This document shows, piece after piece, positions 1 to 64,000 of a DNA stretch of 64,000 nucleotides; position 1 is the first letter of the stretch, and each line of letters begins with the position of its first letter. A program made the translations under genes and the position numbers. The notes under the pieces are model-generated. The model ran no database searches. It saw only the letters and a list, made by a program, of their open reading frames with translations, and was not told where the DNA came from. The stretch lies in IMG/VR virus record IMGVR_UViG_3300025305_003938, positions 16,439 through 80,438 of that record; one strand, 5' to 3'. Source of the DNA: a virus.

Positions 1-2
1 TT

Positions 3-662
3 CACGATCCTAGGCCGACAACGAACGAAGAGGGGTTTATGACCGCCGAACAAGAGGCGGAACTTGAAGCTCTTGCAGCGTCGATTGTCTCGTCTGAAAT
101 AGCGCAAAGAAAAATGGCAGACGAGGCCGCGGCCGAGGGACATTCTCCGGAAGAATATTTGGAATATCTTCGAAACCACTATGGCGATGAAAGTTTCGTC
201 ATTCAATATAAGGATTTACTGTCCGACGAAGACGAACTTCGTGCAGAGAACAAAATTAGTATTTCGCACGCACAACTAAAAAGTATTATTTTAGAGGAAC
301 TAGAAGAGACTAAGCTGCTTCGTTCTTTATACGGGACGCATGTTGATCTTGGCAAAGTTAAGGTTCCTCATCGCGGTTCCAAATCCGCTCCCACTATTCC
401 AGTATATGATGAAGATGGAAAAGAACATTATGTAAGCTATGATAGTATTACATATGATGACGGGAAAAAAGAAGGCTTATCAAACCAAATTAAGCAAAGA
501 AGATTAGAAAGACAAAAATTAGAAGAAGAGGGAACCGCTATAGCTGGTATTGAAGCTTTGGCCTCACGTATGCGCAGCGACATTGAGAGCGTAGCTAAAG
601 AGGCGAAAATAACGACAGCGGCGTTATTATCACTTATTAGTCAAGAACTGACACAAAAATAA
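3..662 (+). CDS. Internal-protein-like gene with KEEL-type motif, probably 5'-partial
   Basis: Function unknown. The frame is open to the left edge and the upstream residues look coding (DPRPTTNEEGF), so the true start may lie outside the window; the first ATG is at 39. If 39 is the start the product has 207 residues, and an upstream gene could end by ATGA overlap at 42. The protein is acidic and helix-rich. About residues 73-95 counted from ATG 39 it carries ISISHAQLKSIILEELEE, an internal copy of the leader found at the N-termini of the next genes. That links it to the same family of candidate capsid-targeted proteins. The C-terminal third is rich in charged residues and probably coiled coil. 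The family assignment is inference. Confidence 0.7.
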   Translation, partial: HDPRPTTNEEGFMTAEQEAELEALAASIVSSEIAQRKMADEAAAEGHSPEEYLEYLRNHYGDESFVIQYKDLLSDEDELRAENKISISHAQLKSIILEELEETKLLRSLYGTHVDLGKVKVPHRGSKSAPTIPVYDEDGKEHYVSYDSITYDDGKKEGLSNQIKQRRLERQKLEEEGTAIAGIEALASRMRSDIESVAKEAKITTAALLSLISQELTQK

Positions 663-675
663 AGGAACATATATC

Positions 676-816
676 ATGAAAGAATTACTAAAAGACGCAC
701 TAGACTTAGCAAGACGACTAGTCTTATTGCAGCAGCCTAGAGAAGCTTATGTTGTACTAGTTGCAACTGGCCTATCTGGCTTTATTGCCGGCCTTATTGT
801 CGCAGGGACCTTGTAG
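676..816 (+). CDS. Small single-pass membrane protein (46 aa)
   Basis: Unrecognised. It starts at ATG 676 after a good ribosome site (AAAGGAA, about 8 bases upstream), directly behind the preceding stop. The first ~22 residues are charged (MKELLKDALDLARRL...). Residues ~25-45 form one hydrophobic helix rich in Gly, Ala, Val and Ile, ending in GTL, so a single inner-membrane span is likely. The next gene begins 8 bases after its stop, so the two are probably cotranscribed. Function cannot be inferred. Confidence 0.6.
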   Translation: MKELLKDALDLARRLVLLQQPREAYVVLVATGLSGFIAGLIVAGTL

Positions 817-823
817 AAAAAAA

Positions 824-1315
824 ATGAAAATCACCAAACAAGAGCTGAAAGAAATTATCAAGGAAGAACTTGCTAGTACATTAGTCGTACAAGAAGCCAT
901 GTCTGAGCTTCGATCAAAATGGTTCAAGATACAGAGTCAATCTGATCGCGACCCCAATAGGCGCTCCGAGTATCTGGTCGCGCTGCAGGCGGAGAAGCTA
1001 ATTAGACTAATAGAAGAACATTCAGAGTTTGAGAATAAATATAATACGATGATGGGTCGCCTCGATAGGCTAGAAGAATCAGATCTAAAAGCCGAAGCCA
1101 TCAGCGATGTTCAGGGGTATCTTGCTTCTGTTAAGAAAGAAGAGATTTCGGAAGGTTGGGGTCAGAAAACCACTACCGCACAGGTTGATCAAGGAATCCG
1201 AAAAGGGAAGATAATATCAGGAGTAAAACGAATTGTATTAGATAAGAGCACTCCGGAAAATACCCTTGTAGGGTTAGAGACATGGATTCGTGGAATCGAA
1301 GGAGAATTAAAATGA
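824..1315 (+). CDS. KITK-leader protein, candidate capsid-targeted internal protein
   Basis: A 163-residue protein of unknown function. A longer in-frame start at 761 would lie inside the preceding gene. ATG 824 is chosen because it opens with MKITKQELKEIIKEEL, the leader shared by the following genes. Downstream the protein is charged and helical, without cysteines, and probably coiled coil. T4 internal proteins carry a short helical capsid-targeting sequence removed by the prohead protease after (L/I)xE. This leader is similar in length and character, and a Glu-Ala site (VVQE-A) follows it. That role is inferred, not shown. The stop overlaps the next start (ATGA). Confidence 0.75.
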   Translation: MKITKQELKEIIKEELASTLVVQEAMSELRSKWFKIQSQSDRDPNRRSEYLVALQAEKLIRLIEEHSEFENKYNTMMGRLDRLEESDLKAEAISDVQGYLASVKKEEISEGWGQKTTTAQVDQGIRKGKIISGVKRIVLDKSTPENTLVGLETWIRGIEGELK

Positions 1316-1587
1316 AAATCACCAAACAAAGACTAAAAGAGATGATCAAGGAAGAGCTTTCGGAGGCAGGGGTCCGAATGGATGCTTTGGGAAATGTCAA
1401 TCCGAGTGATTTAGAGAACAAAGACACCGACGACGAGCCGGTGATGTCTTGGAGCACAGAGCAGGAGACCGCGTACACCGAGTTGCGCGATGCGGTCAAA
1501 ACTTGGGTCAATCACACTAGGCAAGGAGGCCTTCTCGACGGCGCCGCTATTAGAAACGCAATACATGACGCCCTGAAGGCGAAGTGA
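1312..1587 (+). CDS. KITK-leader protein, candidate capsid-targeted internal protein
   Basis: A 91-residue acidic protein starting MKITKQRLKEMIKEEL, with the start overlapping the previous stop (ATGA at 1312-1315). Immediately after the leader comes LSEAG, which matches the (L/I)xE-(A/G) cleavage consensus known for T4-type prohead proteases. This makes it the best candidate in the cluster for proteolytic maturation in the capsid. The body (residues 20-91) has no family I recognise. An earlier in-frame start at 1282 lies inside the upstream gene and has no leader logic, so it was not used. Confidence 0.75.
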   Translation: MKITKQRLKEMIKEELSEAGVRMDALGNVNPSDLENKDTDDEPVMSWSTEQETAYTELRDAVKTWVNHTRQGGLLDGAAIRNAIHDALKAK

Positions 1588-1598
1588 GGAGACATCGG

Positions 1599-1808
1599 AT
1601 GAAACTCACTAAACAAAGACTTAAAGAGATTATCAAGGAAGAGCTTTTAAGAGAAAGATTCCTAGATCTCACTGAAACCGCGCGGAAGGAACTGCCGGCA
1701 AGAGTACATGCTAAAGCCAAAACACTAGAATCAGAAGGATATCCAAAAGACCAAGCATATGCGGTTGCTATCAGCATGCTTGGCATCAAAGAGGATGAAG
1801 AGAAGTAA
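1599..1808 (+). CDS. KITK-leader protein (69 aa)
   Basis: A small protein beginning MKLTKQRLKEIIKEEL, preceded by a GAGGAGA ribosome site. After the leader, residues ~25-69 (ETARKELPARVHAKAK.. ESEGYPKDQAYAVAISML) look like a short helical domain. The GYPKDQAYAVAI segment resembles repeats seen in other phage capsid or scaffold-associated small proteins, but I cannot name a family. It sits in the tandem leader-protein cluster and is probably cotranscribed with it. The 1584 start was rejected because it adds only five residues before the leader. Confidence 0.7.
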   Translation: MKLTKQRLKEIIKEELLRERFLDLTETARKELPARVHAKAKTLESEGYPKDQAYAVAISMLGIKEDEEK

Positions 1809-1811
1809 GTT

Positions 1812-2168
1812 ATGAAAATTTCAATAAAGAAATTAAGAGAAATAGTCAAAGAAGAACTCTTCTATAGAGAGTTTTATCGCAATGGTGAAGAAATAGTAGA
1901 AGCTGATCAAGAGCGCGTACGAGCTGATCTTGAAAGGCGCCCGGGCGAAGATAGGGTCCCCAACGGAAGAGCGGTAAGAGTGGCACTCCAACGTCGACTC
2001 GGGGCGAGCATACAGTCTCTGGGTGGTGATTTAGACAAGGCTAGTAAGATATTAGAAGGGATCACGGCCGCAAACAGTGACCCAACCGACAGAGGTTTCG
2101 ATTCAGCTTTAAATTCCATTGTTGAAGTATTAGAGAGCTTAAGTCATCAAACTCACGGAGAAGAATAA
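1812..2168 (+). CDS. KISI/KEEL-leader protein (118 aa)
   Basis: Starts MKISIKKLREIVKEEL, a diverged version of the shared leader. An IVEA sequence follows at about residues 28-31 and would fit a prohead-protease site ((L/I)xE-A). The rest is charged and helical, with a run of Arg/Glu (DQERVRADLERRPGEDR) and an acidic C-terminus, and I see no recognisable domain. It starts three bases after the previous gene and ends one base before the next, which indicates operon packing. An internal virion protein is inferred from the leader only. Confidence 0.72.
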   Translation: MKISIKKLREIVKEELFYREFYRNGEEIVEADQERVRADLERRPGEDRVPNGRAVRVALQRRLGASIQSLGGDLDKASKILEGITAANSDPTDRGFDSALNSIVEVLESLSHQTHGEE

Positions 2169-2169
2169 A

Positions 2170-2637
2170 ATGAAAACTACAAAATCAAGATTATTACAAT
2201 TAATTAAAGAAGAACTTGAAGTTGTTCTCACGAACGACGAAGCTGTTGAATTGTTTGGCAATGATGTCAAAGAACAAATCAACGAGTTTAATGGCGGAAT
2301 TATGAGCGCAGATGATGTTCCTTTTGTTCCCCTCCGACAGTCTCCCAGCGGCGAGCTTGAAGATCAGCGTATCCCGGCCGATGATTTATACGATGCCGTC
2401 TTCGATGCTAGATTAGCCACAGACGACGCTGTGCGCCTCTTGAACAACCCTGAATACGATGATGTATACGAGATGGTCCAGCAAGCGTTCAACGGCCTAG
2501 GAAACGCGCTGAACGCCCTCATAGAGCACGGCGCTCAGCCGCCGCAGAACAAGAGAGTTGTTGCACAGGCGCCGGGTGGTAAAGAAGACTCCGAAATGCG
2601 TAAGCTTTCACACATTGGCGAAGAAAACAAAAAATAA
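2170..2637 (+). CDS. KTTK/KEEL-leader protein (155 aa)
   Basis: The last member of the cluster opens MKTTKSRLLQLIKEELEV. The remainder is acidic with many Asp/Glu and Asn residues. Residues ~75-120 (DDLYDAVFDARLATDDAVRLL...) look like a helical bundle, and the tail is polar. No catalytic motif is visible. The shared leader with otherwise unrelated bodies across five consecutive genes is the main evidence for a sorting or packaging tag. Individual function is unknown. Confidence 0.72.
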   Translation: MKTTKSRLLQLIKEELEVVLTNDEAVELFGNDVKEQINEFNGGIMSADDVPFVPLRQSPSGELEDQRIPADDLYDAVFDARLATDDAVRLLNNPEYDDVYEMVQQAFNGLGNALNALIEHGAQPPQNKRVVAQAPGGKEDSEMRKLSHIGEENKK

Positions 2638-2668
2638 TTCATCCTCTTTGATTAAATCAATTTAACCA

Positions 2669-2770
2669 ATGAAATCATTCGTTTCTGAACATTATGTATT
2701 TGTTATTATTTTTATCTCCTTTCTCCTTTCTATAATTTTATTTCCTGAAGACAAAAGCGACCATAGTTAA
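2669..2770 (+). CDS. Very small hydrophobic peptide (33 aa)
   Basis: Possible gene of 34 codons. Residues ~9-25 (YVFVIIFISFLLSIILF) form a hydrophobic helix, followed by an acidic tail (PEDKSDHS). There is no clear ribosome site before ATG 2669, which weakens the call. It fills the only gap between the leader-protein cluster and the next clear gene. Small single-span peptides are common in phage early regions. Function unknown. Confidence 0.4.
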   Translation: MKSFVSEHYVFVIIFISFLLSIILFPEDKSDHS

Positions 2771-2797
2771 ACTAACAGCCTAGGAGGGCTATGGTGT

Positions 2798-3064
2798 ATG
2801 TCGCGACGGAGAATAGTATATCCTTCTAGGATTAAAATAGGGGACGTTGTTACAGATGTCGCCTCTGCTTATTTGGGCCTTCCAGAAAAAGTTGGAATAG
2901 CCATCGAAAGAAAAATAAAAAATAAAGTTAACTACTTCCATGTCGTATGGATAGGATATACTAACGACGAAAAGAGCGAAGGGCATGTTTTGGAGCAGCC
3001 GGCAGAATCAGAATGGATGCCAGAATCTGCATTAGAAGTGCTCGTTTCAGCAATTAACGAATAG
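2798..3064 (+). CDS. Small conserved-looking protein (88 aa), unknown
   Basis: A strong ribosome site (AGGAGG) lies about 12 bases before ATG 2798. The product starts basic (MSRRRIVYPSRIKIGD). It then alternates hydrophobic and polar residues as in a small beta-barrel, with VNYFHVVWIGY at about residues 48-58. A KOW/SH3-like fold would fit, but no motif proves it. The C-terminus is acidic. It stands at the start of a new short run of genes after a non-coding break. Confidence 0.65.
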   Translation: MSRRRIVYPSRIKIGDVVTDVASAYLGLPEKVGIAIERKIKNKVNYFHVVWIGYTNDEKSEGHVLEQPAESEWMPESALEVLVSAINE

Positions 3065-3082
3065 TTAGTATAGGGCCCTTTC

Positions 3083-3247
3083 ATGAATGGACTGTATGAT
3101 TTTATAATCGAATACCTGAAAAGGAAAGAGGAAGAACAAAAGAGACTTCCTATTCAAATCCCAATTCCCAAACAGCCTATGGAGCAAATAAGGGAAGAGG
3201 AGAAGAAAACGCCCTCTGATAGAGGGGTGATAGTAATTGATATGTGA
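3083..3247 (+). CDS. Small charged protein with Pro-rich centre (54 aa)
   Basis: It starts MNGLYDFIIEYLKRKEEEQKR and contains a proline-rich stretch (PIQIPIPKQP) at about residues 24-33, then a Lys/Glu-rich tail. It overlaps the next gene by 11 bases. The ribosome site is weak (AGGGCC). The reading frame is uninterrupted and fits the operon spacing, so I count it as probable. Function unknown. Confidence 0.5.
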   Translation: MNGLYDFIIEYLKRKEEEQKRLPIQIPIPKQPMEQIREEEKKTPSDRGVIVIDM

Positions 3248-3587
3248 ATTTAAAAATTCTATTAAAAATATTCAAATATTATTAAAAGTATTAGTAATAC
3301 TTGCACTTTTAGATTTAATAGCAACGATATATTGGGTTGCAGCTGGGCTGGCTACTGAGGCTAATCCCATCATGAACTTCTTTTTGCAGTATTCCTTCTA
3401 TTCTTTCGCCATGGCAAAATTATCTCTCTCGTTCACAGGAATTTTCACTTTGAATCTTCTAAAAGAGAAAAGGCAAACACTTATTTTCAGTCTATCGGCA
3501 ATGCTGGTTATCGTTTATCTCGGTGTTGTTGCATGGCATACGTATGGCTTAGTACTGCTGCTAATTTTTAACAATGGCCTTATCTAA
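3237..3587 (+). CDS. DUF5658-like integral membrane protein
   Basis: A 116-residue membrane protein with three or four hydrophobic helices (about residues 12-37, 52-75 and 82-112). ALLDLIATIYW, then EANPIMNFFLQ, then a Lys in FAMAKLSLS, is the pattern I associate with the DUF5658 family of small bacterial membrane proteins. Its biochemical role is unknown. The start is TTG at 3237, since no other start precedes the first helix, and the gene overlaps its upstream neighbour. It probably sits in the host inner membrane. Confidence 0.65.
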   Translation: MICEFKNSIKNIQILLKVLVILALLDLIATIYWVAAGLATEANPIMNFFLQYSFYSFAMAKLSLSFTGIFTLNLLKEKRQTLIFSLSAMLVIVYLGVVAWHTYGLVLLLIFNNGLI

Positions 3588-3610
3588 TATTAAAAACTAA
3601 TTACCGTGTT

Positions 3611-3862
3611 ATGTTTGATTTCAATCACTTAAGAGATAATGGGTCTTCCTATCGCCAACATGGCCGTTTTGCTATGTTTGTGGCACTGAGAATGTTGGCA
3701 GCTTCCCTATTACTAATGGTTCACTCGGTTTTACCGTTCGTGATGATGCCAAAAGGCCTGAGTATAAAGGGTATGTCCGACTTCTTGTTCGATAAACACT
3801 CAGAAAGCTACGAAAGAGCAGAAAGATCCAAGAAAAGAGTGAGGAATTCGAATGAACTATAA
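3611..3862 (+). CDS. Small membrane protein, DUF6356-like
   Basis: An 83-residue protein. HLRDNGSSYRQHGRFA near the N-terminus is followed by a hydrophobic helix (ALRMLAASLLLMVHSVLPFVM, about residues 26-46) and then a basic tail (ERAERSKKRVRNS). The order of a short amphipathic head, HxRFA and LVHxxLPF resembles the small DUF6356 family. I give that from memory of the pattern and with caution. It overlaps the following protease gene by 11 bases, so translation is probably coupled. Confidence 0.6.
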   Translation: MFDFNHLRDNGSSYRQHGRFAMFVALRMLAASLLLMVHSVLPFVMMPKGLSIKGMSDFLFDKHSESYERAERSKKRVRNSNEL

Positions 3863-4793
3863 AATTATTAATAATTCTACTGCTAATTTGTACCATATTG
3901 AGCAAGTTGTTGACCATTTCTTTCCATATTCTCAAAAAAGACTCAAATTCGATAAGCCCGTAACTATAAGCTTCGAATCTGACGTAGAGAACGCACAAAA
4001 AATGCTTGGAAAAACAGCATATTACGACCCAGAAGGGTATTCATTGGCATTATATGTCGACGATAGGCACCCAAAGGACATTTTACGGTCATTATCCCAC
4101 GAATTGGTACACCATGCTCAGAATTGTCGCGGTGAATTCGCAAAGAGTGGAGATATGGGCCCCGGATATGCTCAAAAGGACCCCCATATGCGCGATATGG
4201 AGCTAGAAGCATATACTGAAGGAAATATTATCTTTAGGGACTTCGAAGACCTAATTAAAGTAGGAAAAATTAATATAAAAATTGATTTTGATGAAGGAGA
4301 AAAGCAAATGTCGCTTAAAGAGTGGAAAAACAACGAAATTAACAGTTTATTACTAGAAAAGTGGGGAATTGGCAAAAAAGAGGCCGAAACTACCACCGAG
4401 AACGAAGAGCTTGAGAAAGCTGAAGTCGAAGAGAGCGCACAGGGTGTAGAGCGCGCGCTGGACACTCCGGCGGCTGATAATGCACAAGCATTGGTTGCTA
4501 AACAGCTTCAAGGCCTTTCCGACGAGGATAAAGCAGCTGCAATATTGGATATTTTGCAAAATCATGGAGTATCTGCAGACGATCTAGTCAATTCCTTGGC
4601 AAGACTCAGAAGAGCTAGTGCAGAGGTCGAACCAGCAGCAGCGCCGGCTGAGCCAGCCCAAGGTGGCCGGCCAACGCCTAGGCGTCATCGGGGCCGCGGG
4701 CCCGAAGTCCGCGGACTGAGGTTTGAAGAGAGTAACATTAATGAGTTAGTCGATAAGATTGTTGAAAAATTACAAAACACGGAGGAAAAGTAA
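3852..4793 (+). CDS. Phage zinc metallopeptidase-like protein (HExxH)
   Basis: A 313-residue protein with HELVHHAQNC at about residue 83, a zincin HExxH site. A Glu-rich helix (MRDMELEAYTEGN) follows at about residues 115-127 and could supply the third zinc ligand. The N-terminal ~150 residues form the predicted peptidase domain. The middle is acidic and repetitive (EEKAEVEE...). A Pro/Ala linker at about 255-270 leads to a short basic stretch and a helical tail (INELVDKIVEKLQNTEEK). It lies in the region of candidate internal virion proteins, so a packaged or scaffold-linked protease is possible. Its substrate is unknown. Confidence 0.7.
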   Translation: MNYKIINNSTANLYHIEQVVDHFFPYSQKRLKFDKPVTISFESDVENAQKMLGKTAYYDPEGYSLALYVDDRHPKDILRSLSHELVHHAQNCRGEFAKSGDMGPGYAQKDPHMRDMELEAYTEGNIIFRDFEDLIKVGKINIKIDFDEGEKQMSLKEWKNNEINSLLLEKWGIGKKEAETTTENEELEKAEVEESAQGVERALDTPAADNAQALVAKQLQGLSDEDKAAAILDILQNHGVSADDLVNSLARLRRASAEVEPAAAPAEPAQGGRPTPRRHRGRGPEVRGLRFEESNINELVDKIVEKLQNTEEK

Positions 4794-4794
4794 G

Positions 4795-5184
4795 ATGGCA
4801 TCGCCAAAGAAAAAGAAATTAGCTAGAGCACGAAGAAGACTAGAAGCCGAACGTGCTGCCGCAGCAGCGACGACAGAGGTTGTCACTGCAGCTGCAACAG
4901 AAACAGTTGCCACCACAGCAGATACTACTACTGAGACTTCAACTACTACAGAAGCCACAGAGACTGTTACTACAGAAACCGCAGAAACCGCCGCCACTAC
5001 GGGCGCCGTTGCAACAGCGACTGCGACTGTAGAAGATGCTGCTACCGTAGCTGCTGTTACTGAAACTGCGAAAGCAACTGTAACAACTGCTGCAACCGAA
5101 GAAGCAACCACTACTTCGAAAGCAACAACTACCGCAAAGTCGACTTCGAAAAGTACAGCAAAGAGAACAAGAAAAACGTCTTAA
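4795..5184 (+). CDS. Thr/Ala-rich low-complexity protein with basic ends
   Basis: A 129-residue product. The N-terminus is strongly basic (ASPKKKKLARARRRLEAER). The middle ~85 residues are almost only Thr, Ala, Val and Glu in short repeats (TTET, TVTTET, ATVTTAA). The C-terminus is again basic (TAKSTSKSTAKRTRKTS). This resembles histone-H1-like or other nucleic-acid-binding tails more than a folded enzyme. The longer frame from 4759 was rejected because GAGGAAAAG sits just before ATG 4795. A DNA-condensing internal protein is only an inference. The antisense ORF here is an artefact of composition. Confidence 0.65.
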   Translation: MASPKKKKLARARRRLEAERAAAAATTEVVTAAATETVATTADTTTETSTTTEATETVTTETAETAATTGAVATATATVEDAATVAAVTETAKATVTTAATEEATTTSKATTTAKSTSKSTAKRTRKTS

Positions 5185-5190
5185 TTTAAA

Positions 5191-5439
5191 ATGGACTTCG
5201 CATCACTTACAAGACGGTTTTTAATGAATGAAACCAAAGAGCCGGGTATACAGAGTTATATCCTAGCTCTCGGTGAAATTATCCATAATGTAAAACCAGG
5301 GACTCAAAGAGACTCCCGCCGTCTTGAAGTGGCTAAGACCCACCTAAGAGAGATAAAACGCCACACAAAGCGGCTACAGGAGCGTGTGAACGTCCTAGAA
5401 GAGCGTGTTAACGTCTTAGAAGAACAAAAAGGAGACTAA
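5191..5439 (+). CDS. Small coiled-coil protein (82 aa)
   Basis: The N-terminal half is mixed. The C-terminal half is a clear coiled coil ending in a heptad-like duplication (ERVNVLEERVNVLEEQ, about residues 63-78). It starts at ATG 5191, six bases after the previous stop, and ends two bases before the next ATG, with GGAG of its own end serving as ribosome site. It may oligomerise or bridge structural proteins. Specific role unknown. Confidence 0.65.
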   Translation: MDFASLTRRFLMNETKEPGIQSYILALGEIIHNVKPGTQRDSRRLEVAKTHLREIKRHTKRLQERVNVLEERVNVLEEQKGD

Positions 5440-5441
5440 TC

Positions 5442-7451
5442 ATGGGCGTGACCCACATGATGCATCCGTTTGATCTACCCAATGTCAAAACGGGAAAAGA
5501 CTTATTAAACTTTTTTCAAGACGCAAGTCGGTGGCTTAAAGAGAACTCCGCTGCATTGAAAATTGATGGTACTAATATACCCGTTAAGCTAATCGATGGC
5601 GACTTCGGAAAACAATTCGCTGGTGATCGTGGCTCTCTCCATCATGCAGATGTGGCCGGCCTAACAAGTAAGAATGTAGCTACAAGATTCAGAGAAGGAC
5701 ATGGGTTTATAGAAACCATACCTGCCGTAGCTGCGGTTTTTGACGCGGCACTTCCCAACATTGAAAAAGAATTAGAAGCACTTGGAATGATGGATGATCC
5801 ATCAATTTACTTAAATACCGAATACGTACCCGCTTCCGGAAAAGGAAATGTCATACAATACGGAGATCAAGAAGAGGGTGAAGAGTCAGTCAACACAATT
5901 GCAATTCATAACTTAAGCCAGTTTTATGCTAAAACAAGCAAAATTAAAGGCAAAGCTGTTCGGCCGGGCTTACCTAGGCCGATTGATCCGATAACAAAGC
6001 GCGCAACGACCACAGATGCTGCAACTGAAATTCCATACGATGAGGGTGTTATGAAAAGCCTCATTGCAAAGATGAACGCAACACTACAGAAACAAGAGTT
6101 GCCCTTTAAGGTTTTCGGAAGTGTGCCAACACACAAACTAAAGGCAGATATTAACTTAAGTGAAGTTTTAGAATCTCCTGTCTCAATATTATTAGACGAA
6201 GAAGTTACCACCAAATCTCTTGGAGAATGGCTAGCTCATGCTGTTAACCCAAAGCGAGAAACCATGGAGCTGAGTAACGGTAATGTAGTGGCAGCTGTAC
6301 ATAAAGAAATATACCAACGTATTATTCCGGAAGATCCCAGTAACGCCTTGGCAGTAGCAAAGCTTCTTGCGAATCCCGAAAGAGACTATAAGAAGGCAAT
6401 CGATGGGGCTATATTCTATCACGCGACCAGATTACTCGGACAAGCTGTATTGGATCCTCTCGATAGTGAACTTGGTTCTGTCATGGATCATGAAGGCATT
6501 GTGCTCCGCGATAAGACTTTTGGGCCCAATCCGGTTAAGATTACTGGCAATTTCATATTGGGTGGCCTCGTGTCTTCATTCAAGCGCAACGAATCTTTAA
6601 CCGAAGAGGACGATTCGCCGGTTGGTGAGAGTTCTGTTGTTTTCATTCCGGGCGGTTTCAAACCTCCACACAAAGGGCACGTATATCTCATAAAGAAGGC
6701 CATTGAACTAGCAAAAGACTCAAAACCTTACATAGTTACAGGAGAAACTTCAAGAGATGGTATAACATTAGATCAATCTAAACGTATACTTGACCTTTAC
6801 CTTAAAAATGAGGATGTTGCCGTAGGTTTTTCGCGTGATGAAGTAGATATCTTGTTTGTTCCTGAAACCGGAGTACCAAAGCTTGATGCCGAAGGTCGCG
6901 AAATGCTTAGGAAAGATGGCCAACCAATAATAACAAACAGTCCCCTTCAAGTAATTTATAACAAATCGATGGAACTACCTCCAGACACAACAGTTTTTAT
7001 TGCTTCAAGTGCGGCTGATCCCGGACATGCGTCTGTTGGGACTTCAATTAAGGATTCTAGGGAAGATCTAGATGTTAGACCATTAATCATCCAGATTCCA
7101 GAAGAGTACATGGATGCCAAGACGGGACAGAAACTAAGCGCCACAGTGTTAAGAAAAGCTATTAAAAACAGTGATTTTGAGAGATTTAAGGACTTCGTGC
7201 CTGAAGCTTCTTTGAAAAGCGCTGGCTTTGTATTCCATGAGGTGCTAGGTGCCGGATTTCCATCGAATGCGGCCGATAACCCATTTGAAATCTCAGATGT
7301 TGGTCATTCTATTGAACATGACGAAGAGCTAGAAGAGATGAGCGTGTCTACTGGAGTTGGTGCTATGGGTCATATGGGGACATCAAGAAAAAGAAAGAAG
7401 CAGTTAAAAGAACTATTTATTAATGATGTTCTAGACTATTTAATAAGATAG
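5442..7451 (+). CDS. Fusion of ligase-like domain and HxGH nucleotidyltransferase
   Basis: 669 residues. The N-terminal ~380 residues contain KIDGTN at about residue 40, which resembles the KxDG nucleotidylation motif of ATP-dependent DNA/RNA ligases. A few residues later comes GDRGSLHHADVAG. The segment DHEGIVLRDK near 350 could be a later ligase motif (EGxVxR). From about residue 400, FIPGGFKPPHKGHVYLIK is the (H/T)xGH signature of cytidylyl/adenylyl transferases such as NMN adenylyltransferase. The C-terminus is basic. An RNA- or NAD-related repair role is plausible, because ligases and NadM-type enzymes cooperate in phage NAD/RNA metabolism. Both domain calls need a profile search. Confidence 0.7.
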   Translation: MGVTHMMHPFDLPNVKTGKDLLNFFQDASRWLKENSAALKIDGTNIPVKLIDGDFGKQFAGDRGSLHHADVAGLTSKNVATRFREGHGFIETIPAVAAVFDAALPNIEKELEALGMMDDPSIYLNTEYVPASGKGNVIQYGDQEEGEESVNTIAIHNLSQFYAKTSKIKGKAVRPGLPRPIDPITKRATTTDAATEIPYDEGVMKSLIAKMNATLQKQELPFKVFGSVPTHKLKADINLSEVLESPVSILLDEEVTTKSLGEWLAHAVNPKRETMELSNGNVVAAVHKEIYQRIIPEDPSNALAVAKLLANPERDYKKAIDGAIFYHATRLLGQAVLDPLDSELGSVMDHEGIVLRDKTFGPNPVKITGNFILGGLVSSFKRNESLTEEDDSPVGESSVVFIPGGFKPPHKGHVYLIKKAIELAKDSKPYIVTGETSRDGITLDQSKRILDLYLKNEDVAVGFSRDEVDILFVPETGVPKLDAEGREMLRKDGQPIITNSPLQVIYNKSMELPPDTTVFIASSAADPGHASVGTSIKDSREDLDVRPLIIQIPEEYMDAKTGQKLSATVLRKAIKNSDFERFKDFVPEASLKSAGFVFHEVLGAGFPSNAADNPFEISDVGHSIEHDEELEEMSVSTGVGAMGHMGTSRKRKKQLKELFINDVLDYLIR

Positions 7452-7464
7452 AGGATTTTACTAT

Positions 7465-8361
7465 ATGTCAATTGAAAGAGAAACATTCATAAAAGAACTT
7501 GAACTTCGCGAAAACATTCGCCGAGCAGTTCGAATCGTTAAAGCCAACAAGATACAGGCGATTAACGAGCAAAAAGCTCAAGAGCAGCATCTTCGCACCT
7601 TGATCAACAGAACAATAACGGAGCAGAAATTAACAGATATCGATTCTGTGTTCTCTTTCCTCTTCGAACAGGAGCAAGTCGACCCAGACGAAGCGCCACA
7701 CCGTTCGACTGCAATCAACAAGCTAGAAACGCTTCTCAAGGCTATCATAGACAAGCTAGAGGACGGATATAAATCTCTAACAACTGCGCCAGAGCAGCGA
7801 GAGTCATACAGAGCCCATATTGTCAATGGTGTAGTAAACGCCTTATCGGTAGTTGATTCTAAGGATGAGAAGCAGCATGGGGGCGGAAAAACTCCTATAG
7901 TTCCTGTGACCGAAGAAGTCGGCGTTGATATCGGAACGGAGCCAGAAGAAGATGAAGCTTTTCTTGCAGTCCGAGATGTAGATAAACAGAAATTAGAAGA
8001 CCCGGATCCGGAAATAGAAAAAGCTGCAAATTTCGGGATCGAAGGTATGGATGAGACCGGCCGCGATTTCGCCATTGAGGCGTTCGATGAAATTGATTCG
8101 CAGATTGTCAATGTTTATTCAAAGCTTCGAAATACTGCCGATAAAAAAGAATTTCAAGATTATCTAGTAACGAACCTCAAGTTGCATTTTGATATTTTTG
8201 AGAAGGAGCTGGACGCTAAGATAGCCGAGCCTACAACTCCGGAATATGAAAGGGAGCAGGATGCCAACGCGGCAGGGATGGAAGAACCTCCCATGGCCGA
8301 AGAAGATATCAGCCTAGATCTCAACGAAATTAAGCAATGGCTCAAAAGTCAAAAAAGATAA
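7465..8361 (+). CDS. Acidic helical protein (298 aa), unknown
   Basis: Not recognised. The N-terminal ~60 residues form a basic amphipathic helix region (LELRENIRRAVRIVKANK) reminiscent of, but not identical to, the KEEL leaders upstream. The centre and C-terminus are acidic (EPEEDEAF, EDPDPEIEK, EEPPMAEEDISLDLNE). High charge, low Cys content and helical character fit a scaffold, core or internal protein. The ribosome site is GAGGATTT before ATG 7465. It overlaps the next gene by 25 bases. Confidence 0.65.
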   Translation: MSIERETFIKELELRENIRRAVRIVKANKIQAINEQKAQEQHLRTLINRTITEQKLTDIDSVFSFLFEQEQVDPDEAPHRSTAINKLETLLKAIIDKLEDGYKSLTTAPEQRESYRAHIVNGVVNALSVVDSKDEKQHGGGKTPIVPVTEEVGVDIGTEPEEDEAFLAVRDVDKQKLEDPDPEIEKAANFGIEGMDETGRDFAIEAFDEIDSQIVNVYSKLRNTADKKEFQDYLVTNLKLHFDIFEKELDAKIAEPTTPEYEREQDANAAGMEEPPMAEEDISLDLNEIKQWLKSQKR

Positions 8362-8702
8362 GAGGCAAGAACCAATCTCATAGTATTTCTAGAAAGTTAC
8401 GACTAGAGAGAAAGTCCTCAGACGAATTCGAAGTGATGCTGAACTCCTTAACTCTGGAGGAAATTGTCGGACTTAAGTTAGAGTTGGCATCAAAAGCAGT
8501 CAAAGGCAAGATGTATGGAATCCCTCTCTGGAGTAAACTTCCGGAAATAGCCCGGGACGCAGCATTTAAATATGCGGCCTCTGCCACGAAATCCAAGTCT
8601 GAAGCTGCAAAGTTCTTAGGTATCAGTGTCTTAAGGTATAACAAGTTATATTATCGTTATACAATTGATGAGTATTTTACTGAGAATAAAGAGGATTTGT
8701 GA
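8337..8702 (+). CDS. Small basic protein with helix-turn-helix-like C-terminus
   Basis: 121 residues with a basic start (MAQKSKKIRGKNQ...). Residues ~88-110 (KSKSEAAKFLGISVLRYNKL) read like a Fis/helix-turn-helix unit: a Ser/Glu-led helix, the AAKFLGIS turn and a recognition helix. A DNA-binding regulator is therefore likely, with an unknown target. It overlaps the upstream gene, so it is translated as part of that operon. It lies just before the tmRNA promoter. Confidence 0.65.
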   Translation: MAQKSKKIRGKNQSHSISRKLRLERKSSDEFEVMLNSLTLEEIVGLKLELASKAVKGKMYGIPLWSKLPEIARDAAFKYAASATKSKSEAAKFLGISVLRYNKLYYRYTIDEYFTENKEDL

Positions 8703-8773
8703 TGTCAGGGTCTCAGGAAGAGGATATAGTGGATAATTATCTTGATATCAATACTAATTGGTGTTATAATTAA
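8702..8773 (+). CDS. Possible micro-ORF (23 aa) upstream of tmRNA
   Basis: The start overlaps the previous stop (TGATG). The encoded peptide MSGSQEEDIVDNYLDINTNW plus CYN is acidic and short. The -35 and -10 boxes of the tmRNA promoter lie within this frame. That could mean the ORF is fortuitous or that it is a translationally coupled leader. Low confidence. Confidence 0.3.
   Translation: MSGSQEEDIVDNYLDINTNWCYN
8742..8770 (+). promoter_or_regulatory. Sigma-70 promoter for tmRNA
   Basis: TTGATA at 8742-8747, a 17-base spacer and a perfect TATAAT at 8765-8770. The predicted start is near 8777, some 15 bases before the mature tmRNA 5' end. This matches host housekeeping sigma recognition. Confidence 0.75.
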
Positions 8774-8791
8774 AGCTAATAACTAAAAGAA

Positions 8792-9109
8792 GGGGGTGAC
8801 TAGGTATCGACAGGGTATAAAATATTGAATGGTGCAAGCTGTGCAACTACTGAATATAACACATAAAACTTAATTCAGAACTATAATAACTGCCAATAAC
8901 GCAGATTACGATCTAGCCTTAACCGCTTAATCCTTGGTTGCTCTTCATACCAAGTGTCCAAGAAGAGTCTAATAAATAAAACGTTTGTTTTTTAGTTTTT
9001 GTCGGATTGAAAAAAAGCTAAAACAATTGCCACATTGTGGCCAAGCTTGTGAATGACCTGAAAATATGTATATTTCTGGACGACGGTGCAAGTCCGTCCA
9101 CCTCCACCA
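8792..9109 (+). ncRNA. ssrA: Transfer-messenger RNA (tmRNA), one-piece
   Basis: The 5' end GGGGGTGACTAGGTATCGAC and the 3' end (T-arm GTGCAAGTC, then CACCTCCACCA) are the tRNA-like part of tmRNA. The 7-bp acceptor stem has the G3-U70 pair that alanyl-tRNA synthetase recognises, and CCA is encoded. The tag frame at 8892-8930 reads ANNADYDLALTA followed by TAA. The resume codon is GCC, just after TAATAACT, which resembles the E. coli context. The tag ends in LTA rather than the usual LAA. The 318-base length fits the one-piece form with pseudoknots. It would rescue stalled ribosomes during infection and mark the peptides for proteolysis. Confidence 0.93.
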
Positions 9110-9123
9110 TATTAAAAGGCGTT

Positions 9124-9159
9124 TCCACCTTTCATAGACTACTTACTATGGAGGGTGGA
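9124..9159 (+). promoter_or_regulatory. Hairpin that can sequester the HNH ribosome site
   Basis: TCCACC (9124-9129) pairs with GGTGGA (9154-9159), and CATAG (9133-9137) pairs with CTATG (9146-9150). A 3x3 internal loop (TTT/GAG) lies between them. The ribosome site GGAGG at 9150-9154 is inside this structure, just before ATG 9161. T4 homing-endonuclease mRNAs such as I-TevI use similar hairpins to block early translation. That function is inferred here. Confidence 0.65.
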
Positions 9160-9160
9160 T

Positions 9161-9703
9161 ATGTCCAAAATTACATTAACCTGTCCTATATGTGGGATGC
9201 ATTTTGATAGAAACAAAAAAGAATATAATAGAAGTCAAAGGGTTGGCCGGCCAAGTTATTGTTCTAGATCTTGTTCTGGTAAGGCCAATATTCAAAGTTT
9301 AGGACGCTATGTTGGCGACGACAGCCAGCTTCGGCTTCATGGATATAAACGAAAAGCAGATGAGTTTTCTAAATTTAGATATTTTTTAAGACGTATAAAA
9401 TCTAGAGATTATAAAAAAGGTAAAAGCGATATTGACTTACCCTATCTCAAAGAGTTATGGGTAAGTCAAGAAGGTAAGTGCCCTTTTACCGGATGGGATC
9501 TCATCCTTCCAAATAACTCATCGAAACGAAATGATAGATCCGCAATGAGAGCATCTATAGATAGAATTGATAACAATAAAGGTTATATAAAAGGAAATAT
9601 TCGTTATGTAGCTGTGATGGCTAACTACTGCCGAAATTCTTTTTCTGATGATGAAGTTAAGATGTTTTGCGAAGCAGTTGTAAGAAATAGAAATATATTA
9701 TGA
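9161..9703 (+). CDS. HNH homing-type endonuclease
   Basis: 180 residues. A CxxC zinc pair (CPICGMHF) and a second pair (CSRSC) are at the N-terminus. Towards the C-terminus, CPFTGWDLIL then SIDRIDNNKGYIKGNIRYV is the DRxxNxxGYxxGNxR signature of phage HNH endonucleases. ATG 9161 is preferred over GTG 9155 because GGAGG is correctly spaced. It sits directly behind the tmRNA and overlaps the next gene by ATGA. Such enzymes are usually free-standing mobile genes; the tmRNA or a neighbour could be its target in related phages, which is inference. Confidence 0.85.
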   Translation: MSKITLTCPICGMHFDRNKKEYNRSQRVGRPSYCSRSCSGKANIQSLGRYVGDDSQLRLHGYKRKADEFSKFRYFLRRIKSRDYKKGKSDIDLPYLKELWVSQEGKCPFTGWDLILPNNSSKRNDRSAMRASIDRIDNNKGYIKGNIRYVAVMANYCRNSFSDDEVKMFCEAVVRNRNIL

Positions 9704-10251
9704 AGAAGATCTTATTATATATAATATTAATATTAATAATACCTAATACTATATTAGCTGGTAATTTAATTACTAACTTTTCTAGAATTCATGCAATAGA
9801 CTCTCAGCCATATAAAATTGGTAAATGGATCGATATTCCTCAGATTGTTGTTTGCAGTACTGCTCCCATCACCCTAGAAGGTGTAAAGGCCGCAATCGAT
9901 TGGTGGACTAAAAGGGGTCACAAACTTAATAAAAATATTATATTTAAGAATAAAGAAGCTGATATTATATGTAATGAAGCTACTCCTATAGGTTATATAA
10001 CAATTGATATAGGAGATGAGAATACATTACAAAAAGACACCTCTCTGGGCACTTCATATGTCTCAGTATTAGATCCAATTGGTGAAATCGTATGGACCAG
10101 AATATATCTTAAATTTACTCCCAATCCAATGGTCTTAGAACATGAACTAGGTCATGGTTTGGGATTTCTTCATTATAATAAAGTTGGCCATTTGATGCAT
10201 GAGAAGTGGGCTGAAAGCGGCTGGTCTGATATAGGCTTAAATTTAAAATAA
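9700..10251 (+). CDS. Secreted metzincin-like zinc protease
   Basis: 183 residues with a clean signal peptide (KKILLYIILILIIPNTILAG, cleavage near residue 20). HELGHGLGFLHYNKVGHLMH at about 147-166 is a textbook metzincin zinc site (HExxHxxGxxH) with a Met just downstream. The domain is small, comparable with matrixin-like minimal metzincins. Export to the periplasm or outside is expected, so possible roles are cleaving envelope proteins, immune or surface functions, or lysis. It follows the HNH gene by ATGA overlap and may have moved with it. Substrate unknown. Confidence 0.8.
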   Translation: MKKILLYIILILIIPNTILAGNLITNFSRIHAIDSQPYKIGKWIDIPQIVVCSTAPITLEGVKAAIDWWTKRGHKLNKNIIFKNKEADIICNEATPIGYITIDIGDENTLQKDTSLGTSYVSVLDPIGEIVWTRIYLKFTPNPMVLEHELGHGLGFLHYNKVGHLMHEKWAESGWSDIGLNLK

Positions 10252-10300
10252 TTTGTGGGCTGCATAACTCGACACTAGTTAGCTGTGGAGGGCGCCCCAC

Positions 10301-11392
10301 TTGCGTAAAAAGAAGCTTAAAATTGGCCTTGTATCGGGTCATGATGAGAACATCTGGAGTAACGGCCTCGTACAGAATGTTTGGAACCTATATAGGCTTT
10401 TAAAATTAGCTGGTTACAACGTACATTGCGTATCTCAGAGTAGTAAGATAGCCGGGAAGAGCCTCTTTGACGCAAAGATCAAACCTCTACTAATAGAAAA
10501 TGCAAATCAATATGATCTCATTATTGAGATTGTCCACGGCCTCACAACTAAATTAGCAGACAGTTATGTTAAGAAGGGTGGCATAGTTGTTGGTGTACAG
10601 TATGGAAACAATCTCCTAATCCACACAGAAAATATGTTATTCAAGGACGATCTGCTTCCAAAGCATGAGACCAGAAGGTCCGAAATATGGACTAGCCCTC
10701 ACTACGATTTTGCAGTTCCAGCATATGAAATTTTAGAGAAAATGCCAGTTAAGACATGTCCATATGTTTGGGATTCAGATATATTTGATTTAGCATGCAA
10801 GAACAAAAAATATGATCCATTCTTCAAACAAGGGCAAGATATCAAAACATTTGCATCGTTCGAACCAAACATCAATATGGTGAAAACTAGTACAATTCCT
10901 ATATTAATTGCTGAAAAGTACGCCGATATGACCGGTGATTATGACAAAGACGTTTATATATTTGGAGCTGAGAAACTTAAAGGAAATCCAACGTTTATCG
11001 ATTTTATTCGCAAACTAGAATTACATAAAAAAAGAAAGATTTCTTTCGAAGGCCGTTGGCACACGCCCTTTGTAATGCATAAAGGTTTTGCGGACGTAAT
11101 TATATCACATCAGTGGCAAAATCACTTAAATTACCTACAGTTAGAAGCAATGTATACAAATAGGCCATGTGTTCATAATAACCCTAGGCTTGCAGAATAT
11201 GGGTCTTTTTATAATGAATTTGATGTTACTGAGGGCGCCTTGCAGTTGCAGAACGCTCTGGAGACTCATAATGAGAATTTTGAAGAGATATCAGAGATGA
11301 ACAGAGAACGCCTTTGGCGGTTCAGTCCGATAAACAAAAAAAATGTACAGGGATATAGCGAACTAATCGAGGAGCTGATGGATAAAAGATGA
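10301..11392 (+). CDS. DUF2827-like GT-B glycosyltransferase
   Basis: 363 residues starting at TTG 10301, with GGAGGG eight bases upstream. The N-terminus (KIGLVSGHDENIWSNGLVQN) and the ordered two-domain layout resemble the DUF2827 group of putative glycosyltransferases. ISHQWQNHLNYLQLEAMYTN near residue 270 followed by NRPCVHNNPRL is typical of the sugar-nucleotide-binding C-terminal half of GT-B enzymes. Donor and acceptor are unknown. It lies apart from the main glycan locus but could serve the same surface. It overlaps the aminotransferase gene by four bases. Confidence 0.65.
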   Translation: MRKKKLKIGLVSGHDENIWSNGLVQNVWNLYRLLKLAGYNVHCVSQSSKIAGKSLFDAKIKPLLIENANQYDLIIEIVHGLTTKLADSYVKKGGIVVGVQYGNNLLIHTENMLFKDDLLPKHETRRSEIWTSPHYDFAVPAYEILEKMPVKTCPYVWDSDIFDLACKNKKYDPFFKQGQDIKTFASFEPNINMVKTSTIPILIAEKYADMTGDYDKDVYIFGAEKLKGNPTFIDFIRKLELHKKRKISFEGRWHTPFVMHKGFADVIISHQWQNHLNYLQLEAMYTNRPCVHNNPRLAEYGSFYNEFDVTEGALQLQNALETHNENFEEISEMNRERLWRFSPINKKNVQGYSELIEELMDKR

Positions 11393-12630
11393 AAAATGTA
11401 TTCACTAAAATACCAAGAACGGGTGTAATTTATGTTACACAAAGAGCCACGGCCGAAGGATTTTATCGCGGCCATCCGGAGTGGTGCAACTTGGGTCAAG
11501 GCCAACCGGAAATAGGAAAACTAGTAAATGGTGTCGATAGGATCGAAGAGATTAAAATAGATCCATTGGATCATGAATATTCTCCAATAAGTGGCTTAAA
11601 GCCCCTCCGCCAAGCAATTGCAGATCAGTATAATGCACTATACAGAAAAGGTAAAAAGTCTAAATACACATATGAGAACGTCTCAGTCTGCCCCGGCGGC
11701 CGCGCGGCTTTAACAAGAGTAGTGGCATCGATAGGAAATATCAACCTAGGCCACTTCATCCCGGATTATACTGCCTATGAAGAACTCTTAGCTTCATTTA
11801 GGACGTTCAATACAATCCCTATATTATTAGATCCAGAGAATGGATATAATATATCGACACAGGATCTTAAAAAAGAGATTCACGGCAGGGGATTAGGCGC
11901 GCTGCTAGTTTCGAATCCCTGCAATCCAACAGGAAAAGTAATATCAGCTGATTCTTTAAACAAATGGATCGAGCTGGGTAGGGAATTTGATTGTGTTATG
12001 CTCATGGACGAGTTTTATAGTAGCTACATATATTCAGGCGCAAAAACAAATAAAACATTGAGTTCTGCGGCTTATGTAGAAGATATCAATTCAGATCCAG
12101 TCGTCATAATTGATGGAATGTCTAAAAACTGGAGATATCCAGGCTGGCGTGTTGCTTGGGCGATTGGGCCCAAAAATATCATTAGTTCCATTAATAGTGC
12201 CGGCAGTTACTTGGATGGCGGCGCCGCAAGGCCTCTACAAAGAGCGTGCCTGCCACTATTCGAAGATAACAAGATAGCTGTAGAAACTGCAGCTATCCAA
12301 AACACCTTCCGGAAAAAGAGAAGAGTGCTCCTCGATGGATTACAGAATATTGGCGTTTTTTTCGAAAGAGAGCCCGAAGGAGCGTTTTACGCATGGGGTA
12401 ACATATCAAACCTCCCATCTTCCATCAACACCGGCCAGAACTTCCTTGAGGCGTGCCTGAAAGAGAAGGTAATTGTGGTACCCGGAGAGTATTTTGATGT
12501 CAACCCGGGAAAGAGAAGAGACAACAAGTCTAGATTCGCCAATCACATACGTTTTTCTTTCGGACCATCTGAAGATGTGATCGAAGAAGCCATTGGAAGA
12601 TTGGAAAAGGTAATTCAGAGAGAGGGATGA
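11389..12630 (+). CDS. PLP-dependent aminotransferase, class I/II fold
   Basis: 413 residues. The visible motifs are SNPCNPTGKVIS (~residue 174), DEFYSSYIY (PLP-phenol Asp/Tyr region) and SKNWRYPGWRVAW (~244), where the Lys forms the internal aldimine. FANHIRFSFG near the C-terminus carries the substrate-carboxylate Arg. This is the aspartate-aminotransferase superfamily; the amino donor and the product cannot be told. Length is normal for the family. Its coupling to a glycosyltransferase suggests an amino-sugar or amino-acid modification, but class I/II enzymes differ from the DegT class used for most amino sugars, so amino-acid metabolism is equally possible. Confidence 0.85.
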   Translation: MKNVFTKIPRTGVIYVTQRATAEGFYRGHPEWCNLGQGQPEIGKLVNGVDRIEEIKIDPLDHEYSPISGLKPLRQAIADQYNALYRKGKKSKYTYENVSVCPGGRAALTRVVASIGNINLGHFIPDYTAYEELLASFRTFNTIPILLDPENGYNISTQDLKKEIHGRGLGALLVSNPCNPTGKVISADSLNKWIELGREFDCVMLMDEFYSSYIYSGAKTNKTLSSAAYVEDINSDPVVIIDGMSKNWRYPGWRVAWAIGPKNIISSINSAGSYLDGGAARPLQRACLPLFEDNKIAVETAAIQNTFRKKRRVLLDGLQNIGVFFEREPEGAFYAWGNISNLPSSINTGQNFLEACLKEKVIVVPGEYFDVNPGKRRDNKSRFANHIRFSFGPSEDVIEEAIGRLEKVIQREG

Positions 12631-12731
12631 TGCTAGGTAAGATTTTCTTTACAACTGCATCTTTAATTGTTATTCTACTTTTAGCAACCATGCTGACAGA
12701 TGAAGGAAGTCCCACCAGATGGAAGAAGTAA
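12630..12731 (+). CDS. Small single-pass membrane peptide (33 aa)
   Basis: ATG 12630 overlaps the aminotransferase stop (ATGATG) and has GAGAGGG as ribosome site. The peptide MLGKIFFTTASLIVILLLAT plus a polar tail has one membrane helix (~residues 5-21) and ends basic (RWKK). It overlaps the next gene by 13 bases, so it looks like a true operon member. Function unknown. Confidence 0.55.
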   Translation: MLGKIFFTTASLIVILLLATMLTDEGSPTRWKK

Positions 12732-12967
12732 CTGAGCCAACACCCCACGTTGATGGGCCCCCATGGACCATCGCCGCGCGCTTCGCAGAATTCGAAGAAG
12801 CTGATCGAAAGAGGAAAGAACTAGCCCAAGAGGAAGATCTGCAAGTAAAAGTGCACTATATGACACCTTTGCGCAAAGATCCCTTCTTTGCCGTAAAGAC
12901 AAGGATAGATCCAACTTCTCAGTTGACAACAACTAAAAATAAGAAGAACAAGAAAAGAAAATCTTGA
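12719..12967 (+). CDS. Small charged protein (82 aa), unknown
   Basis: The N-terminal part has WTIAARFAEFEEADRKRKEL and a middle VKVHYM, with a basic low-complexity end (KNKKNKKRKS). The centre looks like a small alpha/beta domain in which one helix is followed by a strand pair. I recall similar short proteins in marine phages but can give no family name. It ends a few bases into the next promoter's -35 region, so a transcription unit probably ends here. Confidence 0.6.
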   Translation: MEEVTEPTPHVDGPPWTIAARFAEFEEADRKRKELAQEEDLQVKVHYMTPLRKDPFFAVKTRIDPTSQLTTTKNKKNKKRKS

Positions 12968-12992
12968 CAACTAGTCATTTAAGCGCTATTAT
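12964..12992 (+). promoter_or_regulatory. Sigma-70 promoter for RNA methyltransferase gene
   Basis: TTGACA at 12964-12969, a 17-base spacer and TATTAT at 12987-12992. The expected start, about 7 bases after the -10 box, falls on the A of ATG 12999. The mRNA from this promoter would therefore be leaderless. Confidence 0.7.
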
Positions 12993-12998
12993 GGTGGC

Positions 12999-13523
12999 AT
13001 GATTCGTAGTGAGACTAGACGAGAGCGTTATAACGGAAAACTAGTCGATGCAAAGACGTACCCGATATCTCTTTGTGCCATCAATTTTATGTTCGATGAC
13101 AACATTGGGTACTTGATCCGCGCCGCAGCCTGCTTTGGCGCCAAAAAATTGCATGTAATAGGCAGAATGCCCCTGAGAGGCGCTGTGAAAGCCACTAGCG
13201 GCAGTCTGTATGACTACGTAGATATTGAACCTCACAGTTCACCAACGGCATTCTTAGAGCGGATGACAGAGGAAAATGTGCAATTAATTTGTGCGGAACT
13301 GGCTAATAGCGCCGTTTCCATTGAAAATTTCAATTTTTCCTATGAAAAAGAGATATGCATCGTCGTTGGTAACGAAACAACAGGAATTCCACCGGAGATT
13401 CTAAAGAAAAGTCAGAATATATTTATTCCAATGCCCGGTGTGGGATTTTGTTTGAATACTGCGCAAGCAGCGAACATCATGTTATACGAAACTGTTAAAC
13501 AATATGAAAGGTTAAACAAATGA
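12999..13523 (+). CDS. SPOUT (TrmH/SpoU-type) RNA 2'-O-methyltransferase
   Basis: 174 residues. LCAINFMFDDNIGYLIRAAACFG near the N-terminus corresponds to SpoU motif 1 (N..N.G...R.A..FG). CIVVGNETTGIP (~117-128) is motif 2. FIPMPGVGFCLNTAQAANIMLYE (~142-164) is motif 3 with the knot. The family uses SAM to methylate ribose in tRNA or rRNA. Phage tRNA genes close by make tRNA the plausible substrate, but this is inferred. The enzyme is minimal, without the N-terminal extension of some TrmH proteins. ATG 12999 has no ribosome site; see the promoter upstream. Confidence 0.85.
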   Translation: MIRSETRRERYNGKLVDAKTYPISLCAINFMFDDNIGYLIRAAACFGAKKLHVIGRMPLRGAVKATSGSLYDYVDIEPHSSPTAFLERMTEENVQLICAELANSAVSIENFNFSYEKEICIVVGNETTGIPPEILKKSQNIFIPMPGVGFCLNTAQAANIMLYETVKQYERLNK

Positions 13524-13747
13524 GTTTTAAAATTGAAAGAGTGGAGAATGGCTGGATGGCCACCCAAAATGCAGATATGTGGGTTTTTCAGGACGAAGAC
13601 GGAGAAGTCGAAGAGAGGCTATCTGAATCTGAAAGCCTAGGCCGAACGCTAGAATTTTTATTTTCTGATTTCTTGCAATCGAAAGAAAATGGTGGTATAG
13701 TCTTGGGACACACTAGCGAGAGTTTAGAAGTAAATGAAGAGTCTTAA
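13520..13747 (+). CDS. Small acidic protein (75 aa), unknown
   Basis: It starts within the methyltransferase stop (ATGA overlap). The sequence MSFKIERVENGWMATQNADM then WVFQDEDGEVEERL has the beta-hairpin pattern of a small beta domain, followed by a helix (LGRTLEFLFSDFLQSK). No known motif is visible. It overlaps the next gene by 14 bases. A function linked to the methyltransferase is possible from position only. Confidence 0.6.
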   Translation: MSFKIERVENGWMATQNADMWVFQDEDGEVEERLSESESLGRTLEFLFSDFLQSKENGGIVLGHTSESLEVNEES

Positions 13748-14000
13748 GCTAATATTAATAGCAATGCTGTTTTCGACCGGTTGCGCGCATGGCGTGATAT
13801 ATCAATTGAGTTTCAGCGCTGTCCCCACTTTGTCTGGGAACTGCAATCATTCATTCCCGATTAAAGGGAACGATGGTAACTATGGTTTTATATACCACAC
13901 ACATGAGAGCCCCTACTATGATAGGGTGTTGGCCGAACAGTGTTTCGCCGACGAAGCTACTGCAAGAAAGTTGGGATATCGTAGATATAAGCACCCGTAG
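13734..14000 (+). CDS. Putative lipoprotein (88 aa)
   Basis: The N-terminus MKSLKLILIAMLFSTGCAHG is a lipoprotein signal, with lipobox FSTGC and Cys at residue 17. The mature part is ~70 residues with Cys residues and no known fold. The gene's last codons and its TAG stop (13998-14000) fall inside the following tRNA-Arg, so the coding end overlaps the tRNA by ten bases. It probably localises to the outer or inner membrane of the host. Spanins and superinfection-exclusion proteins are examples of phage lipoproteins, but no specific assignment is justified. Confidence 0.65.
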   Translation: MKSLKLILIAMLFSTGCAHGVIYQLSFSAVPTLSGNCNHSFPIKGNDGNYGFIYHTHESPYYDRVLAEQCFADEATARKLGYRRYKHP

Positions 14001-14068
14001 CTCAGTCTGGATAGAGCAACGGTTTTCTACACCGTTGGTCGCAGGTTCGAATCCTGCCGGGTGTGCCA
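13991..14068 (+). tRNA. tRNA-Arg (TCT)
   Basis: A complete cloverleaf. The acceptor stem is GCACCCG with CGGGTGT (first pair G-U), the D-arm is GCTC/GAGC, and the anticodon stem ACGGT/ACCGT encloses TTTCTAC (anticodon TCT). The T-arm is GCAGG/CCTGC with TTCGAAT, and CCA is encoded. It reads AGA codons, common in this AT-rich genome. Confidence 0.93.
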
Positions 14069-14084
14069 CCCTTCACTTTTCATT

Positions 14085-14423
14085 ATGATCAAACTAGAGA
14101 AAATCTTATTATTTACTATTTGTGTGATCCTCGCGATCATTCTTCGTGTTACTTGTGTGGGCGCCCAAGAAACTACAGCAAAACTTGATAAAGACACGTG
14201 CTTTGCATTATTTCAGCAAATCATAGAAACTCAGAATACTAGGCGAGCCTATCAGCTTGGATTCGAAGAAACGCTCCTCCGCCACGAAGAAAACAAAATT
14301 TCGAAAGAGCAGTACGATGCTTACCTTACTACTTGGAAAGACAAGGAAAATGAGTTAAGAACCAAGGTCACAGCGCTTTATAATCATGCATATGCCGGGA
14401 GCTGCTTCAACTATAAAAAGTAA
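14085..14423 (+). CDS. Exported small protein (112 aa)
   Basis: ATG 14085 is used because the longer frame from 14061 would start inside the tRNA. Residues ~5-26 (EKILLFTICVILAIILRVTC) form a signal peptide with a likely cleavage near VGAQE. The mature part is helical and charged, with two Cys (CFALFQQIIET.. and SCFNYKK) that could form a periplasmic disulphide. No family recognised. A role in the host envelope is inferred from the signal. Confidence 0.6.
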   Translation: MIKLEKILLFTICVILAIILRVTCVGAQETTAKLDKDTCFALFQQIIETQNTRRAYQLGFEETLLRHEENKISKEQYDAYLTTWKDKENELRTKVTALYNHAYAGSCFNYKK

Positions 14424-14467
14424 TTTGAATTTTTCGAATACTATTATATTATGAGAAGGGGCCGCAT

Positions 14468-14722
14468 ATGAAAATCACAGAAAAAATAAAAAAAGAGATA
14501 ATTCTTAAAGCCATGGCCGAGTTCGGAAGTGAACCCGACTGGTATATAAAAAATAGTTCAGATATGGGCCTCACTCTCTACGCCGACTGCTGGGAAAACA
14601 CAGATTTGTCTGGAAAACTAAGAATCGACTTGCCTGAAAGGTACCATGGATTAAGAACAGTGGTACTTCACAGAGAATCCCCGTCTTACGCGGAACCCGA
14701 AGGTAAAAAATTTACAATTTAG
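14468..14722 (+). CDS. Small protein (84 aa), unknown
   Basis: A good ribosome site (AGAAGGGG) lies ahead of ATG 14468, and a TTGAAT/TATTAT promoter-like pair (spacing 16) is at about 14425-14452. The sequence starts with a basic helix (MKITEKIKKEIILKAMAEFG) and then has beta-like segments (GLTLYADCW, LRIDLPERYHG). The MKITEK start loosely recalls the KITK leaders but lacks the KEEL part. Unknown function. Confidence 0.6.
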   Translation: MKITEKIKKEIILKAMAEFGSEPDWYIKNSSDMGLTLYADCWENTDLSGKLRIDLPERYHGLRTVVLHRESPSYAEPEGKKFTI

Positions 14723-14723
14723 T

Positions 14724-14752
14724 TTGACATATGCTTGGTTTGATCTTATAAT
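14724..14752 (+). promoter_or_regulatory. Perfect-consensus sigma-70 promoter
   Basis: TTGACA at 14724-14729, exactly 17 bases of spacer and TATAAT at 14747-14752. It overlaps the previous stop codon region and lies 16 bases before ATG 14769. A full consensus implies strong early expression by host RNA polymerase. Confidence 0.85.
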
Positions 14753-14768
14753 AAAGCAGAGGTTATAA

Positions 14769-15269
14769 ATGAGTAAAAAAACAATTGTGGTTAGTGGCGG
14801 TTTCGATCCGGTACATGTTGGCCATGTAAGAATGATTCGTGCAGCGGCCGAGTATGGAGATGTGATTGTTGTTATCAACAGTGACGACTGGCTCATGAGG
14901 AAAAAGGGTTATATCTTTATGCCATGGAATCAACGCCGCGAAATCATTGAATCGATAATTGGAGTACACGAAGTTGCAACTGTAGATGATACAGATGGCA
15001 CTGTGTGCGAGGCGTTAAAAAGGCTGCAGCCGGCATTGTTTGGAAATGGTGGAGATCGTACAAATAAAAATACTCCGGAAATGCAAGTTTGTGAAGACTT
15101 GGACATCGATATGCTCTGGGCTCTAGGCGGTGACAAGGTTCAAAGTAGTTCTGTATTAGTTGCAGATGCTGTAGGCCTGCAGCCCTCCGTACATGAAGAA
15201 AATAGCTTGACAACTCCATCTGAATCCTATATACTAACACCAGAACATATGATTGGGGAAGAACGATGA
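14769..15269 (+). CDS. Cytidylyltransferase/adenylyltransferase (HxGH) family protein
   Basis: 166 residues. VSGGFDPVHVGHVRMIRAA near residues 8-26 is the nucleotidyltransferase HxGH site, and GGDKVQSSSVLVAD near the C-terminus fits the second (KxSS-like) region. The family includes glycerol-3-phosphate and ethanolamine-phosphate cytidylyltransferases and the HldE/RfaE sugar-phosphate adenylyltransferase. The GNGGDRTNKNTPE segment favours a heptose/RfaE-like type, but the substrate is not certain. It has its own very strong promoter. A role in lipid, LPS or glycan precursor activation is inferred. Confidence 0.8.
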   Translation: MSKKTIVVSGGFDPVHVGHVRMIRAAAEYGDVIVVINSDDWLMRKKGYIFMPWNQRREIIESIIGVHEVATVDDTDGTVCEALKRLQPALFGNGGDRTNKNTPEMQVCEDLDIDMLWALGGDKVQSSSVLVADAVGLQPSVHEENSLTTPSESYILTPEHMIGEER

Positions 15270-15622
15270 AATTTAATCTAGAAACTCAACCCGACGCCGG
15301 CGCCTATTTCATCAACTTTACACACGTGAAGGGTGGAAATTACTATCATGCGTATGTTAGGTTAGACGATGTGGTTTCCTGGGAATCGGAGATAGTAACA
15401 TATGCAGATTCTGCAGAGAAGCGCTCCGCACATAGTAATGGTCAAGAAAACTGGGTTTTAACCACGAATCACAGATCTTACAAAACGGTTCAAAATTTTA
15501 ATGAAATTATGGACACGTGCAATTGGCACTCACCCCGAACGACATCGGTCGGCTCGCCCACTGGAAGATTAGATGATGTGACTGTTGCTAATAGAAAGGA
15601 ATCCCATGGAAAACTTTCGTAG
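15266..15622 (+). CDS. Unknown protein (118 aa)
   Basis: It begins at ATG 15266 in ATGA overlap with the cytidylyltransferase stop. The sequence is beta-rich (YFINFTHVKGGNYYHAYVRLDD; WVLTTNHRSYKTVQNF). A disordered Ser/Arg/Gly C-terminus follows, with no recognisable motif. It overlaps the next gene by 17 bases and is likely cotranscribed. Function unknown. Confidence 0.6.
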   Translation: MKFNLETQPDAGAYFINFTHVKGGNYYHAYVRLDDVVSWESEIVTYADSAEKRSAHSNGQENWVLTTNHRSYKTVQNFNEIMDTCNWHSPRTTSVGSPTGRLDDVTVANRKESHGKLS

Positions 15623-15884
15623 TATCATATCGAGTTCATTAATGCGATTAAACAATTTTATCATCATGTCTGCAGCTTGGTTGCTAATGTTTGCTATTGT
15701 TTCTTGTTACGTCGTTACAATGTCTGGAACAATCTCTTATATTTGTAATTCATATAAGATGGACGGATATATGGATATTCGTTTTGGTATGACTGTGTTT
15801 GTGGCGATTGTTGGCCTAGTTTGGGTACCCTATTATATTAAGGATATCTCTAGATTCATCTTCGTACGAGATCACAGACAATAA
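15606..15884 (+). CDS. Two-span membrane protein (92 aa)
   Basis: ATG 15606 follows AAAGGA and is preferred over the upstream start at 15585. Two hydrophobic helices are visible (~residues 17-45, AAWLLMFAIVSCYVV; and ~60-78, FGMTVFVAIVGLVWVPYY). A charged tail ends FVRDHRQ. It is directly followed by tRNA-Val, two bases later. Inner-membrane location likely; role unknown. Confidence 0.6.
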   Translation: MENFRSIISSSLMRLNNFIIMSAAWLLMFAIVSCYVVTMSGTISYICNSYKMDGYMDIRFGMTVFVAIVGLVWVPYYIKDISRFIFVRDHRQ

Positions 15885-15885
15885 T

Positions 15886-15961
15886 AGGCAGGTAGCTCAG
15901 TTGGTAGAGCAGTGCCTTTACACGGCACCGGCCGCAGGTTCGAATCCTGTCCTGCCTACCA
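15886..15961 (+). tRNA. tRNA-Val (TAC)
   Basis: Acceptor AGGCAGG/CCTGCCT, D-arm GCTC/GAGC, anticodon stem GTGCC/GGCAC with loop TTTACAC (TAC), T-arm GCAGG/CCTGT and encoded CCA. All stems pair. It sits between a plus-strand membrane gene and the minus-strand gene that ends one base after it. Confidence 0.93.
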
Positions 15962-16315
15962 TTAAATAATAGTTGTAGAAATTCCAGCTTTCTTTGCATC
16001 GATTTGAAGTTGCAAAGTTTCAGCATATTCTCTGAATACGTCTGATGTGTTGAGAGTGATTCTCATTTTATTAAGAATAAGTTGTGTTGTCGGCGGGTAG
16101 TAAGCTTTTTGCCGGCCAATCATTTGATTCAATTCTTGGACTTTATCGTGTGCGTAATAAAATGCGCGCCCTGGTTCTCTAGTGTTAACGAAATCTAATC
16201 CGCGTTGTGCTTCTTCTAAGAAATCTAATATTCTTTTATTTTGCGCGTTCGTTGGTTCCGGCGCATTATCGAAAAATCTGAGATAACTAAAAAGGTTTTG
16301 AATGTTGTTGGCCAT
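15962..16315 (-). CDS. Minus-strand helical protein (117 aa), unknown
   Basis: One of only two convincing minus-strand genes. The sequence MANNIQNLFSYLRFFDNAPE continues as a well-composed helical protein with an aromatic-rich middle (AFYYAHDKVQELNQMIGRQK). The ribosome site on the minus strand is AAGGA or AAGAGA. Its stop is the base after tRNA-Val, so transcription converges on the tRNA. No family recognised. It may be expressed at another time from its neighbours, given the shared upstream region with the 16534 gene. Confidence 0.65.
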   Translation of the reverse strand: MANNIQNLFSYLRFFDNAPEPTNAQNKRILDFLEEAQRGLDFVNTREPGRAFYYAHDKVQELNQMIGRQKAYYPPTTQLILNKMRITLNTSDVFREYAETLQLQIDAKKAGISTTII

Positions 16316-16533
16316 ATTCTCTTGGTTTCCTTGTGTAGTCTAATTATTTTTAAAAAAAACAAATAGCCGTTTTTTTCCCATCTTGTTGAATTATAACGGC
16401 ATTATTTTTACAATGACATAAACGAAAAAAAAATAAAAGAGAATAGATTTTCATACGTCTATGTAATGCGAGTGGTCCGTGTCTTTGCGGGCATGGGTAC
16501 ACTCATTTACCATAAATAAGGAGAAAATAAATT
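16316..16533. promoter_or_regulatory. Divergent intergenic region with promoter candidates
   Basis: About 220 bases without a gene lie between a minus-strand gene and the abundant-protein gene at 16534. It contains an inverted repeat GCCGTT (16366-16371) / AACGGC (16395-16400) flanked by T-rich DNA, which might be a terminator or a regulatory fold. TCTATGTAAT at 16458-16467 matches the motif found before the genes at 18303, 22518 and 24125. The sequence CATAAATA (16511-16518), then AAGGAG just before the start codon, is T4-late-like but very close to the ribosome site. No single element is proven. Confidence 0.45.
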
Positions 16534-18186
16534 ATGGCTTTTGAATTAGGACAAGTAATTCAGGGACGCCACCTCGTAGCAGGTGACATGTCCGGTGAAC
16601 TACAGGTATCCGCAGTAGGCGGACACAGCGGCGACCTTGATGCCGTTCTCGCTGGCTTGAACAGCGACATTGAAGCAGAGGAAGTTGCTCGCGCAGCTGC
16701 CTTTGCAGCAGGTGAAGCAGCAACAAACGCTGGCTTTACATCCATGGGCGCTCGCGTCGATGCACACGAAGCTTCTGCTGACACTCGTATGGGTGCTGAA
16801 GAAGTTGCACGTGCTGCAGCCGACACATCTCTCACGACTCGTCTCGCAGCGGAAGAAGCGGCTCTCGCAGCAGAAATCGCAGCAACAGCAGCAGACTTCG
16901 TGTCTGCAGACGCTCGTTCCACAAGCGGCGAAGCAGCTCTCGCAGCTGAAATCGCAGCAACAGCAGCAGATTTCACATCCGCTGACCTCCGCGCTTCCAA
17001 CGGTGAAGCAGCTCTCGCAGCAGAGATTGCAGCAACAGCAGCAGACTTCGTGTCTTCTGACGCGCGCGTTCTCGCTGACGAGGCTGCTCTCGCAGCTGAA
17101 ATCGCTCGCGCAGGTGGTGTTGAGTCCTCTTTAGAGACTCGTCTCGCAGCTGAAGAAGCAGCTCTCGCAGCTGAAATCGTAGCAACGACAGCAGATTTCG
17201 TATCTGCAGACCTCCGCGCTTTCAACGGTGAAGCAGCTCTGACGGCCTACTCTGGCTCGCAGGCATCAGTCCGTGCTTACGATCAAGTAATCATCAGTGA
17301 CCACTTCGCTGATGTATACGTAGCTATGGGTGCTCACGAAGTATCTGCTGACGCACGCATTGGCGCTGAAGAATCTGCCCGTGCAGCTTTCCAGACATCT
17401 TCTGATGCGCGCCTCAGCGCTGACGAGATTGCCTTGAACGCAGCTGACGCTTCCATTGAGACTCGTCTCATTGCTGAAGAAGCAGCTCTCGCAGCTGAAA
17501 TCGCAGCAACAAACGCTGATGTCACTTCTATCGATCTTGCAATTGCAGACGAAGTAGCCCTTCGCGGCGGAGCCGACGCGTCTCTCACGACTCGTCTCGC
17601 TGCAGCGGAAGCTAAAGAAGCAGCAGATTTCGTATCTGCAGACGCAGCTGCAGCAGCTGAGCACGTAGCAGTAAGCGCAGCCTTCGCATCCGGTGACACT
17701 CGTCACGGTGTGGAAGAAGCAGCCCGAGCAGCAGGCGACTTATCTTTGGAAACAAAGATTGACGCTGACATTGCAGCATTGGTTAACTCTGCTCCAGCAC
17801 AGCTTGACACTCTCTTAGAGATTGCAAACTCTTTGAACAACGATGCTAACGCATTCAACACTCTCAATGGACTCATCTCCACCGAGAATGCTGGCCGTGT
17901 AGCAGCACTTGCTTCCGCAGACACTCGTCAGGGTGTAGAAGAGGCAGCACGCGCAGCAGCAGACGCATCTCTCACGACTCGTCTCGCAGCAGCAGAAGCT
18001 GAAGAAGCAGCTGATATGATCAGCTCTGACGCACGCGTTCTTGCAGTAGAAGACACTGGTGTCCAGAAGGTTTCCTTCGACGACGCAGCTGGCATCTACA
18101 GCATGAGCTTCGGCGCAGGCAAGCCATCGATGGAAATGTCCCTCGACGGTGGTCAGATCAAGGTTGAGTTCAAGGTTGCTGTATAA
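16534..18186 (+). CDS. Ala-rich 25-residue-repeat virion-type protein
   Basis: 550 residues. From about residue 40 to 490 the protein consists of ~25-residue repeats built on (E)AALAAEIAATAADFVSADAR, with Glu/Ala helices and a Ser/Asp/Arg linker, predicted as a long trimeric coiled coil or fibre. The C-terminal ~45 residues (VQKVSFDDAAGIYSMSFGAG...) are non-repetitive and beta-like, as in a fibre tip or foldon. Codon use is richer in C-ending codons than its neighbours (CGC, CTC, GCA), which suggests very high expression. It has its own long leader and a hairpin terminator. It is probably an abundant fibre or decoration protein; the exact one is unknown. Confidence 0.75.
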   Translation: MAFELGQVIQGRHLVAGDMSGELQVSAVGGHSGDLDAVLAGLNSDIEAEEVARAAAFAAGEAATNAGFTSMGARVDAHEASADTRMGAEEVARAAADTSLTTRLAAEEAALAAEIAATAADFVSADARSTSGEAALAAEIAATAADFTSADLRASNGEAALAAEIAATAADFVSSDARVLADEAALAAEIARAGGVESSLETRLAAEEAALAAEIVATTADFVSADLRAFNGEAALTAYSGSQASVRAYDQVIISDHFADVYVAMGAHEVSADARIGAEESARAAFQTSSDARLSADEIALNAADASIETRLIAEEAALAAEIAATNADVTSIDLAIADEVALRGGADASLTTRLAAAEAKEAADFVSADAAAAAEHVAVSAAFASGDTRHGVEEAARAAGDLSLETKIDADIAALVNSAPAQLDTLLEIANSLNNDANAFNTLNGLISTENAGRVAALASADTRQGVEEAARAAADASLTTRLAAAEAEEAADMISSDARVLAVEDTGVQKVSFDDAAGIYSMSFGAGKPSMEMSLDGGQIKVEFKVAV

Positions 18187-18232
18187 TACAGCTTAGTTCT
18201 TGTGAACTACTTAATCTTTTAGATTAAAATTT

Positions 18233-18262
18233 GAAGGGGGTGGTCTTTAGGCCACCCCCTTC
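18233..18262 (+). terminator. Strong hairpin after the repeat protein
   Basis: GAAGGGGGTGGTC pairs with GGCCACCCCCTTC around a TTTA loop: 13 base pairs with one G-U. No U-tract follows, so it may stop transcription weakly or protect the abundant 16534 transcript from 3' decay. Confidence 0.65.
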
Positions 18263-18302
18263 ATCTATATAATATGAAACAATACAACGAAGGGTGTCAA
18301 AA

Positions 18303-18911
18303 ATGAACAAAAACTATAAAAAGTTAATATTGAAATATCAATATCTCTTAGAAGAATTACAAGACACAGAAGACGATCTACAAACAGTTCAAACTCTCTT
18401 CAATAAAGAAATTGAAGATGATGAGCGTACATCAGCTTGGAACGATCATGCTGAAGAATTGAACGAAAATGAAGCTGCAGAAGAAAAACAGGAAGCCTCT
18501 GACGATGACGATTGTGGCGACGATGAATCCATGGTACATCCAAAAATAATGAAAACAATATATAGGAGATTGTCTAGAGTTTGCCACCCTGATATATCAG
18601 CTGATCCTAGCTCCGAAGCAACGTTCGTGGAGCTATCCGCTGCATATGCCGAACAAAATTATCTTCTCATGCTAATATTGGCTATCGAACTAGATGTCAA
18701 TATAGACGATCTTAAGAGGCAAATATCAAAAAAACACTTCAAACATTTTAAAAAATCGATAAATAAGCTTGAAGAAAAAATATCCAAACATCAAGGTTCT
18801 TTCGCATGGATGTGGTATAACGAAGAAGATGAGAAAAAGAAAGAGGCGATCAAAGAACTGTTTTTGAGAACAATTGACAATATGAGACAAAAAGAAGGGA
18901 GATCGAAATAA
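18303..18911 (+). CDS. J-domain-like (DnaJ-type) protein
   Basis: 202 residues. The N-terminal ~80 residues are a helical acidic region (EELQDTEDDLQ... SDDDDCGDDES). Residues ~85-125 (IYRRLSRVCHPDISADPS, then ATFVELSAAYAE) contain the HPD motif with flanking helices typical of a J-domain. The C-terminus is a charged helical bundle. J-domains stimulate DnaK-type chaperones, so this could recruit host Hsp70 for virion assembly or replication. GTG 18294 is also possible, but ATG 18303 is better spaced from AGGG. A TCTATATAAT promoter candidate lies at 18264. It lacks the Gly/Phe and zinc domains of full DnaJ. Confidence 0.7.
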   Translation: MNKNYKKLILKYQYLLEELQDTEDDLQTVQTLFNKEIEDDERTSAWNDHAEELNENEAAEEKQEASDDDDCGDDESMVHPKIMKTIYRRLSRVCHPDISADPSSEATFVELSAAYAEQNYLLMLILAIELDVNIDDLKRQISKKHFKHFKKSINKLEEKISKHQGSFAWMWYNEEDEKKKEAIKELFLRTIDNMRQKEGRSK

Positions 18912-19363
18912 TGTCAGAAAACAATGAAATAGAAAATTACATCTTAAAGCATATGGAATATGTGGATGTAACTCTCACGGTCCGCGCCGACGACGCTAAA
19001 TTGCTATGTCGTTCTGCTTTGGCCATGATGGTCAATAATTATGAAAAAGAGCATTCCAAATATGCTGTAGCTATCAACAATCTACTAACTGAAGGAAATG
19101 CAAAACAAGTTGAAAAAAATATAGTGGAATATATTGCTTTTATTGATGAATATAGGGATTCTTTAGTTGAACTCGACCGCGCCGTAAAAGCGTATGTTGC
19201 AAGAGAAACAGCTGAAGTTTCTGCAAACTTCCCCCTAGACGAAAAAATTGATTTAGATGATTTTAACGCACAACTAGCGGAAGCTTCGAAAAAACAACAA
19301 GAAGAGATCAAGAAACATAATTCAAAAATTAAAAAATCAACAAAGAGAAAAACAAAGAAATAA
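18911..19363 (+). CDS. Helical protein with basic tail (150 aa)
   Basis: Starts in TAATG overlap with the J-domain gene. It is all helical, with a mid-section (VKAYVARETAEVSANFPLDE) and a strongly Lys-rich end (KSTKRKTKK). No motif was recognised. Position suggests a partner of the J-domain protein or a structural accessory of the neighbouring fibre proteins. Unknown. Confidence 0.6.
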   Translation: MSENNEIENYILKHMEYVDVTLTVRADDAKLLCRSALAMMVNNYEKEHSKYAVAINNLLTEGNAKQVEKNIVEYIAFIDEYRDSLVELDRAVKAYVARETAEVSANFPLDEKIDLDDFNAQLAEASKKQQEEIKKHNSKIKKSTKRKTKK

Positions 19364-19385
19364 CACATAGATAGGAGTAAAAGAT

Positions 19386-19820
19386 ATGCCAGGAGGAAAA
19401 ACAAATTCATCGCCAGTCGGTACAAGTTTCATATCACACAATGTAGGCCTTTATAACGTTGGGTCGTACCAAGTTAGTAGTGTACCATTCTTGTCGAGTT
19501 CGATAACTGCACAGGCGGATGGAGATATAATCGCCGTTGAATTCCCAAAGGTTACTAAATTCATAGTAATAAGAAATCTACGGCCGGCGTCTCAAACATC
19601 AGCGCCACTTAGGTTTGGATTCTCAGAGAATGGGATCAACCGGGCAAATTATATAACCCTTTTTAACGACGAATCATTCACAGCCGATTACAAAGTTTCA
19701 AAGATGTATATACGTGCCGATCTTGCCGCAGCAGCAACTGCCTCTGTTTATGCAGGGTTAACTGGAATTCCCGCAAGTCAACTTACGCACAACTGGACTG
19801 GATCCAAGGGTGTTGGGTAG
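19386..19820 (+). CDS. Virion structural beta protein (144 aa)
   Basis: A Ser/Gly/Tyr-rich start (GTSFISHNVGLYNVGSYQVSS) leads to alternating beta segments (IIAVEFPKVTKFIVIRN; LRFGFSENG). The C-terminus ends at a Trp/Gly-rich tail. The pattern of a polar repeated N-terminus, then VEFPxVTKxxxIxN, is one I associate with a common small structural protein of marine tailed phages, head fibre or tail-attachment type, but no curated family is certain. It lies between J-domain genes and a fibre gene, which supports a virion role. Confidence 0.6.
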   Translation: MPGGKTNSSPVGTSFISHNVGLYNVGSYQVSSVPFLSSSITAQADGDIIAVEFPKVTKFIVIRNLRPASQTSAPLRFGFSENGINRANYITLFNDESFTADYKVSKMYIRADLAAAATASVYAGLTGIPASQLTHNWTGSKGVG

Positions 19821-19822
19821 AA

Positions 19823-21052
19823 ATGAGCTTCGGTACATTCAGATCGAGGGTACCTCGTGATATTCTGGCCACTTTAGAGAACACTAAAGAGGAAGCGAAA
19901 CAATACGCCCAAGAACAAGTTAATCAGTTTTCAAGCTCTATTATGACAGAGGTTCTTCCGAACTTGACAGTTTCCGGGGGAATCTCACCAACTGAATTTG
20001 CAGCGTTCAGCGCCTCGTTCTCTCAAAACTTAGTAGCGGTAGAAGTTGGGACGATGGCGTACGCCGACCAGCAGGTCACTGTCTTTTCAGCATCTGTCAG
20101 TGAGAATCTTTCTGACGGCATATCTGCAACTGAATTTGAAGCATTCAGTGCCTCTTTTGCACAAAACTTAACAGCAGTTGGTGCAGCATCAATGGCTTAC
20201 GCGGATCAACAAGTTCAAGCCGCAACAGGGTCGATAATGGCATATGCCGATCAGCAGGTTACTAACTTTTCAGCATCTGTCAATGGGAATTTTTCTTACG
20301 GCATATCTGCAACTGAATTTGCAGCGTTCAGCGCCTCTTTTGCACAAAACTTAGTAGCGGTAGAAGTTGGGACGATGGCGTACGCCGACCAACAGGTTAC
20401 TAACTTTTCAGCATCTGTCAATGGGAATCTTTCTCACGGCATATCTGCAACTGAATTTGCAGCGTTCAGCGCCTCTTTTGCACAAAACTTAGTAGCGGTA
20501 GAAGTTGGGACGATGGCGTACGCCGACCAACAGGTTACTAACTTTTCAGCATCTGTCAATGTATCCGGCGCCGTAGACACCACTAGTTTGACCACATTAA
20601 GTGGTTCAATGGCGGCGGCCGTCGCTGCAATGGAGCTACAAATGAACACTAATATTGGAAACATTGATACTGGTGCCTCTTCGGCCGAAGTAACAGCTTT
20701 AAGTGGCACAGTTGGAACAGAAATAAATCAACTTGTTGACGCTATAGCGACGTTAGAATCAATATCTTCACAATTACAATCCCGTGTATCTTACAATACT
20801 GCAATTATTGGAATGCCTGAACATATCATACTTACAAATGACACAGGTACCGAATACTCACTCCACGTTAATGACGATGGAGATCTCCTCTTTGATGCAT
20901 ATGCAAACACTGGTTCGGCATGCAACACTCAACTGGTTGCTCTAGAATATTTGACACTCAAAGCTCCAAATGGCCAGCATTATCAATTGAGCGTTCAACC
21001 AGACGGCGGCTTAACATTCGATATCAGCACTCTGCCCACTGGAAGCTGCTAG
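19823..21052 (+). CDS. Fibre-like protein with 46-residue repeats
   Basis: 409 residues. Residues ~52-250 hold four copies of a 46-residue unit beginning GI(S)xTEFxAFSASF, each ending near FSASV. These are probably fibre coiled-coil or shaft repeats. The C-terminal ~160 residues look like a beta-rich tip (LTLKAPNGQHYQLSVQPDGG). It starts three bases after the previous gene, and its stop shares the CTAG tetranucleotide with the converging minus-strand gene. It is a candidate receptor-binding or decoration fibre. Copies 3 and 4 are almost identical at the DNA level, which would favour copy-number change. Confidence 0.7.
   Translation: MSFGTFRSRVPRDILATLENTKEEAKQYAQEQVNQFSSSIMTEVLPNLTVSGGISPTEFAAFSASFSQNLVAVEVGTMAYADQQVTVFSASVSENLSDGISATEFEAFSASFAQNLTAVGAASMAYADQQVQAATGSIMAYADQQVTNFSASVNGNFSYGISATEFAAFSASFAQNLVAVEVGTMAYADQQVTNFSASVNGNLSHGISATEFAAFSASFAQNLVAVEVGTMAYADQQVTNFSASVNVSGAVDTTSLTTLSGSMAAAVAAMELQMNTNIGNIDTGASSAEVTALSGTVGTEINQLVDAIATLESISSQLQSRVSYNTAIIGMPEHIILTNDTGTEYSLHVNDDGDLLFDAYANTGSACNTQLVALEYLTLKAPNGQHYQLSVQPDGGLTFDISTLPTGSC
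19979..20564 (+). repeat. Four 138-bp in-frame tandem repeats
   Basis: Copies start at 19979, 20117, 20300 and 20438. Spacings are 138, 183 (138 plus a 45-base internal duplication of the MAYADQQV part) and 138. Copies 3 and 4 are nearly identical. All lie inside the fibre gene, so they are coding repeats. Confidence 0.85.
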
Positions 21053-21561
21053 TCCTCTTTGTAAAATACGTCACCGTTGACTAGTTCTGATATTTGATCA
21101 TAATCTATAAATAGAGAGAGATGTTTTTCATCTTCTCCCTCTGGGCGCCATATTAAAGAGAGTCGGCGCTCCTCATCATACCAGATCCAATCAAACTCAT
21201 TACCTAGGTTTATCTCTCTAGAAAAAATACAACTGTATTTGTTTTGAGTCATTCCGACGACTAGATCATCATGAAGTGAATATCCTGTGTTTAATATTAG
21301 GTCTTCGCCACAGAATGCTAAGGTATCCTTATCAACTAATTCTAGAAACAAATAGCCAGTAATCATCGTGGTGGATACATCAGCCTCGCACCACCACGTG
21401 GAAAGCTCATCTTCGTGACTAATCCAAGAACAATCCATGGAAAAAAAGTATTCTCCAAATTCATTATAGTCATCATCTATCGGCCCACTGCATCCGGATA
21501 GAATAGACAAAACAAGTAATGTTATTGATTTATTAATTGTATCTCCTATAGTAATTATCAT
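21049..21561 (-). CDS. Minus-strand lipoprotein (up to 170 aa)
   Basis: The lipobox SILSGC follows a hydrophobic stretch (SITLLVLSILSGC). The mature part is acidic and rich in Trp and Cys, with at least four Cys that may form disulphides (FSMDCSWI, TWWCEAD, LAFCGED, YSCIFSRE). ATG 21561 gives an odd lead (MIITIGDTI) before the signal. An AGGAG followed by AUU at codon 9 (21537) would give MNKSITLLVL, a classical signal start, so a rare AUU start is possible. It converges on the fibre gene. Outer-membrane or periplasmic location; function unknown. Confidence 0.7.
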   Translation of the reverse strand: MIITIGDTINKSITLLVLSILSGCSGPIDDDYNEFGEYFFSMDCSWISHEDELSTWWCEADVSTTMITGYLFLELVDKDTLAFCGEDLILNTGYSLHDDLVVGMTQNKYSCIFSREINLGNEFDWIWYDEERRLSLIWRPEGEDEKHLSLFIDYDQISELVNGDVFYKED

Positions 21562-21593
21562 AGATTACAAAAAAACAATTTTTAATAAAATAC

Positions 21594-21623
21594 TTGCAAC
21601 ACTAGGTACTATTGTGCTAATAT
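21594..21623 (+). promoter_or_regulatory. Probable promoter of the tRNA cluster
   Basis: TTGCAA at 21594-21599 and TAATAT at 21618-21623 (18-base spacer), with a CTAGGTACTATTGTGCTAAT context similar to strong sigma-70 promoters. The first tRNA begins at 21646. It is the only promoter candidate between the minus-strand lipoprotein and tRNA-Glu. Confidence 0.5.
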
Positions 21624-21645
21624 TGATTTTGATAATGAATATTGT

Positions 21646-21720
21646 GCTTCCTTCGTCTAACGGTTAGGACATCGGGTTTTCATCCCGGAAATAGGGGTTC
21701 GATTCCCCTAGGAAGTACCA
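21646..21720 (+). tRNA. tRNA-Glu (TTC)
   Basis: Acceptor GCTTCCT/AGGAAGT (G-U at the top), anticodon stem TCGGG/CCCGG, loop TTTTCAT (TTC), T-arm GGGG..CCCC and encoded CCA. Confidence 0.93.
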
Positions 21721-21726
21721 AAAAGA

Positions 21727-21800
21727 TGAGATGTGATGTAATGGCAACATGGAACGCTTTGACCGTTCTTTTCTAGGTTCGAATCCTAGCATCTCAGCCA
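21727..21800 (+). tRNA. tRNA-Gln (TTG)
   Basis: Acceptor TGAGATG/CATCTCA, D-arm ATGT/ACAT, anticodon stem GAACG/CGTTC with loop CTTTGAC (TTG), T-arm CTAGG/CCTAG and encoded CCA. It starts seven bases after tRNA-Glu, so the two are probably processed from one transcript. Confidence 0.92.
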
Positions 21801-21822
21801 TGGAGGGGGAGAAGGGAGAAAA

Positions 21823-21945
21823 ATGGATACTTTAGGCTTAGTCAGCACTGTCGCTCTAGTGTTTATTTCATGTCGAATGATTTGGAAAATACACGCCAAT
21901 GAAGCGAGCATAAAACGAATCCTCGATGAATTAAACAAAAATTAA
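21823..21945 (+). CDS. Small membrane-anchored peptide (40 aa)
   Basis: ATG 21823 has GAAGGGAG as ribosome site, between tRNA-Gln and tRNA-Thr. MDTLGLVSTVALVFISCRMI is one hydrophobic helix with a Cys at residue 17; a polar helix ends in LNKN. A protein gene embedded in a tRNA operon is common in phages. Function unknown. Confidence 0.55.
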   Translation: MDTLGLVSTVALVFISCRMIWKIHANEASIKRILDELNKN

Positions 21946-21951
21946 AAAATA

Positions 21952-22027
21952 GCCGGTATAGCTCAGTTGGTAGAGCACTTCACTTGTAATGAAGATGTCC
22001 CGCGTTCGATTCGTGGTGCCGGCACCA
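21952..22027 (+). tRNA. tRNA-Thr (TGT)
   Basis: Acceptor GCCGGTA/TGCCGGC, D-arm GCTC/GAGC, anticodon stem CTTCA/TGAAG with loop CTTGTAA (TGT), T-arm CCGCG/CGTGG with one G-U, and encoded CCA. Confidence 0.92.
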
Positions 22028-22099
22028 ATAATTTCTTTAAAATTTAGTTTTTGAAGTTAAATGTAGTGAAACCCGATTATGGGTTGTATATAAAGACAT

Positions 22100-22175
22100 G
22101 GGGGTGTAGCTCAGTTGGGAGAGCAGTTGCCTTGCACGCATCAGGTCGTAGGTTCGACTCCTATCACCTCCACCA
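22100..22175 (+). tRNA. tRNA-Ala (TGC)
   Basis: Acceptor GGGGGTG/CACCTCC with the G3-U70 pair needed for alanylation. The D-arm is GCTC/GAGC, and the anticodon stem GTTGC/GCATC (one T-T mismatch) carries loop CTTGCAC (TGC). CCA is encoded. It is followed directly by a strong terminator. The acceptor stem sequence is identical to that of the tmRNA. Confidence 0.9.
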
Positions 22176-22181
22176 TCTTCT

Positions 22182-22211
22182 AAAAGGGGCCCTCGCGGGC
22201 CCCTTTTTTTT
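22182..22211 (+). terminator. Rho-independent terminator after tRNA-Ala
   Basis: AAAAGGGGCCC pairs with GGGCCCCTTTT around a TCGC loop and is followed by a T-run. It ends the Glu-Gln-Thr-Ala tRNA unit. Confidence 0.9.
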
Positions 22212-22285
22212 AATAAATTTAGTGAATTTACAAACATAGCCAAAGCTGATAAGATATATCATATTGAATAGTAAAAAAAGAACCA

Positions 22286-22359
22286 GCGGGTGTAGCTCAG
22301 CGGTAGAGCATCGCGTTGCAACGCGAAGGTCGTGAGTTCGAATCCTACCACCGAGACCA
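22286..22359 (+). tRNA. Degenerate tRNA-like element (Cys GCA-like)
   Basis: The D-arm (GCTC/GAGC), a perfect anticodon stem (TCGCG/CGCGA) and a TTCGAAT T-loop are present. The first three acceptor pairs fail (GCG against GAG), one T-stem pair is A-C, and the anticodon loop TTGCAA has only six bases. The central GCA would read Cys codons. CCA is encoded. It may be a decaying tRNA, an edited tRNA or a non-decoding tRNA-like RNA. Confidence 0.6.
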
Positions 22360-22402
22360 TCTTTCTGTCTTTACGCAGCTATTTAAAATAATTAATTGTT
22401 TT

Positions 22403-22491
22403 GGAAGCGTGTCCGAGAGGCCGATGGAGCACGATTGGAAATCGTGTGTAGTTCATAGCTACCGAAGGTTCGAATCCTTCCGCTTCCGCCA
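22403..22491 (+). tRNA. tRNA-Ser (GGA)
   Basis: A class II tRNA with acceptor GGAAGCG/CGCTTCC, anticodon stem CACGA/TCGTG with loop TTGGAAA (GGA), a long variable arm (GTAGTTCATAGCTAC), T-arm GAAGG/CCTTC and encoded CCA. Confidence 0.92.
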
Positions 22492-22517
22492 ATAATTTTC
22501 CCGCGTCTATATAATAT

Positions 22518-23306
22518 ATGAATGACAGCAATACAGTGCTTCTATGTCCACCCATGTTTTTTGATGTGAAATATTCAATCAATCCATGGATGAAGGGTGA
22601 AAAAGTCAACACGGCCATGGCAAGAAAACAATGGTTTGAGATGAAGTGGGTACTGGAAGATCTAGGTATAAAAGTGAAGCTCATAGGGCAGGAAAACTAT
22701 CTGCCAGATATGGTTTTCACAGCCAACGCCGGAACAGTTAAAGACAAAAAAGTAGTCTTAAGTAATTTTAAGCACTATCAACGACAGCCGGAAAGAGAAG
22801 TATTTCAGCGTTGGTTTGAGGAATTCGGATATGAAACTCACAAGCTACCAGACGGCATGCACTTTGAAGGCTGCGGAGACACGATTCTATCGGGCAACAA
22901 GCTGATTGCGGGGTATGGATATAGATCAGACCTCCGGGCCCTTAAAAAGACCGCTGAGATCTTAGAATTGCAATTAATTTCTCTTAAGCTAAAGAATCCC
23001 AACTTTTATCACCTAGACACCTGTTTTAGCCTCCTAAGAGAAGACTTGGCCATATATTATCCCGGCGCATTTAGCGATCACACAATATCGAAAATTAAAA
23101 ACATAGAACTGTTACCGGTAACGGAGAACGAAGCTAATCAGTTCGCATGCAACTCTATCGTGTACAAAGACAACATATTAATGCCGGCAAAGAATAATCG
23201 CCTTGTTGATGAATTGGCAAATTATGGTTACACTGTTAGGCTGATCGACACTTCTGAATTCTTAAAATCCGGTGGATCATTACAATGTATGTCTTTATGG
23301 ATTTAA
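22518..23306 (+). CDS. Amidinotransferase/DDAH-superfamily enzyme
   Basis: 262 residues. MVFTANAG (~residue 66), FEGCGD (~115, acidic catalytic/substrate pair), FYHLDTCF (~168, catalytic His) and GGSLQCMSL (~254, nucleophilic Cys at the C-terminus) give the ordered motifs of the guanidine-modifying superfamily. That superfamily includes dimethylarginine dimethylaminohydrolase, arginine deiminase and amidinotransferases. Length is normal for the DDAH-like group. The substrate (arginine or a derivative) is not determinable. It could alter host arginine or nitrogen metabolism during infection. A TCTATATAAT element lies just upstream at 22506. Confidence 0.82.
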   Translation: MNDSNTVLLCPPMFFDVKYSINPWMKGEKVNTAMARKQWFEMKWVLEDLGIKVKLIGQENYLPDMVFTANAGTVKDKKVVLSNFKHYQRQPEREVFQRWFEEFGYETHKLPDGMHFEGCGDTILSGNKLIAGYGYRSDLRALKKTAEILELQLISLKLKNPNFYHLDTCFSLLREDLAIYYPGAFSDHTISKIKNIELLPVTENEANQFACNSIVYKDNILMPAKNNRLVDELANYGYTVRLIDTSEFLKSGGSLQCMSLWI

Positions 23307-23374
23307 ATATTAATAGGAATAATATATACTTAATTCGAACCATAAAACTACTTATTACATAAGAGGATAATATA

Positions 23375-23938
23375 ATGAGTAGATCATCGGAGAACGTCAA
23401 GCGCTGGCGTAAAGCCACAAAAGATAGAATAGTTGCAGCTTTTGGCTCCCAGTGTGGTGTTTGTGGATATGATAGAACCTCTGCAGCTCTTGAACTCCAT
23501 CATCTCGACCCTGAAGAGAAGGAATTTTCGTTAGGGTCTGTACGAGCTAACATACGTTCGTGGGCTAAAATCGTAACTGAATGTAGAAAGTGTGTACTTT
23601 TGTGCGCAAATTGTCACCGTGAATATCACCAAGGTTTGCTTGAGCTACCAAGCGGTATTGCACGCTTTGATGAAAATTATGTAGACTACAAAGAAGTGAG
23701 AAGACGCGACAAAAAAGACATATGTCCTATATGTAATGGTGAGAAATTGGTCGGCTCGATAACCTGTTCACGACAATGCGCGGCCAAAAAGAGGCATAAG
23801 ATTAATTGGGAAATATATGATAGTGTCTTAAAAGAAGAGTTAAAAAGAGGAAGCTCTTGGGTTAAAATATCGGATAAGATAGGAAACATTAGCGACGTTG
23901 CTGTTAAAAAGAGAGCAGTAAAAATAGGATTAATCTAA
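23375..23938 (+). CDS. HNH endonuclease-like protein
   Basis: 187 residues. CGVCGYDR followed by ALELHHLDPEEKEF and CVLLCANCHREYHQG gives two zinc-binding CxxC pairs around an HH...N...H core (HHLDP, ANCHREYH), typical of HNH endonucleases. The C-terminal half has a second CxxC pair (CPICNGEKLVGSITCSRQC) and a putative helix-turn-helix. AGAGGA is a good ribosome site. It lies between the amidinotransferase gene and tRNA-Asn, again a mobile-gene position next to a tRNA. Confidence 0.82.
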   Translation: MSRSSENVKRWRKATKDRIVAAFGSQCGVCGYDRTSAALELHHLDPEEKEFSLGSVRANIRSWAKIVTECRKCVLLCANCHREYHQGLLELPSGIARFDENYVDYKEVRRRDKKDICPICNGEKLVGSITCSRQCAAKKRHKINWEIYDSVLKEELKRGSSWVKISDKIGNISDVAVKKRAVKIGLI

Positions 23939-23947
23939 ACTTGACAT

Positions 23948-24034
23948 TCCGGAGTGGCGAAACTGGTAACCGCACTTGACTGTTAATCAAGCGTCATTTA
24001 TGACTTGGGAGTTCAAACCTCTCCTCCGGAGCCA
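23948..24034 (+). tRNA. tRNA with Asn (GTT) anticodon and class II body
   Basis: Acceptor TCCGGAG/CTCCGGA, D-arm with GGTAACC, anticodon stem CTTGA/TCAAG with loop CTGTTAA (GTT), long variable arm (CGTCATTTATGACTT), T-arm GGGAG/CTCTC and encoded CCA. Tertiary shape and sequence are Leu-like, while the anticodon is Asn. Cellular tRNA-Asn is class I, so this is unusual. Confidence 0.85.
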
Positions 24035-24124
24035 AGATTAGACCCCATCCTGCCGCCGCAGCCAAAAATATTATTAGTGTTCGTAAGAAATACCGGCTCT
24101 ATATAGTACATATGAGGAAGTCTA

Positions 24125-25357
24125 ATGAGTATTTTTAGAGAACACAAATCAAAAGTTGATAGAAGTGCAACTGACAGAAAGCGCCACAAAGAAAAGATTG
24201 AAAAGGCTATCAAGGAAAGCATAAAAGATGTTGTAGCAGAAGAGAGTATTATTGGCCAGAGTGGCAAAAAGAAAATAAAAATCCCTGTAAAGGGTATAAA
24301 AGAATATAGGTTTGTCTACGGTGGCAACGAAAAGAATCAAAAGGTTGGATCCGCCGGCGACATCGACGTTAAGAAGGGCCAAAGGATCGGCAAAAAGACG
24401 GCAGAAAGAATGCAACAGGGAAACAAGCCCTCCGACAAAGCCGGCGAAGAATCCTATGAAGTAGAGATAAGCTTAGAAGAGTTAGCTAGTTACCTGTTTG
24501 ACAGCCTAGAGCTTCCGGAACTAGAAAAGAAGAGATTTAAGTTTGTAAATCAAGAAAAGCTAAGAAGGAAGGGCCATCGCCTCAAAGGCATCCGTTCCAG
24601 ACTTTCAAAGAAGGAAACTCTTAAGAGAAAAATTAAGAGAAAGAAGCGGGCTATAGCGGCTGGTACCTATAATCCCGACAGCGACGAGCGCTTTCCGTTT
24701 CACAAGGACGATTTAAAGTATCACCACGTTAAGCCAAAAAATAAAGAAAATACTGCCGCTGTCATTTTCTTCTTAATGGATGTATCCGGTTCTATGGATC
24801 AGGATAAAAAATTCTTGGCAAGAAGCTTCTGTTTCCTCTTGTATCAATTCATTAGGCACAAATACGAAAACGTTGAAGTTGTATTTATCTCACACACCAC
24901 TGAAGCAAAGCAGGTAAATGAGCAAGAGTTCTTCACTAGAATAACGTCCGGCGGTACGATAATGTCGACGGCCCTAGAGTTAGAGAAAGACCTAATTGAG
25001 AAGCAATATCACCCAAGTTCTTGGAATATATACACTTTTTATGCCGGCGATGGTGAAAATTGGCCGGCCGACATCAAAAAGTCTGTAGATCTGCTAGCCG
25101 AACTCAAAGAAATTAATCAACTAATTTCATATGCAGAAATAACGCCATGGGATACCAACGGTTGGCAAGATCCCACGTGGGTAGATCCCATGGTACCAAA
25201 ACCATACCATGCCAGAAGGACCAATCTGAACCCCATGGCGCTGTCGATGTGGGAAGAATTAAATTTAATTGAGGACTCCTCTTTGAAGAGAATAAAGATA
25301 GTTAACTCAGAGTCAATATGGCCCGCATTCAACAGGCTGTTCGGAGTAAAGAAATAA
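24125..25357 (+). CDS. yeaH: YeaH/YhbH-type (DUF444) vWA protein
   Basis: 410 residues. The N-terminus is basic and charged (HKEKIEKAIKESIKDVVAEE). FFLMDVSGSMDQDKKFLARS at about residue 215 is the MIDAS motif (DxSxS) of the vWA fold in DUF444, and TSGGTIMSTALEL follows. E. coli YeaH is 427 residues, so length matches. In bacteria it acts with the PrkA/YeaG kinase in starvation and stress responses. Here it is the first gene of a yeaH-spoVR-prkA run, overlapping the next start by one base (TAATG). A TCTATATAGT element is at 24098. Confidence 0.9.
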   Translation: MSIFREHKSKVDRSATDRKRHKEKIEKAIKESIKDVVAEESIIGQSGKKKIKIPVKGIKEYRFVYGGNEKNQKVGSAGDIDVKKGQRIGKKTAERMQQGNKPSDKAGEESYEVEISLEELASYLFDSLELPELEKKRFKFVNQEKLRRKGHRLKGIRSRLSKKETLKRKIKRKKRAIAAGTYNPDSDERFPFHKDDLKYHHVKPKNKENTAAVIFFLMDVSGSMDQDKKFLARSFCFLLYQFIRHKYENVEVVFISHTTEAKQVNEQEFFTRITSGGTIMSTALELEKDLIEKQYHPSSWNIYTFYAGDGENWPADIKKSVDLLAELKEINQLISYAEITPWDTNGWQDPTWVDPMVPKPYHARRTNLNPMALSMWEELNLIEDSSLKRIKIVNSESIWPAFNRLFGVKK

Positions 25358-26673
25358 TGAACGATTGGACTATAGGAGAATTAGAGGACTGGGATAATAA
25401 GATCTGTAAGATCGGCGAATCATACGGCCTAGACTGGTTTGACATTGATTATGAAATAATCGATTATCATGAAATGATCGGTGCGATGTCCTACACTGGC
25501 ATGCCTACGCACTATAGACATTGGTCTTTTGGAAAGTCTTTTGAACTTACTCATGCAAAATATACAATGGGTCAGACCGGCCTACCTTATGAGATGATTA
25601 TCAACTCAAACCCGAGCATCGCTTATTTGATGAAAGAGAATCCACTAAGCACACATTTGTTAACCATGGCACATTGTGTCGGCCATAGTGATTTCTTTAA
25701 GAACAACAGAATGTTTAAACATACAGATCCAGACAACGTGATCAATAGGTTCAAGTTAGGCGCTAAGAGGATTCAAGAATATCTCGGAGATCCATCGATA
25801 GGTGTAGAGAAAGTAGAAAACATTATAGATGCATGTCATGCAATAAAGTACCAAATCCCCAGAACCCCTGGTATCATAAGACGAAGCAATGATGAACTTA
25901 GGGCAATTTATGCGGAGAAGATGCTTGATGATGAGGATGGGATATACGATGATATTAATCTGGATAAGGTGCCCCTAGAACGAGATTATAATTTACTAGC
26001 ATTCATCAGAGAAAACTCTCGTAATCTTACAGATTGGCAGAGAGATGTAATGTTGATTGTAGAAGAGAATTCTCAATATTTCCTTCCACAAGCTTATACG
26101 AAAATTATGAACGAGGGTTGGGCCGTCCTAATTCATGAAAAAATAATGAAAGAATTAGATCTCCCACATAAACATCATTTGGCTTTTATAAAATTACATA
26201 ATCAGGTCGTCCGCCCACATTTGGGTAGTGTAAATCCTTACCACCTAGGCTATACAATTTTTAAGAAGATAGAGGAAGCTGAAGGCCTAGACGCTTGTTT
26301 GTTAGCCCGCGAAGTACATAATGATGTTTCATTTTTAAGAAAATACTTAGATGAAGAAACTTGTAGGGAGTTGAATTTATTTGCTTTTTCCTTTAAAAAA
26401 AGAAACAATCAGCATACTATAGATGATGTTTCTAATGAAGACGGGTGGACGAACGTCCGCGACGCTCTAATTAGTACAGTTGGATTGAACTCTGTGCCGG
26501 TTGTGTATGTGGAAGAGCTAATGAAGGACAGCACACTACGTATTATACATGAGCACGATGGTCGCGATATAGACCTACGTGACGCGCAAAGAGTGTATGA
26601 CCATATAAAACAACTGTGGGGAGACGATGTACTCTTTACAACAATAATTGAAGAGGAGCCATGGGAATTCTAA
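25357..26673 (+). CDS. ycgB: SpoVR/YcgB family protein
   Basis: 438 residues starting at ATG 25357 (TAATG overlap with yeaH). An earlier in-frame ATG at 25318 would extend into yeaH and was not used. YGLDWFDIDYEIIDYHEMIG and YRHWSFGKSFELTHAKYTMG are hallmarks of SpoVR proteins, as are MAHCVGHSDFFKNN and the C-terminal DGRDIDLRDAQRVYDHIKQL. The E. coli homologue YcgB has about 510 residues, so this copy is somewhat shorter. SpoVR is tied to spore cortex formation in Bacillus and to stress adaptation in other bacteria; its biochemistry is unknown. Its grouping with yeaG/yeaH matches bacterial gene neighbourhoods. Confidence 0.92.
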   Translation: MNDWTIGELEDWDNKICKIGESYGLDWFDIDYEIIDYHEMIGAMSYTGMPTHYRHWSFGKSFELTHAKYTMGQTGLPYEMIINSNPSIAYLMKENPLSTHLLTMAHCVGHSDFFKNNRMFKHTDPDNVINRFKLGAKRIQEYLGDPSIGVEKVENIIDACHAIKYQIPRTPGIIRRSNDELRAIYAEKMLDDEDGIYDDINLDKVPLERDYNLLAFIRENSRNLTDWQRDVMLIVEENSQYFLPQAYTKIMNEGWAVLIHEKIMKELDLPHKHHLAFIKLHNQVVRPHLGSVNPYHLGYTIFKKIEEAEGLDACLLAREVHNDVSFLRKYLDEETCRELNLFAFSFKKRNNQHTIDDVSNEDGWTNVRDALISTVGLNSVPVVYVEELMKDSTLRIIHEHDGRDIDLRDAQRVYDHIKQLWGDDVLFTTIIEEEPWEF

Positions 26674-26674
26674 A

Positions 26675-28609
26675 ATGAAAAAATCAACAAAATTTCTTAA
26701 GGAAATAGACAAACACAGCAGTCGTAAAAGAGCTGAAAAATTTGAAGGAACTTTGGGAGAATATATCAATCTTCTAGAAGTCAATCCTTCAGCTTGTGAT
26801 TTAGCTCACAAGCGACTCTATGAGGCTCTTGCTGGCCATGGTATCACTACTATGGCGGAGTCCGACACTAGGTGCAATAAACTTTTTGGCGGAGAAGCAG
26901 TAAAAACTTATGATTATTTTCAAAGTAAGTTCTTTGGAATGGAGCGTTCTTTAGCAAAAATCATGAGATTCCTGAGATCAGCCTCTTTAAAAGGTGAAGA
27001 AAGCCGACAGGTTTTGCTTTTACTCGGCCCAGTTGGCGCCGGCAAATCTGCCCTTGTAGAACACATCAAGCGCGCCCTAGAGAATTCCGGCCCGATGTAT
27101 CACATTGCAGATTGTCCAATACACGAGGAACCCCTCCATTTGATCCCGCGTGGTTTAAGAGCCTCTTTCCAAGAAATTTATGGCATCAAAATCGAAGGTG
27201 ATTTATGTCCCGTCTGCCGGCACAATCTCTTGAATGAACACGCCGGCGATTACATGAATGTTCCAGTTTCAGAGTCGACCTTTTCAATTAGAGGCCGCCG
27301 CGGCGTCGGTGTTGTACCACCAATGGATGCCAATACACAGGATACATCGATCTTAATAGGTACTGAAGACATTTCGAAATTGGATCTATATCCAGAAGAT
27401 GATCCCCGTGTCTTGAGTCTTAATGGGGCATTCAACGTAGGTAATCGCGGCATTGTAGAGTTCGTTGAGGTCTTCAAGAATGAAATCGAGTTCTTGCATA
27501 CCATGATTACGGCAACTCAGGAAAAATCAGTCCCTTCCCCGGGCAAGCAGGCCATGATTTATTTTGATGGTGTAATCCTCTCTCACTGTAACGAAGCAGA
27601 GTGGAATAAGTTCAAGTCTGAGCACACTAACGAAGCAATCTTGGATAGAATTGTACGCGTTAACGTGCCGTACTGCTTAGAATACGCAGAAGAAGAGAAG
27701 ATTTACAAAAAATTAATTGGTGAATCTGATTTTGAGTGCCATTTTGCGCCTCACACACTAGAATTTGCCTCCATGTTTGCTGTTCTTTCCCGCCTCAAGC
27801 CAACGAACAAAGTAGATCTTCTTACGAAGATGAAAATATACAACGGTGAAGAGATTGTTGAAAAGGGTTCTGTTCGCAAACTTGACATTGATGATCTCCG
27901 CGAAGAGGTAGTTGATGAAGGGATGACGGGTATTTCTACACGTTTTATCATGAAGGCTATCGACAATGCATTGTCGGACTCAGATAAGAACATGATAACT
28001 CCAATCTCTATTCGCGACTCACTTGTAAAGCAGGTGAAGGACCAGATTGTAGATCAAGAAACTAGAGAAACATGCTTGATTTTCTTACAGAAAATTCTTC
28101 ACGAAGAGTACCTAAGAATTCTAGAGAAAGAAATAACAAAGGCTTTTGTTTCCGCATATGACGAACAGGCCGAAGCTTTATTCAATAACTATCTCGACCA
28201 TGCCGAGGCTTACGTGAACGCCACAAAGGTTAAGGATCGGGTTACGAAAGAAGAGATCAATCCCGATGAGAACTTCATGAAATCAATCGAACAGCAGATC
28301 GGTATACAGGGTAGCGCTAAAGATAATTTTAGAAGCGACATTACTGCTTACATGTTTGCTATGCTCCGCCGCGGCGAAGTCATTGACTGGAGAAGTTACG
28401 GGCCCCTACGTGAAGCAATTGAGAACAAATTAGTAACATCAGTGAAAGATATAACAAGAATCGTTACAAAGTCTAAGAGTAGAGATAAGGGCCAACAGAA
28501 GAAATACAATGGTATGGTAGAAACTCTAATAGAAGACTATGGATACACCGAAGACTCTGCAGAGGAAATTATCAAATTTGCTGCTAATAATTTGTGGAGA
28601 GATTCGTAA
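26675..28609 (+). CDS. prkA: PrkA/YeaG serine protein kinase
   Basis: 644 residues, the same length as E. coli YeaG. LLGPVGAGKSALVEH (~residue 116) is the Walker A motif of the AAA+ domain, followed by a PIHEEPLHLIP region. Walker B is near MIYFDGV, and DRIVRVNVPYCLEYAEEEKIYK is characteristic of PrkA. The C-terminal ~250 residues are the kinase-like helical part. The ATG at 26675 is two bases after the SpoVR stop; an upstream TTG-led frame was rejected. In bacteria PrkA/YeaG phosphorylates proteins during nutrient stress and stationary phase. A phage copy could hold the host in, or release it from, a starvation state. Confidence 0.93.
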   Translation: MKKSTKFLKEIDKHSSRKRAEKFEGTLGEYINLLEVNPSACDLAHKRLYEALAGHGITTMAESDTRCNKLFGGEAVKTYDYFQSKFFGMERSLAKIMRFLRSASLKGEESRQVLLLLGPVGAGKSALVEHIKRALENSGPMYHIADCPIHEEPLHLIPRGLRASFQEIYGIKIEGDLCPVCRHNLLNEHAGDYMNVPVSESTFSIRGRRGVGVVPPMDANTQDTSILIGTEDISKLDLYPEDDPRVLSLNGAFNVGNRGIVEFVEVFKNEIEFLHTMITATQEKSVPSPGKQAMIYFDGVILSHCNEAEWNKFKSEHTNEAILDRIVRVNVPYCLEYAEEEKIYKKLIGESDFECHFAPHTLEFASMFAVLSRLKPTNKVDLLTKMKIYNGEEIVEKGSVRKLDIDDLREEVVDEGMTGISTRFIMKAIDNALSDSDKNMITPISIRDSLVKQVKDQIVDQETRETCLIFLQKILHEEYLRILEKEITKAFVSAYDEQAEALFNNYLDHAEAYVNATKVKDRVTKEEINPDENFMKSIEQQIGIQGSAKDNFRSDITAYMFAMLRRGEVIDWRSYGPLREAIENKLVTSVKDITRIVTKSKSRDKGQQKKYNGMVETLIEDYGYTEDSAEEIIKFAANNLWRDS

Positions 28610-28623
28610 ATAAAAAGTGATAT

Positions 28624-29964
28624 ATGACAAAGACTATCTATGTGCTAGACACTAGTGTTTATTTAACAAACGCTGATTCAATTTTTTCCTTCAACGATAA
28701 TGATATAATTATTCCGCTGAAGGTATTAGAAGAGGTAGACAAGCATAAGAAGCGCCAAGATGGCGCCGGCTTGAATGCTAGAACGATAATTCGAATATTA
28801 GATTCCCTAAGAGAAGAGGGCAGCCTCTATGAAGGCGTCGGCTTGGGCCCGGGCCTGGGAAAAATCAAGGTAAGAGGGATAGAGACAGTTCATACAGACC
28901 AGTTCCCTAAAGATCTGAATATGAACGTTCCCGACCATATGATCATCGCGACAGCTCTGTCTGAAAAGATAGATAGTCCCGAAAGCGAAATTGTGGTTGT
29001 CACGCGTGACATTAACATGCGCGTAATCTGTGACTCTCTGGGTCTGTCCTGTGAAGATTATATTGACAATAAGATTGTTAAGAGTGGCGAAAGTATTTTT
29101 ACAGGTCACGTGGCGCACAGCATAGAAGACTCAGAAATCGATGCACTCTATAGCGGTGAAGAGATATACTTAGATCCTGAAGAGATTGAAGTCTTTCCAA
29201 ATCAATTTGTAATGTTGAAATCAAACATCAATTCAAAAAGAACGGTTTTGACACGATTTGTAAATTATGTTAGCCCTCTCGTCCGCGTCGCCGCTAACAG
29301 GGCTGGTGTCTGGGGGGTGAAACCTAGGAACAGGGAACAGACGTACGCCCTAGATATCTTGATGAACCCAGATATATCCCTAGTTACGTTGATAGGCAAG
29401 GCCGGCTCCGGTAAGACTCTTTGTGCTATAGCCGCGGGAATACAGCAAACTTTAGATCCAACATCGGGTGATGCTGGCGAACCTAGATACACTAGAATGA
29501 TCGTTTCTCGCCCCGTTCAGCCGCTAGGAAAGGATATTGGTTTCCTTCCCGGCACCCTGGAAGAGAAGATGCACCCATGGTTGATGCCGATTCAAGATAA
29601 TCTGCAGTTCTTAATGGGTAACGACAAAGCAACGCTAGAAATGTACATGGAGCAGGGCACAATTGAGATAGAAGCTCTGACCTATATCCGCGGCCGCTCG
29701 ATAGCAAATGCTTTTATTATTATTGATGAGGCTCAGAACTTAACAACTCACGAATTAAAGACTATTATTACAAGAGTTGGTGAGGGTACTAAAATTGTAT
29801 TGACCGGTGATGTCGAACAGATTGATAATACATATATCGATGCTACTAGCAACGGTTTAACGCATGCAGTTGAGAAGTTTAAAGAAGCAGACCTAGCAGC
29901 CCACATCACCCTCTTGAAAGGTGAGAGATCTAAAGTTGCAACCCTCGCCGCAAAAATCTTATAG
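28624..29964 (+). CDS. phoH: PIN-PhoH fusion (YlaK-type)
   Basis: 446 residues. An N-terminal PIN-like RNase domain (YVLDTSVYLTNADS, then VTRDINMRV) is joined to a C-terminal PhoH ATPase. There, Walker A is GKAGSGKTLC (~258) and Walker B is FIIIDEAQN (~364). SRPVQPLGKDIGFLPG lies between them. This is the PhoH2/YlaK layout known for RNA-related helicase or nuclease activity. PhoH is one of the most frequent auxiliary genes in marine phages and is linked to phosphate stress. It follows prkA by 14 bases, extending the stress module. Confidence 0.92.
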   Translation: MTKTIYVLDTSVYLTNADSIFSFNDNDIIIPLKVLEEVDKHKKRQDGAGLNARTIIRILDSLREEGSLYEGVGLGPGLGKIKVRGIETVHTDQFPKDLNMNVPDHMIIATALSEKIDSPESEIVVVTRDINMRVICDSLGLSCEDYIDNKIVKSGESIFTGHVAHSIEDSEIDALYSGEEIYLDPEEIEVFPNQFVMLKSNINSKRTVLTRFVNYVSPLVRVAANRAGVWGVKPRNREQTYALDILMNPDISLVTLIGKAGSGKTLCAIAAGIQQTLDPTSGDAGEPRYTRMIVSRPVQPLGKDIGFLPGTLEEKMHPWLMPIQDNLQFLMGNDKATLEMYMEQGTIEIEALTYIRGRSIANAFIIIDEAQNLTTHELKTIITRVGEGTKIVLTGDVEQIDNTYIDATSNGLTHAVEKFKEADLAAHITLLKGERSKVATLAAKIL

Positions 29965-29973
29965 GAGAATAGA

Positions 29974-30282
29974 ATGAGCACAGAAGAGAATCCAATATTA
30001 AAAGAAGTAGTCGAGCAGGATTCACCATTAAAAACTTTAGTGGTTAATTATGTCGGCACAGTACACAGTCCAGAAAACGGAGAAGTTACCGTAGAAATGA
30101 TTGTAGACACCATGGTTAAAGAATTTCCAGAATTTTTGATGGTTATCGCAGAAGAAAACTGGATTAGAGGATATCACCAAGCGCTGGGCGATGTCGAAGA
30201 GGGCGAACGTTTGGCACAGGAACAATCCACTACTCCCGAGCAAACTGAAACGACTGAAGAAGTCCCCGCCGCAGCAGAATGA
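29974..30282 (+). CDS. Small acidic protein after PhoH (102 aa)
   Basis: A good ribosome site (AGGAGAAT) precedes ATG 29974. The N-terminal half is hydrophobic-patterned (KTLVVNYVGTVHSPENGEVT). The C-terminal end is an acidic Glu/Thr/Pro/Ala tail (TPEQTETTEEVPAAAE). It ends four bases into the next gene. Unrecognised; it may be a partner of PhoH or a tail-tagged small protein. Confidence 0.6.
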   Translation: MSTEENPILKEVVEQDSPLKTLVVNYVGTVHSPENGEVTVEMIVDTMVKEFPEFLMVIAEENWIRGYHQALGDVEEGERLAQEQSTTPEQTETTEEVPAAAE

Positions 30283-30947
30283 TGAGAGATTTTGTAAAAG
30301 AGGCCGCATCACAGCCTAGGCGTGAATATCATATATACAATGATATCAACGTCTTAATCAAGGATTTCCCGCAGTCCGAAGAGGTTGATATTCCGGCCCT
30401 TTTATCAAAAATAGAATACACACTACCCAGATACTACTTCGATAATATTGACGTTGTTTATGTCGGCGAATTCGAAGATTTGGGTGATCGCAATGCTGCA
30501 TTTTTAGATGGCGCTATCTATATGACGAGCACAGAACCAACAACACATGATATGTTAGAAAATATTGTACATGAGGTTGCGCACTCCCTAGAGGGCGATC
30601 ATGGTGATATGCTGTATGGCGACCAGAAGGTTATTAGCGAATTCCTAGGAAAAAGAGAAAGACTTAGGTTAATTCTAGAACAAGAAGGTTACACAATCCC
30701 TGAAGAGTTCTACGAGCAGACCGAATACAACAGAAATTTTGATAAATTCCTAATGAATACGGTAGGGTACCCTACATTAACATATCTGACAATGGGCCTG
30801 TTTGTTAGCCCATATGGTGCCACTTCTTTGCGAGAGTATTTTGCAAATGCTTTTGAGCATTTTTATATCAATGATCGCGAAGATGTTAAGAAAGTAAGTC
30901 CGCAAGTTTACTTGAAGATTGACTATTTACATAAAACAGGAGAGTAA
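30279..30947 (+). CDS. Anthrax-lethal-factor-like metallopeptidase
   Basis: 222 residues with a zinc site HEVAHSLEGDHGD (~residue 98) and a downstream EYFANAFEHFY (~190). The gluzincin (HExxH plus a downstream Glu) pattern followed by NDREDVKKVSPQVYLKI is what I associate with the anthrax-toxin lethal-factor central/C-terminal (ATLF-like) domain. No signal peptide is visible, so it probably acts in the host cytoplasm or in the virion. It overlaps the previous stop by four bases. Substrate unknown. Confidence 0.7.
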   Translation: MMRDFVKEAASQPRREYHIYNDINVLIKDFPQSEEVDIPALLSKIEYTLPRYYFDNIDVVYVGEFEDLGDRNAAFLDGAIYMTSTEPTTHDMLENIVHEVAHSLEGDHGDMLYGDQKVISEFLGKRERLRLILEQEGYTIPEEFYEQTEYNRNFDKFLMNTVGYPTLTYLTMGLFVSPYGATSLREYFANAFEHFYINDREDVKKVSPQVYLKIDYLHKTGE

Positions 30948-30948
30948 T

Positions 30949-31392
30949 ATGTTAAACACATTCAACGAACTTAAAAAGGAATTATCCCTAGATACCAGCA
31001 CGAACACCTTGACAGTGACAATTGGCGTACCAAAGAAGACCAGAAGAACCTCATTGATTGTCGTAAAGGGTAAAACCGTTAAGAATTGGGTAGAGAATTC
31101 TGGCTATGTTGTTGTCGATACAATTAAATCAAATCGTATCGACAATAGCGAAAGCGTAGCCGACAACACTTGGGTATATGAAGTGGAGAAATTGATTCAG
31201 GCCACCCAGCCGACAAAAATTGAAAAAGAAGACCCTCAGCCGGCCGCGAGACCAGAAAATCAAGAAAAAGAAGAAAAAGCTATTGACAATTCTGAAGCAG
31301 AGGCTATAATAGAGACTAAGACAGTGCAAAAGCGACCTAAAACTCGCAAAAAGGGAACTAAGACAGTTCGGAGCACTAGAAAAGAGGATTAG
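30949..31392 (+). CDS. Small protein with basic low-complexity tail (147 aa)
   Basis: ATG 30949 follows GGAGAG; a TTG-led start at 30919 lies in the preceding gene and was rejected. Residues ~1-80 form an alpha/beta domain (TLTVTIGVPKKTRRTSLIVV). The rest is a Glu/Lys/Pro-rich linker and a basic tail (KRPKTRKKGTKTVRSTRKED), resembling a nucleic-acid or virion tether. It shares its last base with the first base of the next gene. No family known. Confidence 0.6.
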   Translation: MLNTFNELKKELSLDTSTNTLTVTIGVPKKTRRTSLIVVKGKTVKNWVENSGYVVVDTIKSNRIDNSESVADNTWVYEVEKLIQATQPTKIEKEDPQPAARPENQEKEEKAIDNSEAEAIIETKTVQKRPKTRKKGTKTVRSTRKED

Positions 31393-32168
31393 TGTCTGCA
31401 AAAAAACATATATCTTTTAGCGAGCTAAAGGATTGGAAATTATGTCCGTTTTATCACAACTTAGCATGGATCAAGAAATTAAGCTCGTTTGAGGGCAATG
31501 AATACACCGCTTTTGGTACGGCTATCCACGACACCTGTGAGAAAAAGCTTCTAGAAAAGGGTTTTGACGAGAAGGAGCATTTTCTGACTTCTTTCAAGAA
31601 GACCCTGCAAATTCTAGAAAATAAGTCCGTAGTAATCGACACCTCTTTGATAGAAAAGATGGTTGAACAGGGCGTCGGTCTTCTTCCGGAAATCGAACCG
31701 GCCGTGAAGGAATATTTTCAAGAATTTGAAGTTGTTTCGACAGAAGAACAACTCTATGAACCCATTGAAGGTGCTGATGGCCTTTGTTTTAAGGGTTTTA
31801 TCGATGCCGTGATCAAGACGCCGGATGGAAAATATCATATTATAGATTGGAAGACTTGTTCCTGGGGCTGGGATGCCCGGAAACGCCAAGATCCGATGGT
31901 GACATATCAGCTAACTTTATATAAGAAGTTTTTCTGTGAAAAGCACAATCTTGATCCGAAAGATGTTGAAACCTACTTTGCTCTATTGAAGCGCACGGCT
32001 AAGAAAGACAAGGTTGAAGTTTTCAGAGTTACCTCAGGGCCAAGAAAAACTGAAAATGCTTTTAAACTTTTGATGAAGGCTGTTTATAATATAAAAAACA
32101 AGAAGGTCATCAAGAACCGTCTTTCTTGCACGCGGTGTGTGTTTAGGGGGACCGAACACTGCCCTTAA
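31392..32168 (+). CDS. PD-(D/E)XK nuclease of the Cas4/RecB type
   Basis: 258 residues from GTG 31392. HDTCEKKLL, GFIDAVIKTPDG and IIDWKTCSWGW give the His...Asp...D-x-K core of RecB/AddB-like exonucleases. Cysteines KLCPFYH at the N-terminus and SCTRCVFRGTEHCP at the end are arranged as in Fe-S-cluster Cas4/AddB-type nucleases. The enzyme probably trims DNA ends in replication or recombination. It stands just ahead of the glycan locus and has its own GTG start in an operon packing. Confidence 0.78.
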   Translation: MSAKKHISFSELKDWKLCPFYHNLAWIKKLSSFEGNEYTAFGTAIHDTCEKKLLEKGFDEKEHFLTSFKKTLQILENKSVVIDTSLIEKMVEQGVGLLPEIEPAVKEYFQEFEVVSTEEQLYEPIEGADGLCFKGFIDAVIKTPDGKYHIIDWKTCSWGWDARKRQDPMVTYQLTLYKKFFCEKHNLDPKDVETYFALLKRTAKKDKVEVFRVTSGPRKTENAFKLLMKAVYNIKNKKVIKNRLSCTRCVFRGTEHCP

Positions 32169-32177
32169 AGGAATAAA

Positions 32178-33443
32178 ATGGCAAAAAAGATTAAAATTTT
32201 CACATTAAGCGACCATCCGCTTTCGCCCTCTGGTGTGGGCACACAGACAAAGTACATGATAGAGGCTATGCTTAGAACTGGAAATTACCAGTTCGTAAGC
32301 TTTGGCGGCGCAATCAAGCATCACGACTACAGGCCAGTTAAAACAGAAGAGTGGGGTGATGACTGGGTAATATACCCTGTTGATGGCTACGGAGATCAAG
32401 AGTCAGTAAGATCAGTAGTGTGGTCTGAAAAGCCAGATGTGCTGTGGTTTATGACAGATCCTCGCTTCTGGGACTGGCTATGGGCGATTGAAAATGAGAT
32501 CCGGGCCAATGTTCCTATGGTCTACTATCACGTTTGGGACAACTATCCTTACCCTAAATTCAACAAAGCTTTTTATGACTCCAACGATCATGTCGCATGC
32601 ATATCGAAGCTAACGTATGATGTTGTACAGAACGTATCACCAGACGTAGGTAGCTCCTATGTTCCTCACACGGTTGACACAGGCATATTCAAGAGGCTCG
32701 ATGAAGCGACAGTTGCGGAGTTTAAAGAAGAGCACTTCAAAAGCGCGAATAATCCAGATCGCTTAGTTTTCTTCTGGAACAATAGAAATGCAAGAAGAAA
32801 GCAGTCCGGCACTGTATTATGGTGGTTTAAAGATTTCTTAGACGTTGTTGGCCACAGTAACGCATGTTTGATAATGCACACCGAAACGGATGATGTACAT
32901 GGCCAGGATCTGGAAGCTATAGCTAGAGAATTAAACCTCACAGATGGCCAAGTTCGCTTTTCGAAACAAAAAGTCCCACCGGAGTACTTAGCGCTCGCCT
33001 ATAACATGGCCGATTGTACTATCAATCTCGCCGATGCTGAAGGCTTTGGTTTGGCAACTCTAGAGTCCTTAGCATGTGAGACTCCCATTATAGTCACAAT
33101 GACCGGCGGTATGCAGGAGCAAGTTACAGATGGTGAGAACTGGTTTGGCATAGGCCTGGAACCGGCCTCAAAGGCAATTATCGGATCGCAAGAGGTTCCG
33201 TACATCTATGAAGACAGGCTAGCCCGTAAAGACTTTTTAGATGCCATATTAAAGATTTATAACATGACTCCAGCCCAACGCCAAGAATTGGGCGCCAATG
33301 GTCGTAATCACATCATGACAAACTATTCGTTTGATCAATATAGCAAAAACTGGGATGAGCTTTTTATGAGCATTCATGAAGAGTGTGGTTCGTGGTCGAC
33401 AAGAAAAAATTATGAGTCTTGGACCTTCAAGGAGATAAAATGA
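32178..33443 (+). CDS. GT4 glycosyltransferase
   Basis: 421 residues with two Rossmann-like halves. An N-terminal HPLSPSGVGTQTKYMIE region is followed by the donor-binding DAEGFGLATLESLACETPII (~residues 285-304), where the E-x7-E motif of GT4 sits. The enzyme would transfer a sugar from a nucleotide donor to a growing glycan. This opens the long glycan locus. The ribosome site is AAAGGA, and the gene overlaps the next by four bases. Confidence 0.85.
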   Translation: MAKKIKIFTLSDHPLSPSGVGTQTKYMIEAMLRTGNYQFVSFGGAIKHHDYRPVKTEEWGDDWVIYPVDGYGDQESVRSVVWSEKPDVLWFMTDPRFWDWLWAIENEIRANVPMVYYHVWDNYPYPKFNKAFYDSNDHVACISKLTYDVVQNVSPDVGSSYVPHTVDTGIFKRLDEATVAEFKEEHFKSANNPDRLVFFWNNRNARRKQSGTVLWWFKDFLDVVGHSNACLIMHTETDDVHGQDLEAIARELNLTDGQVRFSKQKVPPEYLALAYNMADCTINLADAEGFGLATLESLACETPIIVTMTGGMQEQVTDGENWFGIGLEPASKAIIGSQEVPYIYEDRLARKDFLDAILKIYNMTPAQRQELGANGRNHIMTNYSFDQYSKNWDELFMSIHEECGSWSTRKNYESWTFKEIK

Positions 33444-35524
33444 GAAAGAAGATTTTAGTCAAGGGCCCCGCCCTCTCACGTTCAGGGTATGGAGAACAGA
33501 CAAGGTTCGCCCTCAGATCCCTCAGATCCCAGGAAGAGAAGTATGACATTTATTTACAGAATATCCCATGGGGTGCCACTGGGTGGATCTTTGAGGTCAA
33601 CGAAGAGCGCGAGTGGATCGATAGTACACTAGCTAAAACTGTCAAGCATACAGCCTCTGGTGGCAAGTTTGATATGTCCTTGCAGGTCACAATCCCAAAT
33701 GAGTGGGAAAAGTTAGCTCCGATAAACATCGGATATACGGCCGGCATTGAGACAAGCCAAATCTCTCCACATTGGATTGAAAAATCAGAAGTGGTTGATA
33801 AGATAATCACAATATCCAAGCACTCCCGGGACGTTTTCTTAAATACAGTCTATGATGTGCAGAACAAGGAAACCGGTGCTGTCGTTAAGGGCTACAGATG
33901 TGAAACACCCATCGAAGTAGTCCACTACCCAGTGAGAAGCGTTGAACCGGCCGCTTTGAGTTTGGATCTAGAAACAGATTTTAACTTCTTGATGATAGCT
34001 CAATGGGGAGTTAGAAAGAACCTAGAGAATACCTTACGATGGTTTGTTGAGGAATTTATTGATCGTGACGTTGGCTTAGTCCTCAAGACGAATCTAGCGA
34101 ACGATTCGGTTATGGATCGCGTACATGCAGAAGAGCGCCTAAAAAGTCTTCTAGATTCGTACAAAGACAGGAAGTGTAAAGTGTACATGATACACGGCAC
34201 AATGTCTGATAGTGAATTGGCCGGACTCTACACACATCCGAAAATTAAAGCTCTAATTTCTTTAACTCACGGTGAGGGCTACGGCCTTCCAATTTTTGAA
34301 GCCGCTTATAGTGGCCTACCGATTGTCACTGCTGGCTGGAGTGGCCATGTAGACTTCCTAAGTGCCCCAGTTAAAGATAAGAAGGGCAAAATGAAAGTCA
34401 AGCCACTTTACGCATCGGTCGATTACGAAGTCAAGCGAATTCAGAAAGAGGCTCGATGGGAAGGCGTCATCGAAAAGAAATCAGAGTGGTGTTACCCCCG
34501 CGAAGGCAGTGCAAAAATGCGCATGCGAGAGGTCTTTAAAAACCATAAACTAGCCCAAAGTCGCGCCAACAAATTGCAGAGTTGGATCATCGATAACTTT
34601 ACAGAAGAGTCGAAATATGAACAATTTGCGAATGCAGTTTGTAATGAAACGCTTAACTTAGATTGTGAATATGTTTTTGTCAGCGACAGGTTCGCTGATC
34701 AAGCGCCCGGCGGAGCAGAATTGAGCCTGCAGGCTGTAATCGACAGCACACCAGCCGATTATATTAAACTTAACGCAGCTGACGTTAGTTTGGGTTTGAT
34801 TGAAAAGTTGCAAGACAAAACTTGGATATTCTCTAACTTCACTTCTTTGGACAAGACTCTGATTCCTGTAGTAGCAAGAGACTTAAAGTATTACTTTATA
34901 GAATCAGATTACAAATACTGCGAACACAGACTACCACAACTTTGCCAGATCTTCAATGGCTGCGAAGATTGTGATTGCGTCGAAAAAGAGTCCGGACAAT
35001 TAATTAAATTGTTCTGTGATAACGCGCAGTTACTGTTCTTCCGTTCTGAGAAACAGCGCGAACATCATTTATCTGCCCTGGCTCTAAATAAGAAGAAGAC
35101 GAGAATAATGTCCGCTGTGTTCACATCGGAGATACTAGACTTACTGCAAGAAATGCGCACCACGTTTGCCGACAAGAAAGTGGATGTTTGGGTTATTAGC
35201 TCCTCCCCGTCGTGGGTCAAGGGTCATCAAGCTTCTAAGAAATGGTGTGAAGAAAATAAGAAGAACGTATTTGAATTGCATGGTCGATCATATAAAGAAT
35301 CCCTAGCTTGCTTAGCTCAGGCCCGCGGCCTCTGCGCATTGCCTCCGGGTTATGATACTTGTCCGCGGATGGTGATCGAAGCAAAATTATTAGGCTGTGA
35401 TCTGGAATTGAATGATAATGTTTTACATGCGAAAGAGCACTGGTTCGATACAGATGATTTGGAGGTTGTAGATACACACTTAAGATCTGTCATTCCATCC
35501 TTCTGGGAGGCAGTAACTGGTTAA
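33440..35524 (+). CDS. Large two-domain glycosyltransferase (694 aa)
   Basis: The N-terminal ~380 residues are a GT4-like glycosyltransferase: SLTHGEGYGLPIFEAAYSGL and PIVTAGWSGHVDF are the donor-binding motif. The C-terminal ~300 residues (VFVSDRFADQAPGGAELSLQ, then GLCALPPGYDTCPRMVIEAK) look like a second GT-B domain. ATG 33440 has GGAGATA as ribosome site and overlaps the previous stop; an upstream TTG start was rejected. Tandem transferases can build two linkages in succession. Substrates cannot be stated. Confidence 0.83.
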   Translation: MRKKILVKGPALSRSGYGEQTRFALRSLRSQEEKYDIYLQNIPWGATGWIFEVNEEREWIDSTLAKTVKHTASGGKFDMSLQVTIPNEWEKLAPINIGYTAGIETSQISPHWIEKSEVVDKIITISKHSRDVFLNTVYDVQNKETGAVVKGYRCETPIEVVHYPVRSVEPAALSLDLETDFNFLMIAQWGVRKNLENTLRWFVEEFIDRDVGLVLKTNLANDSVMDRVHAEERLKSLLDSYKDRKCKVYMIHGTMSDSELAGLYTHPKIKALISLTHGEGYGLPIFEAAYSGLPIVTAGWSGHVDFLSAPVKDKKGKMKVKPLYASVDYEVKRIQKEARWEGVIEKKSEWCYPREGSAKMRMREVFKNHKLAQSRANKLQSWIIDNFTEESKYEQFANAVCNETLNLDCEYVFVSDRFADQAPGGAELSLQAVIDSTPADYIKLNAADVSLGLIEKLQDKTWIFSNFTSLDKTLIPVVARDLKYYFIESDYKYCEHRLPQLCQIFNGCEDCDCVEKESGQLIKLFCDNAQLLFFRSEKQREHHLSALALNKKKTRIMSAVFTSEILDLLQEMRTTFADKKVDVWVISSSPSWVKGHQASKKWCEENKKNVFELHGRSYKESLACLAQARGLCALPPGYDTCPRMVIEAKLLGCDLELNDNVLHAKEHWFDTDDLEVVDTHLRSVIPSFWEAVTG

Positions 35525-35525
35525 A

Positions 35526-36278
35526 ATGTCAGATACTCATTTTAAAATTGTTACTTCGATGTACAACGTTGAAGATTGGATTAAAAGAACAGCGTCGAGC
35601 ATAAAAAATCAGAACTACACAAATTTTCAATGTGTCTTCATTGATGATGCGTCCACTGACAGAACTGTGGAGATCTTAGAAAGCCTCGTAGGCGATGATG
35701 AGCGGTTTGCTGTTCTTAAGAATTCAGATAAGAAATATTCGCTAGGCAGGATCAACCAGGGTATCGAGCATGCTTCTCCTGCCGATGAAGATATTATTCT
35801 GAGTGTCGACGGAGATGATTGGCTAGCCACAAAAAACGTATTAACTTATCTGGATGAGTTTTATAAGAAGGAACAATGTTGGATGACATACGGAAGCTAT
35901 ATGGAATACCCAACAGGTATGAAGGGTATCGAAGCTTCGGCATATTCTCCGGAAGTCGTCCAAAATAACACATATAGAACAGATCGATGGCGTGCCTCCC
36001 ATTTAAGAACATTCAAATACAAACTTTGGAAGAACATCGAAAAAGAAGACCTTCTAGACTGGAATGGCAATTTCTTCAAAACGACTATCGATAAAGCTTT
36101 CATGTACCCTATGCTGGAGATGGCCGGCCCCCGTGCCAAATATATAGACGAAACGCTCTACGTGTACAATCTGACAAATCCGCTTAACGTGCATAAATCC
36201 CGTCGAGAGTTACAATTAAAAACAAACGATTACCTGAGAGGCAAAGAAGCATATGACCGCAAAGACATATTGCATTAA
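35526..36278 (+). CDS. GT2 family glycosyltransferase
   Basis: 250 residues of GT-A type. FIDDASTDRTVEILESLVGD (~residues 38-57) is the classical GT2 nucleotide-binding opening, and DGDDWLATKN carries the DxD metal site. It is compact, without the extended C-terminal domain of processive enzymes. It overlaps the following methyltransferase gene by 26 bases. One elongation or branching step in surface-glycan assembly is likely; donor unknown. Confidence 0.85.
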   Translation: MSDTHFKIVTSMYNVEDWIKRTASSIKNQNYTNFQCVFIDDASTDRTVEILESLVGDDERFAVLKNSDKKYSLGRINQGIEHASPADEDIILSVDGDDWLATKNVLTYLDEFYKKEQCWMTYGSYMEYPTGMKGIEASAYSPEVVQNNTYRTDRWRASHLRTFKYKLWKNIEKEDLLDWNGNFFKTTIDKAFMYPMLEMAGPRAKYIDETLYVYNLTNPLNVHKSRRELQLKTNDYLRGKEAYDRKDILH

Positions 36279-36873
36279 AGAAGAATACATCCACAGAGAT
36301 GAATATATCCAGAATGTACAAATAGGCTCTGGAGACAAGTTCCAAGATCGAGTGTACGCAAAAGCCCACGAGGTTTGCGAGCGTAATAATTGTATGACTG
36401 TACTGGATATTGGATGCGGATCTGCCTATAAGCTGATAAAATATTTTGGTGATAAAATTTTTTTAGGATTAGAACTTGAACCGAATCTGAGTTGGCTTAA
36501 AGAAACTTACCCTCATTACCACTTCCGACGTTCTGATTTTGACAACCCTCCCGGTGGCCACTTTGACTTGGTAATCTGCTCTGATGTTATCGAGCACTTA
36601 ATAGATCCAGATCAGCTGCTAGAATTTGTACAAAAGCTAAGCTTTGGCACATTCGTTGTTTCAACTCCGGAGCGAGACAATATGCAGATTTTACAAAAGG
36701 GTCACACTTGGGATGGCCCACCACACAATGTCTATCACGTTAGAGAATGGACGGCACCAGAGTTCAAGCAATACATTTCTCAAACATTCAATGTCGAAGA
36801 ACAGATATTAACGAAAGGTGAAGAAGTTAGTACAGTTGACGAGTGTCAAATCGTCGTTGCAACTAGAAAATGA
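36253..36873 (+). CDS. SAM-dependent class I methyltransferase
   Basis: 206 residues. VLDIGCGSAYKLIKYFGDK (~residues 49-67) is motif I for SAM binding, followed by DVIEHLIDPDQLLE (~114) and a C-terminal substrate part. This is the Methyltransf_11-like fold. It probably methylates a sugar or a glycan end, given its position between glycosyltransferases. ATG 36253 lies inside the preceding gene's end; the long overlap is read as translational coupling. Confidence 0.83.
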   Translation: MTAKTYCIKEEYIHRDEYIQNVQIGSGDKFQDRVYAKAHEVCERNNCMTVLDIGCGSAYKLIKYFGDKIFLGLELEPNLSWLKETYPHYHFRRSDFDNPPGGHFDLVICSDVIEHLIDPDQLLEFVQKLSFGTFVVSTPERDNMQILQKGHTWDGPPHNVYHVREWTAPEFKQYISQTFNVEEQILTKGEEVSTVDECQIVVATRK

Positions 36874-37778
36874 AAGTTCTTCTAGACAATGTGAATTTAA
36901 ATTCCACTAGTGGTCCGAATCACTTTGGATCAAAACTAAATAAATACATAAGTCGCCTGGGGTCGGAACTAGTATCACACCCTTCAGCTGCAGCTCCTGA
37001 CATTCAATTGTCTTTTATAGAATCCTTCATCGATACGAATTTACCATTAGTTCAGCGCCTCGATGGAATCTACTTCGATATTGATAAAGATAACAAGTTG
37101 CTAAACTCAAACATACTCAGGACATATGAGAGATCATCAGGAGTGATATTCCAATCCGAATATTGCAGAGATCTCTGTTTTAGATATTTGGGAGAACACG
37201 ACAATCATGCCGTCATTCATAACGGCGCCGATTATGAGCTAATAAGAGAGATTACTCCCATGGAGGTCCCTATGCTTAACAAATTCGAAACAGTGTGGTC
37301 TTGCGCCGGCCGCTGGCGACCATGGAAGCGCCTCCGACAAAACATAGAATATTTCATTAACTTTTCTGGACCCAACGACTGCTTGATTGTCGCTGGAGAT
37401 GGTGGCGCCAGTGAGATGATAAAACACGATAGAGTATTTTATGTTGGTAGACTTCCGGTTGATATCTTATTTTCTTTATATAAGAGATCTAAGCACTTTA
37501 TACATTTGGCAAGATATGACGCTTGTCCAAACGTTGTAGTCGATGCCCGCGCCAGCGGCTGTCAGATCATATGCTCTTCTTTAGCAGGAACAAAAGAAGT
37601 CGCTGGCCCAGACGCTACCATTGTCGAAGATATCCCATGGGATTTGGAGCCGGTAAGCACAACGAGAATTCCAGATATTAAGTTCGATAACATAACAAAG
37701 AACACATACGATACGAACATCGACATGTCCTTTGTTGCAAAAAAATACTTAAACTTTCTAGAAAAAACTTTACAATAG
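36870..37778 (+). CDS. Glycosyltransferase (GT4-like, 302 aa)
   Basis: The N-terminus KVLLDNVNLNSTSGPNHFGS is a typical GT-B acceptor-domain start. A C-terminal LARYDACPNVVVDARASGCQ and ICSSLAGTKE matches the donor-binding half. The start overlaps the methyltransferase stop (ATGA). The enzyme is short for GT4, but both halves are present. It adds to the set of at least six glycosyltransferases in this locus. Donor unknown. Confidence 0.8.
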   Translation: MKVLLDNVNLNSTSGPNHFGSKLNKYISRLGSELVSHPSAAAPDIQLSFIESFIDTNLPLVQRLDGIYFDIDKDNKLLNSNILRTYERSSGVIFQSEYCRDLCFRYLGEHDNHAVIHNGADYELIREITPMEVPMLNKFETVWSCAGRWRPWKRLRQNIEYFINFSGPNDCLIVAGDGGASEMIKHDRVFYVGRLPVDILFSLYKRSKHFIHLARYDACPNVVVDARASGCQIICSSLAGTKEVAGPDATIVEDIPWDLEPVSTTRIPDIKFDNITKNTYDTNIDMSFVAKKYLNFLEKTLQ

Positions 37779-37785
37779 GATTATT

Positions 37786-38634
37786 ATGTTAGTACAAAAA
37801 CAAGTTGATAAATTTATGATGAACCTGAACGTTGAGGATGGAGGCATCTCCAGAGTGCTCTATCACATCGGAGAACGCGAGCTAGCGTTTATGTCTCTTT
37901 TGCGAGAGACAGTGCAGGAGGGCATGACATGTGTAGATCTGGGTAGTAATATCGGGTACACAACTCTTTTTATGCTCGACAAGGTTGGGCCCCGCGGCCG
38001 CGTTTATGCAATTGAGCCCGACCCAAACAACCTAGGTCTCCTTCGAAGTAATGTTAGCCAGAACCACTTCCTAGAAAACTGTGAGATCACTCAATGTGCA
38101 ATTTCAGATACAGATGGTCAGTTAGACTTTTGGCAGGCCAGCGCTCCGAACCTGAGCAGTATCACCAAACACAAAAATAGCACTCACAAAATCACCGTTG
38201 ATTCTTACTGTCTTAACACTTTCTTGTCTGAGCGTTCCTATCCAAACTTTATAAAAATGGACGTTGAAGGAGGCGAAGTCAAGATTTTTGAAGGTGGGCT
38301 GGAATACTTTACGAAAAATAGAGGCACCACACACTTCTTGGTCGAGGTGCATCCAGCAACCTACAATGAAGACAACGACTTCGAAGCAGTGCTCAAAGAG
38401 TACTTCAAGATAGGATTCAACCCCAAATATGTTGTAACCACACCGGTGCCACAGCCGGCCTTATTTGCTGATGCTGGTTACACTCCGTCCCGCACTGTTG
38501 AAACCGATGGTTTTCATCGAGGCGTCTACGATGATATTTCACAAGAACATCTACTAGAATTTTCTTGTAGAGAACATCCCGAGGGCCGCAGCAAGAAAAT
38601 CGTAAGAAGCTTCATGCTTTCCAGAGAAGAGTAA
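37786..38634 (+). CDS. FkbM family methyltransferase
   Basis: 282 residues. CVDLGSNIGYTTLFMLDKVG (~residues 46-65) is SAM motif I of FkbM proteins, with VYAIEPDPNNLGLLRSNV next. FIKMDVEGGEVKIFEGG (~150) is the second hallmark (the DVEG motif). FkbM enzymes methylate hydroxyl groups, often on sugars of lipopolysaccharides or glycans. The position supports glycan O-methylation. The ribosome site is AGGA, eight bases upstream. Confidence 0.88.
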   Translation: MLVQKQVDKFMMNLNVEDGGISRVLYHIGERELAFMSLLRETVQEGMTCVDLGSNIGYTTLFMLDKVGPRGRVYAIEPDPNNLGLLRSNVSQNHFLENCEITQCAISDTDGQLDFWQASAPNLSSITKHKNSTHKITVDSYCLNTFLSERSYPNFIKMDVEGGEVKIFEGGLEYFTKNRGTTHFLVEVHPATYNEDNDFEAVLKEYFKIGFNPKYVVTTPVPQPALFADAGYTPSRTVETDGFHRGVYDDISQEHLLEFSCREHPEGRSKKIVRSFMLSREE

Positions 38635-38642
38635 AACATTAA

Positions 38643-39335
38643 ATGTACTTTGACAAAGGATTGAATGACTTTGGGATAGTTCTAAAGGGGGCTAGTGTTG
38701 CAAGGATTCATAAGATAGTCGACAATTATCAAGACTGCTATATGGTTAATAATTTTGACCGTAATGCGAATAATGAAGAGTCTGAGTGGAGTTTAGTAGC
38801 TCCATTACTTCATGGAAAGAACATTGTTCATTTTGTCAATCGACTTGAAACGGCCCCCCTTCTAAGAGAACATTATGAAGAATTGAATATCCAACATATC
38901 CAGTTCACGAAAACAGAGCTGGACGCCCGCCTCCGCGACATGAAAAACCTTTATGAAAGCTATGACCTAACTTGCCATATGCTTCCAGAGGAACTGTTAG
39001 AATATAATAGCTTCTTTACGGACAAATATTATATGCGCCCGGGCGATTCCAATTACGCTGTGAAGCACCCGAACACAGGTGTTTTATCGATCATTTATGC
39101 TGCTCATGTTTTGAAACCCAAGAACTTGTGGATTGCTGGTTTGGACTTTTATCAAAACGATTACCTGTTCAGAAGGCCGTGGATTGCGCCCCTAAAGAAT
39201 CAACAGTTGAAAATGAAAAACACTCAGATGGTAGAGCACTTTGTCGAGATCATCAAAAAGCATCCGGATATTAATTTTAAGATGATAACTAATGCGAAAT
39301 TACCAAGTTTAGATAACTTGGAGATCATAGAGTGA
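38643..39335 (+). CDS. GT42-like sialyltransferase candidate
   Basis: 230 residues. The N-terminal GIVLKGASVARIHKIVDNYQ and MVNNFD correspond to the nucleotide-binding opening (G-x-G/S-S) and the CN/NN part of Campylobacter CstI/CstII-type transferases. NTGVLSIIYAAHVLKPKNLW then IAGLDFYQNDY (~residues 145-175) closely matches the SGxY...ALGYKEIYLSGIDFYQ region of that GT42 family. With NeuA and NeuB homologues two genes on, transfer of CMP-activated sialic-type sugar is the best reading. Active-site His and Tyr assignments need an alignment. Its start follows the previous stop by eight bases. Confidence 0.68.
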   Translation: MYFDKGLNDFGIVLKGASVARIHKIVDNYQDCYMVNNFDRNANNEESEWSLVAPLLHGKNIVHFVNRLETAPLLREHYEELNIQHIQFTKTELDARLRDMKNLYESYDLTCHMLPEELLEYNSFFTDKYYMRPGDSNYAVKHPNTGVLSIIYAAHVLKPKNLWIAGLDFYQNDYLFRRPWIAPLKNQQLKMKNTQMVEHFVEIIKKHPDINFKMITNAKLPSLDNLEIIE

Positions 39336-40138
39336 CAGAGTATAAAGATCTTTTTGGGCCCGCCGAGTTACGTCTTTTTCTAGAGAAGATCAAACCCGAT
39401 GAAAAATATAATGATTATCTTAGAGGCAAGCGCGTCGCCATAGTGGGCCCATCGAAACATATGCTGGCATATGACGCCGGCAGTGTTATTGATGAATATG
39501 ATGTTGTTATTAGAATGAAGTGGGTTGATATCCTACCACTCTCAGAACACTGCAATGGCAAATATGTAAAACACATCGGCAGTAAGACTGATGTTGTATA
39601 CGGTAATAGGTTTCTTATTGTTAACAACATGATGCAGGAATATCTAGAGTATTTTAAAAGATCTGAAATAGATCACTATAGAATCCCCGATAATAAGGTT
39701 TCGAACCACTTTTTCTCCAAGGAACTAGCATGCGGCACGACGTATACAGAATACGCATGCGGAGATTTTGGACTTCAGTATCAATCTATCACACAAACAG
39801 ATGGTACAAGATATTGGCCGCAAACAGGAACGGTGGCCATCATGGAAGCAATTGCTAGCGATGCTGCAGAGATTTTCGTTAGTGGCATAACCATGTATCA
39901 TGGCGGTGGCCACATCTTCCAGAAGAATAAGAACCCCACACACAATCAGCCTATTGTGGGAAAACATCACGGCGTGTTAGAAACAGCAATGTTAATAGAT
40001 TGCTATGAATTATCAGAAAATCGTGGTAAAATAAGATTTGATGAGCCCCTGTATAACATTATGAACATGTACAAACAGGGTTTAGCCACGAAGGAAATTA
40101 CAAAAACAATAAATGAGTTTGTAAATAAACTGGAATGA
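39332..40138 (+). CDS. GT29-like sialyltransferase candidate
   Basis: 268 residues. KRVAIVGPSKHMLAYDAGSV then IDEYDVVIRMKW (~residues 31-62) resembles the large sialylmotif of GT29 enzymes, and HIGSKTDVVYGN follows as in the 'GSRTDV' stretch. YWPQTGTVAIMEAIASDAAE with IFVSGITMYHGG (~165-195) resembles the small sialylmotif (P-x-TG...G-F/I). The family is best known from animals and is rare in bacteria and phages. Overlap with the previous gene by four bases supports a shared function. The call is by motif reading only. Confidence 0.65.
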   Translation: MTEYKDLFGPAELRLFLEKIKPDEKYNDYLRGKRVAIVGPSKHMLAYDAGSVIDEYDVVIRMKWVDILPLSEHCNGKYVKHIGSKTDVVYGNRFLIVNNMMQEYLEYFKRSEIDHYRIPDNKVSNHFFSKELACGTTYTEYACGDFGLQYQSITQTDGTRYWPQTGTVAIMEAIASDAAEIFVSGITMYHGGGHIFQKNKNPTHNQPIVGKHHGVLETAMLIDCYELSENRGKIRFDEPLYNIMNMYKQGLATKEITKTINEFVNKLE

Positions 40139-40812
40139 TAACAGACAAGAAAATTTTAGCAGTCACTCTCGCCCGCGGCGGCTCAAAGAAGATTCCGAGA
40201 AAAAACATAATCGACATCAATGGTAAGCCGCTGCTAGCCTACACAACAGAGATCGTCAAGGAGAGTCAGTATGTGGATAAACATATTGTATCGACGGATG
40301 ATTTGGAAATTGCAATGATCGTAGAAGAATGTGGAGCCGAGTTGCATATGAGGCCCCCCCTTTTGGCACAAGATGATACTACCTCTGCAGCTGCGTTGAT
40401 GGATGTTGTGCAAAGCAACCCCAACTATGACTATGTGGTGGAAGTCATGGCCACAAATCCATTAAAAACGACAGAAGACCTTGACAAAGCACTAGAGAAG
40501 CTTTATGATACTGGAGCTGACTCTGTTGTATCGGTAGTGAGAATATGGGATCACCACCCCTCTAGAGTCAAATATATCAAAGAAGACAAGTTAATGGATT
40601 TTTACCCAGAGATACCCGAATCCCGCCGGCAAGATTTAACACCGGCAGCATATGTCAGAAACGGAAGTATATATGCAACGACTGTGGAGTCTTTCCTAGA
40701 ACATGAGGTTCGCCTAGGCCCAGATACAAGGCCCTATATTATGTCAGAAGAGAACACGATTAATATCGATGAACCTAGAGATTTAGAGTTAGCAAGAATA
40801 ATACTTAAATGA
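40135..40812 (+). CDS. neuA: CMP-sialic (nonulosonic) acid cytidylyltransferase
   Basis: 225 residues, normal for bacterial NeuA without extra domains. LARGGSKKIPRKNII (~residues 10-24) is the CTP-binding signature, followed by PLLAYT, MRPPLLAQDDT and DYVVEVMATNPLKT. The ending NIDEPRDLELARII is the usual metal- and substrate-site tail. The enzyme activates a nonulosonic acid (Neu5Ac, legionaminic or pseudaminic) with CTP. Which acid cannot be told; family relatives include LegF and PseF. It overlaps genes on both sides by four bases. Confidence 0.86.
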   Translation: MITDKKILAVTLARGGSKKIPRKNIIDINGKPLLAYTTEIVKESQYVDKHIVSTDDLEIAMIVEECGAELHMRPPLLAQDDTTSAAALMDVVQSNPNYDYVVEVMATNPLKTTEDLDKALEKLYDTGADSVVSVVRIWDHHPSRVKYIKEDKLMDFYPEIPESRRQDLTPAAYVRNGSIYATTVESFLEHEVRLGPDTRPYIMSEENTINIDEPRDLELARIILK

Positions 40813-41741
40813 AAATTATATGTATAACACCAGTGACTGATACCATGATGCAGAACCTTGAGACGAAAGGTGATGTCACATACTGTCCAAATATTAACAA
40901 AAATCAGCTGTCAGAGGCTCTTAAGGAAGACTACGACGTTATATTCACCAACCCTAACAAACAGGGTTTCGTGCTTGATAAGGGCCTCCTGGGGCCCTCT
41001 AGCGTGTCTGTAATCTGTACAGCCTCGACGGGTACTAACCATATTGACAAAAAATACTGCCAAGACAACAATATTACTATATTTTCTATAACGACGGATT
41101 ATCCACTTTTGAGGAAAATCACATCAACAGCAGAGCACTCTTTTGCTCTAATGATGGCCTTGTTGAGAAATCTACCTAATTCACAGAATTCTGTTATTGC
41201 CGGGGCATGGAACTGGGAACCGTTTTTAGGTCGCCAAATCAACTGTTTGAAAATTGGTATTGTTGGCTATGGCCGCCTAGGCGAGATGATGGCGCGCTAT
41301 TGTGCCGCTTTCGGAGCAGAGGTTTATATCTGTGATCCATATAAAAGTACAGACATGAAATACCCCCAGGTTGATTCTTTAGAGCGACTGTTCGAAATTT
41401 GCGATGTGGTTTCTCTCCATGTGCATGTCACAGATGAAACAAAATATTTTATTAATAAAAAATTGCTTGCAAAAGTAACCAAATCAGTGTATCTTATCAA
41501 TACGTCTCGTGGTGAGGTTGTTGATGAGAAGGACATCATTTCCATGTTAGAATCAGGTAAGTTAGCTGGATATGCGACAGATGTCGTTGAGGATGAATTT
41601 GGAGACGTATCGAACAGTCCAATAATCCAACACTTAGAAGATTTAAATATTATTGTTACTCCTCACATTGGGGGTATGACAAGTGATGCTAGGGAACTAG
41701 CTTATAATGGAGCAATTAACAAATTGGAGAATACAAAATGA
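40809..41741 (+). CDS. D-2-hydroxyacid dehydrogenase
   Basis: 310 residues. The NAD-binding KIGIVGYGRLGEMMARY (~residues 155-171) is followed by LINTSRGEVVDEKDI (~230, with the catalytic Arg) and VTPHIGGMTSDARE (catalytic His, ~282). This is the SerA/PdxB/formate-dehydrogenase-like superfamily. Its place between neuA and neuB is unusual; it may make or recycle a keto-acid or sugar-acid precursor, or oxidise a glycan unit. Substrate unknown. Start in ATGA overlap. Confidence 0.82.
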   Translation: MKIICITPVTDTMMQNLETKGDVTYCPNINKNQLSEALKEDYDVIFTNPNKQGFVLDKGLLGPSSVSVICTASTGTNHIDKKYCQDNNITIFSITTDYPLLRKITSTAEHSFALMMALLRNLPNSQNSVIAGAWNWEPFLGRQINCLKIGIVGYGRLGEMMARYCAAFGAEVYICDPYKSTDMKYPQVDSLERLFEICDVVSLHVHVTDETKYFINKKLLAKVTKSVYLINTSRGEVVDEKDIISMLESGKLAGYATDVVEDEFGDVSNSPIIQHLEDLNIIVTPHIGGMTSDARELAYNGAINKLENTK

Positions 41742-42541
41742 CAGAAATTATTGCTGAAATCGGTTGGAATCATATGGGAGACATCGAGTTGGCTGATCGT
41801 ATGATCGGTGCTGCAGCCCGAAGTGGCGCCACTTATGCTAAATTTCAAACTTGGTCTGTTTCTAGGTTGAAAGACGGAGAGTGGGACAGGGACGGCCGCC
41901 GCCAAATCTACGAAAATGCAGAATTAACCGCAGCTGATCATATAGACTTGATGAACCTGTGTGACAAGCATAGCATTAAATTTCTATCATCAGTGTTTAG
42001 TGTTCCAGATGCTCAACTGCTAGCAGACTTGGGCCAGTCATCGGTTGTTAAGATTCCGAGTTTTGAATGCAGAAATGTAGAATTAATTGATTTCTGTAAT
42101 GAGCACTTTAAGAAGGTTTATATGTCAACAGGCACATCCAAGTGGTCAGAATTACAGGAAATCGTACCAAGGTTCGATAAAGCTGAACTCACCCTTCTTC
42201 ACTGTGTCTCTTCTTATCCATGCTTGCCAACCATGGCAAACATTTCAAAGCTAGCTGACTTAAAAACTCTTTGCCCTCGTATCGGCTATAGCGACCATAT
42301 CATGGGAGTGGAGTCCGCGAAAGTGGCGTTAGCCTATGGTCTAGACGTTGTTGAGAAGCATTTTACGGTAGACCATGACCTTCCGGGCCGCGACAACAAG
42401 TTTGCAGTACTACCAGAGGAACTTAAGAGCCTATCGGAATTTATCACACTTGTCAAAGAGATGCATCAGTTTCACGGGCTAGACTATCAGGCCGCAGAGG
42501 AAGGTGCCCGCAATGAATACGCGGGAAGATTTAATGGCTGA
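41738..42541 (+). CDS. neuB: N-acetylneuraminate (nonulosonate) synthase, short form
   Basis: 267 residues. EIGWNHMGDIELADRMI, then AKFQTWSV, then SSVFSVPDAQLL and VVKIPSFECRN are NeuB hallmarks. EKHFTVDHDLPGRDNKFAV (~205) contains the metal-binding His of the TIM barrel. NeuB condenses PEP with a ManNAc-type sugar. Typical enzymes have ~345 residues and a C-terminal antifreeze-like SAF domain that completes the active site; here the protein stops after the barrel, so the SAF domain is missing or supplied elsewhere. It overlaps the next gene by eight bases. Confidence 0.86.
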   Translation: MTEIIAEIGWNHMGDIELADRMIGAAARSGATYAKFQTWSVSRLKDGEWDRDGRRQIYENAELTAADHIDLMNLCDKHSIKFLSSVFSVPDAQLLADLGQSSVVKIPSFECRNVELIDFCNEHFKKVYMSTGTSKWSELQEIVPRFDKAELTLLHCVSSYPCLPTMANISKLADLKTLCPRIGYSDHIMGVESAKVALAYGLDVVEKHFTVDHDLPGRDNKFAVLPEELKSLSEFITLVKEMHQFHGLDYQAAEEGARNEYAGRFNG

Positions 42542-43178
42542 TAATATCTCTATTATTATTCGAAACAGGAACGAGGAGAGGTGGATAGGTTATGCTATTC
42601 AGTCTTCTCTAGACACATTTGAAAATCCGGAGATTATTGTCATTAATAACAATTCAGTGGATCAGTCAATGGAGATCGTGAACGAGTTCTGTTTTTCTAA
42701 TATTAAGATTTCAAACATTGACAATTATACCCCTGGTCGCGCCTTGAACACTGCAGTGAGGGAGGCATCAAACGAAACAATTTTGATCCTATCAGCTCAC
42801 AGTGTTATAACGAAGCCAGTCGATTTGGAAAAAGTCCAAAGACAGCTTCAGGAACATGTTGCTGTATTCGGAAAACAAACACCAGTATATCGCGGCCGCA
42901 AGATCACAAAGCGTTACGTTTGGTCACACTTTACAGACGAATCTGTGGTTAATATGTGGTCTGAGCCCGAGAGCAGACACTTCCTTCACAATGCTTTCTG
43001 CTTTTATAACAAAGGGGCATTGCTGGAAAATAAATTCGATGAACGGCTTTCTGGTAAAGAGGATCGTTACTGGGCTAATAAGGTTGTATCACGCGGCCTG
43101 ACGTACCTATATGATGTAGAGTTACAATGTGACCACCATTGGACCCCAGCCGGCAACACTTGGAAAGGTTTGGGCTAA
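42534..43178 (+). CDS. GT2 family glycosyltransferase
   Basis: 214 residues. ISIIIRNRNEERWIGYAIQS then INNNSVDQSMEIVNEFC give the GT2 opening, and GKEDRYWANKV (~190) is the catalytic ED region. ATG 42534, with GGGAAG upstream, is preferred over a start at 42504 or 42513 inside neuB. The GAGR-like (TPGRALNTAV) segment is typical of rhamnosyl- or polypeptide-type GT2 proteins. Donor unknown. Confidence 0.8.
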   Translation: MADNISIIIRNRNEERWIGYAIQSSLDTFENPEIIVINNNSVDQSMEIVNEFCFSNIKISNIDNYTPGRALNTAVREASNETILILSAHSVITKPVDLEKVQRQLQEHVAVFGKQTPVYRGRKITKRYVWSHFTDESVVNMWSEPESRHFLHNAFCFYNKGALLENKFDERLSGKEDRYWANKVVSRGLTYLYDVELQCDHHWTPAGNTWKGLG

Positions 43179-43741
43179 TGAGAATTGTTGCGTTTATACC
43201 AGCCAAGGGGAATTCGAACAGACTTAAGGGGAAAAACATGTTTCCTCTGAAAGATAAACCTCTAATTTGTTGGACTTTCGACGCGATCAAAGAATCAAAA
43301 TACTTAGATGAGGTATATATTTCGACAGATAGTGAAGAAATCTCTAACATTTCCTTACTTTACGGCTTTAACGTCATAGAAAGGCCTCCGGAGCTTACGC
43401 TACGACATGTTGGAAAACAAGAGGTTTTAGAACATGCGATTGTTGAAATAGAAGATGTGGAAAAAGTAGATTATATTTGTATGCTACAGGCAAATTCCCC
43501 TCAGATTGAGGCTTCTAAGATAGACGAAGCTGTCGAGAAAGTTGTAAATTCGGCCGGCGAGGTGTGGGAGTGCTTATCGATAAACAAAGAAACCTTGTTT
43601 ACTGATGGTGCTATAAGGGTTTTTCACCGAGATTGCTTAACTCGCAAAGGCCTAGGCATGTATATAAGTACTGTTTTGACCGATTACGTTGACGTACATA
43701 CGATTGAAGATATAAGAAATATAGAGGCTACAGGCGCTTAG
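43178..43741 (+). CDS. Second NeuA-like cytidylyltransferase, short
   Basis: 187 residues. FIPAKGNSNRLKGKNMFPLK is the CTP-binding opening and is close to NeuA/PseF. The PLICWTFDAIKESKYLDEVY segment follows, with DYICMLQANSPQ in the centre. A true NeuA is ~225 residues, so this copy may be minimal or specialised. The start overlaps the previous stop (TAATG); the frame from 43139 was rejected as an internal extension. Two cytidylyltransferases with one NeuB suggest two activated acids, one being perhaps Kdo-like. Confidence 0.75.
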   Translation: MRIVAFIPAKGNSNRLKGKNMFPLKDKPLICWTFDAIKESKYLDEVYISTDSEEISNISLLYGFNVIERPPELTLRHVGKQEVLEHAIVEIEDVEKVDYICMLQANSPQIEASKIDEAVEKVVNSAGEVWECLSINKETLFTDGAIRVFHRDCLTRKGLGMYISTVLTDYVDVHTIEDIRNIEATGA

Positions 43742-44401
43742 ATGTATAAAGTTACTGTTGGTATATGCTGTTTTAATCAAGACGATTGGGTGTATCGTTG
43801 TTTGAGGAGTCTATCATCTCAAAGTATGCACAAAGACGATTTTGAAGTTGTTATTGTAGACGATAACCACAAACCCAGCCAAACGCTAGAGGATGTATGC
43901 GCCGCAATGTCTAACGTATTGAACATACGACTGGTAAGGAACGAAACGAACATTGGCCTGCCCGCCTCATTGAATAGGATTCTAAAAACGGCCCGCGGCA
44001 AATACTTTGTTAGAGTAGACTCTGATGATTATGTGTCCAGGCATTTCCTCTATATGTTATCGACGTTTTTAGAGATGAATGAGAACTATCAAGCCGTTTA
44101 TTGCGATTATATGAAAGTCAACCATGTTGGCCAGAAGTTGGGGTATTATGATGCACATACTGCCCCTATAGCGTGCGGTGTCATGTTTACATATGAATCA
44201 CTTTGTTCATTAAATTTTTATAACGAAGAGTATAAAATGAGAGAAGGGCATGAATTGTTGGAGAGATTCCAGCAGAATTATTCAATGTACCACCTAGAAG
44301 CACCACTGTATCGGTACAGGATACATGAAGAGAATAGAACAAACAACAAAAAGCAAGTAGAATACTACGATTTAAAGCTTAAAGGAGAAGAAAATGGCTA
44401 G
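43742..44401 (+). CDS. GT2 family glycosyltransferase
   Basis: 219 residues. VTVGICCFNQDDWVYRCLRS, VVIVDDNHKPSQ and LPASLNRILKTARGKYFVRV then DSDDYVSRHF show the GT-A fold with DSDD as the metal-binding DxD. It starts one base after the previous stop and overlaps the epimerase by eight bases. One more transfer step in the same operon; donor unknown. Confidence 0.84.
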   Translation: MYKVTVGICCFNQDDWVYRCLRSLSSQSMHKDDFEVVIVDDNHKPSQTLEDVCAAMSNVLNIRLVRNETNIGLPASLNRILKTARGKYFVRVDSDDYVSRHFLYMLSTFLEMNENYQAVYCDYMKVNHVGQKLGYYDAHTAPIACGVMFTYESLCSLNFYNEEYKMREGHELLERFQQNYSMYHLEAPLYRYRIHEENRTNNKKQVEYYDLKLKGEENG

Positions 44402-45269
44402 ATGTTTAGTAACAGGGCATAAAGGGTATATTGGTACCAAGCTCGTTGAGGAATTAGAACGACAGGGGCATGAGGTCGTAGGGATCGATCTGCAAGATGG
44501 AAAAGATGTAATATTAGAATTGCAAGAACATACAGATGGAGGGTTTCACCCCCACTACGTAAATTTTAAACCAGAATATCTGTTCCACTTAGCTTGTATC
44601 CCTCGCGTCGCCTACAGTGTAGAGCAACCTGTTGAAACAATGCAGAACAACGTTCTAGCCACTAGCGTTGCCCTTAATTTTGCGCGCAAGAACGGGGTAA
44701 AGCGGTTTGTATATTCAAGCTCCTCTTCGGTACGTGGCAATGGGAATGGTCCTGTTAGTCCATATGCTCTTCAGAAGTACACATCTGAGTTAGAAGTGGG
44801 AATGTACAGCGCCCTTTATGGCACGATGGACACTGTGTCTCTTCGTTACTTCAATGTTTATTCACACGATCAACAGGCCTCTGGCCCATACGCTACTGCC
44901 GTCGCAGCATATATGAGAGCCGTGAGAGAGGGTACCACCCCTCACATCACTGGAGATGGAGAGCAGCGCCGCGATATGTCTCACGTACTGGATATTGTTT
45001 CTGCAAACATATTCGCCATGGAACACACTAAGGATTTTTCTGGCCAACACTTTGACGTTGGAACTGGAAGTAATATATCTCTTAACCAGATAAAAAATAT
45101 TGTACAAAAACACCACCCTAGTGTAGAATTTGAATATGTTGAAGACCGCGCCGGCGATGTACGCAATACAAAAGCAAATATGGTGCCACTAATGGAATTG
45201 GGATGGACGCCTAGCTGGAATATTAACGATGGCATTGAGGACTGTTTTGAGCGAACGAGAGTAGGGTAG
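44394..45269 (+). CDS. NAD-dependent sugar epimerase/dehydratase
   Basis: 291 residues of the extended SDR family. LVTGHKGYIGTKLVEELERQ (~residues 4-23) is the GxxGxxG NAD site. VYSSSSSVRG, then SPYALQKYTSEL with the YxxxK catalytic pair (~residues 124-128), and DVGTGSNISLNQI follow. The GalE/UDP-GlcNAc-4-epimerase branch fits best by overall pattern, but the substrate is not proven. It is placed to supply a nucleotide sugar for the local transferases. Confidence 0.86.
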   Translation: MARCLVTGHKGYIGTKLVEELERQGHEVVGIDLQDGKDVILELQEHTDGGFHPHYVNFKPEYLFHLACIPRVAYSVEQPVETMQNNVLATSVALNFARKNGVKRFVYSSSSSVRGNGNGPVSPYALQKYTSELEVGMYSALYGTMDTVSLRYFNVYSHDQQASGPYATAVAAYMRAVREGTTPHITGDGEQRRDMSHVLDIVSANIFAMEHTKDFSGQHFDVGTGSNISLNQIKNIVQKHHPSVEFEYVEDRAGDVRNTKANMVPLMELGWTPSWNINDGIEDCFERTRVG

Positions 45270-45270
45270 T

Positions 45271-46119
45271 ATGAAAGAGAAGATCGGTATTATAGGAAAT
45301 GGATTTGTAGGCTCTGCAATTGCGTCCGGCTTCGCGCTGCATGCAGATGTGAAGGTCTATGATGTAGATACAACTAGGTCGACCCACAGCATGGGGCATG
45401 TCATAAATGAATCTAATGTTATTTTTGTTTCGGTACCGACTCCAATGCTTCACACCCTAGGCGGAAAGATTGATACAACAATCATGGATGGGGTTTTCGA
45501 ACAAATTTCCATGTTGAATAATCGAAAAGACAATATCTTTGTGGTGAAATCTACAATTGTACCCGGAACAATCGAGAGGTACATAGAAAGATATCCCAAG
45601 CTCAACATCGTGTTTAGTCCCGAGTTCTTAACCGAACGTGCTGCGCGCTTTGATTTTATTAATGCATCTAGGATTATTTTAGGTGGAGAATCCAAGCTAA
45701 CTGAGCAAGTGGAAAACACTCTAAGAGTAAGGTTCCCCCATGTTAGAATCATCCACACAGATGTAGCTACGGCTCAATTTATCAAGTATATGGCAAATTG
45801 CTTTTTCGCAACAAAAGTTTCATTCATGAATGAGATGAAACAAGGAGCAGACAAATTGGGCGTTAATTGGGATGATGCCATATTAGGCTTCATCACAGAC
45901 GGCCGTATCGGGAATTCGCATATCGATGTCCCAGGTCACGATGGTAGCCTAGGTTTTGGAGGCAAATGCTTTCCAAAAGACTTGAATGCATTTATTGAAC
46001 TGTTCCACGAGAATGGTATTGATCCGGCAGTTATGGAATCAGTTTGGAAGAAGAATTTAGAAGTAAGAAAAAACTTAGATTGGGCCGAGATTGTCGGCGC
46101 AGTAACTAACAAAAACTAA
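45271..46119 (+). CDS. UDP-glucose/GDP-mannose-dehydrogenase-like, short
   Basis: 282 residues. KIGIIGNGFVGSAIASGFAL is the NAD-binding site, and SVPTPML and SPEFLTERAAR are family segments. GHDGSLGFGGKCFPKDLNAF (~225) contains the active-site Cys (GGxCFPKD). Full enzymes have ~390-450 residues; the C-terminal UDP-binding domain is absent, since the gene ends soon after the middle domain. It may be a truncated or specialised dehydrogenase. It closes the glycan locus. Confidence 0.83.
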   Translation: MKEKIGIIGNGFVGSAIASGFALHADVKVYDVDTTRSTHSMGHVINESNVIFVSVPTPMLHTLGGKIDTTIMDGVFEQISMLNNRKDNIFVVKSTIVPGTIERYIERYPKLNIVFSPEFLTERAARFDFINASRIILGGESKLTEQVENTLRVRFPHVRIIHTDVATAQFIKYMANCFFATKVSFMNEMKQGADKLGVNWDDAILGFITDGRIGNSHIDVPGHDGSLGFGGKCFPKDLNAFIELFHENGIDPAVMESVWKKNLEVRKNLDWAEIVGAVTNKN

Positions 46120-46132
46120 GAGGAGTTTTAAG

Positions 46133-46363
46133 ATGAAGTTAAGTAAGCAAGCACTTGGGGCAATCATGATGACCCTACAGAAATCATTAATGGAACAAAG
46201 CGATATCGTTCCAGTTTTAGAGGGGTTTAATTTGACTCCAGATGAGGACGATGGAAACGTATTGCACGTTGCAAACCCCCCTGTCGTCAGTTTCGAAAAC
46301 GTTAACCCTGAGGTCGCAACCGCAGAAACCACCGAGACTGATACTACAGATACAGAAGCATAA
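46133..46363 (+). CDS. Small protein with MKLSKQ-type start (76 aa)
   Basis: MKLSKQALGAIMMTLQKSLM recalls the upstream KITK leaders in length and charge but lacks the KEEL part. The tail is acidic and Thr-rich (ETTETDTTDTEA). AGAGGAG precedes ATG 46133. It may be a diverged leader protein or an unrelated small helical protein. Unknown. Confidence 0.6.
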   Translation: MKLSKQALGAIMMTLQKSLMEQSDIVPVLEGFNLTPDEDDGNVLHVANPPVVSFENVNPEVATAETTETDTTDTEA

Positions 46364-46366
46364 AAC

Positions 46367-46615
46367 ATGCCGAGATACACATATCAATGTAGTTCCTGTA
46401 ATGACATGTTGAATGTGTATCACTCCATTAAGGACGTTTTGGAAGATTGTACCTTATGCGAGACTACGGGTTCTTTGGGCCGGCTATTGAGTCGACCTTT
46501 ATACACTACGAAAGTTGCAACAAAAGCAAAAATCGGAGAAGTCACAGAAAACTTTATCGAGGATGCTAAGAAAGAACTAGCCCAGCAAAAGAAAGGGCTA
46601 AAGAAAAAAAGATGA
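46367..46615 (+). CDS. FmdB-like zinc-ribbon protein
   Basis: 82 residues. YQCSSC with CTLCETTGSLGRLLSRPLY is a two-knuckle zinc ribbon like the FmdB regulatory family. The C-terminal helix is basic (KKELAQQKKGLKKKR). Small zinc-ribbon proteins of this kind are often unassigned in phages. It precedes the late sigma factor region and could have a transcriptional or ribosomal role, but that is only positional. Confidence 0.7.
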   Translation: MPRYTYQCSSCNDMLNVYHSIKDVLEDCTLCETTGSLGRLLSRPLYTTKVATKAKIGEVTENFIEDAKKELAQQKKGLKKKR

Positions 46616-46929
46616 TAATAGTTGTTATACTATCTGTATTATTGAATATTCTTTTAGTCTGGTATCTGTATAAGGTGCTGGCCAAATTATTGTATACTTC
46701 CGACAACTTGGGCGACTTATATCTCATCACTAGAACATACAAAGAAATGGTTAGCTCCATGTATGGTATGGATATGTTTTATGGAGAGCCTGTGATACAA
46801 GAACTACTCGCGCGATCCAAAGAATTGGTTGAAGAGATTGAGAAGTTTGAGGAAATATACGAAATTACAACGAATATTGAATTTGAGGATGAACTAGATG
46901 CCGCCGAAGAAGAGAAAAAAGAGAACTAA
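46612..46929 (+). CDS. Membrane-anchored small protein (105 aa)
   Basis: Residues ~1-25 (MIIVVILSVLLNILLVWYLY) are a membrane helix or uncleaved signal anchor. The rest is a cytoplasmic or periplasmic helical part, acidic near the end (EFEDELDAAEEEKKEN). It overlaps genes on both sides (four bases before, 32 after). Unrecognised. Confidence 0.6.
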   Translation: MIIVVILSVLLNILLVWYLYKVLAKLLYTSDNLGDLYLITRTYKEMVSSMYGMDMFYGEPVIQELLARSKELVEEIEKFEEIYEITTNIEFEDELDAAEEEKKEN

Positions 46930-47593
46930 AAATTTATATTTTACCAAAGATCACGAACTAGCGATCATTGAATATACAAAAACTCCGTCAAGAGCTAAGA
47001 GATCAGAGTTGTATATCGAGTGGATTCAGCCGGCCTTTGATCAAATGGTAGACAAAATTATTTATACTTACCGGTTTGGTAATCTGCCAAACATTGAGTA
47101 CCTTAAGCAAGATTGCAAGATCTGGTTAACCACCATTTTAGATAAATATGATCCAAGCAAAGGATCGAAGGCGTTCTCATACTTTTCAGTTGTTACAAAA
47201 AACTGGTTTATTCATAAAGTAAAAAAGAACAACACTCGGGCCCGTAGAGAAGTCTTTCTAGAAGATATAACTAGCGAAAGAGACGTTGAGAAGATCAGCG
47301 AAGAGTTGAGTTATATTAGAGAAAGGCAAATGAAAGAGTTCTGGTTGCACTTTTACCATGAAATGAACACGTGGCACAGCGCAAACCTCAAGCCGAATGA
47401 ACGAAAAGTTTTAGAAGCTATCCGAATTTTGTTTGAAAGTTCGGAAGATATTGAAATTTTCAATAAAAAGGCTATTTACTTATACTTACGAGAGCTTACA
47501 GGTCTTAACACCAAGCAGGTTGTTAACATACTTAACAAGTTACGAGCGAAATACAGGAATTTTAGGAACAAATGGGACGCGGGCGAGATTTAG
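46898..47593 (+). CDS. 55: T4 gp55-like late sigma factor
   Basis: 231 residues. KNLYFTKDHELAIIEYTKTP, IEWIQPAFDQMVDKIIYTYR and YDPSKGSKAFSYFSVVTKNW resemble gp55 homologues of marine T4-like phages, especially the KAFSYFSVV stretch. gp55 replaces host sigma at late promoters together with gp33 and the sliding clamp. That places this phage in the T4 late-transcription group. The start is basic and the ATG overlaps the previous gene. The C-terminal ~80 residues look like a sigma region 4-like helical part (NTKQVVNILNKLRAKYR). Confidence 0.85.
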   Translation: MPPKKRKKRTKNLYFTKDHELAIIEYTKTPSRAKRSELYIEWIQPAFDQMVDKIIYTYRFGNLPNIEYLKQDCKIWLTTILDKYDPSKGSKAFSYFSVVTKNWFIHKVKKNNTRARREVFLEDITSERDVEKISEELSYIRERQMKEFWLHFYHEMNTWHSANLKPNERKVLEAIRILFESSEDIEIFNKKAIYLYLRELTGLNTKQVVNILNKLRAKYRNFRNKWDAGEI

Positions 47594-47865
47594 AAGAGTA
47601 CATAGAGGAGATCACGAACAACGTGCGAGAAGATCGCGCAGTTGCTAAGGTCCTTCTCATTGAAGCAATGCATGAGATGAAAAGCTCCGATGTCGCGCGC
47701 AAAGATCTAGGGCCCTTGGCAGCAAAATACGTCGAGAACCTGCAGCGTTCCAACGAACAACTCGTTAAACTGTCGGCTATAATTCAGAGAAAAGACAACA
47801 AAAATACAGGCTTATCCGCGGAAGACAAATCAGACATATATGAGATGATCAAGGATAAGGAGTGA
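47572..47865 (+). CDS. Small helical protein after sigma factor (97 aa)
   Basis: It overlaps the gp55-like gene by 22 bases. The protein is acidic and all helical (RGRDLEEYIEEITNNVREDR, DLGPLAAKYVENLQRSNEQL). In T4-like genomes a gp33 co-activator of similar size is often adjacent to gp55, so gp33 is one candidate. I see no diagnostic motif, and in some phages this place holds a terminase or neck protein. Uncertain. Confidence 0.55.
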   Translation: MGRGRDLEEYIEEITNNVREDRAVAKVLLIEAMHEMKSSDVARKDLGPLAAKYVENLQRSNEQLVKLSAIIQRKDNKNTGLSAEDKSDIYEMIKDKE

Positions 47866-49091
47866 TGGGCGAGATAGAGCGTTTTGTAAGACTCTGGCCA
47901 AAAAACACAAACACTGGAGCAGAAAAAAACGCCATCAACACAAGGCAGCACGATGTTGCCAGAGCCGCAAGAAATCTTCTTAGTGAAGCCTCAACGTTAA
48001 ATATCACCAAGGGTGTTGTATTACATGAGGCGCTAGTACTGAAGGTTAAAGAGTATTCTCCACTTCGCGGCTCAGCACTAGATCCCGATATGGGATTTTT
48101 TGAAAATGTGCCACCAAACATAGAACTAAAATGTTTGGTTTTAACCGACCTACAGGCAGAAGCCGTCGAATTACCAAAGAACATTCCAGCTGCAGAGAAT
48201 TCAGCTGATGATTACTTGATCGAAAATTCTTTTCCATCTTTTATCGGCCGAGCTTTCGGAGAGCATGCCGTCGAGGTCGGCGATATTGTCATAGTTCAGG
48301 TAAGGAACCCGAACTCCAAAGACGGATATTACATTAAAAAAACAGGCAACAGATATACACCAGATACTGGAGGCCAACATACTAGCCCAGAAGAAGTACA
48401 CAGGAATTTAACTGCAGGGCCCGGGACCATGGGCAATCTTCTCGGCGCCGCCCCCCCTGTCGGTCGCCCCGATACCGTTTTAGTCTTTGGCGATAGCCAA
48501 ATACAGGGCGCTATCGGCCGAAGCTTAGAAAAACAGCTGCCAGAGCATGGCTGGACTATAGTCGGTGGCGGGCGCCTAGGGAAGACCGGCTCTCGACCCT
48601 CTTTCTGGGTTAAAAACGACGGCCTAAGCGCAGATCTTAGACAGAGACTACAAGCTCGCCCGGCGATAATAGTAATCAATCTTGGGGGCAACGGGCTTAG
48701 TGGCACTGAGAGTCTATTAAGCTTAATTGCCGAATTGTCCCCCTTATCGAAAGTTATTTGGCTTGGCCCCCCTCCTGCAGTAAAACCAACCCAAGAACCT
48801 TCAATCCATCAGCTAGTTTACGCGACACCGTGTCCGGATGAAACAGATGAGCAACGTTGCAATCGCTATTATCTTAAATACGCTGAAAAGAGAGAGGACT
48901 TGTCGATGAAACTCTTCGACAAGATCAGCTCCCGCGAATCCCAGCAGAATGTAATATCAATTAATGCCATCGCTGCATTCGCGCAATTAGGAATGGCTTC
49001 TTCTCCAGATGGTGTACATGTTGTTAATCCATGGGCAACTCGATATATTGAGAAGATAATAGAAATGCACATTGGCCCAGCGCCGGTTTAA
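47865..49091 (+). CDS. Tail-hub protein with C-terminal SGNH esterase
   Basis: 408 residues. The N-terminal ~175 residues (EIERFVRLWPKNTNTGAEKN, LDPDMGFFEN, IGRAFGEHAVEVGDIV) form an OB-like hub domain closely similar to that of the next gene. From ~200, VFGDSQIQGAIG is SGNH block I (GDS), VINLGGNG (~268) is block III and SPDGVHVVNP (~379) holds the catalytic Asp/His. SGNH hydrolases deacylate or deacetylate sugars, so this part could cleave O-acyl groups on capsule, LPS or peptidoglycan during entry. GTG 47862 or ATG 47865 are possible; ATG gives the better parallel with the paralogue. Confidence 0.8.
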   Translation: MGEIERFVRLWPKNTNTGAEKNAINTRQHDVARAARNLLSEASTLNITKGVVLHEALVLKVKEYSPLRGSALDPDMGFFENVPPNIELKCLVLTDLQAEAVELPKNIPAAENSADDYLIENSFPSFIGRAFGEHAVEVGDIVIVQVRNPNSKDGYYIKKTGNRYTPDTGGQHTSPEEVHRNLTAGPGTMGNLLGAAPPVGRPDTVLVFGDSQIQGAIGRSLEKQLPEHGWTIVGGGRLGKTGSRPSFWVKNDGLSADLRQRLQARPAIIVINLGGNGLSGTESLLSLIAELSPLSKVIWLGPPPAVKPTQEPSIHQLVYATPCPDETDEQRCNRYYLKYAEKREDLSMKLFDKISSRESQQNVISINAIAAFAQLGMASSPDGVHVVNPWATRYIEKIIEMHIGPAPV

Positions 49092-49138
49092 TGAATGCAT
49101 AAAATATAAAATATAGCTAATTATTAACAGGACTTATA

Positions 49139-50461
49139 ATGACAAACGAAATTGAAAGATTTTATAGAACTTATAAAAAGAATGTTTCTACCGGGAACAC
49201 TCTGCCTGCTATTGATCAAAGACAGACTCGCGCCACTAGGCACCTTCGGGAATTAATAGAGAAACGATCTTCGCTCGATATAACAGAAGGCATACACGAG
49301 TATGACGCTTGGGTATTGAGAGTCGACCCGTGGTCACCTGACCCTGGAACGTCCCTAGACCCTGATATGGGGTTTTTTGAGAACGACGCAACTAACTTTA
49401 AAATTTACTGCGCGATACTAGACTCCCCAATAACTGATTGTTATGACCTGCCCGCCGCCGCCGAGCTTGGCTCTCCACCCGGTACCCCCGGCGGCATGAA
49501 AATAGAGAGCTTTCCTGAGTTTATCGGCCGAGTTTTTAATGGCACCGAAGGCTGGCCCGAGATCGGAGACGTTGTAAGGGTTACATTCAATGGCCAGGGT
49601 TTCACTCGGGGGTACTACCTAGGAAGAACTGGCGCCAAATACCTTCCGGGTGAAGGCGGTTCAATTTCGCCACCTCCGTCCGGACCTTTTGGTGCCCTTG
49701 GTTCGCAGGCGGGCATGATTGGCGGAGGTTCTTGTGTCGAAGGTACCGGCGCCGCCGGTTCTGTGCGCTTCACTTACAATGAGCTTAAGATCCTGCGTCC
49801 GCCCTTGCAAGAGCTTTTAGAATATATCGCCGCGCACGAATCTAGGGGTAACTATAACGCCGTTAATCGCGGCGTCGGCGGAGACACCAGGGGCGGCTCA
49901 AAACCTTTAATTGGCAAAGAACTGACTGAATTGACAATTGGAGAATTATTAAGTTATATGAAGGGCGGCTCGCGCGCCGCAGAGACTGGTGTCGGCGGAA
50001 AGACTGAAAAGCACCCCAATGGGACAGTCGGTTTCCTAGCAACAGGAAAATATCAAATGATCCCAGTAACGCTTCGAAGTTCAATATCTAGTGCAGGCGT
50101 GAGCGAGGGTGAACTCTATAATGTAGAAACTCAGGAGACTTTAGGTGTTTATTTATTATTAAAGAAACGGCCAAAATTGGGTAAATACCTCCTAGGCATC
50201 AGCAATGATGAGTGCGGCGCCGCCCAATCGGCAGCATTAGAATGGGCATCTCTACCGCTACAGTATGCTCGTTCGAACGGCTGTCAACGAGGCTATAGCG
50301 CATATTGTGTAGGTGGAGCAAATGCAACAGGGAAATTATCCCGCAGCCCCGAGGAAGTGATTTCAGTACTTCGTTCCGCTCGATCCAAAGTATTACAAAA
50401 TTCTAGTTCAAGACAATTAATAGCTAGCAAGGGCTATGAGATACAGGAGGCGGTTGTATAA
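49139..50461 (+). CDS. Tail-hub protein with C-terminal muramidase-like domain
   Basis: 440 residues, paralogous to the preceding gene over its N-terminal ~165 residues (EIERFYRTYKKNVSTGNT; LDPDMGFFENDATNF; FIGRVF...GDVV). A Ser/Pro/Gly linker follows. Residues ~225-400 look like a lysozyme-type domain: LLEYIAAHESRGNYNAVNRG with the catalytic Glu, and GFLATGKYQMIPVTL (~298-312). It resembles T4 gp5, which carries a lysozyme on an OB hub domain. It would cut peptidoglycan locally on DNA injection. A 47-base gap precedes it. Confidence 0.82.
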   Translation: MTNEIERFYRTYKKNVSTGNTLPAIDQRQTRATRHLRELIEKRSSLDITEGIHEYDAWVLRVDPWSPDPGTSLDPDMGFFENDATNFKIYCAILDSPITDCYDLPAAAELGSPPGTPGGMKIESFPEFIGRVFNGTEGWPEIGDVVRVTFNGQGFTRGYYLGRTGAKYLPGEGGSISPPPSGPFGALGSQAGMIGGGSCVEGTGAAGSVRFTYNELKILRPPLQELLEYIAAHESRGNYNAVNRGVGGDTRGGSKPLIGKELTELTIGELLSYMKGGSRAAETGVGGKTEKHPNGTVGFLATGKYQMIPVTLRSSISSAGVSEGELYNVETQETLGVYLLLKKRPKLGKYLLGISNDECGAAQSAALEWASLPLQYARSNGCQRGYSAYCVGGANATGKLSRSPEEVISVLRSARSKVLQNSSSRQLIASKGYEIQEAVV

Positions 50462-50464
50462 ATC

Positions 50465-51445
50465 ATGGGCGAAGAGAGCAAATACACAAAGCCGCGTACA
50501 ATAAAGCCGGCTAAAGACTTATCCGGGCTATCCCCGGGCGCCATAGCTGCAACTGAAGCAATGCGCAACGCCCGACTAGCCCACATGAATTCTGGTATTG
50601 GCGGCGGCCGGCAGACTGAAGCTATCCCTGAATTCAACAATACTCCATCTGAGCACATAATCTCTGCCAGAGATTTAGGACGAAACGCCTCGATAGTATT
50701 AGGTTTCGACCGACAAACTACGAAAACCACCGGCTACGGGGGCCGCGGCCACACTCAAGCAGCTGCAATCGATATTGTCGTCGGCCGCGGCGGAGCGTAC
50801 GCCACTCAAGTAGACGAACTGGGTAAAAAGGTTAAAGCGAATGTAGGCTTCGAAGTTGATTCGGCGAGGATATACATAAGTCAAAAATCAGATATTGATG
50901 ATTATTTTCGTATCAATGAGGGATCCGTAGGTAGCCCAAAGGGCAGATCTGCAATTGCTATGAAAGCCGATAGCGTAAGGTTAGTGGCTAGAAAGGGTAT
51001 TAAACTAGTAACAGGAACGGACACAAGGGATTCAATGGGTTTCAGACAAATGGAATTTCAAGGGATCGATTTGATGGCTGGCAATCCAGAAGATGAGACA
51101 GCCATGCAGCCACTAGTACGAGGCGATAACTTACAAGAAGCCTTAGATTCCCTGTGCGATCAGATAGTTAAACTAAGAGGTATCGTGCACGGATTTATAA
51201 TGTCACAAAGAGAATTCAATGGGCAGATTTTATCGCATACTCACAATTCTCCATTTTTTGGCATTCCGACCGGGCCTTCTTTTGTTTTGATGCCGGGTGG
51301 TGTCAAGACAATCATACAGCAGGTTGCAACCACGGAGAAGGATATGAATTTACACGTTACGACTTTGGAAGCATGGAGAACCATGTACTTGAATCCAGTC
51401 AAAATGGACACCTACATTAACAGCAACTACAACAGGACCAATTAA
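50465..51445 (+). CDS. Baseplate spike/hub-associated protein (326 aa)
   Basis: Structural protein of the hub region. The middle has a repeated beta pattern (SARIYISQKSDIDDYFRINE, AMKADSVRLVARKGIKLVTG) like the beta-helix or spike part of gp5-type hub proteins. The C-terminal half has a helix (LDSLCDQIVKLRGIVHGFIM) and a loop with HTHNSPFFGIP. Gly/Arg-rich GGRGHTQAAAIDIVVGRG near residue 95 may bind metal or another protein. The exact T4 counterpart is uncertain. Confidence 0.65.
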   Translation: MGEESKYTKPRTIKPAKDLSGLSPGAIAATEAMRNARLAHMNSGIGGGRQTEAIPEFNNTPSEHIISARDLGRNASIVLGFDRQTTKTTGYGGRGHTQAAAIDIVVGRGGAYATQVDELGKKVKANVGFEVDSARIYISQKSDIDDYFRINEGSVGSPKGRSAIAMKADSVRLVARKGIKLVTGTDTRDSMGFRQMEFQGIDLMAGNPEDETAMQPLVRGDNLQEALDSLCDQIVKLRGIVHGFIMSQREFNGQILSHTHNSPFFGIPTGPSFVLMPGGVKTIIQQVATTEKDMNLHVTTLEAWRTMYLNPVKMDTYINSNYNRTN

Positions 51446-51454
51446 AAGAAGCTC

Positions 51455-54400
51455 ATGACAAAAAGAATGCCAAACAGTAGATGGAGCCTAAAAGAGCTTA
51501 ATAAACCGTACGAAGAAGACGGTTTGTATAAAATTGTTGTACGTTCTGATAACAGAACAAAAGACGGTATGTTGGTCGATTATGCGTCCACCGAGGTTCT
51601 TTTAAAAGCAATTGAACTCGCATATGATTACTATGGGAAATTAGATATAGGCCCGCGGGCAATATCTCCAATAATAACAACGGAGTCTGCAATTGCGGGA
51701 CAGTTTTCCCCTCGTCTTACTGTACAGGACTTTTTTGTAGACGGCCGCCCCAACTCGGCTGCAAAATTGTTGGTTACTTTCGACAAAGGTGCCATGGACG
51801 CATATCCGGAGATCCAACCCGCTATATTACCGACAGATGTGCAGCGACATATCTCGACCCTTTCTTTAGGGCAGAACATAAAGAAGCTTAAAGGACTTTT
51901 TACTGATTATCACAATACTGCAAAGTTCTTTGATGGGAAGATTAGCCCTCACGTTAATTTTCTAAAAGAACATCAAAGGCTTGAACTGTGGTACGAAGCT
52001 CTAACCGATATGGTAGAGATGAACGGCTATAAAATAAGAGAAGATGAAGATGACACGATCATATTAACGCTAAGCTCTAATTATGAGCTGGTTTATGCAG
52101 AGATGCTGCAGTCCGGAATCGACAGGCCACTGACAAGGGGATTTAAATACTTTAAATCGAAGACTGTTTTAGGAAACCCAAGGACAAACGCCTTAGCGCT
52201 AAATGTAAAAGAGATGATGTCAATCCGTAAGAGGCCCCCTTCTTGGAGCCAGTTCTTACAAGACTATATAATCTCTGGCAAAGAAGACGCAACAATCAAG
52301 ATTATGCACTCTGGGCGCCCCAGGACTGACAAGATGTCAGAAATTCTAGCAGATATAGCTAAGAACGAAAACAAACTATTCCAGTCTGCGAAAGCTTCAG
52401 AAGAAGAGAAAGCCCGAATCCGCGAAGACATTGCCACTGGAAAGATAATGTTTAACGAAGCGGCAAGCGAAAAAGAAGAGAATATTCAACAAAGCTTAAG
52501 CGCCCTAGCTGAGAAGATGAGGAAAGTAAACAGCGCGAAAAAACTGGTTAGCGAGGTCATAATGAAATATGGCATCGACAACTTGATTAGTGCCGGCCTT
52601 GAGTGTTTGATGCTTAGAACTGGGATTGATATTCCAGATCTTCCAGATATTCCCGGTATATCTCCGTTCGAAAAACCAACTCCGCCCAAAGAGTTTAAAC
52701 TTCCAAAATTTCCAACTGAACTACCAACATTCGATCCTACAGTACTCATGGCCCGCGGCATAAAGGAGGCTCTTAAAGGCGCCCTCGATGGAGCGATCAA
52801 AGCCATGATAAGTGCTGTCGCCGATATCATCACCGATCTATGTGCTGACACAAACTACGGAGAGACAGAGCCGATATCTCTTGCCGTAGCTGGAAATTTA
52901 AGCCCCATCGAAACAGGTAAAGGTCCGGGCGCCCTGGACTCCTGCTATCAAAACTATTCCTTGACGACTGGCGAAGGGACCGTGCTCATAGATGCAGTCT
53001 CAGATGTCCTATCTCCAATTGAAGTGTGTGATCTGTTGAATATGAGTCCGTCTTCTAGCGTTCTAGAGACGATAACGGATATTGTTGAGCAACAGAATCT
53101 AAAAATGAATTTCATGACAGATGAGGATATTATCGATTTCTTCGGCTGCTTGGGAGATTTGATTGATCCAAGCTATTGCGATGCAATATATAATCCTCCA
53201 ATTTTGCCATCTGACGTAGATCCATGCTTGTTCGAAGATCAGCTCGTAGATGCATTGAATGACACTGACTTATTTAATGATCTAAACGATCTGCTGGACT
53301 TAATAAATAACAATGAACAAATATTGGATCCGATTGACATATGCGCCACAGGAATAGTTCCACCATTTAGTGGCATGCCCACTCTCGTTCATTCGCTGGG
53401 TTCTGCCCTCGATGCATCCCTCATGCCCGCGCAGACTTCATTCATTAACGATGTTAGTGGCATAAAGAGTTTATATCTCATAGTTGATCCAAAACAGCCA
53501 AATGCAGAATTAATAGAAGAACTTATCGCCGCGGAAGCAATAAAGGAACAAGACGACGAAGACGAACGCGAACGCAGAATGGGACATCTAAACAACTTTT
53601 TAGCAATAGATGCCTTCGCCGGCCAAGAAGATATAGCAAACGTCACTAGGCTTATCGAAGCCGGCAACGCGGCCATAATGGCCAGCGCGCAATACAGCGT
53701 TGTATCTGATTTCAAGAGGAAATTAGAAAGGATTGAAACAGATATTATAACTCCATTTGACGCTTCTGTTTTAAATATAGAAGATTGGACTTTCTCCGTG
53801 AATTCTGGATCAAAGAAGATCCACTATGGCGCCCCCGATATGCTTCTTTTGGAAGACACTATAGACTCAGAGAATTCTCTGCCTGTCAATGCTAGTGCTC
53901 TAGACTTCAGCACACAAGCTTCGCCATCTGTGCTTAAGCAGCGCGACGCTACGTCTAGAGACTTCTCTAATATCATCCACGATGCAATTGCCACCCTCGC
54001 TTCGGCGCCGGCTAATAACGCCGATGTCACGGCTGATTTGTCAAATAAACAATACTTTAACTTAGTTTTGTCAATGTTGAGGTCTGCAGCCCATGGCATA
54101 ACAAAATCTCCCTTGTTTGAGTCGGACAACTTCAGAAAGTTCGCACTGGTCCCAGTTCCGTGTCAAGATGGAACAGAGCTAAACTCCGGAGATCTTCTAG
54201 ATTTGGAGAACATAAAAAACAGCGCTCTACAAGATTTCTTTCAAGGCACTTGTTTAGATGGTGAATTTGAAGTTGGCCCGGTCGAAGATGCAATGCTTTT
54301 TGCAACTACAAACGTGTACATCCAAGTTTATGTTATAGAACAGTTAATAAAGAACCTGTTCTTATTTAATGTTTATGGAACGGCCGAAATCTTATCTGAT

Positions 54401-56878
54401 CCAATGTTGGTCCAACAGATGGTTCGCGATATCAAAAGTGGGTTCTCTATGGAAGCAGAGAGAATATCCCCGGAAGACCCAGAATCTGTTCAACCATCTT
54501 TGCATACCACAATCGAAGAATTGAGCATAATATACGTCAGAAAATTGATTGCTGCTCCAATTGAAGGTCAGATTCCGGATCTAATAAATGAGGGTGAGTT
54601 CATACAAATGGCCCCCGAAAATGTTACTGCAGACTTCGCCTTAGAGTACATTGTACAAAAGAGATTAATCGACGCATCGGAGACTATAGGAACGATATTA
54701 TCATCGGGCGCCGTTGGTAGTTTCGGTGCTCAATACTTAGCTTATGGCATACCAACATGTGATCTGTGGATGCCCGCCACGGAGCCAACAGAGGATCATC
54801 CCACCTTGCGCACCACCTCAGGGGGCCAAAACACTGAAGGATTGACTTACAAATTTTTGAAGCACGATCCGGTTAACTCCATGGATCCAGAGCAGGCCCC
54901 CGACATCTATACAAATATCGGCTTTGACGGTGACATTGCCGACTATATATCGGACAAGGGAGCCCTCGCCAACGAGAGGTATGTTACATTCGATTTCGAC
55001 AGTGCCGCTTTTGACGCTCTAAGTCCATTCGAACAACTCCTAACCGAGACTTTAATTAGCGTGAATATTCCTGCAGAACATATCAAGCAGACTGGGAATA
55101 TAAAAAGATATACTACCTCTTTTGATGAGTTTACGAACCTACTCAGAATGGCGAACTATTTCCACGCAGGGCCCGGCCAAGGTCTAACCGTCAATGATAT
55201 GTTCGAAAATTTACCTCCAATTACTTTAAAGGCCCCGAACGCTAATGGCATTTCTACCAAACAAATTAGATTAACACAAGATAACTACGAACAGCTCAGG
55301 TTTATGTCAAACCTTATCTCTGATCGATATGACGGCGGAGCCCGCGTCGGCGGCCTTCGGGTATTAGATCCCGACGAAATCCAATATCAGGCCTTCGATA
55401 TGGCTGAAGAATTGGGCATACCTGAATCATTCTGGAGTACTCCTCGCATCGACTGGGTGGCGCCAAAACTCATCGACTGGCCATGGTGGGGTTCAGACAA
55501 CCCCGGTCCGGCCCATGACTGGCCTGCCTCATGGAGTAATTATAATTTAGAAAATGGCGAAGGGGACAACGAAGCCCCGCAAAGAATATATCTAACACCA
55601 CCGATTGACAGCGCGTATGAATACCCCAGCGGATGGCCAATCTATCCGAGTAAATTTGTTTATAAATCAGGAGTGAACGATCCAGCCGAAATAGATCCTG
55701 ACGCTTCACAGCCCGCCGGTTTAAACTCATTTTGGCGGTCTGTTGAAGACTTCCCAGATTTCTTAAGGCACATCACGATGTCTCAAATAGAAGATATACT
55801 GACCGCCGGCGGAGCTGCTTCGACTACTAATATACTTACTGTAGGTGAGCCACCGCCTGTGCCATTAGCTTTACTCTCTATCTTTGAGAACATAAAAATT
55901 GGTACAAGGTTGGTGTACTACACGGGATATCGAACTTTCGATGATCTATATAATAGCGGCTATTTCAATCTATACGCAGCTGCAACTCCAGAAGAGCAGG
56001 AAACTAAATGGATCGAAGATAGAATAGGGCTGCCCATCAAAGGCCGCGGCCCAAACTACGTATTCCCAATTGATCTAGGTGTAAAATCTGAAATTGGGAT
56101 CCTGTCAAATCTGACATCCACTGTTTCAAGCCCCGGGTCATTCATTCACACATCTTTTGAGAATTTGAAAAAAGACTTGTACGAGGGCATGACCGCGACA
56201 ACTGCGTACAGAAACTTATTCGTTTTACCCGGACTTGAACGCGAAAATGCGATCTTACCTGCAAAACAAGTGATTGCTTTTCTGGCCCTGCTGGGTCAGG
56301 CCGTCAACAGCGACAAAGCTACTGAAATTAATAAGATTTTTGATGATACGAAACTTAGTTTAAGGTTCGTATTAAGGGCTCTGCTAGCCGGAAATGACTT
56401 CGCATATGAGGATCCGGAAAACAGGACATCTGCACAGGCAGCTCGCGATGCTGTGTTGAACATTACTGGCGCCGGCGCCGCGCCATTCGCACAGATGGGG
56501 GCATCTTTTATTATTAAAATGCTGATTGAGGCTCCGAAAATGATCCTCAAGGGTCTAGCGGAATTGGTAGATCCGCACGTTGTTATAGGAAACATGATAA
56601 AGAATATATCAGGCACCGCGTTGACACAAATACCATCTAGCTTACCGTTCGAAGAATTGTTAGATTTGATACAAGGTCAGATTGACCGACAGGCAGAATC
56701 TGACCTTATACCCCCGCCCCTGGTGCCCCAAGTTAGAAAGACTGGAATAGATCTTGTTGGCAAACTTCCATTGCTATTTTTGATACCGCCGACGCCGCTT
56801 GGGCTAGCATATATTCTATTGAACATGAATCTGGAAGACTTAATACCTCTACCTGATTGCGAAACCGAGGAAGAATAG
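51455..56878 (+). CDS. Very large virion/baseplate protein (1807 aa)
   Basis: One uninterrupted frame of 1807 residues, the longest complete gene in the window. The N-terminal ~330 residues have alpha/beta character (SLKELNKPYEEDGLYKIVVR). Later parts include helical and disordered segments, a Pro-rich stretch (~400) and a region rich in Gly-Ala-Pro (~1360-1380). Repeated hydrophobic helices occur near the C-terminus (FIIKMLIEAPKMILKGLAEL). No enzyme motif was seen. It lies between hub and wedge genes, so a baseplate, tail-tip or ejected internal protein is likely. A tape measure seems less likely because it lacks the long coiled-coil pattern. Confidence 0.68.
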   Translation: MTKRMPNSRWSLKELNKPYEEDGLYKIVVRSDNRTKDGMLVDYASTEVLLKAIELAYDYYGKLDIGPRAISPIITTESAIAGQFSPRLTVQDFFVDGRPNSAAKLLVTFDKGAMDAYPEIQPAILPTDVQRHISTLSLGQNIKKLKGLFTDYHNTAKFFDGKISPHVNFLKEHQRLELWYEALTDMVEMNGYKIREDEDDTIILTLSSNYELVYAEMLQSGIDRPLTRGFKYFKSKTVLGNPRTNALALNVKEMMSIRKRPPSWSQFLQDYIISGKEDATIKIMHSGRPRTDKMSEILADIAKNENKLFQSAKASEEEKARIREDIATGKIMFNEAASEKEENIQQSLSALAEKMRKVNSAKKLVSEVIMKYGIDNLISAGLECLMLRTGIDIPDLPDIPGISPFEKPTPPKEFKLPKFPTELPTFDPTVLMARGIKEALKGALDGAIKAMISAVADIITDLCADTNYGETEPISLAVAGNLSPIETGKGPGALDSCYQNYSLTTGEGTVLIDAVSDVLSPIEVCDLLNMSPSSSVLETITDIVEQQNLKMNFMTDEDIIDFFGCLGDLIDPSYCDAIYNPPILPSDVDPCLFEDQLVDALNDTDLFNDLNDLLDLINNNEQILDPIDICATGIVPPFSGMPTLVHSLGSALDASLMPAQTSFINDVSGIKSLYLIVDPKQPNAELIEELIAAEAIKEQDDEDERERRMGHLNNFLAIDAFAGQEDIANVTRLIEAGNAAIMASAQYSVVSDFKRKLERIETDIITPFDASVLNIEDWTFSVNSGSKKIHYGAPDMLLLEDTIDSENSLPVNASALDFSTQASPSVLKQRDATSRDFSNIIHDAIATLASAPANNADVTADLSNKQYFNLVLSMLRSAAHGITKSPLFESDNFRKFALVPVPCQDGTELNSGDLLDLENIKNSALQDFFQGTCLDGEFEVGPVEDAMLFATTNVYIQVYVIEQLIKNLFLFNVYGTAEILSDPMLVQQMVRDIKSGFSMEAERISPEDPESVQPSLHTTIEELSIIYVRKLIAAPIEGQIPDLINEGEFIQMAPENVTADFALEYIVQKRLIDASETIGTILSSGAVGSFGAQYLAYGIPTCDLWMPATEPTEDHPTLRTTSGGQNTEGLTYKFLKHDPVNSMDPEQAPDIYTNIGFDGDIADYISDKGALANERYVTFDFDSAAFDALSPFEQLLTETLISVNIPAEHIKQTGNIKRYTTSFDEFTNLLRMANYFHAGPGQGLTVNDMFENLPPITLKAPNANGISTKQIRLTQDNYEQLRFMSNLISDRYDGGARVGGLRVLDPDEIQYQAFDMAEELGIPESFWSTPRIDWVAPKLIDWPWWGSDNPGPAHDWPASWSNYNLENGEGDNEAPQRIYLTPPIDSAYEYPSGWPIYPSKFVYKSGVNDPAEIDPDASQPAGLNSFWRSVEDFPDFLRHITMSQIEDILTAGGAASTTNILTVGEPPPVPLALLSIFENIKIGTRLVYYTGYRTFDDLYNSGYFNLYAAATPEEQETKWIEDRIGLPIKGRGPNYVFPIDLGVKSEIGILSNLTSTVSSPGSFIHTSFENLKKDLYEGMTATTAYRNLFVLPGLERENAILPAKQVIAFLALLGQAVNSDKATEINKIFDDTKLSLRFVLRALLAGNDFAYEDPENRTSAQAARDAVLNITGAGAAPFAQMGASFIIKMLIEAPKMILKGLAELVDPHVVIGNMIKNISGTALTQIPSSLPFEELLDLIQGQIDRQAESDLIPPPLVPQVRKTGIDLVGKLPLLFLIPPTPLGLAYILLNMNLEDLIPLPDCETEEE

Positions 56879-56919
56879 GAGAATATTTAAACCTTCAACT
56901 AAATATAACAGATAAAGAT

Positions 56920-57315
56920 ATGAGCGGACTGTCACCAAAATTTCCATTAAGTCTTGACACTGGGGATATTAATTATAAACTTAATAAAACCTACAAGGAG
57001 CTTATTGCGCAAAATTTAAAAAATTTGTTGCTAACATCTCCTGGCGAACGCGTCATGGAACCACGATTTGGCGCCGGCCTCCGGAGGTATTTTTTTGAAC
57101 CAATGCTTCCGGAAACCTTCATGGAAATAAAAGAAAGTATTTTCGAACAAGTGCAGGTGTATATGCCGTTTATAGAAATAATAGAGGTTGGCTTCCATGA
57201 ATCTGACGATATATCGGTGAATCCAAACTTCCTCTCAGTGACTCTCAAATATGCAATAACTCCACTGCAAGAGACGGATGTTATTGTTTTAGAAAACAGC
57301 TTTAGTGAATTTTAG
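56920..57315 (+). CDS. 25: gp25-like baseplate wedge protein
   Basis: 131 residues. The typical start MSGLSPKFPLSLDTGDINYK and the LTSPGERVMEPRFGAGLRRY motif (~residues 40-60) are hallmarks of gp25/GpW-type wedge proteins, which carry a lysozyme-like fold and help sheath assembly. ATG 56920 is chosen; the longer frame from TTG 56857 overlaps the previous gene and lacks the usual start. The next wedge gene follows 11 bases on. Confidence 0.88.
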   Translation: MSGLSPKFPLSLDTGDINYKLNKTYKELIAQNLKNLLLTSPGERVMEPRFGAGLRRYFFEPMLPETFMEIKESIFEQVQVYMPFIEIIEVGFHESDDISVNPNFLSVTLKYAITPLQETDVIVLENSFSEF

Positions 57316-57326
57316 GAATATATTAC

Positions 57327-59123
57327 ATGGCCAAAAAAATTAAATCGATTGATTATACGAGCAGAGACTTCGAATCCATTAAACAGGATTTGATGAACTA
57401 TGTAAAAAAGTACTACCCCGACACGTTTAAAGATTTTAACGAAGCCGGCTTTGGTTCTTTGATGCTTGACAGTGTGGCCTATGTTGGTGACATGCTTTCT
57501 TTCTATTTGGACTATCAAGCAAACGAGAGCTTCCTAACGACCGCCATGGAATATAACAACGTTGTGAAACATGGCCGCCAATTGGGCTTCAAATATCCCG
57601 GCGTCCCCTCCTCTTCTGGAATTGTCTCGATTTATATTACAGTTCCCGCCAACCCAGATGGAACAGGCCCGGATATGTCCTATGTGCCAACTCTAATAAA
57701 GGGGACTAACTTTGCTTCTGCAAACGGCGGCATCTTTACCTTAATGGAAGATGTTTATTTCGGAAATGAAAACAACGAGATTGTAGTTTCAAGCGTCAAT
57801 TCTTCTACGGGCGCCCCCGCATATTACGCAATAAAAGCGAAAGGTCTAGCAATATCCGGCCAGCTCTCTTCTCAGGAAGAGGAAGTTGGCAATTTCGAAA
57901 AATTCTTAAGAATAGGAATTAAGAACGTTAACGTCACAGAGATAGTATCTTGCGTTGATTCAGAGGGGCATGAATATTTTGAAGTAGATCATCTGTCACA
58001 GAACGTTGTGTACAAGGCAGTTAGGAATAACAATTCGTTCAGGAAATCCACCCCATCAATTCTTAAAGCGGTTCCAGTACCAAGAAGGTTCGTTTTAGAG
58101 AAATCTCCATCCCTAGCCTATCTACAATTTGGCTACGGCAGCGACTCTGAACTAACAAACGCTAGTGTTGTTGATCCGAGCAATATTGTCATGAATATAC
58201 ATGGTAGAGACTATTCAGTTGATGAGGGGTTTGATCCCACCAAGCTCACATCGACAGACAAATTTGGAATATCTCCGTCTAATACCACTCTTACAATTCT
58301 TTATAGAAGCAATTCTGTTGAAGACGTTAACGCCGGCGTCGGTTCAATTAATAAGGCCGTCGCACCCCTCTTCAAATTCACAAACCAGGGCGCCCTTGAT
58401 GCGGCCAAAAGGAATGTTGTACGTTCTTCATTAGAAGTGTTGAACGAAGAAGCCTTCGTGGGAGACGTTGAACTCCCAACAGCAGACGAGTTGAAACAAA
58501 GGATGTTCAGCCATTTCGCCTCACAAAACAGAGCGGTGACTGCAGAAGATTACAAGTCTATGACATATTCAATGCCGGCAAAATTTGGAGCAGTCAGGAG
58601 ATGTTCGGTTTCTAGAGACTTCGACTCTTTTAAAAGAAACTTGAATTTGTATATCATATCCGAGGATAATGATAAAAAATTAACCCTAGCCAACGAAACA
58701 ATTAAAAATAACCTTAAAACTTGGCTAAATCGGTATAAAATGATTAATGACACAGTTGACATTTTAGATGCTAGGATCGTTAACTTTGGAATCAAATACA
58801 TGATAGTCGCAGACTATGAAGAAAACAAGTTTACCGTTTTGAATAGAGCAACCGCAGCATTAAGAGAATTCTTCCTTAGAAACAACTATGATATCGGGGA
58901 GCCCATTTATATTACAGACATTTATAAAGCCTTACAGAAGGTCAAAGGGGTTGTAGATGTGGTGGATGTTATTATTATGCAGAAGCGCGGCGGAGTTTAT
59001 TCGAACTCAACATATGATTTCCAATCAGCCGTTTCAAACGACGGAAGGTCGATTATGGCAGATGAGAACGTTATATTTGAAATGAAATATCGAAATACAG
59101 ATATCATAGGAAGCGTTTCGTAA
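57327..59123 (+). CDS. 6: gp6-like baseplate wedge protein (baseplate J)
   Basis: 598 residues. IDYTSRDFESIKQDLMNYV and DSVAYVGDMLSFYLDYQANE (~residues 49-68) are the N-terminal signature of the gp6/baseplate J family. HFASQNRAVTAEDYKSMTYS and the C-terminal VKGVVDVVDVIIMQKRGG are also typical. gp6 forms the wedge ring that links hub and tail fibres in T4. It shares its last base with the next start. Confidence 0.92.
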   Translation: MAKKIKSIDYTSRDFESIKQDLMNYVKKYYPDTFKDFNEAGFGSLMLDSVAYVGDMLSFYLDYQANESFLTTAMEYNNVVKHGRQLGFKYPGVPSSSGIVSIYITVPANPDGTGPDMSYVPTLIKGTNFASANGGIFTLMEDVYFGNENNEIVVSSVNSSTGAPAYYAIKAKGLAISGQLSSQEEEVGNFEKFLRIGIKNVNVTEIVSCVDSEGHEYFEVDHLSQNVVYKAVRNNNSFRKSTPSILKAVPVPRRFVLEKSPSLAYLQFGYGSDSELTNASVVDPSNIVMNIHGRDYSVDEGFDPTKLTSTDKFGISPSNTTLTILYRSNSVEDVNAGVGSINKAVAPLFKFTNQGALDAAKRNVVRSSLEVLNEEAFVGDVELPTADELKQRMFSHFASQNRAVTAEDYKSMTYSMPAKFGAVRRCSVSRDFDSFKRNLNLYIISEDNDKKLTLANETIKNNLKTWLNRYKMINDTVDILDARIVNFGIKYMIVADYEENKFTVLNRATAALREFFLRNNYDIGEPIYITDIYKALQKVKGVVDVVDVIIMQKRGGVYSNSTYDFQSAVSNDGRSIMADENVIFEMKYRNTDIIGSVS

Positions 59124-60754
59124 TGGCTATCAAAAGATATAAAGCAAATAAAGATACGACAATCTCAAATGCGTATGACTTTTCTCTGCTACCCAGGAAT
59201 AGGGCCACTGGCTCAAACATGGGCGCCGCCGATGTATTAGAAGTATTCTCAATTTATGGCCAAGTCTCCTCTTCGGGCAAGCAAGAGGCTGTTGGTATTT
59301 CCTCAGAGTTATCAAGAGTATTAGTTGGCTTCCCGGTCAGTGGATCCACAGAATCTATCGGCGCCGACAGAAATTCTGGCAAGATCCCTGTATCCGGAAA
59401 CGTGAAATTCTTTTTACGAATGTTCAACGCTAAACACTCATATACAACACCAAGAAACATTAAATTGGTGGTTGCTGCAATCTCTTCAAGTGCAAATTGG
59501 GAAGAGGGCACCGGAGTAGACATTGACGAATATAAAGATAAAACACATGGAATCGAAGGTGCCAATTGGATAAACTATGCATCCAATCAAGCTTGGGACC
59601 GAGCCGGCGGCACGTTCTACATTGACAGAACCTCCTCCTATAATGCTACTTTGGAAAAGGGCGACGAGGATCTAGAGGTCGATGTCACCTCTATAGTCGA
59701 GTACTGGCTTAAGCCCGAGGGCGACGGACAGCGCCGAGAGGACCGCGGCTTTGCGGTCTTCCTCACATCAAGCCAAGAGGCTTACCACTCCGCGTCAAAG
59801 GGCTATAACCTGAGTCTATTTCAGGGCCAAGGAGCAACGGGTTCGATTATCCATAATCCAGCCGGCGCCAAAAGATCGTATTATACAAAGAAGTTTTTTG
59901 CAAGAACTTCTGAATTCTTCTTTAAACAGCCCGTGATCGAAGCGCGCTGGGACAGTACAGTTAAAGACAGAAGGGGTGACTGTCACTATAGTAGCTCCAT
60001 GGCTACCATGCAGGACAATTTAAACACCATATATCTCTACAACTACGTTCGTGGAAAACTTCAGAATATCCCCGAAGCGGGCACTGGCCGGATATTCGTG
60101 ACCCTGTATTCAGGTTCCGCTAACAATAACTCTCCATCAGTCAACACTATCAGTTTACCTCAGGGTGGTGGCGTTCCCACGGCAGCAAACACAGTAATCA
60201 CTGGCGGCTATGTATCGACCGGTGTGTATTCTGCCTCGTTTGCAATCACGGCCGGCGTAAATCCCCCAACTAGAGTCTTTGATGTGTGGCACAATGGCGC
60301 TCTGGCTCAGCATGAATTTTGGACAGGTAGTATCAATGTTAAGTCCTTTGGGACATACACACATGCTCCAAGTTTCCAATACGTCACTGCGATGCCGAAT
60401 CTTAAATCGAAGTATTCAAAAACAGAGACAGCGAGGTTCAGGCTTTATGTGCGAGACCAAAACTGGAATCCAACAATTTACACGAAAGCTACCAACCGGC
60501 CCGATAATACTATCATTGAAAGTGGATCATACAAGATTATGCGTCTATCAGATAACACGAACGTAATTCAATACGGCACGGGCTCGCAAAGACACACACA
60601 CTTATCCTTCGATGTATCAGGAAACTACTTTGATTTAGATGTCGATCTTCTACAGGAAGATTATGCATATGGAATCAAGCTAGCGTACTATAACGACTCT
60701 ATCGGTGGCTGGGTAGAACAACCGGAAATATTTAAGTTTAGAGTCGAGAGCTAA
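59123..60754 (+). CDS. Baseplate/fibre protein with DNRLRE-like domain
   Basis: 543 residues. The N-terminal ~220 residues have the pattern of DNRLRE-type adhesion domains: SRVLVGFPVSG, FLRMFNAKHSYTTP, SSANWEEGTGVDIDE (W-x-EGTG) and VDVTSIVEYWL then GFAVFLTSSQE. The C-terminal part is Ser/Gly/Thr-rich and beta-like (RLYVRDQNWNPTIYTKATNR). This lies where T4 has gp7/gp8-type wedge proteins. Adhesive or structural roles both fit. ATG 59123 overlaps the gp6-like stop. Confidence 0.72.
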   Translation: MAIKRYKANKDTTISNAYDFSLLPRNRATGSNMGAADVLEVFSIYGQVSSSGKQEAVGISSELSRVLVGFPVSGSTESIGADRNSGKIPVSGNVKFFLRMFNAKHSYTTPRNIKLVVAAISSSANWEEGTGVDIDEYKDKTHGIEGANWINYASNQAWDRAGGTFYIDRTSSYNATLEKGDEDLEVDVTSIVEYWLKPEGDGQRREDRGFAVFLTSSQEAYHSASKGYNLSLFQGQGATGSIIHNPAGAKRSYYTKKFFARTSEFFFKQPVIEARWDSTVKDRRGDCHYSSSMATMQDNLNTIYLYNYVRGKLQNIPEAGTGRIFVTLYSGSANNNSPSVNTISLPQGGGVPTAANTVITGGYVSTGVYSASFAITAGVNPPTRVFDVWHNGALAQHEFWTGSINVKSFGTYTHAPSFQYVTAMPNLKSKYSKTETARFRLYVRDQNWNPTIYTKATNRPDNTIIESGSYKIMRLSDNTNVIQYGTGSQRHTHLSFDVSGNYFDLDVDLLQEDYAYGIKLAYYNDSIGGWVEQPEIFKFRVES

Positions 60755-63700
60755 TGAGCATTAAGCATCTTTTTGATAAGGTACATATTGATAAGAGTAC
60801 CGCCGGCACGAACTCGGACCAACTTGGTGGCGAGGTCGAATCTGAGCGTTTTCATAGTGCCAAGATCGCAAAAGATGATAGAATCATCCCGCAGGTTGAT
60901 TTCTCAAAACCAGAAAATTTTGTATTTTATGGTTCGGCTGAACGGTACTACGATGACGCAATAAAGAACATTTATCAAACTTACCCGTATGATGGCTCGC
61001 TATACGAGAAGCTAGACTGGGAGAACAGCGCTTCTTATATTGATCTATATGTTTTTGAGAACCTATACCCCAGAACGAACGGTTACATAAGGTTTGATCG
61101 CGACGGCGCCGATAGTTCTACTAGTATCGTATCTGATTACGGTATCTTCAACAGTGCAGATCAGGAATACATCACAATAAAGGGTGGTCCCGGCATAGGC
61201 GGCGGCCCACAGAATGCCGGCGCAAATATATACAACACGGGCTCCTTCCAAGAATCTAATTTAAAATTAGATCCAGTTGAGGGCACTACAGTTGAATTCT
61301 GGTTAAAGAAGAAAGCATTTAACACTTCTAGGACTAAAAAGGAAGTACTTTTCGATCTCTGGAACGGAGAACATTCTTCAAGTTCTGGATATGGTCGCCT
61401 AACAATCGAACTAACTGGCGCAACATATAGTCAGGCCACTACAACTTCAGGTAGATCTTTCCGCGTCACTTATCAGTCAGGCAACCTCGCCGACGCCGGC
61501 GCACCAACACACGGGTTCCAAAATGAATCGATTGGTACAGTTGACACTCTAACCTCCTCCGTTGCAGACAACACGTGGCACCACTATGCATTCTCTTTCT
61601 TATCTGCATCCAATGGCGTAAAGACCAGACTATACGTCGATGGCGATTTAAATGAAGAAAAAATTCTAGGTTCGAACGGTGCACGAGAGATAACCGGCTC
61701 TTTAATTGCGCGCATCGGCGCCCTGCGAACAGCCCCATCTGGCGCTGTTGGGGCCCACGGATCAACAGCTTTAGACGGCGCCGGCAAGCTATCAGGCTCC
61801 TTGGATGAATTTAGATACTGGAAGACTCAGCGCTCATCGAAAGAGATAGGTCGCCACTGGTTCACGCAAGTTGGCGGAGGCACCAACACAGATACTGCCA
61901 ATACAAAGTTGGGCGTCTATTACAAATTCAATGAGGGGATTCTAGGAAATAGCACCGACGCCACGGTTTTAGATTATTCTGGTAGGGTGACGAATGGAGC
62001 TTGGACGGGTTACATCGCCGGCGCAAGAGAAACTGGTTCCGCTATCAACGAGGCTACATCTACAAACCAAGAATTCTTAGATCCGATTCTTTATAGAAAT
62101 CACTCATCTGTAAATTCTTTAATTTCAAGGATGCGACTTTCCGGCTCTTCGTTCGACCATACAAACACTACATCTCTCTTTAGTTCCCTGCCCAGTTGGA
62201 TGCAGGAAGAAGATCAGAAATCTGGAGACCTCCTCTTAGATTTGACTCAGATAATGTCAAGTTACTTTGACTCTGTACAATTACAGATATCAGAACTTCC
62301 AAAATTGAAGGACGTTGAATACATCAGCGGTTCTTCGAAACCAAACAACTTCAACAGCACCTTATTGAGTTCAATGGGCTTCTTGGCTCCAGAAATATTT
62401 ATTGATGCGGAGATTATTGAAAACCTAGCTGCACGAAGCGAAGACAGAAAATACGAAAAGTCCCTAGAGCACACCAAAAATCTTATATATAAGAACATTT
62501 ACAACAATTTATCTTACATTTATAAATCGAAGGGTACCGAGAAGTCTTTTAGGAACTTGATTCGCTGCTTTGGCATCGATGATGATATAATCAAGCTCAG
62601 TACATACGGAAATAATGTAACTCACAAGTTTAGAAACAACTATAGAGTTGTATCGACACCTAAGAAGTATGTCAATTTTAATGACAACGGAAACTTCGAA
62701 GGCACTGTGTTCCAGATGTCTTCTAGTAAGAATTCTAATAGTTTGCCTTATATCGACGCGGCAAAACAATTGACTGGCGGCTATGGATTCACACTACAGA
62801 CTGAAGTAGTCCTTCCAAAGAAAGCAAACACGGGCGACTCTTTCTATTCAAGACAGAGATACACTGACCTGACTGCTTCTCTGTTTGGCGTACATACTGC
62901 CAGAACCTCATCGACAAATACATCAAACACCCAATGGGCCGAACCGGACGTTGTAAACTTCCAAGTACATGCTGTACGAGATGAAGCAGAATCAGACAAC
63001 GTACGTTTTGTTTTGACCGGATCCGGCGACGGGTATTTTCCCGAACTATCAAGTAGCTTGTTTGAGGGAGCATATGACAACACTAAATGGAACTTAGCAG
63101 TAAGAGTTAAGCCGGCCAAATTTCCACATGTCGACTCTATCCATGGTACGACCGGTTCCAACTCCGGTGCAGATATAAATTACAGTAGGTATTACACAGT
63201 TGAACTTTATGGCAATCAGACTGATGCAGGATCCATTCAGAACGAATTTACTGTTACTGGGAACATTGATCTGCAGCAGCTTAGTCCCGGGACATCTGCA
63301 GATCAGTTCATATACGGCGCCCGCCGTATATATATGGGCGCCCATAGAACAAACTTTACTGGCGCAGTGTTGCAAAGGACTGACGCCAAAATTTCTTCGT
63401 GCCGTTTCTGGCTAGATTACTTAGATGATGAAACACTGAGGGCTCATGCTCGCGATGTGAACAACCATGGTGCCAAGAATCCATACAGAAATGCCTACCT
63501 TTTTGAAGGAAAATCAATATATAATGATTCTAGAGAACTAGTCGGCCGCGGCCGCAACTTCGAAGTGCCGCAGATTGAGACGCTGGCACTTAACTGGGAC
63601 TTCAATCAAGTCACTGGCTCCAACGCTGCCGGCGAATTCAACGTTGTAGATTTCTCCTCCGGTTCGGTTGAGAAGAAAAAGAGGTACGGCTGGATAGGCG

Positions 63701-64000
63701 ATATCACAAAGGCCCAATATACAGCCCGGGGCTATGGGTTTGCAACCTCTTCAATAAAGGTGATTGACAAAGAGTATATCACATCAGCTCGTCAGAACAT
63801 GCCAGAAAACATGCAGTCTGAAGATATGATCTCTGTTTTGTCGACGCAAGATGACATACAGTTCACTAGAGACACGCGACCAATAAATCACTTCTTTGCT
63901 TTCGAAAAGAGCATGTATCAGACAATTTCTGAAGAAATGCTCAATATATTTGCTAGTATAGTCGATTTTAACAACTTAATTGGTGAACCGGTTAACAAAT
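60754..64000 (+). CDS. Large LamG-containing virion protein, 3'-partial
   Basis: Starts at ATG 60754 (TAATG overlap) and runs without a stop to the window end, at least 1082 residues. The segment TWHHYAFSFLSASNGVKTRL then YVDGDLNEE and SLDEFRYWKT (~residues 270-365) is a concanavalin/LamG sugar-binding fold. The middle (~500-650) has many Asn/Ser/Tyr residues and a helical part (SLEHTKNLIYKNIYNNLSYI). A later region (~680-900) looks like a second beta sandwich. It is probably a baseplate or fibre protein that contacts host glycans. The end is outside the window. Confidence 0.78.
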   Translation, partial: MSIKHLFDKVHIDKSTAGTNSDQLGGEVESERFHSAKIAKDDRIIPQVDFSKPENFVFYGSAERYYDDAIKNIYQTYPYDGSLYEKLDWENSASYIDLYVFENLYPRTNGYIRFDRDGADSSTSIVSDYGIFNSADQEYITIKGGPGIGGGPQNAGANIYNTGSFQESNLKLDPVEGTTVEFWLKKKAFNTSRTKKEVLFDLWNGEHSSSSGYGRLTIELTGATYSQATTTSGRSFRVTYQSGNLADAGAPTHGFQNESIGTVDTLTSSVADNTWHHYAFSFLSASNGVKTRLYVDGDLNEEKILGSNGAREITGSLIARIGALRTAPSGAVGAHGSTALDGAGKLSGSLDEFRYWKTQRSSKEIGRHWFTQVGGGTNTDTANTKLGVYYKFNEGILGNSTDATVLDYSGRVTNGAWTGYIAGARETGSAINEATSTNQEFLDPILYRNHSSVNSLISRMRLSGSSFDHTNTTSLFSSLPSWMQEEDQKSGDLLLDLTQIMSSYFDSVQLQISELPKLKDVEYISGSSKPNNFNSTLLSSMGFLAPEIFIDAEIIENLAARSEDRKYEKSLEHTKNLIYKNIYNNLSYIYKSKGTEKSFRNLIRCFGIDDDIIKLSTYGNNVTHKFRNNYRVVSTPKKYVNFNDNGNFEGTVFQMSSSKNSNSLPYIDAAKQLTGGYGFTLQTEVVLPKKANTGDSFYSRQRYTDLTASLFGVHTARTSSTNTSNTQWAEPDVVNFQVHAVRDEAESDNVRFVLTGSGDGYFPELSSSLFEGAYDNTKWNLAVRVKPAKFPHVDSIHGTTGSNSGADINYSRYYTVELYGNQTDAGSIQNEFTVTGNIDLQQLSPGTSADQFIYGARRIYMGAHRTNFTGAVLQRTDAKISSCRFWLDYLDDETLRAHARDVNNHGAKNPYRNAYLFEGKSIYNDSRELVGRGRNFEVPQIETLALNWDFNQVTGSNAAGEFNVVDFSSGSVEKKKRYGWIGDITKAQYTARGYGFATSSIKVIDKEYITSARQNMPENMQSEDMISVLSTQDDIQFTRDTRPINHFFAFEKSMYQTISEEMLNIFASIVDFNNLIGEPVNK

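Follow-up and report, generated by a model that had tools for sequence, protein, structure and literature searches.

The stretch of DNA analysed here (the window; 64,000 nucleotides), from an uncultured virus of bacteria that is probably marine, ends in four consecutive genes: a gp25-like gene, a gp6/J-like gene, a gene for a protein here called P1 and the first part of a gene for a far larger protein, the giant (Table 1). The gp25-like open reading frame begins with a TTG codon and its real start may lie further inside. The gp6/J-like protein has counterparts in Microcystis phage Mel-JY01 (32.5% identity over 99%) and Flavobacterium phage immuto (30.0% identity over 99%). Because gp25 and gp6 are both present, a contractile tail is predicted for this phage from its gene content. 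The giant gene is cut by the window end, with its remainder beyond the window; in near-identical contigs, which share 99.8–99.9% identity over the visible 1082 residues, the protein is 3042 aa long.

Table 1. Genes and predicted domains at the end of the window (positions in the window).
Feature	Position	Strand	Evidence or remark
gp25-like sheath initiator / wedge gene	56857..57315	+	PF04965, 9.1e-13; phrog_261, 3.5e-16
gp6/J-like baseplate wedge gene	57327..59123	+	phrog_6, 2.1e-22
P1, 543 aa: CBM (DNRLRE) domain and two Ig-like domains	59123..60754	+	next gene after gp6
P1 residues 1-277, predicted CBM/DNRLRE (CBM96-like) fold	59123..59953	+	VIA match 8wab_B
P1 residues 282-543, two predicted Ig-like beta-sandwich domains	59966..60751	+	fold matches, Z 7 to 9.2
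Giant wedge-like protein, first 1082 codons	60754..64000	+	open at window and record end
Giant residues 108-439, predicted LamG/pentraxin-like domain (LamG-A)	61075..62070	+	fold match; Laminin_G_3 over cut-off
Giant residues 440-625, conserved core with KGT motif (62530-62538), gpI/gp7-like	62071..62628	+	hhalign to gpI
Giant residues 630-915, possible second LamG-like sandwich	62641..63498	+	suggestive only

Gene order in related viruses

Relatives of P1 are encoded by 410 stretches in IMG/VR, of which the best 80 were used. P1 starts 0–2 bases from the end of gp6 in 79 of these 80 loci (1722 bases in one), the giant starts −9 to 18 bases from P1 in 78 of the 79 loci with room for it (1653 in one), and gp25 lies upstream of gp6–P1–giant in all 73 loci with room. 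In T4, gp6 is followed by gp7 and gp8. The first-pass annotation had placed the two genes after gp25 and gp6 in a baseplate region, where T4 has the wedge proteins, and both the setting and the place are borne out by the family matches of gp25 and gp6, the order kept among relatives and the arrangement in T4.

The gp6–P1–giant order also occurs in the cultured phages Mel-JY01 and immuto, grown in the laboratory on Microcystis elabens and Flavobacterium sp. LMO8, respectively, and in the jumbo phage LR756508. Within a set of 41 proteins, a P1 HMM recovered the homologues in Mel-JY01, immuto and LR756508 with E values of 1.9e-28, 9.4e-15 and 1.7e-21, and a profile of the N-terminal third of the giant did so with 3.7e-15, 2.6e-15 and 2.4e-13, respectively; the core of the giant is common to all three. 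As here, homologues of P1 and of the giant core lie behind gp25–gp6 in immuto (gp111 and gp109) and Mel-JY01 (WWT39509 and WWT39511), but the giants of these phages are 1265 and 1336 aa long without a LamG profile match, compared with 3042 aa with LamG, and an extra gene (112 and 413 aa) separates P1 from the giant, which is not the case here. A tblastn search of a phage-genome collection with P1 gave no match at E 1e-5, distant homologues being found in three records by profile search, and PHROGs searches with P1 and with the giant gave nothing usable. No account of this P1–giant gene pair was recognised in the titles, abstracts and some passages of the open-access literature.

Carbohydrate-binding and LamG folds

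As modelled by AlphaFold (mean pLDDT 77.2), the N-terminal domain of P1 is a CBM beta-sandwich. Residues 1–277 match a chondroitin-sulfate-binding CBM (8wab_B) with Z 18.1 and an rmsd of 2.6, the alignment covering 174 residues of the 176-residue chain at 15% identity and the next match having Z 9.8. No DNRLRE or CBM family match was found in the window's own P1 (Pfam, E ≤ 1; NCBIfam, E ≤ 0.05), nor a DNRLRE match in the two nearest records (G001 and G002); NCBIfam DNRLRE_dom is matched by 22 of 57 members of the P1 family at E ≤ 0.05 (best 3.7e-7). Across related records DNRLRE is matched in 30 of 45 at E ≤ 0.01, yet over the cut-off in one of 45, and the Mel-JY01 homologue matches CBM96 below the cut-off (5.5e-5). 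A CBM96/DNRLRE domain within an alginate lyase is reported to bind alginate; P1 shares its fold type, with a weak family signature in relatives, but is encoded beside baseplate genes (PMC9971899). Residues 282–543 of P1 mostly match macroglobulin and complement domains, a fold too common for function to be drawn from it. Pro-TGFb2 (8fxs, Z 9.8) is another structural neighbour of the P1 model, and family matches to AcrF2, alpha-amylase, sialidase and TGFb-propeptide were not taken as functional clues. In G042/L090, the P1 homologue has a LamG between two DNRLRE-matching pieces.

LamG-A, in its predicted model, is a concanavalin A-like/pentraxin fold and belongs to the Laminin_G_3 family. Its fold matches PAPP-A (Z 19.8, 222 aligned, rmsd 3.3), Limulus pentraxin (Z 18.8, 208 aligned, rmsd 2.8) and B. 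ovatus 4dqa (Z 18.2, 210 aligned, rmsd 3.5). Laminin_G_3 reaches 32.5 bits in the genome scan of its own record, above the cut-off of 27.6, and 26.8 bits, just below it, at residues 175–365 in a whole-protein hmmscan (E 6.7e-6). The DNRLRE-like and LamG folds that the first-pass annotation had assigned to these proteins were thus both recovered by structure comparison. The VIA matches of the giant are mostly of LamG/pentraxin type, with no wedge protein among the 50 matches listed, in a search that covered mainly residues 108–441, an absence that does not speak against a wedge role. The flagged domains make up part of each protein only, as P1 also has its two Ig-like domains and the giant a wedge-like core (about residues 440–625) and about 2000 further residues.

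Residues 630–915 of the giant may form a second LamG-like sandwich, as a small number of two-domain laminin/neurexin chains can be aligned over residues 108–956 or 109–1008. A profile link from this region to LamG-A was not found (hhalign probability 1.6%), and among the five giant regions compared it shows the greatest divergence, with a mean pairwise identity of 39.4%. PDB sequence searches returned no match at E ≤ 1 for queries A1 and A2 and unrelated matches only for A3 (best 0.42).

The giant core and the wedge proteins of P2 and T4

The core holds a motif that resembles the wedge proteins P2 gpI and T4 gp7, a likeness that is suggestive only. Aligned by hhalign with 13 gpI-family proteins, the core profile scores 31.7 (P 5e-4, probability 31%), against 18.7 for the best of 100 column shuffles; with 14 T4 gp7-family proteins it scores 27.3 (probability 2.9%), against 24.3 for the best of 60 shuffles, and both alignments fall at the KGT/TKGIEAS motif. 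The gpI set was built from P2 and twelve other phage records because P2 gpI relatives from IMG/VR were 99–100% identical among the 80 kept, and one gp7 homologue with a stop in the reading frame was dropped. The best gp7 alignment of the whole-giant profile lies elsewhere (residues 770–904, probability 0.9%), no mutual link between gp7 and gpI was found by hhalign (probability 0.3%), and model confidence in the core is low, with residues 518–626 mostly below pLDDT 50. Tail_P2_I matches two of 35 core members, with a best E of 0.18 and unrelated Pfam families scoring higher there, and two of 45 related records, none over the cut-off.

The genes for gpI and gp7, like that for the giant, lie close after gp6/J, and their products align with the giant at the KGT motif, but gpI has 176 aa and gp7 1032 aa compared with 3042 aa. 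The giant does not follow gp6/J directly as gpI or gp7 would, P1 being next to gp6 in 79 of 80 loci and the giant next to P1 in 78 of 79, and since P1 intervenes the giant was not filed as a member of the gpI/gp7 family. Neither gpI nor gp7 is known to carry a LamG. Together, the gene order after gp6 and the gpI/gp7-like motif suggest that the giant may have arisen from a wedge protein by the gain of lectin folds. That it is instead a fibre or spike protein whose gene adjoins those of the wedge would suit its weak sequence link to gpI/gp7 and its unusual size, but is judged very unlikely, as homologues of 1265–1400 aa without a LamG profile match retain the core behind gp25–gp6–P1 and immuto has distinct tail fibre and tail spike genes annotated further downstream. 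In the preferred reading, P1 and the giant would belong to the baseplate wedge of a phage with a contractile tail, the giant most likely serving as its gpI/gp7-type wedge protein with lectin folds inserted on exposed parts.

Module variation and possible roles in glycan binding

A total of 58 long giants collapsed to 42 non-redundant proteins, from which 30 complete giants were obtained (20 complete and 10 completed later; 12 incomplete left out). These are 2506–4732 aa long and carry one LamG (18 of 30) or two to six (12 of 30), the extra LamGs sitting in about five backbone regions, with insertion sites labelled by hand from BLAST pieces. It is relatives that have the variable extra LamGs, in the part of the giant that lies past the window end. 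By the family profile LamG-A is present in 30 of 30, a count that is partly by construction because the profile was seeded from LamG-A; this profile was used instead of phmmer seeded with a single LamG module, which found its own two copies only. An independent Pfam scan for LamG gave matches in 42 of 42 records at E ≤ 0.01, 40 of them over the cut-off. Presence and absence of modules can be seen between close relatives: L083 (the same as the window) and L084 differ by about 250 extra aa between flanks 84% and 76% identical, and L220 and L223 by a LamG insertion between flanks 90% and 87% identical. The extra modules are often 25–45% identical to their nearest listed neighbour; in L217 and L226, both among the 12 giants with more than one LamG, the modules are nearly identical (98% and 88%). 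For the idea of a diversity-generating retroelement, reverse transcriptase (PF00078) was found in none of 18 records, which may be fragments.

Fast evolution was sought in the P1 CBM and LamG-A, and none was found. Compared with an 84% identical relative, dN was 0.063 in the CBM and 0.160 and 0.136 in the Ig-like domains, making the CBM the slowest and most conserved domain of P1, and dN in LamG-A (0.091) was lower than in the core (0.116). Omega is not given for seven of the eight regions compared because synonymous changes were saturated in them. With the CBM most conserved and LamG-A no faster than the core, binding of an unchanging ligand, or a structural function, explains the data no worse than a host-range adhesin does; both domains may be structural, and the variable extra LamGs are the better candidate adhesins.

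If the CBM and LamG folds were purely structural, they would provide beta-sandwich contacts between subunits of an enlarged baseplate without binding sugar. Such a role, which we regard as doubtful but worth weighing, agrees with the CBM and LamG-A evolving no more quickly than the Ig-like domains or the core, with LamG-A in 30 of 30 giants and with the rigid gene order, and a fold alone does not imply binding. It is harder to reconcile with extra LamGs that come and go within two close pairs, as a required contact would hardly tolerate this, and with the CBM-bearing wedge Gp119 of Bacillus phage Vp4, which binds cells (PMC11406892).

Vp4 Gp119 (baseplate wedge 3) is an already known lectin-bearing wedge, described as a myophage wedge protein with CBM folds absent from its sister phage homologue, and the comparison here is by description (PMC11406892). 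Its GFP fusion is reported to decorate B. cereus cells; Deep-Blue Gp177, which lacks CBM folds, does not (PMC11406892). Gp119 differs from the proteins here in its 831 aa, its CBM16- and xylanase-type CBM folds and its Bacillus host (PMC11406892), against LamG/pentraxin and DNRLRE folds, 2.5–4.7 thousand aa and up to six LamG modules. A further likeness is the spike cage of AlgoCIS, where Alg11 is described as having two CBMs in a contractile-injection baseplate, although this is a bacterial system, not a phage, and there the gp7-like part is held by Alg12 and the CBMs by Alg11 instead; gp7-like wedge parts have been named a re-engineering hotspot (PMC8894135).

The varying module number points to interchangeable adhesive parts, putatively sugar-binding, on the injection machine. 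The full proposal is that of wedge proteins with a permanent CBM and first LamG and with exchangeable extra LamGs acting as glycan adhesins, and we consider it about evenly balanced between right and wrong. The P1 CBM and first LamG would be fixed parts that bind a common surface sugar or hold wedge subunits together, and the extra LamGs would be low-affinity glycan adhesins, on six wedges, that keep the baseplate attached to the host surface until the sheath contracts. Of this proposal, the folds (as predicted models), the order of genes and the presence or absence of modules are observed; the place in the virion, the gp7 identity, the six copies, the binding of glycans and the role in host range are inferred. 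The extra LamGs might instead be generic decorations that stick to particles or polysaccharide gels rather than host-specific adhesins, as their variable number and frequent 25–45% identity would allow; this is considered improbable, given that the protein carrying them shows gp7-like signals, is encoded two genes after gp6 and would belong to the apparatus that contacts the cell.

More tentatively, and probably beyond what will hold in full, the giant can be pictured as a wedge offering about five sockets where pentraxin-like LamG lectins are plugged in or removed, up to six per wedge and in giants of up to 4700 aa, forming a combinatorial glycan-recognition ring in the baseplate and not in fibres. 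Should the modules bind sugars of the host, a large group of uncultured phages would recognise hosts through the wedge ring and not through tail fibres alone, and this recognition would evolve as domains are gained and lost, which would offer a handle for host-range prediction from baseplate sequence and extend the observations described for Vp4 and AlgoCIS to another lectin fold. The first-pass annotation had suggested that glycan binding by the baseplate may complement SGNH and muramidase hub enzymes; of these, the SGNH type has a weak match only and the muramidase type has family matches.

Two genes with lectin-type folds downstream of gp6

After gp25 and gp6, the window encodes the 543-aa protein P1 and a long frame that is still open where the window, and with it the virus record, ends. 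The second protein (the giant) is 3042 aa long in near-identical contigs (99.8–99.9% identity over the visible 1082 residues), so only about one third of its gene is visible in the window; the giant of an 84% identical relative has 3316 aa. The first-pass annotation had placed a DNRLRE-like and a LamG fold in these two genes and proposed structure prediction as a check, which confirmed both. An AlphaFold model of P1 built from 57 sequences (mean pLDDT 77.2, pTM 0.51) matches a chondroitin-sulfate-binding carbohydrate-binding module (CBM) over its first domain (Z 18.1, rmsd 2.6, 174 residues aligned to a chain of 176; next row Z 9.8), and two Ig-like sandwiches, a common fold, follow. The window's own P1 gave no DNRLRE family match by hmmscan, nor did G001 and G002, the records closest to it, and NCBIfam DNRLRE_dom was matched by 22 of 57 P1 relatives at E<=0.05 (best 3.7e-7). 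Across 45 records, DNRLRE was matched in 30 at E<=0.01 (one over cut-off), with 32 of 33 matches in P1-size frames and one in a giant-size frame, and the P1 homologue of Microcystis phage Mel-JY01 matched Pfam CBM96 at 5.5e-5, below cut-off. Alginate binding has been shown for a DNRLRE-type domain belonging to CBM96 (PMC9971899). One P1 homologue of 764 aa carries a Laminin_G_3 match of 99.5 bits between two DNRLRE-matching pieces, as if, judging from sequence, a lectin fold were nested in a CBM loop.

The giant contains a predicted LamG/pentraxin domain (LamG-A; mean pLDDT of the whole model 72.5) with PAPP-A (Z 19.8), Limulus pentraxin (18.8) and a Bacteroides putative carbohydrate-binding protein (18.2) as fold neighbours. 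Laminin_G_3 scored 32.5 bits in a scan of the giant's own record and 26.8 bits by whole-protein hmmscan (cut-off 27.6), and its matches in 5 of 14 control genomes mark the domain as a common one. A second LamG-like domain (LamG-B) may follow, hinted at in the fold search by a handful of matches to laminin and neurexin chains with two domains; profile comparison gave no link between it and LamG-A (probability 1.6%), and part of this region is common to the Mel-JY01 giant (domain E 5e-4). The seven closest BFVD matches of the giant have 27–43% identity, and the only named one among them is an uncharacterised protein from an uncultured marine virus; from this neighbour and the Baltic relative immuto, we infer that the phage is marine. 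Of the SGNH and muramidase hub enzymes also proposed earlier, the muramidase has a candidate in a 440-aa protein fitting this type by sequence, and the only trace found of an SGNH enzyme was a weak PF13472 match below cut-off.

Coordinates of features in the window, its two proteins and related loci
Feature	Position	Evidence or remark
Glycosyltransferase-like genes, two consecutive	32178-35524	phrog_2170, 8.3e-25 and 6.4e-10
Possible late sigma factor, ahead of hub genes	46898-47593	phrog_234, 1.5e-4
Weak SGNH/GDSL match	48483-48707 (gene 47862-49091)	PF13472, 16.2 bits, E 5.3e-4 (one record), below cut-off
Candidate muramidase-type hub enzyme, 440 aa	49139-50461	phrog_37890 6.1e-25; endolysin phrog_90 1.5e-9
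1807-aa protein between hub region and gp25	51455-56878	no usable family match
P1 gene	59123-60754 (+)	
Giant gene	60754-64000 (+)	open at window end
P1, CBM	residues 1-277	model
P1, Ig-like domains	residues 282-543	model
Giant, LamG-A	residues 108-439	model
Giant, core	about residues 440-625	KxKGT motif inside 436-645
Giant, possible LamG-B	about residues 630-915	fold search
Extra-LamG regions	3042-aa backbone, near 1161-1198, 1408-1415, 1522-1575, 1685-1700, 1742-1844	BLAST pieces
Two extra ORFs between P1 and giant	L025:11442-13056	285 and 255 aa
P1 homologue with LamG	L090 / G042:C1:60248-61639	

Gene order in related loci

P1 relatives are encoded by 410 IMG/VR stretches, the best 80 of which were used; these are partly redundant, with 57 P1 sequences left after a 92% collapse that included twelve other loci. 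Among these best 80 of 410 loci, the start of P1 lies within 0–2 bases of the gp6 end in 79 (1722 in one), and gp25 lies upstream in all 73 that extend far enough. The distance between the end of P1 and the start of the giant is −9 to 18 bases in 78 of the 79 loci long enough to show it. The sole larger gap among the 79 (1653 bases, in locus L025) holds two extra ORFs, the shorter with a HEFTH stretch that we take to be HExxH-like, as in zinc peptidases. The order gp6, P1 homologue, giant homologue is also found in Flavobacterium phage immuto, Mel-JY01 and LR756508, an uncultured phage of 484 kb (in a set of 41 proteins, E 9.4e-15, 1.9e-28 and 1.7e-21, respectively, for P1 and 2.6e-15, 3.7e-15 and 2.4e-13 for the giant, with the core common), with one additional gene separating the two in immuto and Mel-JY01. 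Their giants have 1265–1400 aa and gave no Laminin_G_3 match at E<=0.1 and no family-LamG match.

The core of the giant and a possible wedge role

The K, K and G of the KxKGT motif in the core are invariant, and the T nearly so. T4 gp7 and P2 gpI are regarded as counterparts. Compared with 13 P2 gpI-family proteins, the core profile aligned exactly on the KGT motif (score 31.7, P 5e-4, probability 31%; best of 100 column-shuffled controls, 18.7), and with 14 T4 gp7-family proteins it aligned at STKGIEAS (score 27.3, probability 2.9%; best of 60 shuffles, 24.3). The whole-giant profile aligned best with another part of gp7 (probability 0.9%), and the same method gave no link between gp7 and gpI (probability 0.3%). 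Tail_P2_I matched 2 of 35 cores (best E 0.18), with unrelated families scoring better, and 2 of 45 related records, none over cut-off. Taken together, these results make the core a lead to the gpI/gp7 wedge family, short of membership. In XM1, the 242-residue gp7 homologue gp17 is described as having flexible segments that take part in tail-spike binding (PMC10457771); for AlgoCIS, the part resembling gp7 has been called a hotspot for re-engineering (PMC8894135).

P1 and the giant would most likely be wedge proteins carrying lectin folds, a reading in which virion location, gp7 identity, copy number and sugar binding are all inferred steps. The earlier interpretation is upheld in part, in the lectin-type folds and their place beside gp25 and gp6, with the wedge link remaining a lead and binding of host glycans by the baseplate putative. 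The Vp4 wedge protein Gp119, a precedent for a wedge protein with carbohydrate-binding folds, is reported to decorate B. cereus cells, whereas Deep-Blue Gp177, without such folds, does not (PMC11406892). For phage K8, a putative wedge protein is described as enabling, in a variant form, binding of core oligosaccharide (PMC9887876), and Laminin G3 lectins come up in a jumbo-phage review in connection with tail fibres and further components of the virion (PMC7824862). P1 and the giant would be a variant of lectin-bearing baseplate wedges, with a presumed wedge role and presumed sugar binding, to which the giant's size and plug-in modules lend added interest.

Fixed domains and variable LamG modules

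In comparison with the 84% relative, the P1 domains have dN values of 0.063 (CBM), 0.160 and 0.136 (the two Ig-like domains), and the regions of the giant 0.091 (LamG-A), 0.116 (core) and 0.066 (N-terminal helical part). The CBM is the most conserved P1 domain across families (59.9% mean pairwise identity); the giant averages 49.1% in the N-terminal part, 50.0% in LamG-A, 54.7% in the core and, lowest, 39.4% in the possible LamG-B. These values count against a host-range role for the CBM and LamG-A, which would be permanent, fixed parts of the wedges and may either share a common ligand or serve a structural purpose.

Each of the 42 related records has a Laminin_G_3 match at E<=0.01 (over cut-off in 40), with 1–6 match pieces per record. 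With twelve truncated giants excluded, 30 complete giants (2506–4732 aa) were surveyed using a family profile seeded from LamG-A, and this same domain was present in all 30, alone in 18 and with one to five extra LamG in 12 (one extra match, in L218, is weak, at 2e-3). The extra modules, putatively exchangeable weak adhesins that would bind sugars, map to about five backbone regions with approximate boundaries, sorted by hand from BLAST pieces; the third is occupied in 11 of the 12, and the giant of L224 has a further copy at LamG-A. Two close pairs of loci differ by presence or absence of a module: the window's protein (L083) versus L084, with flanks 84% and 76% identical and about 250 aa extra, and L220 versus L223 (flanks 90% and 87%). 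Identity between a module and its nearest listed neighbour is often only 25–45%, and the best match of some modules is one at another site.
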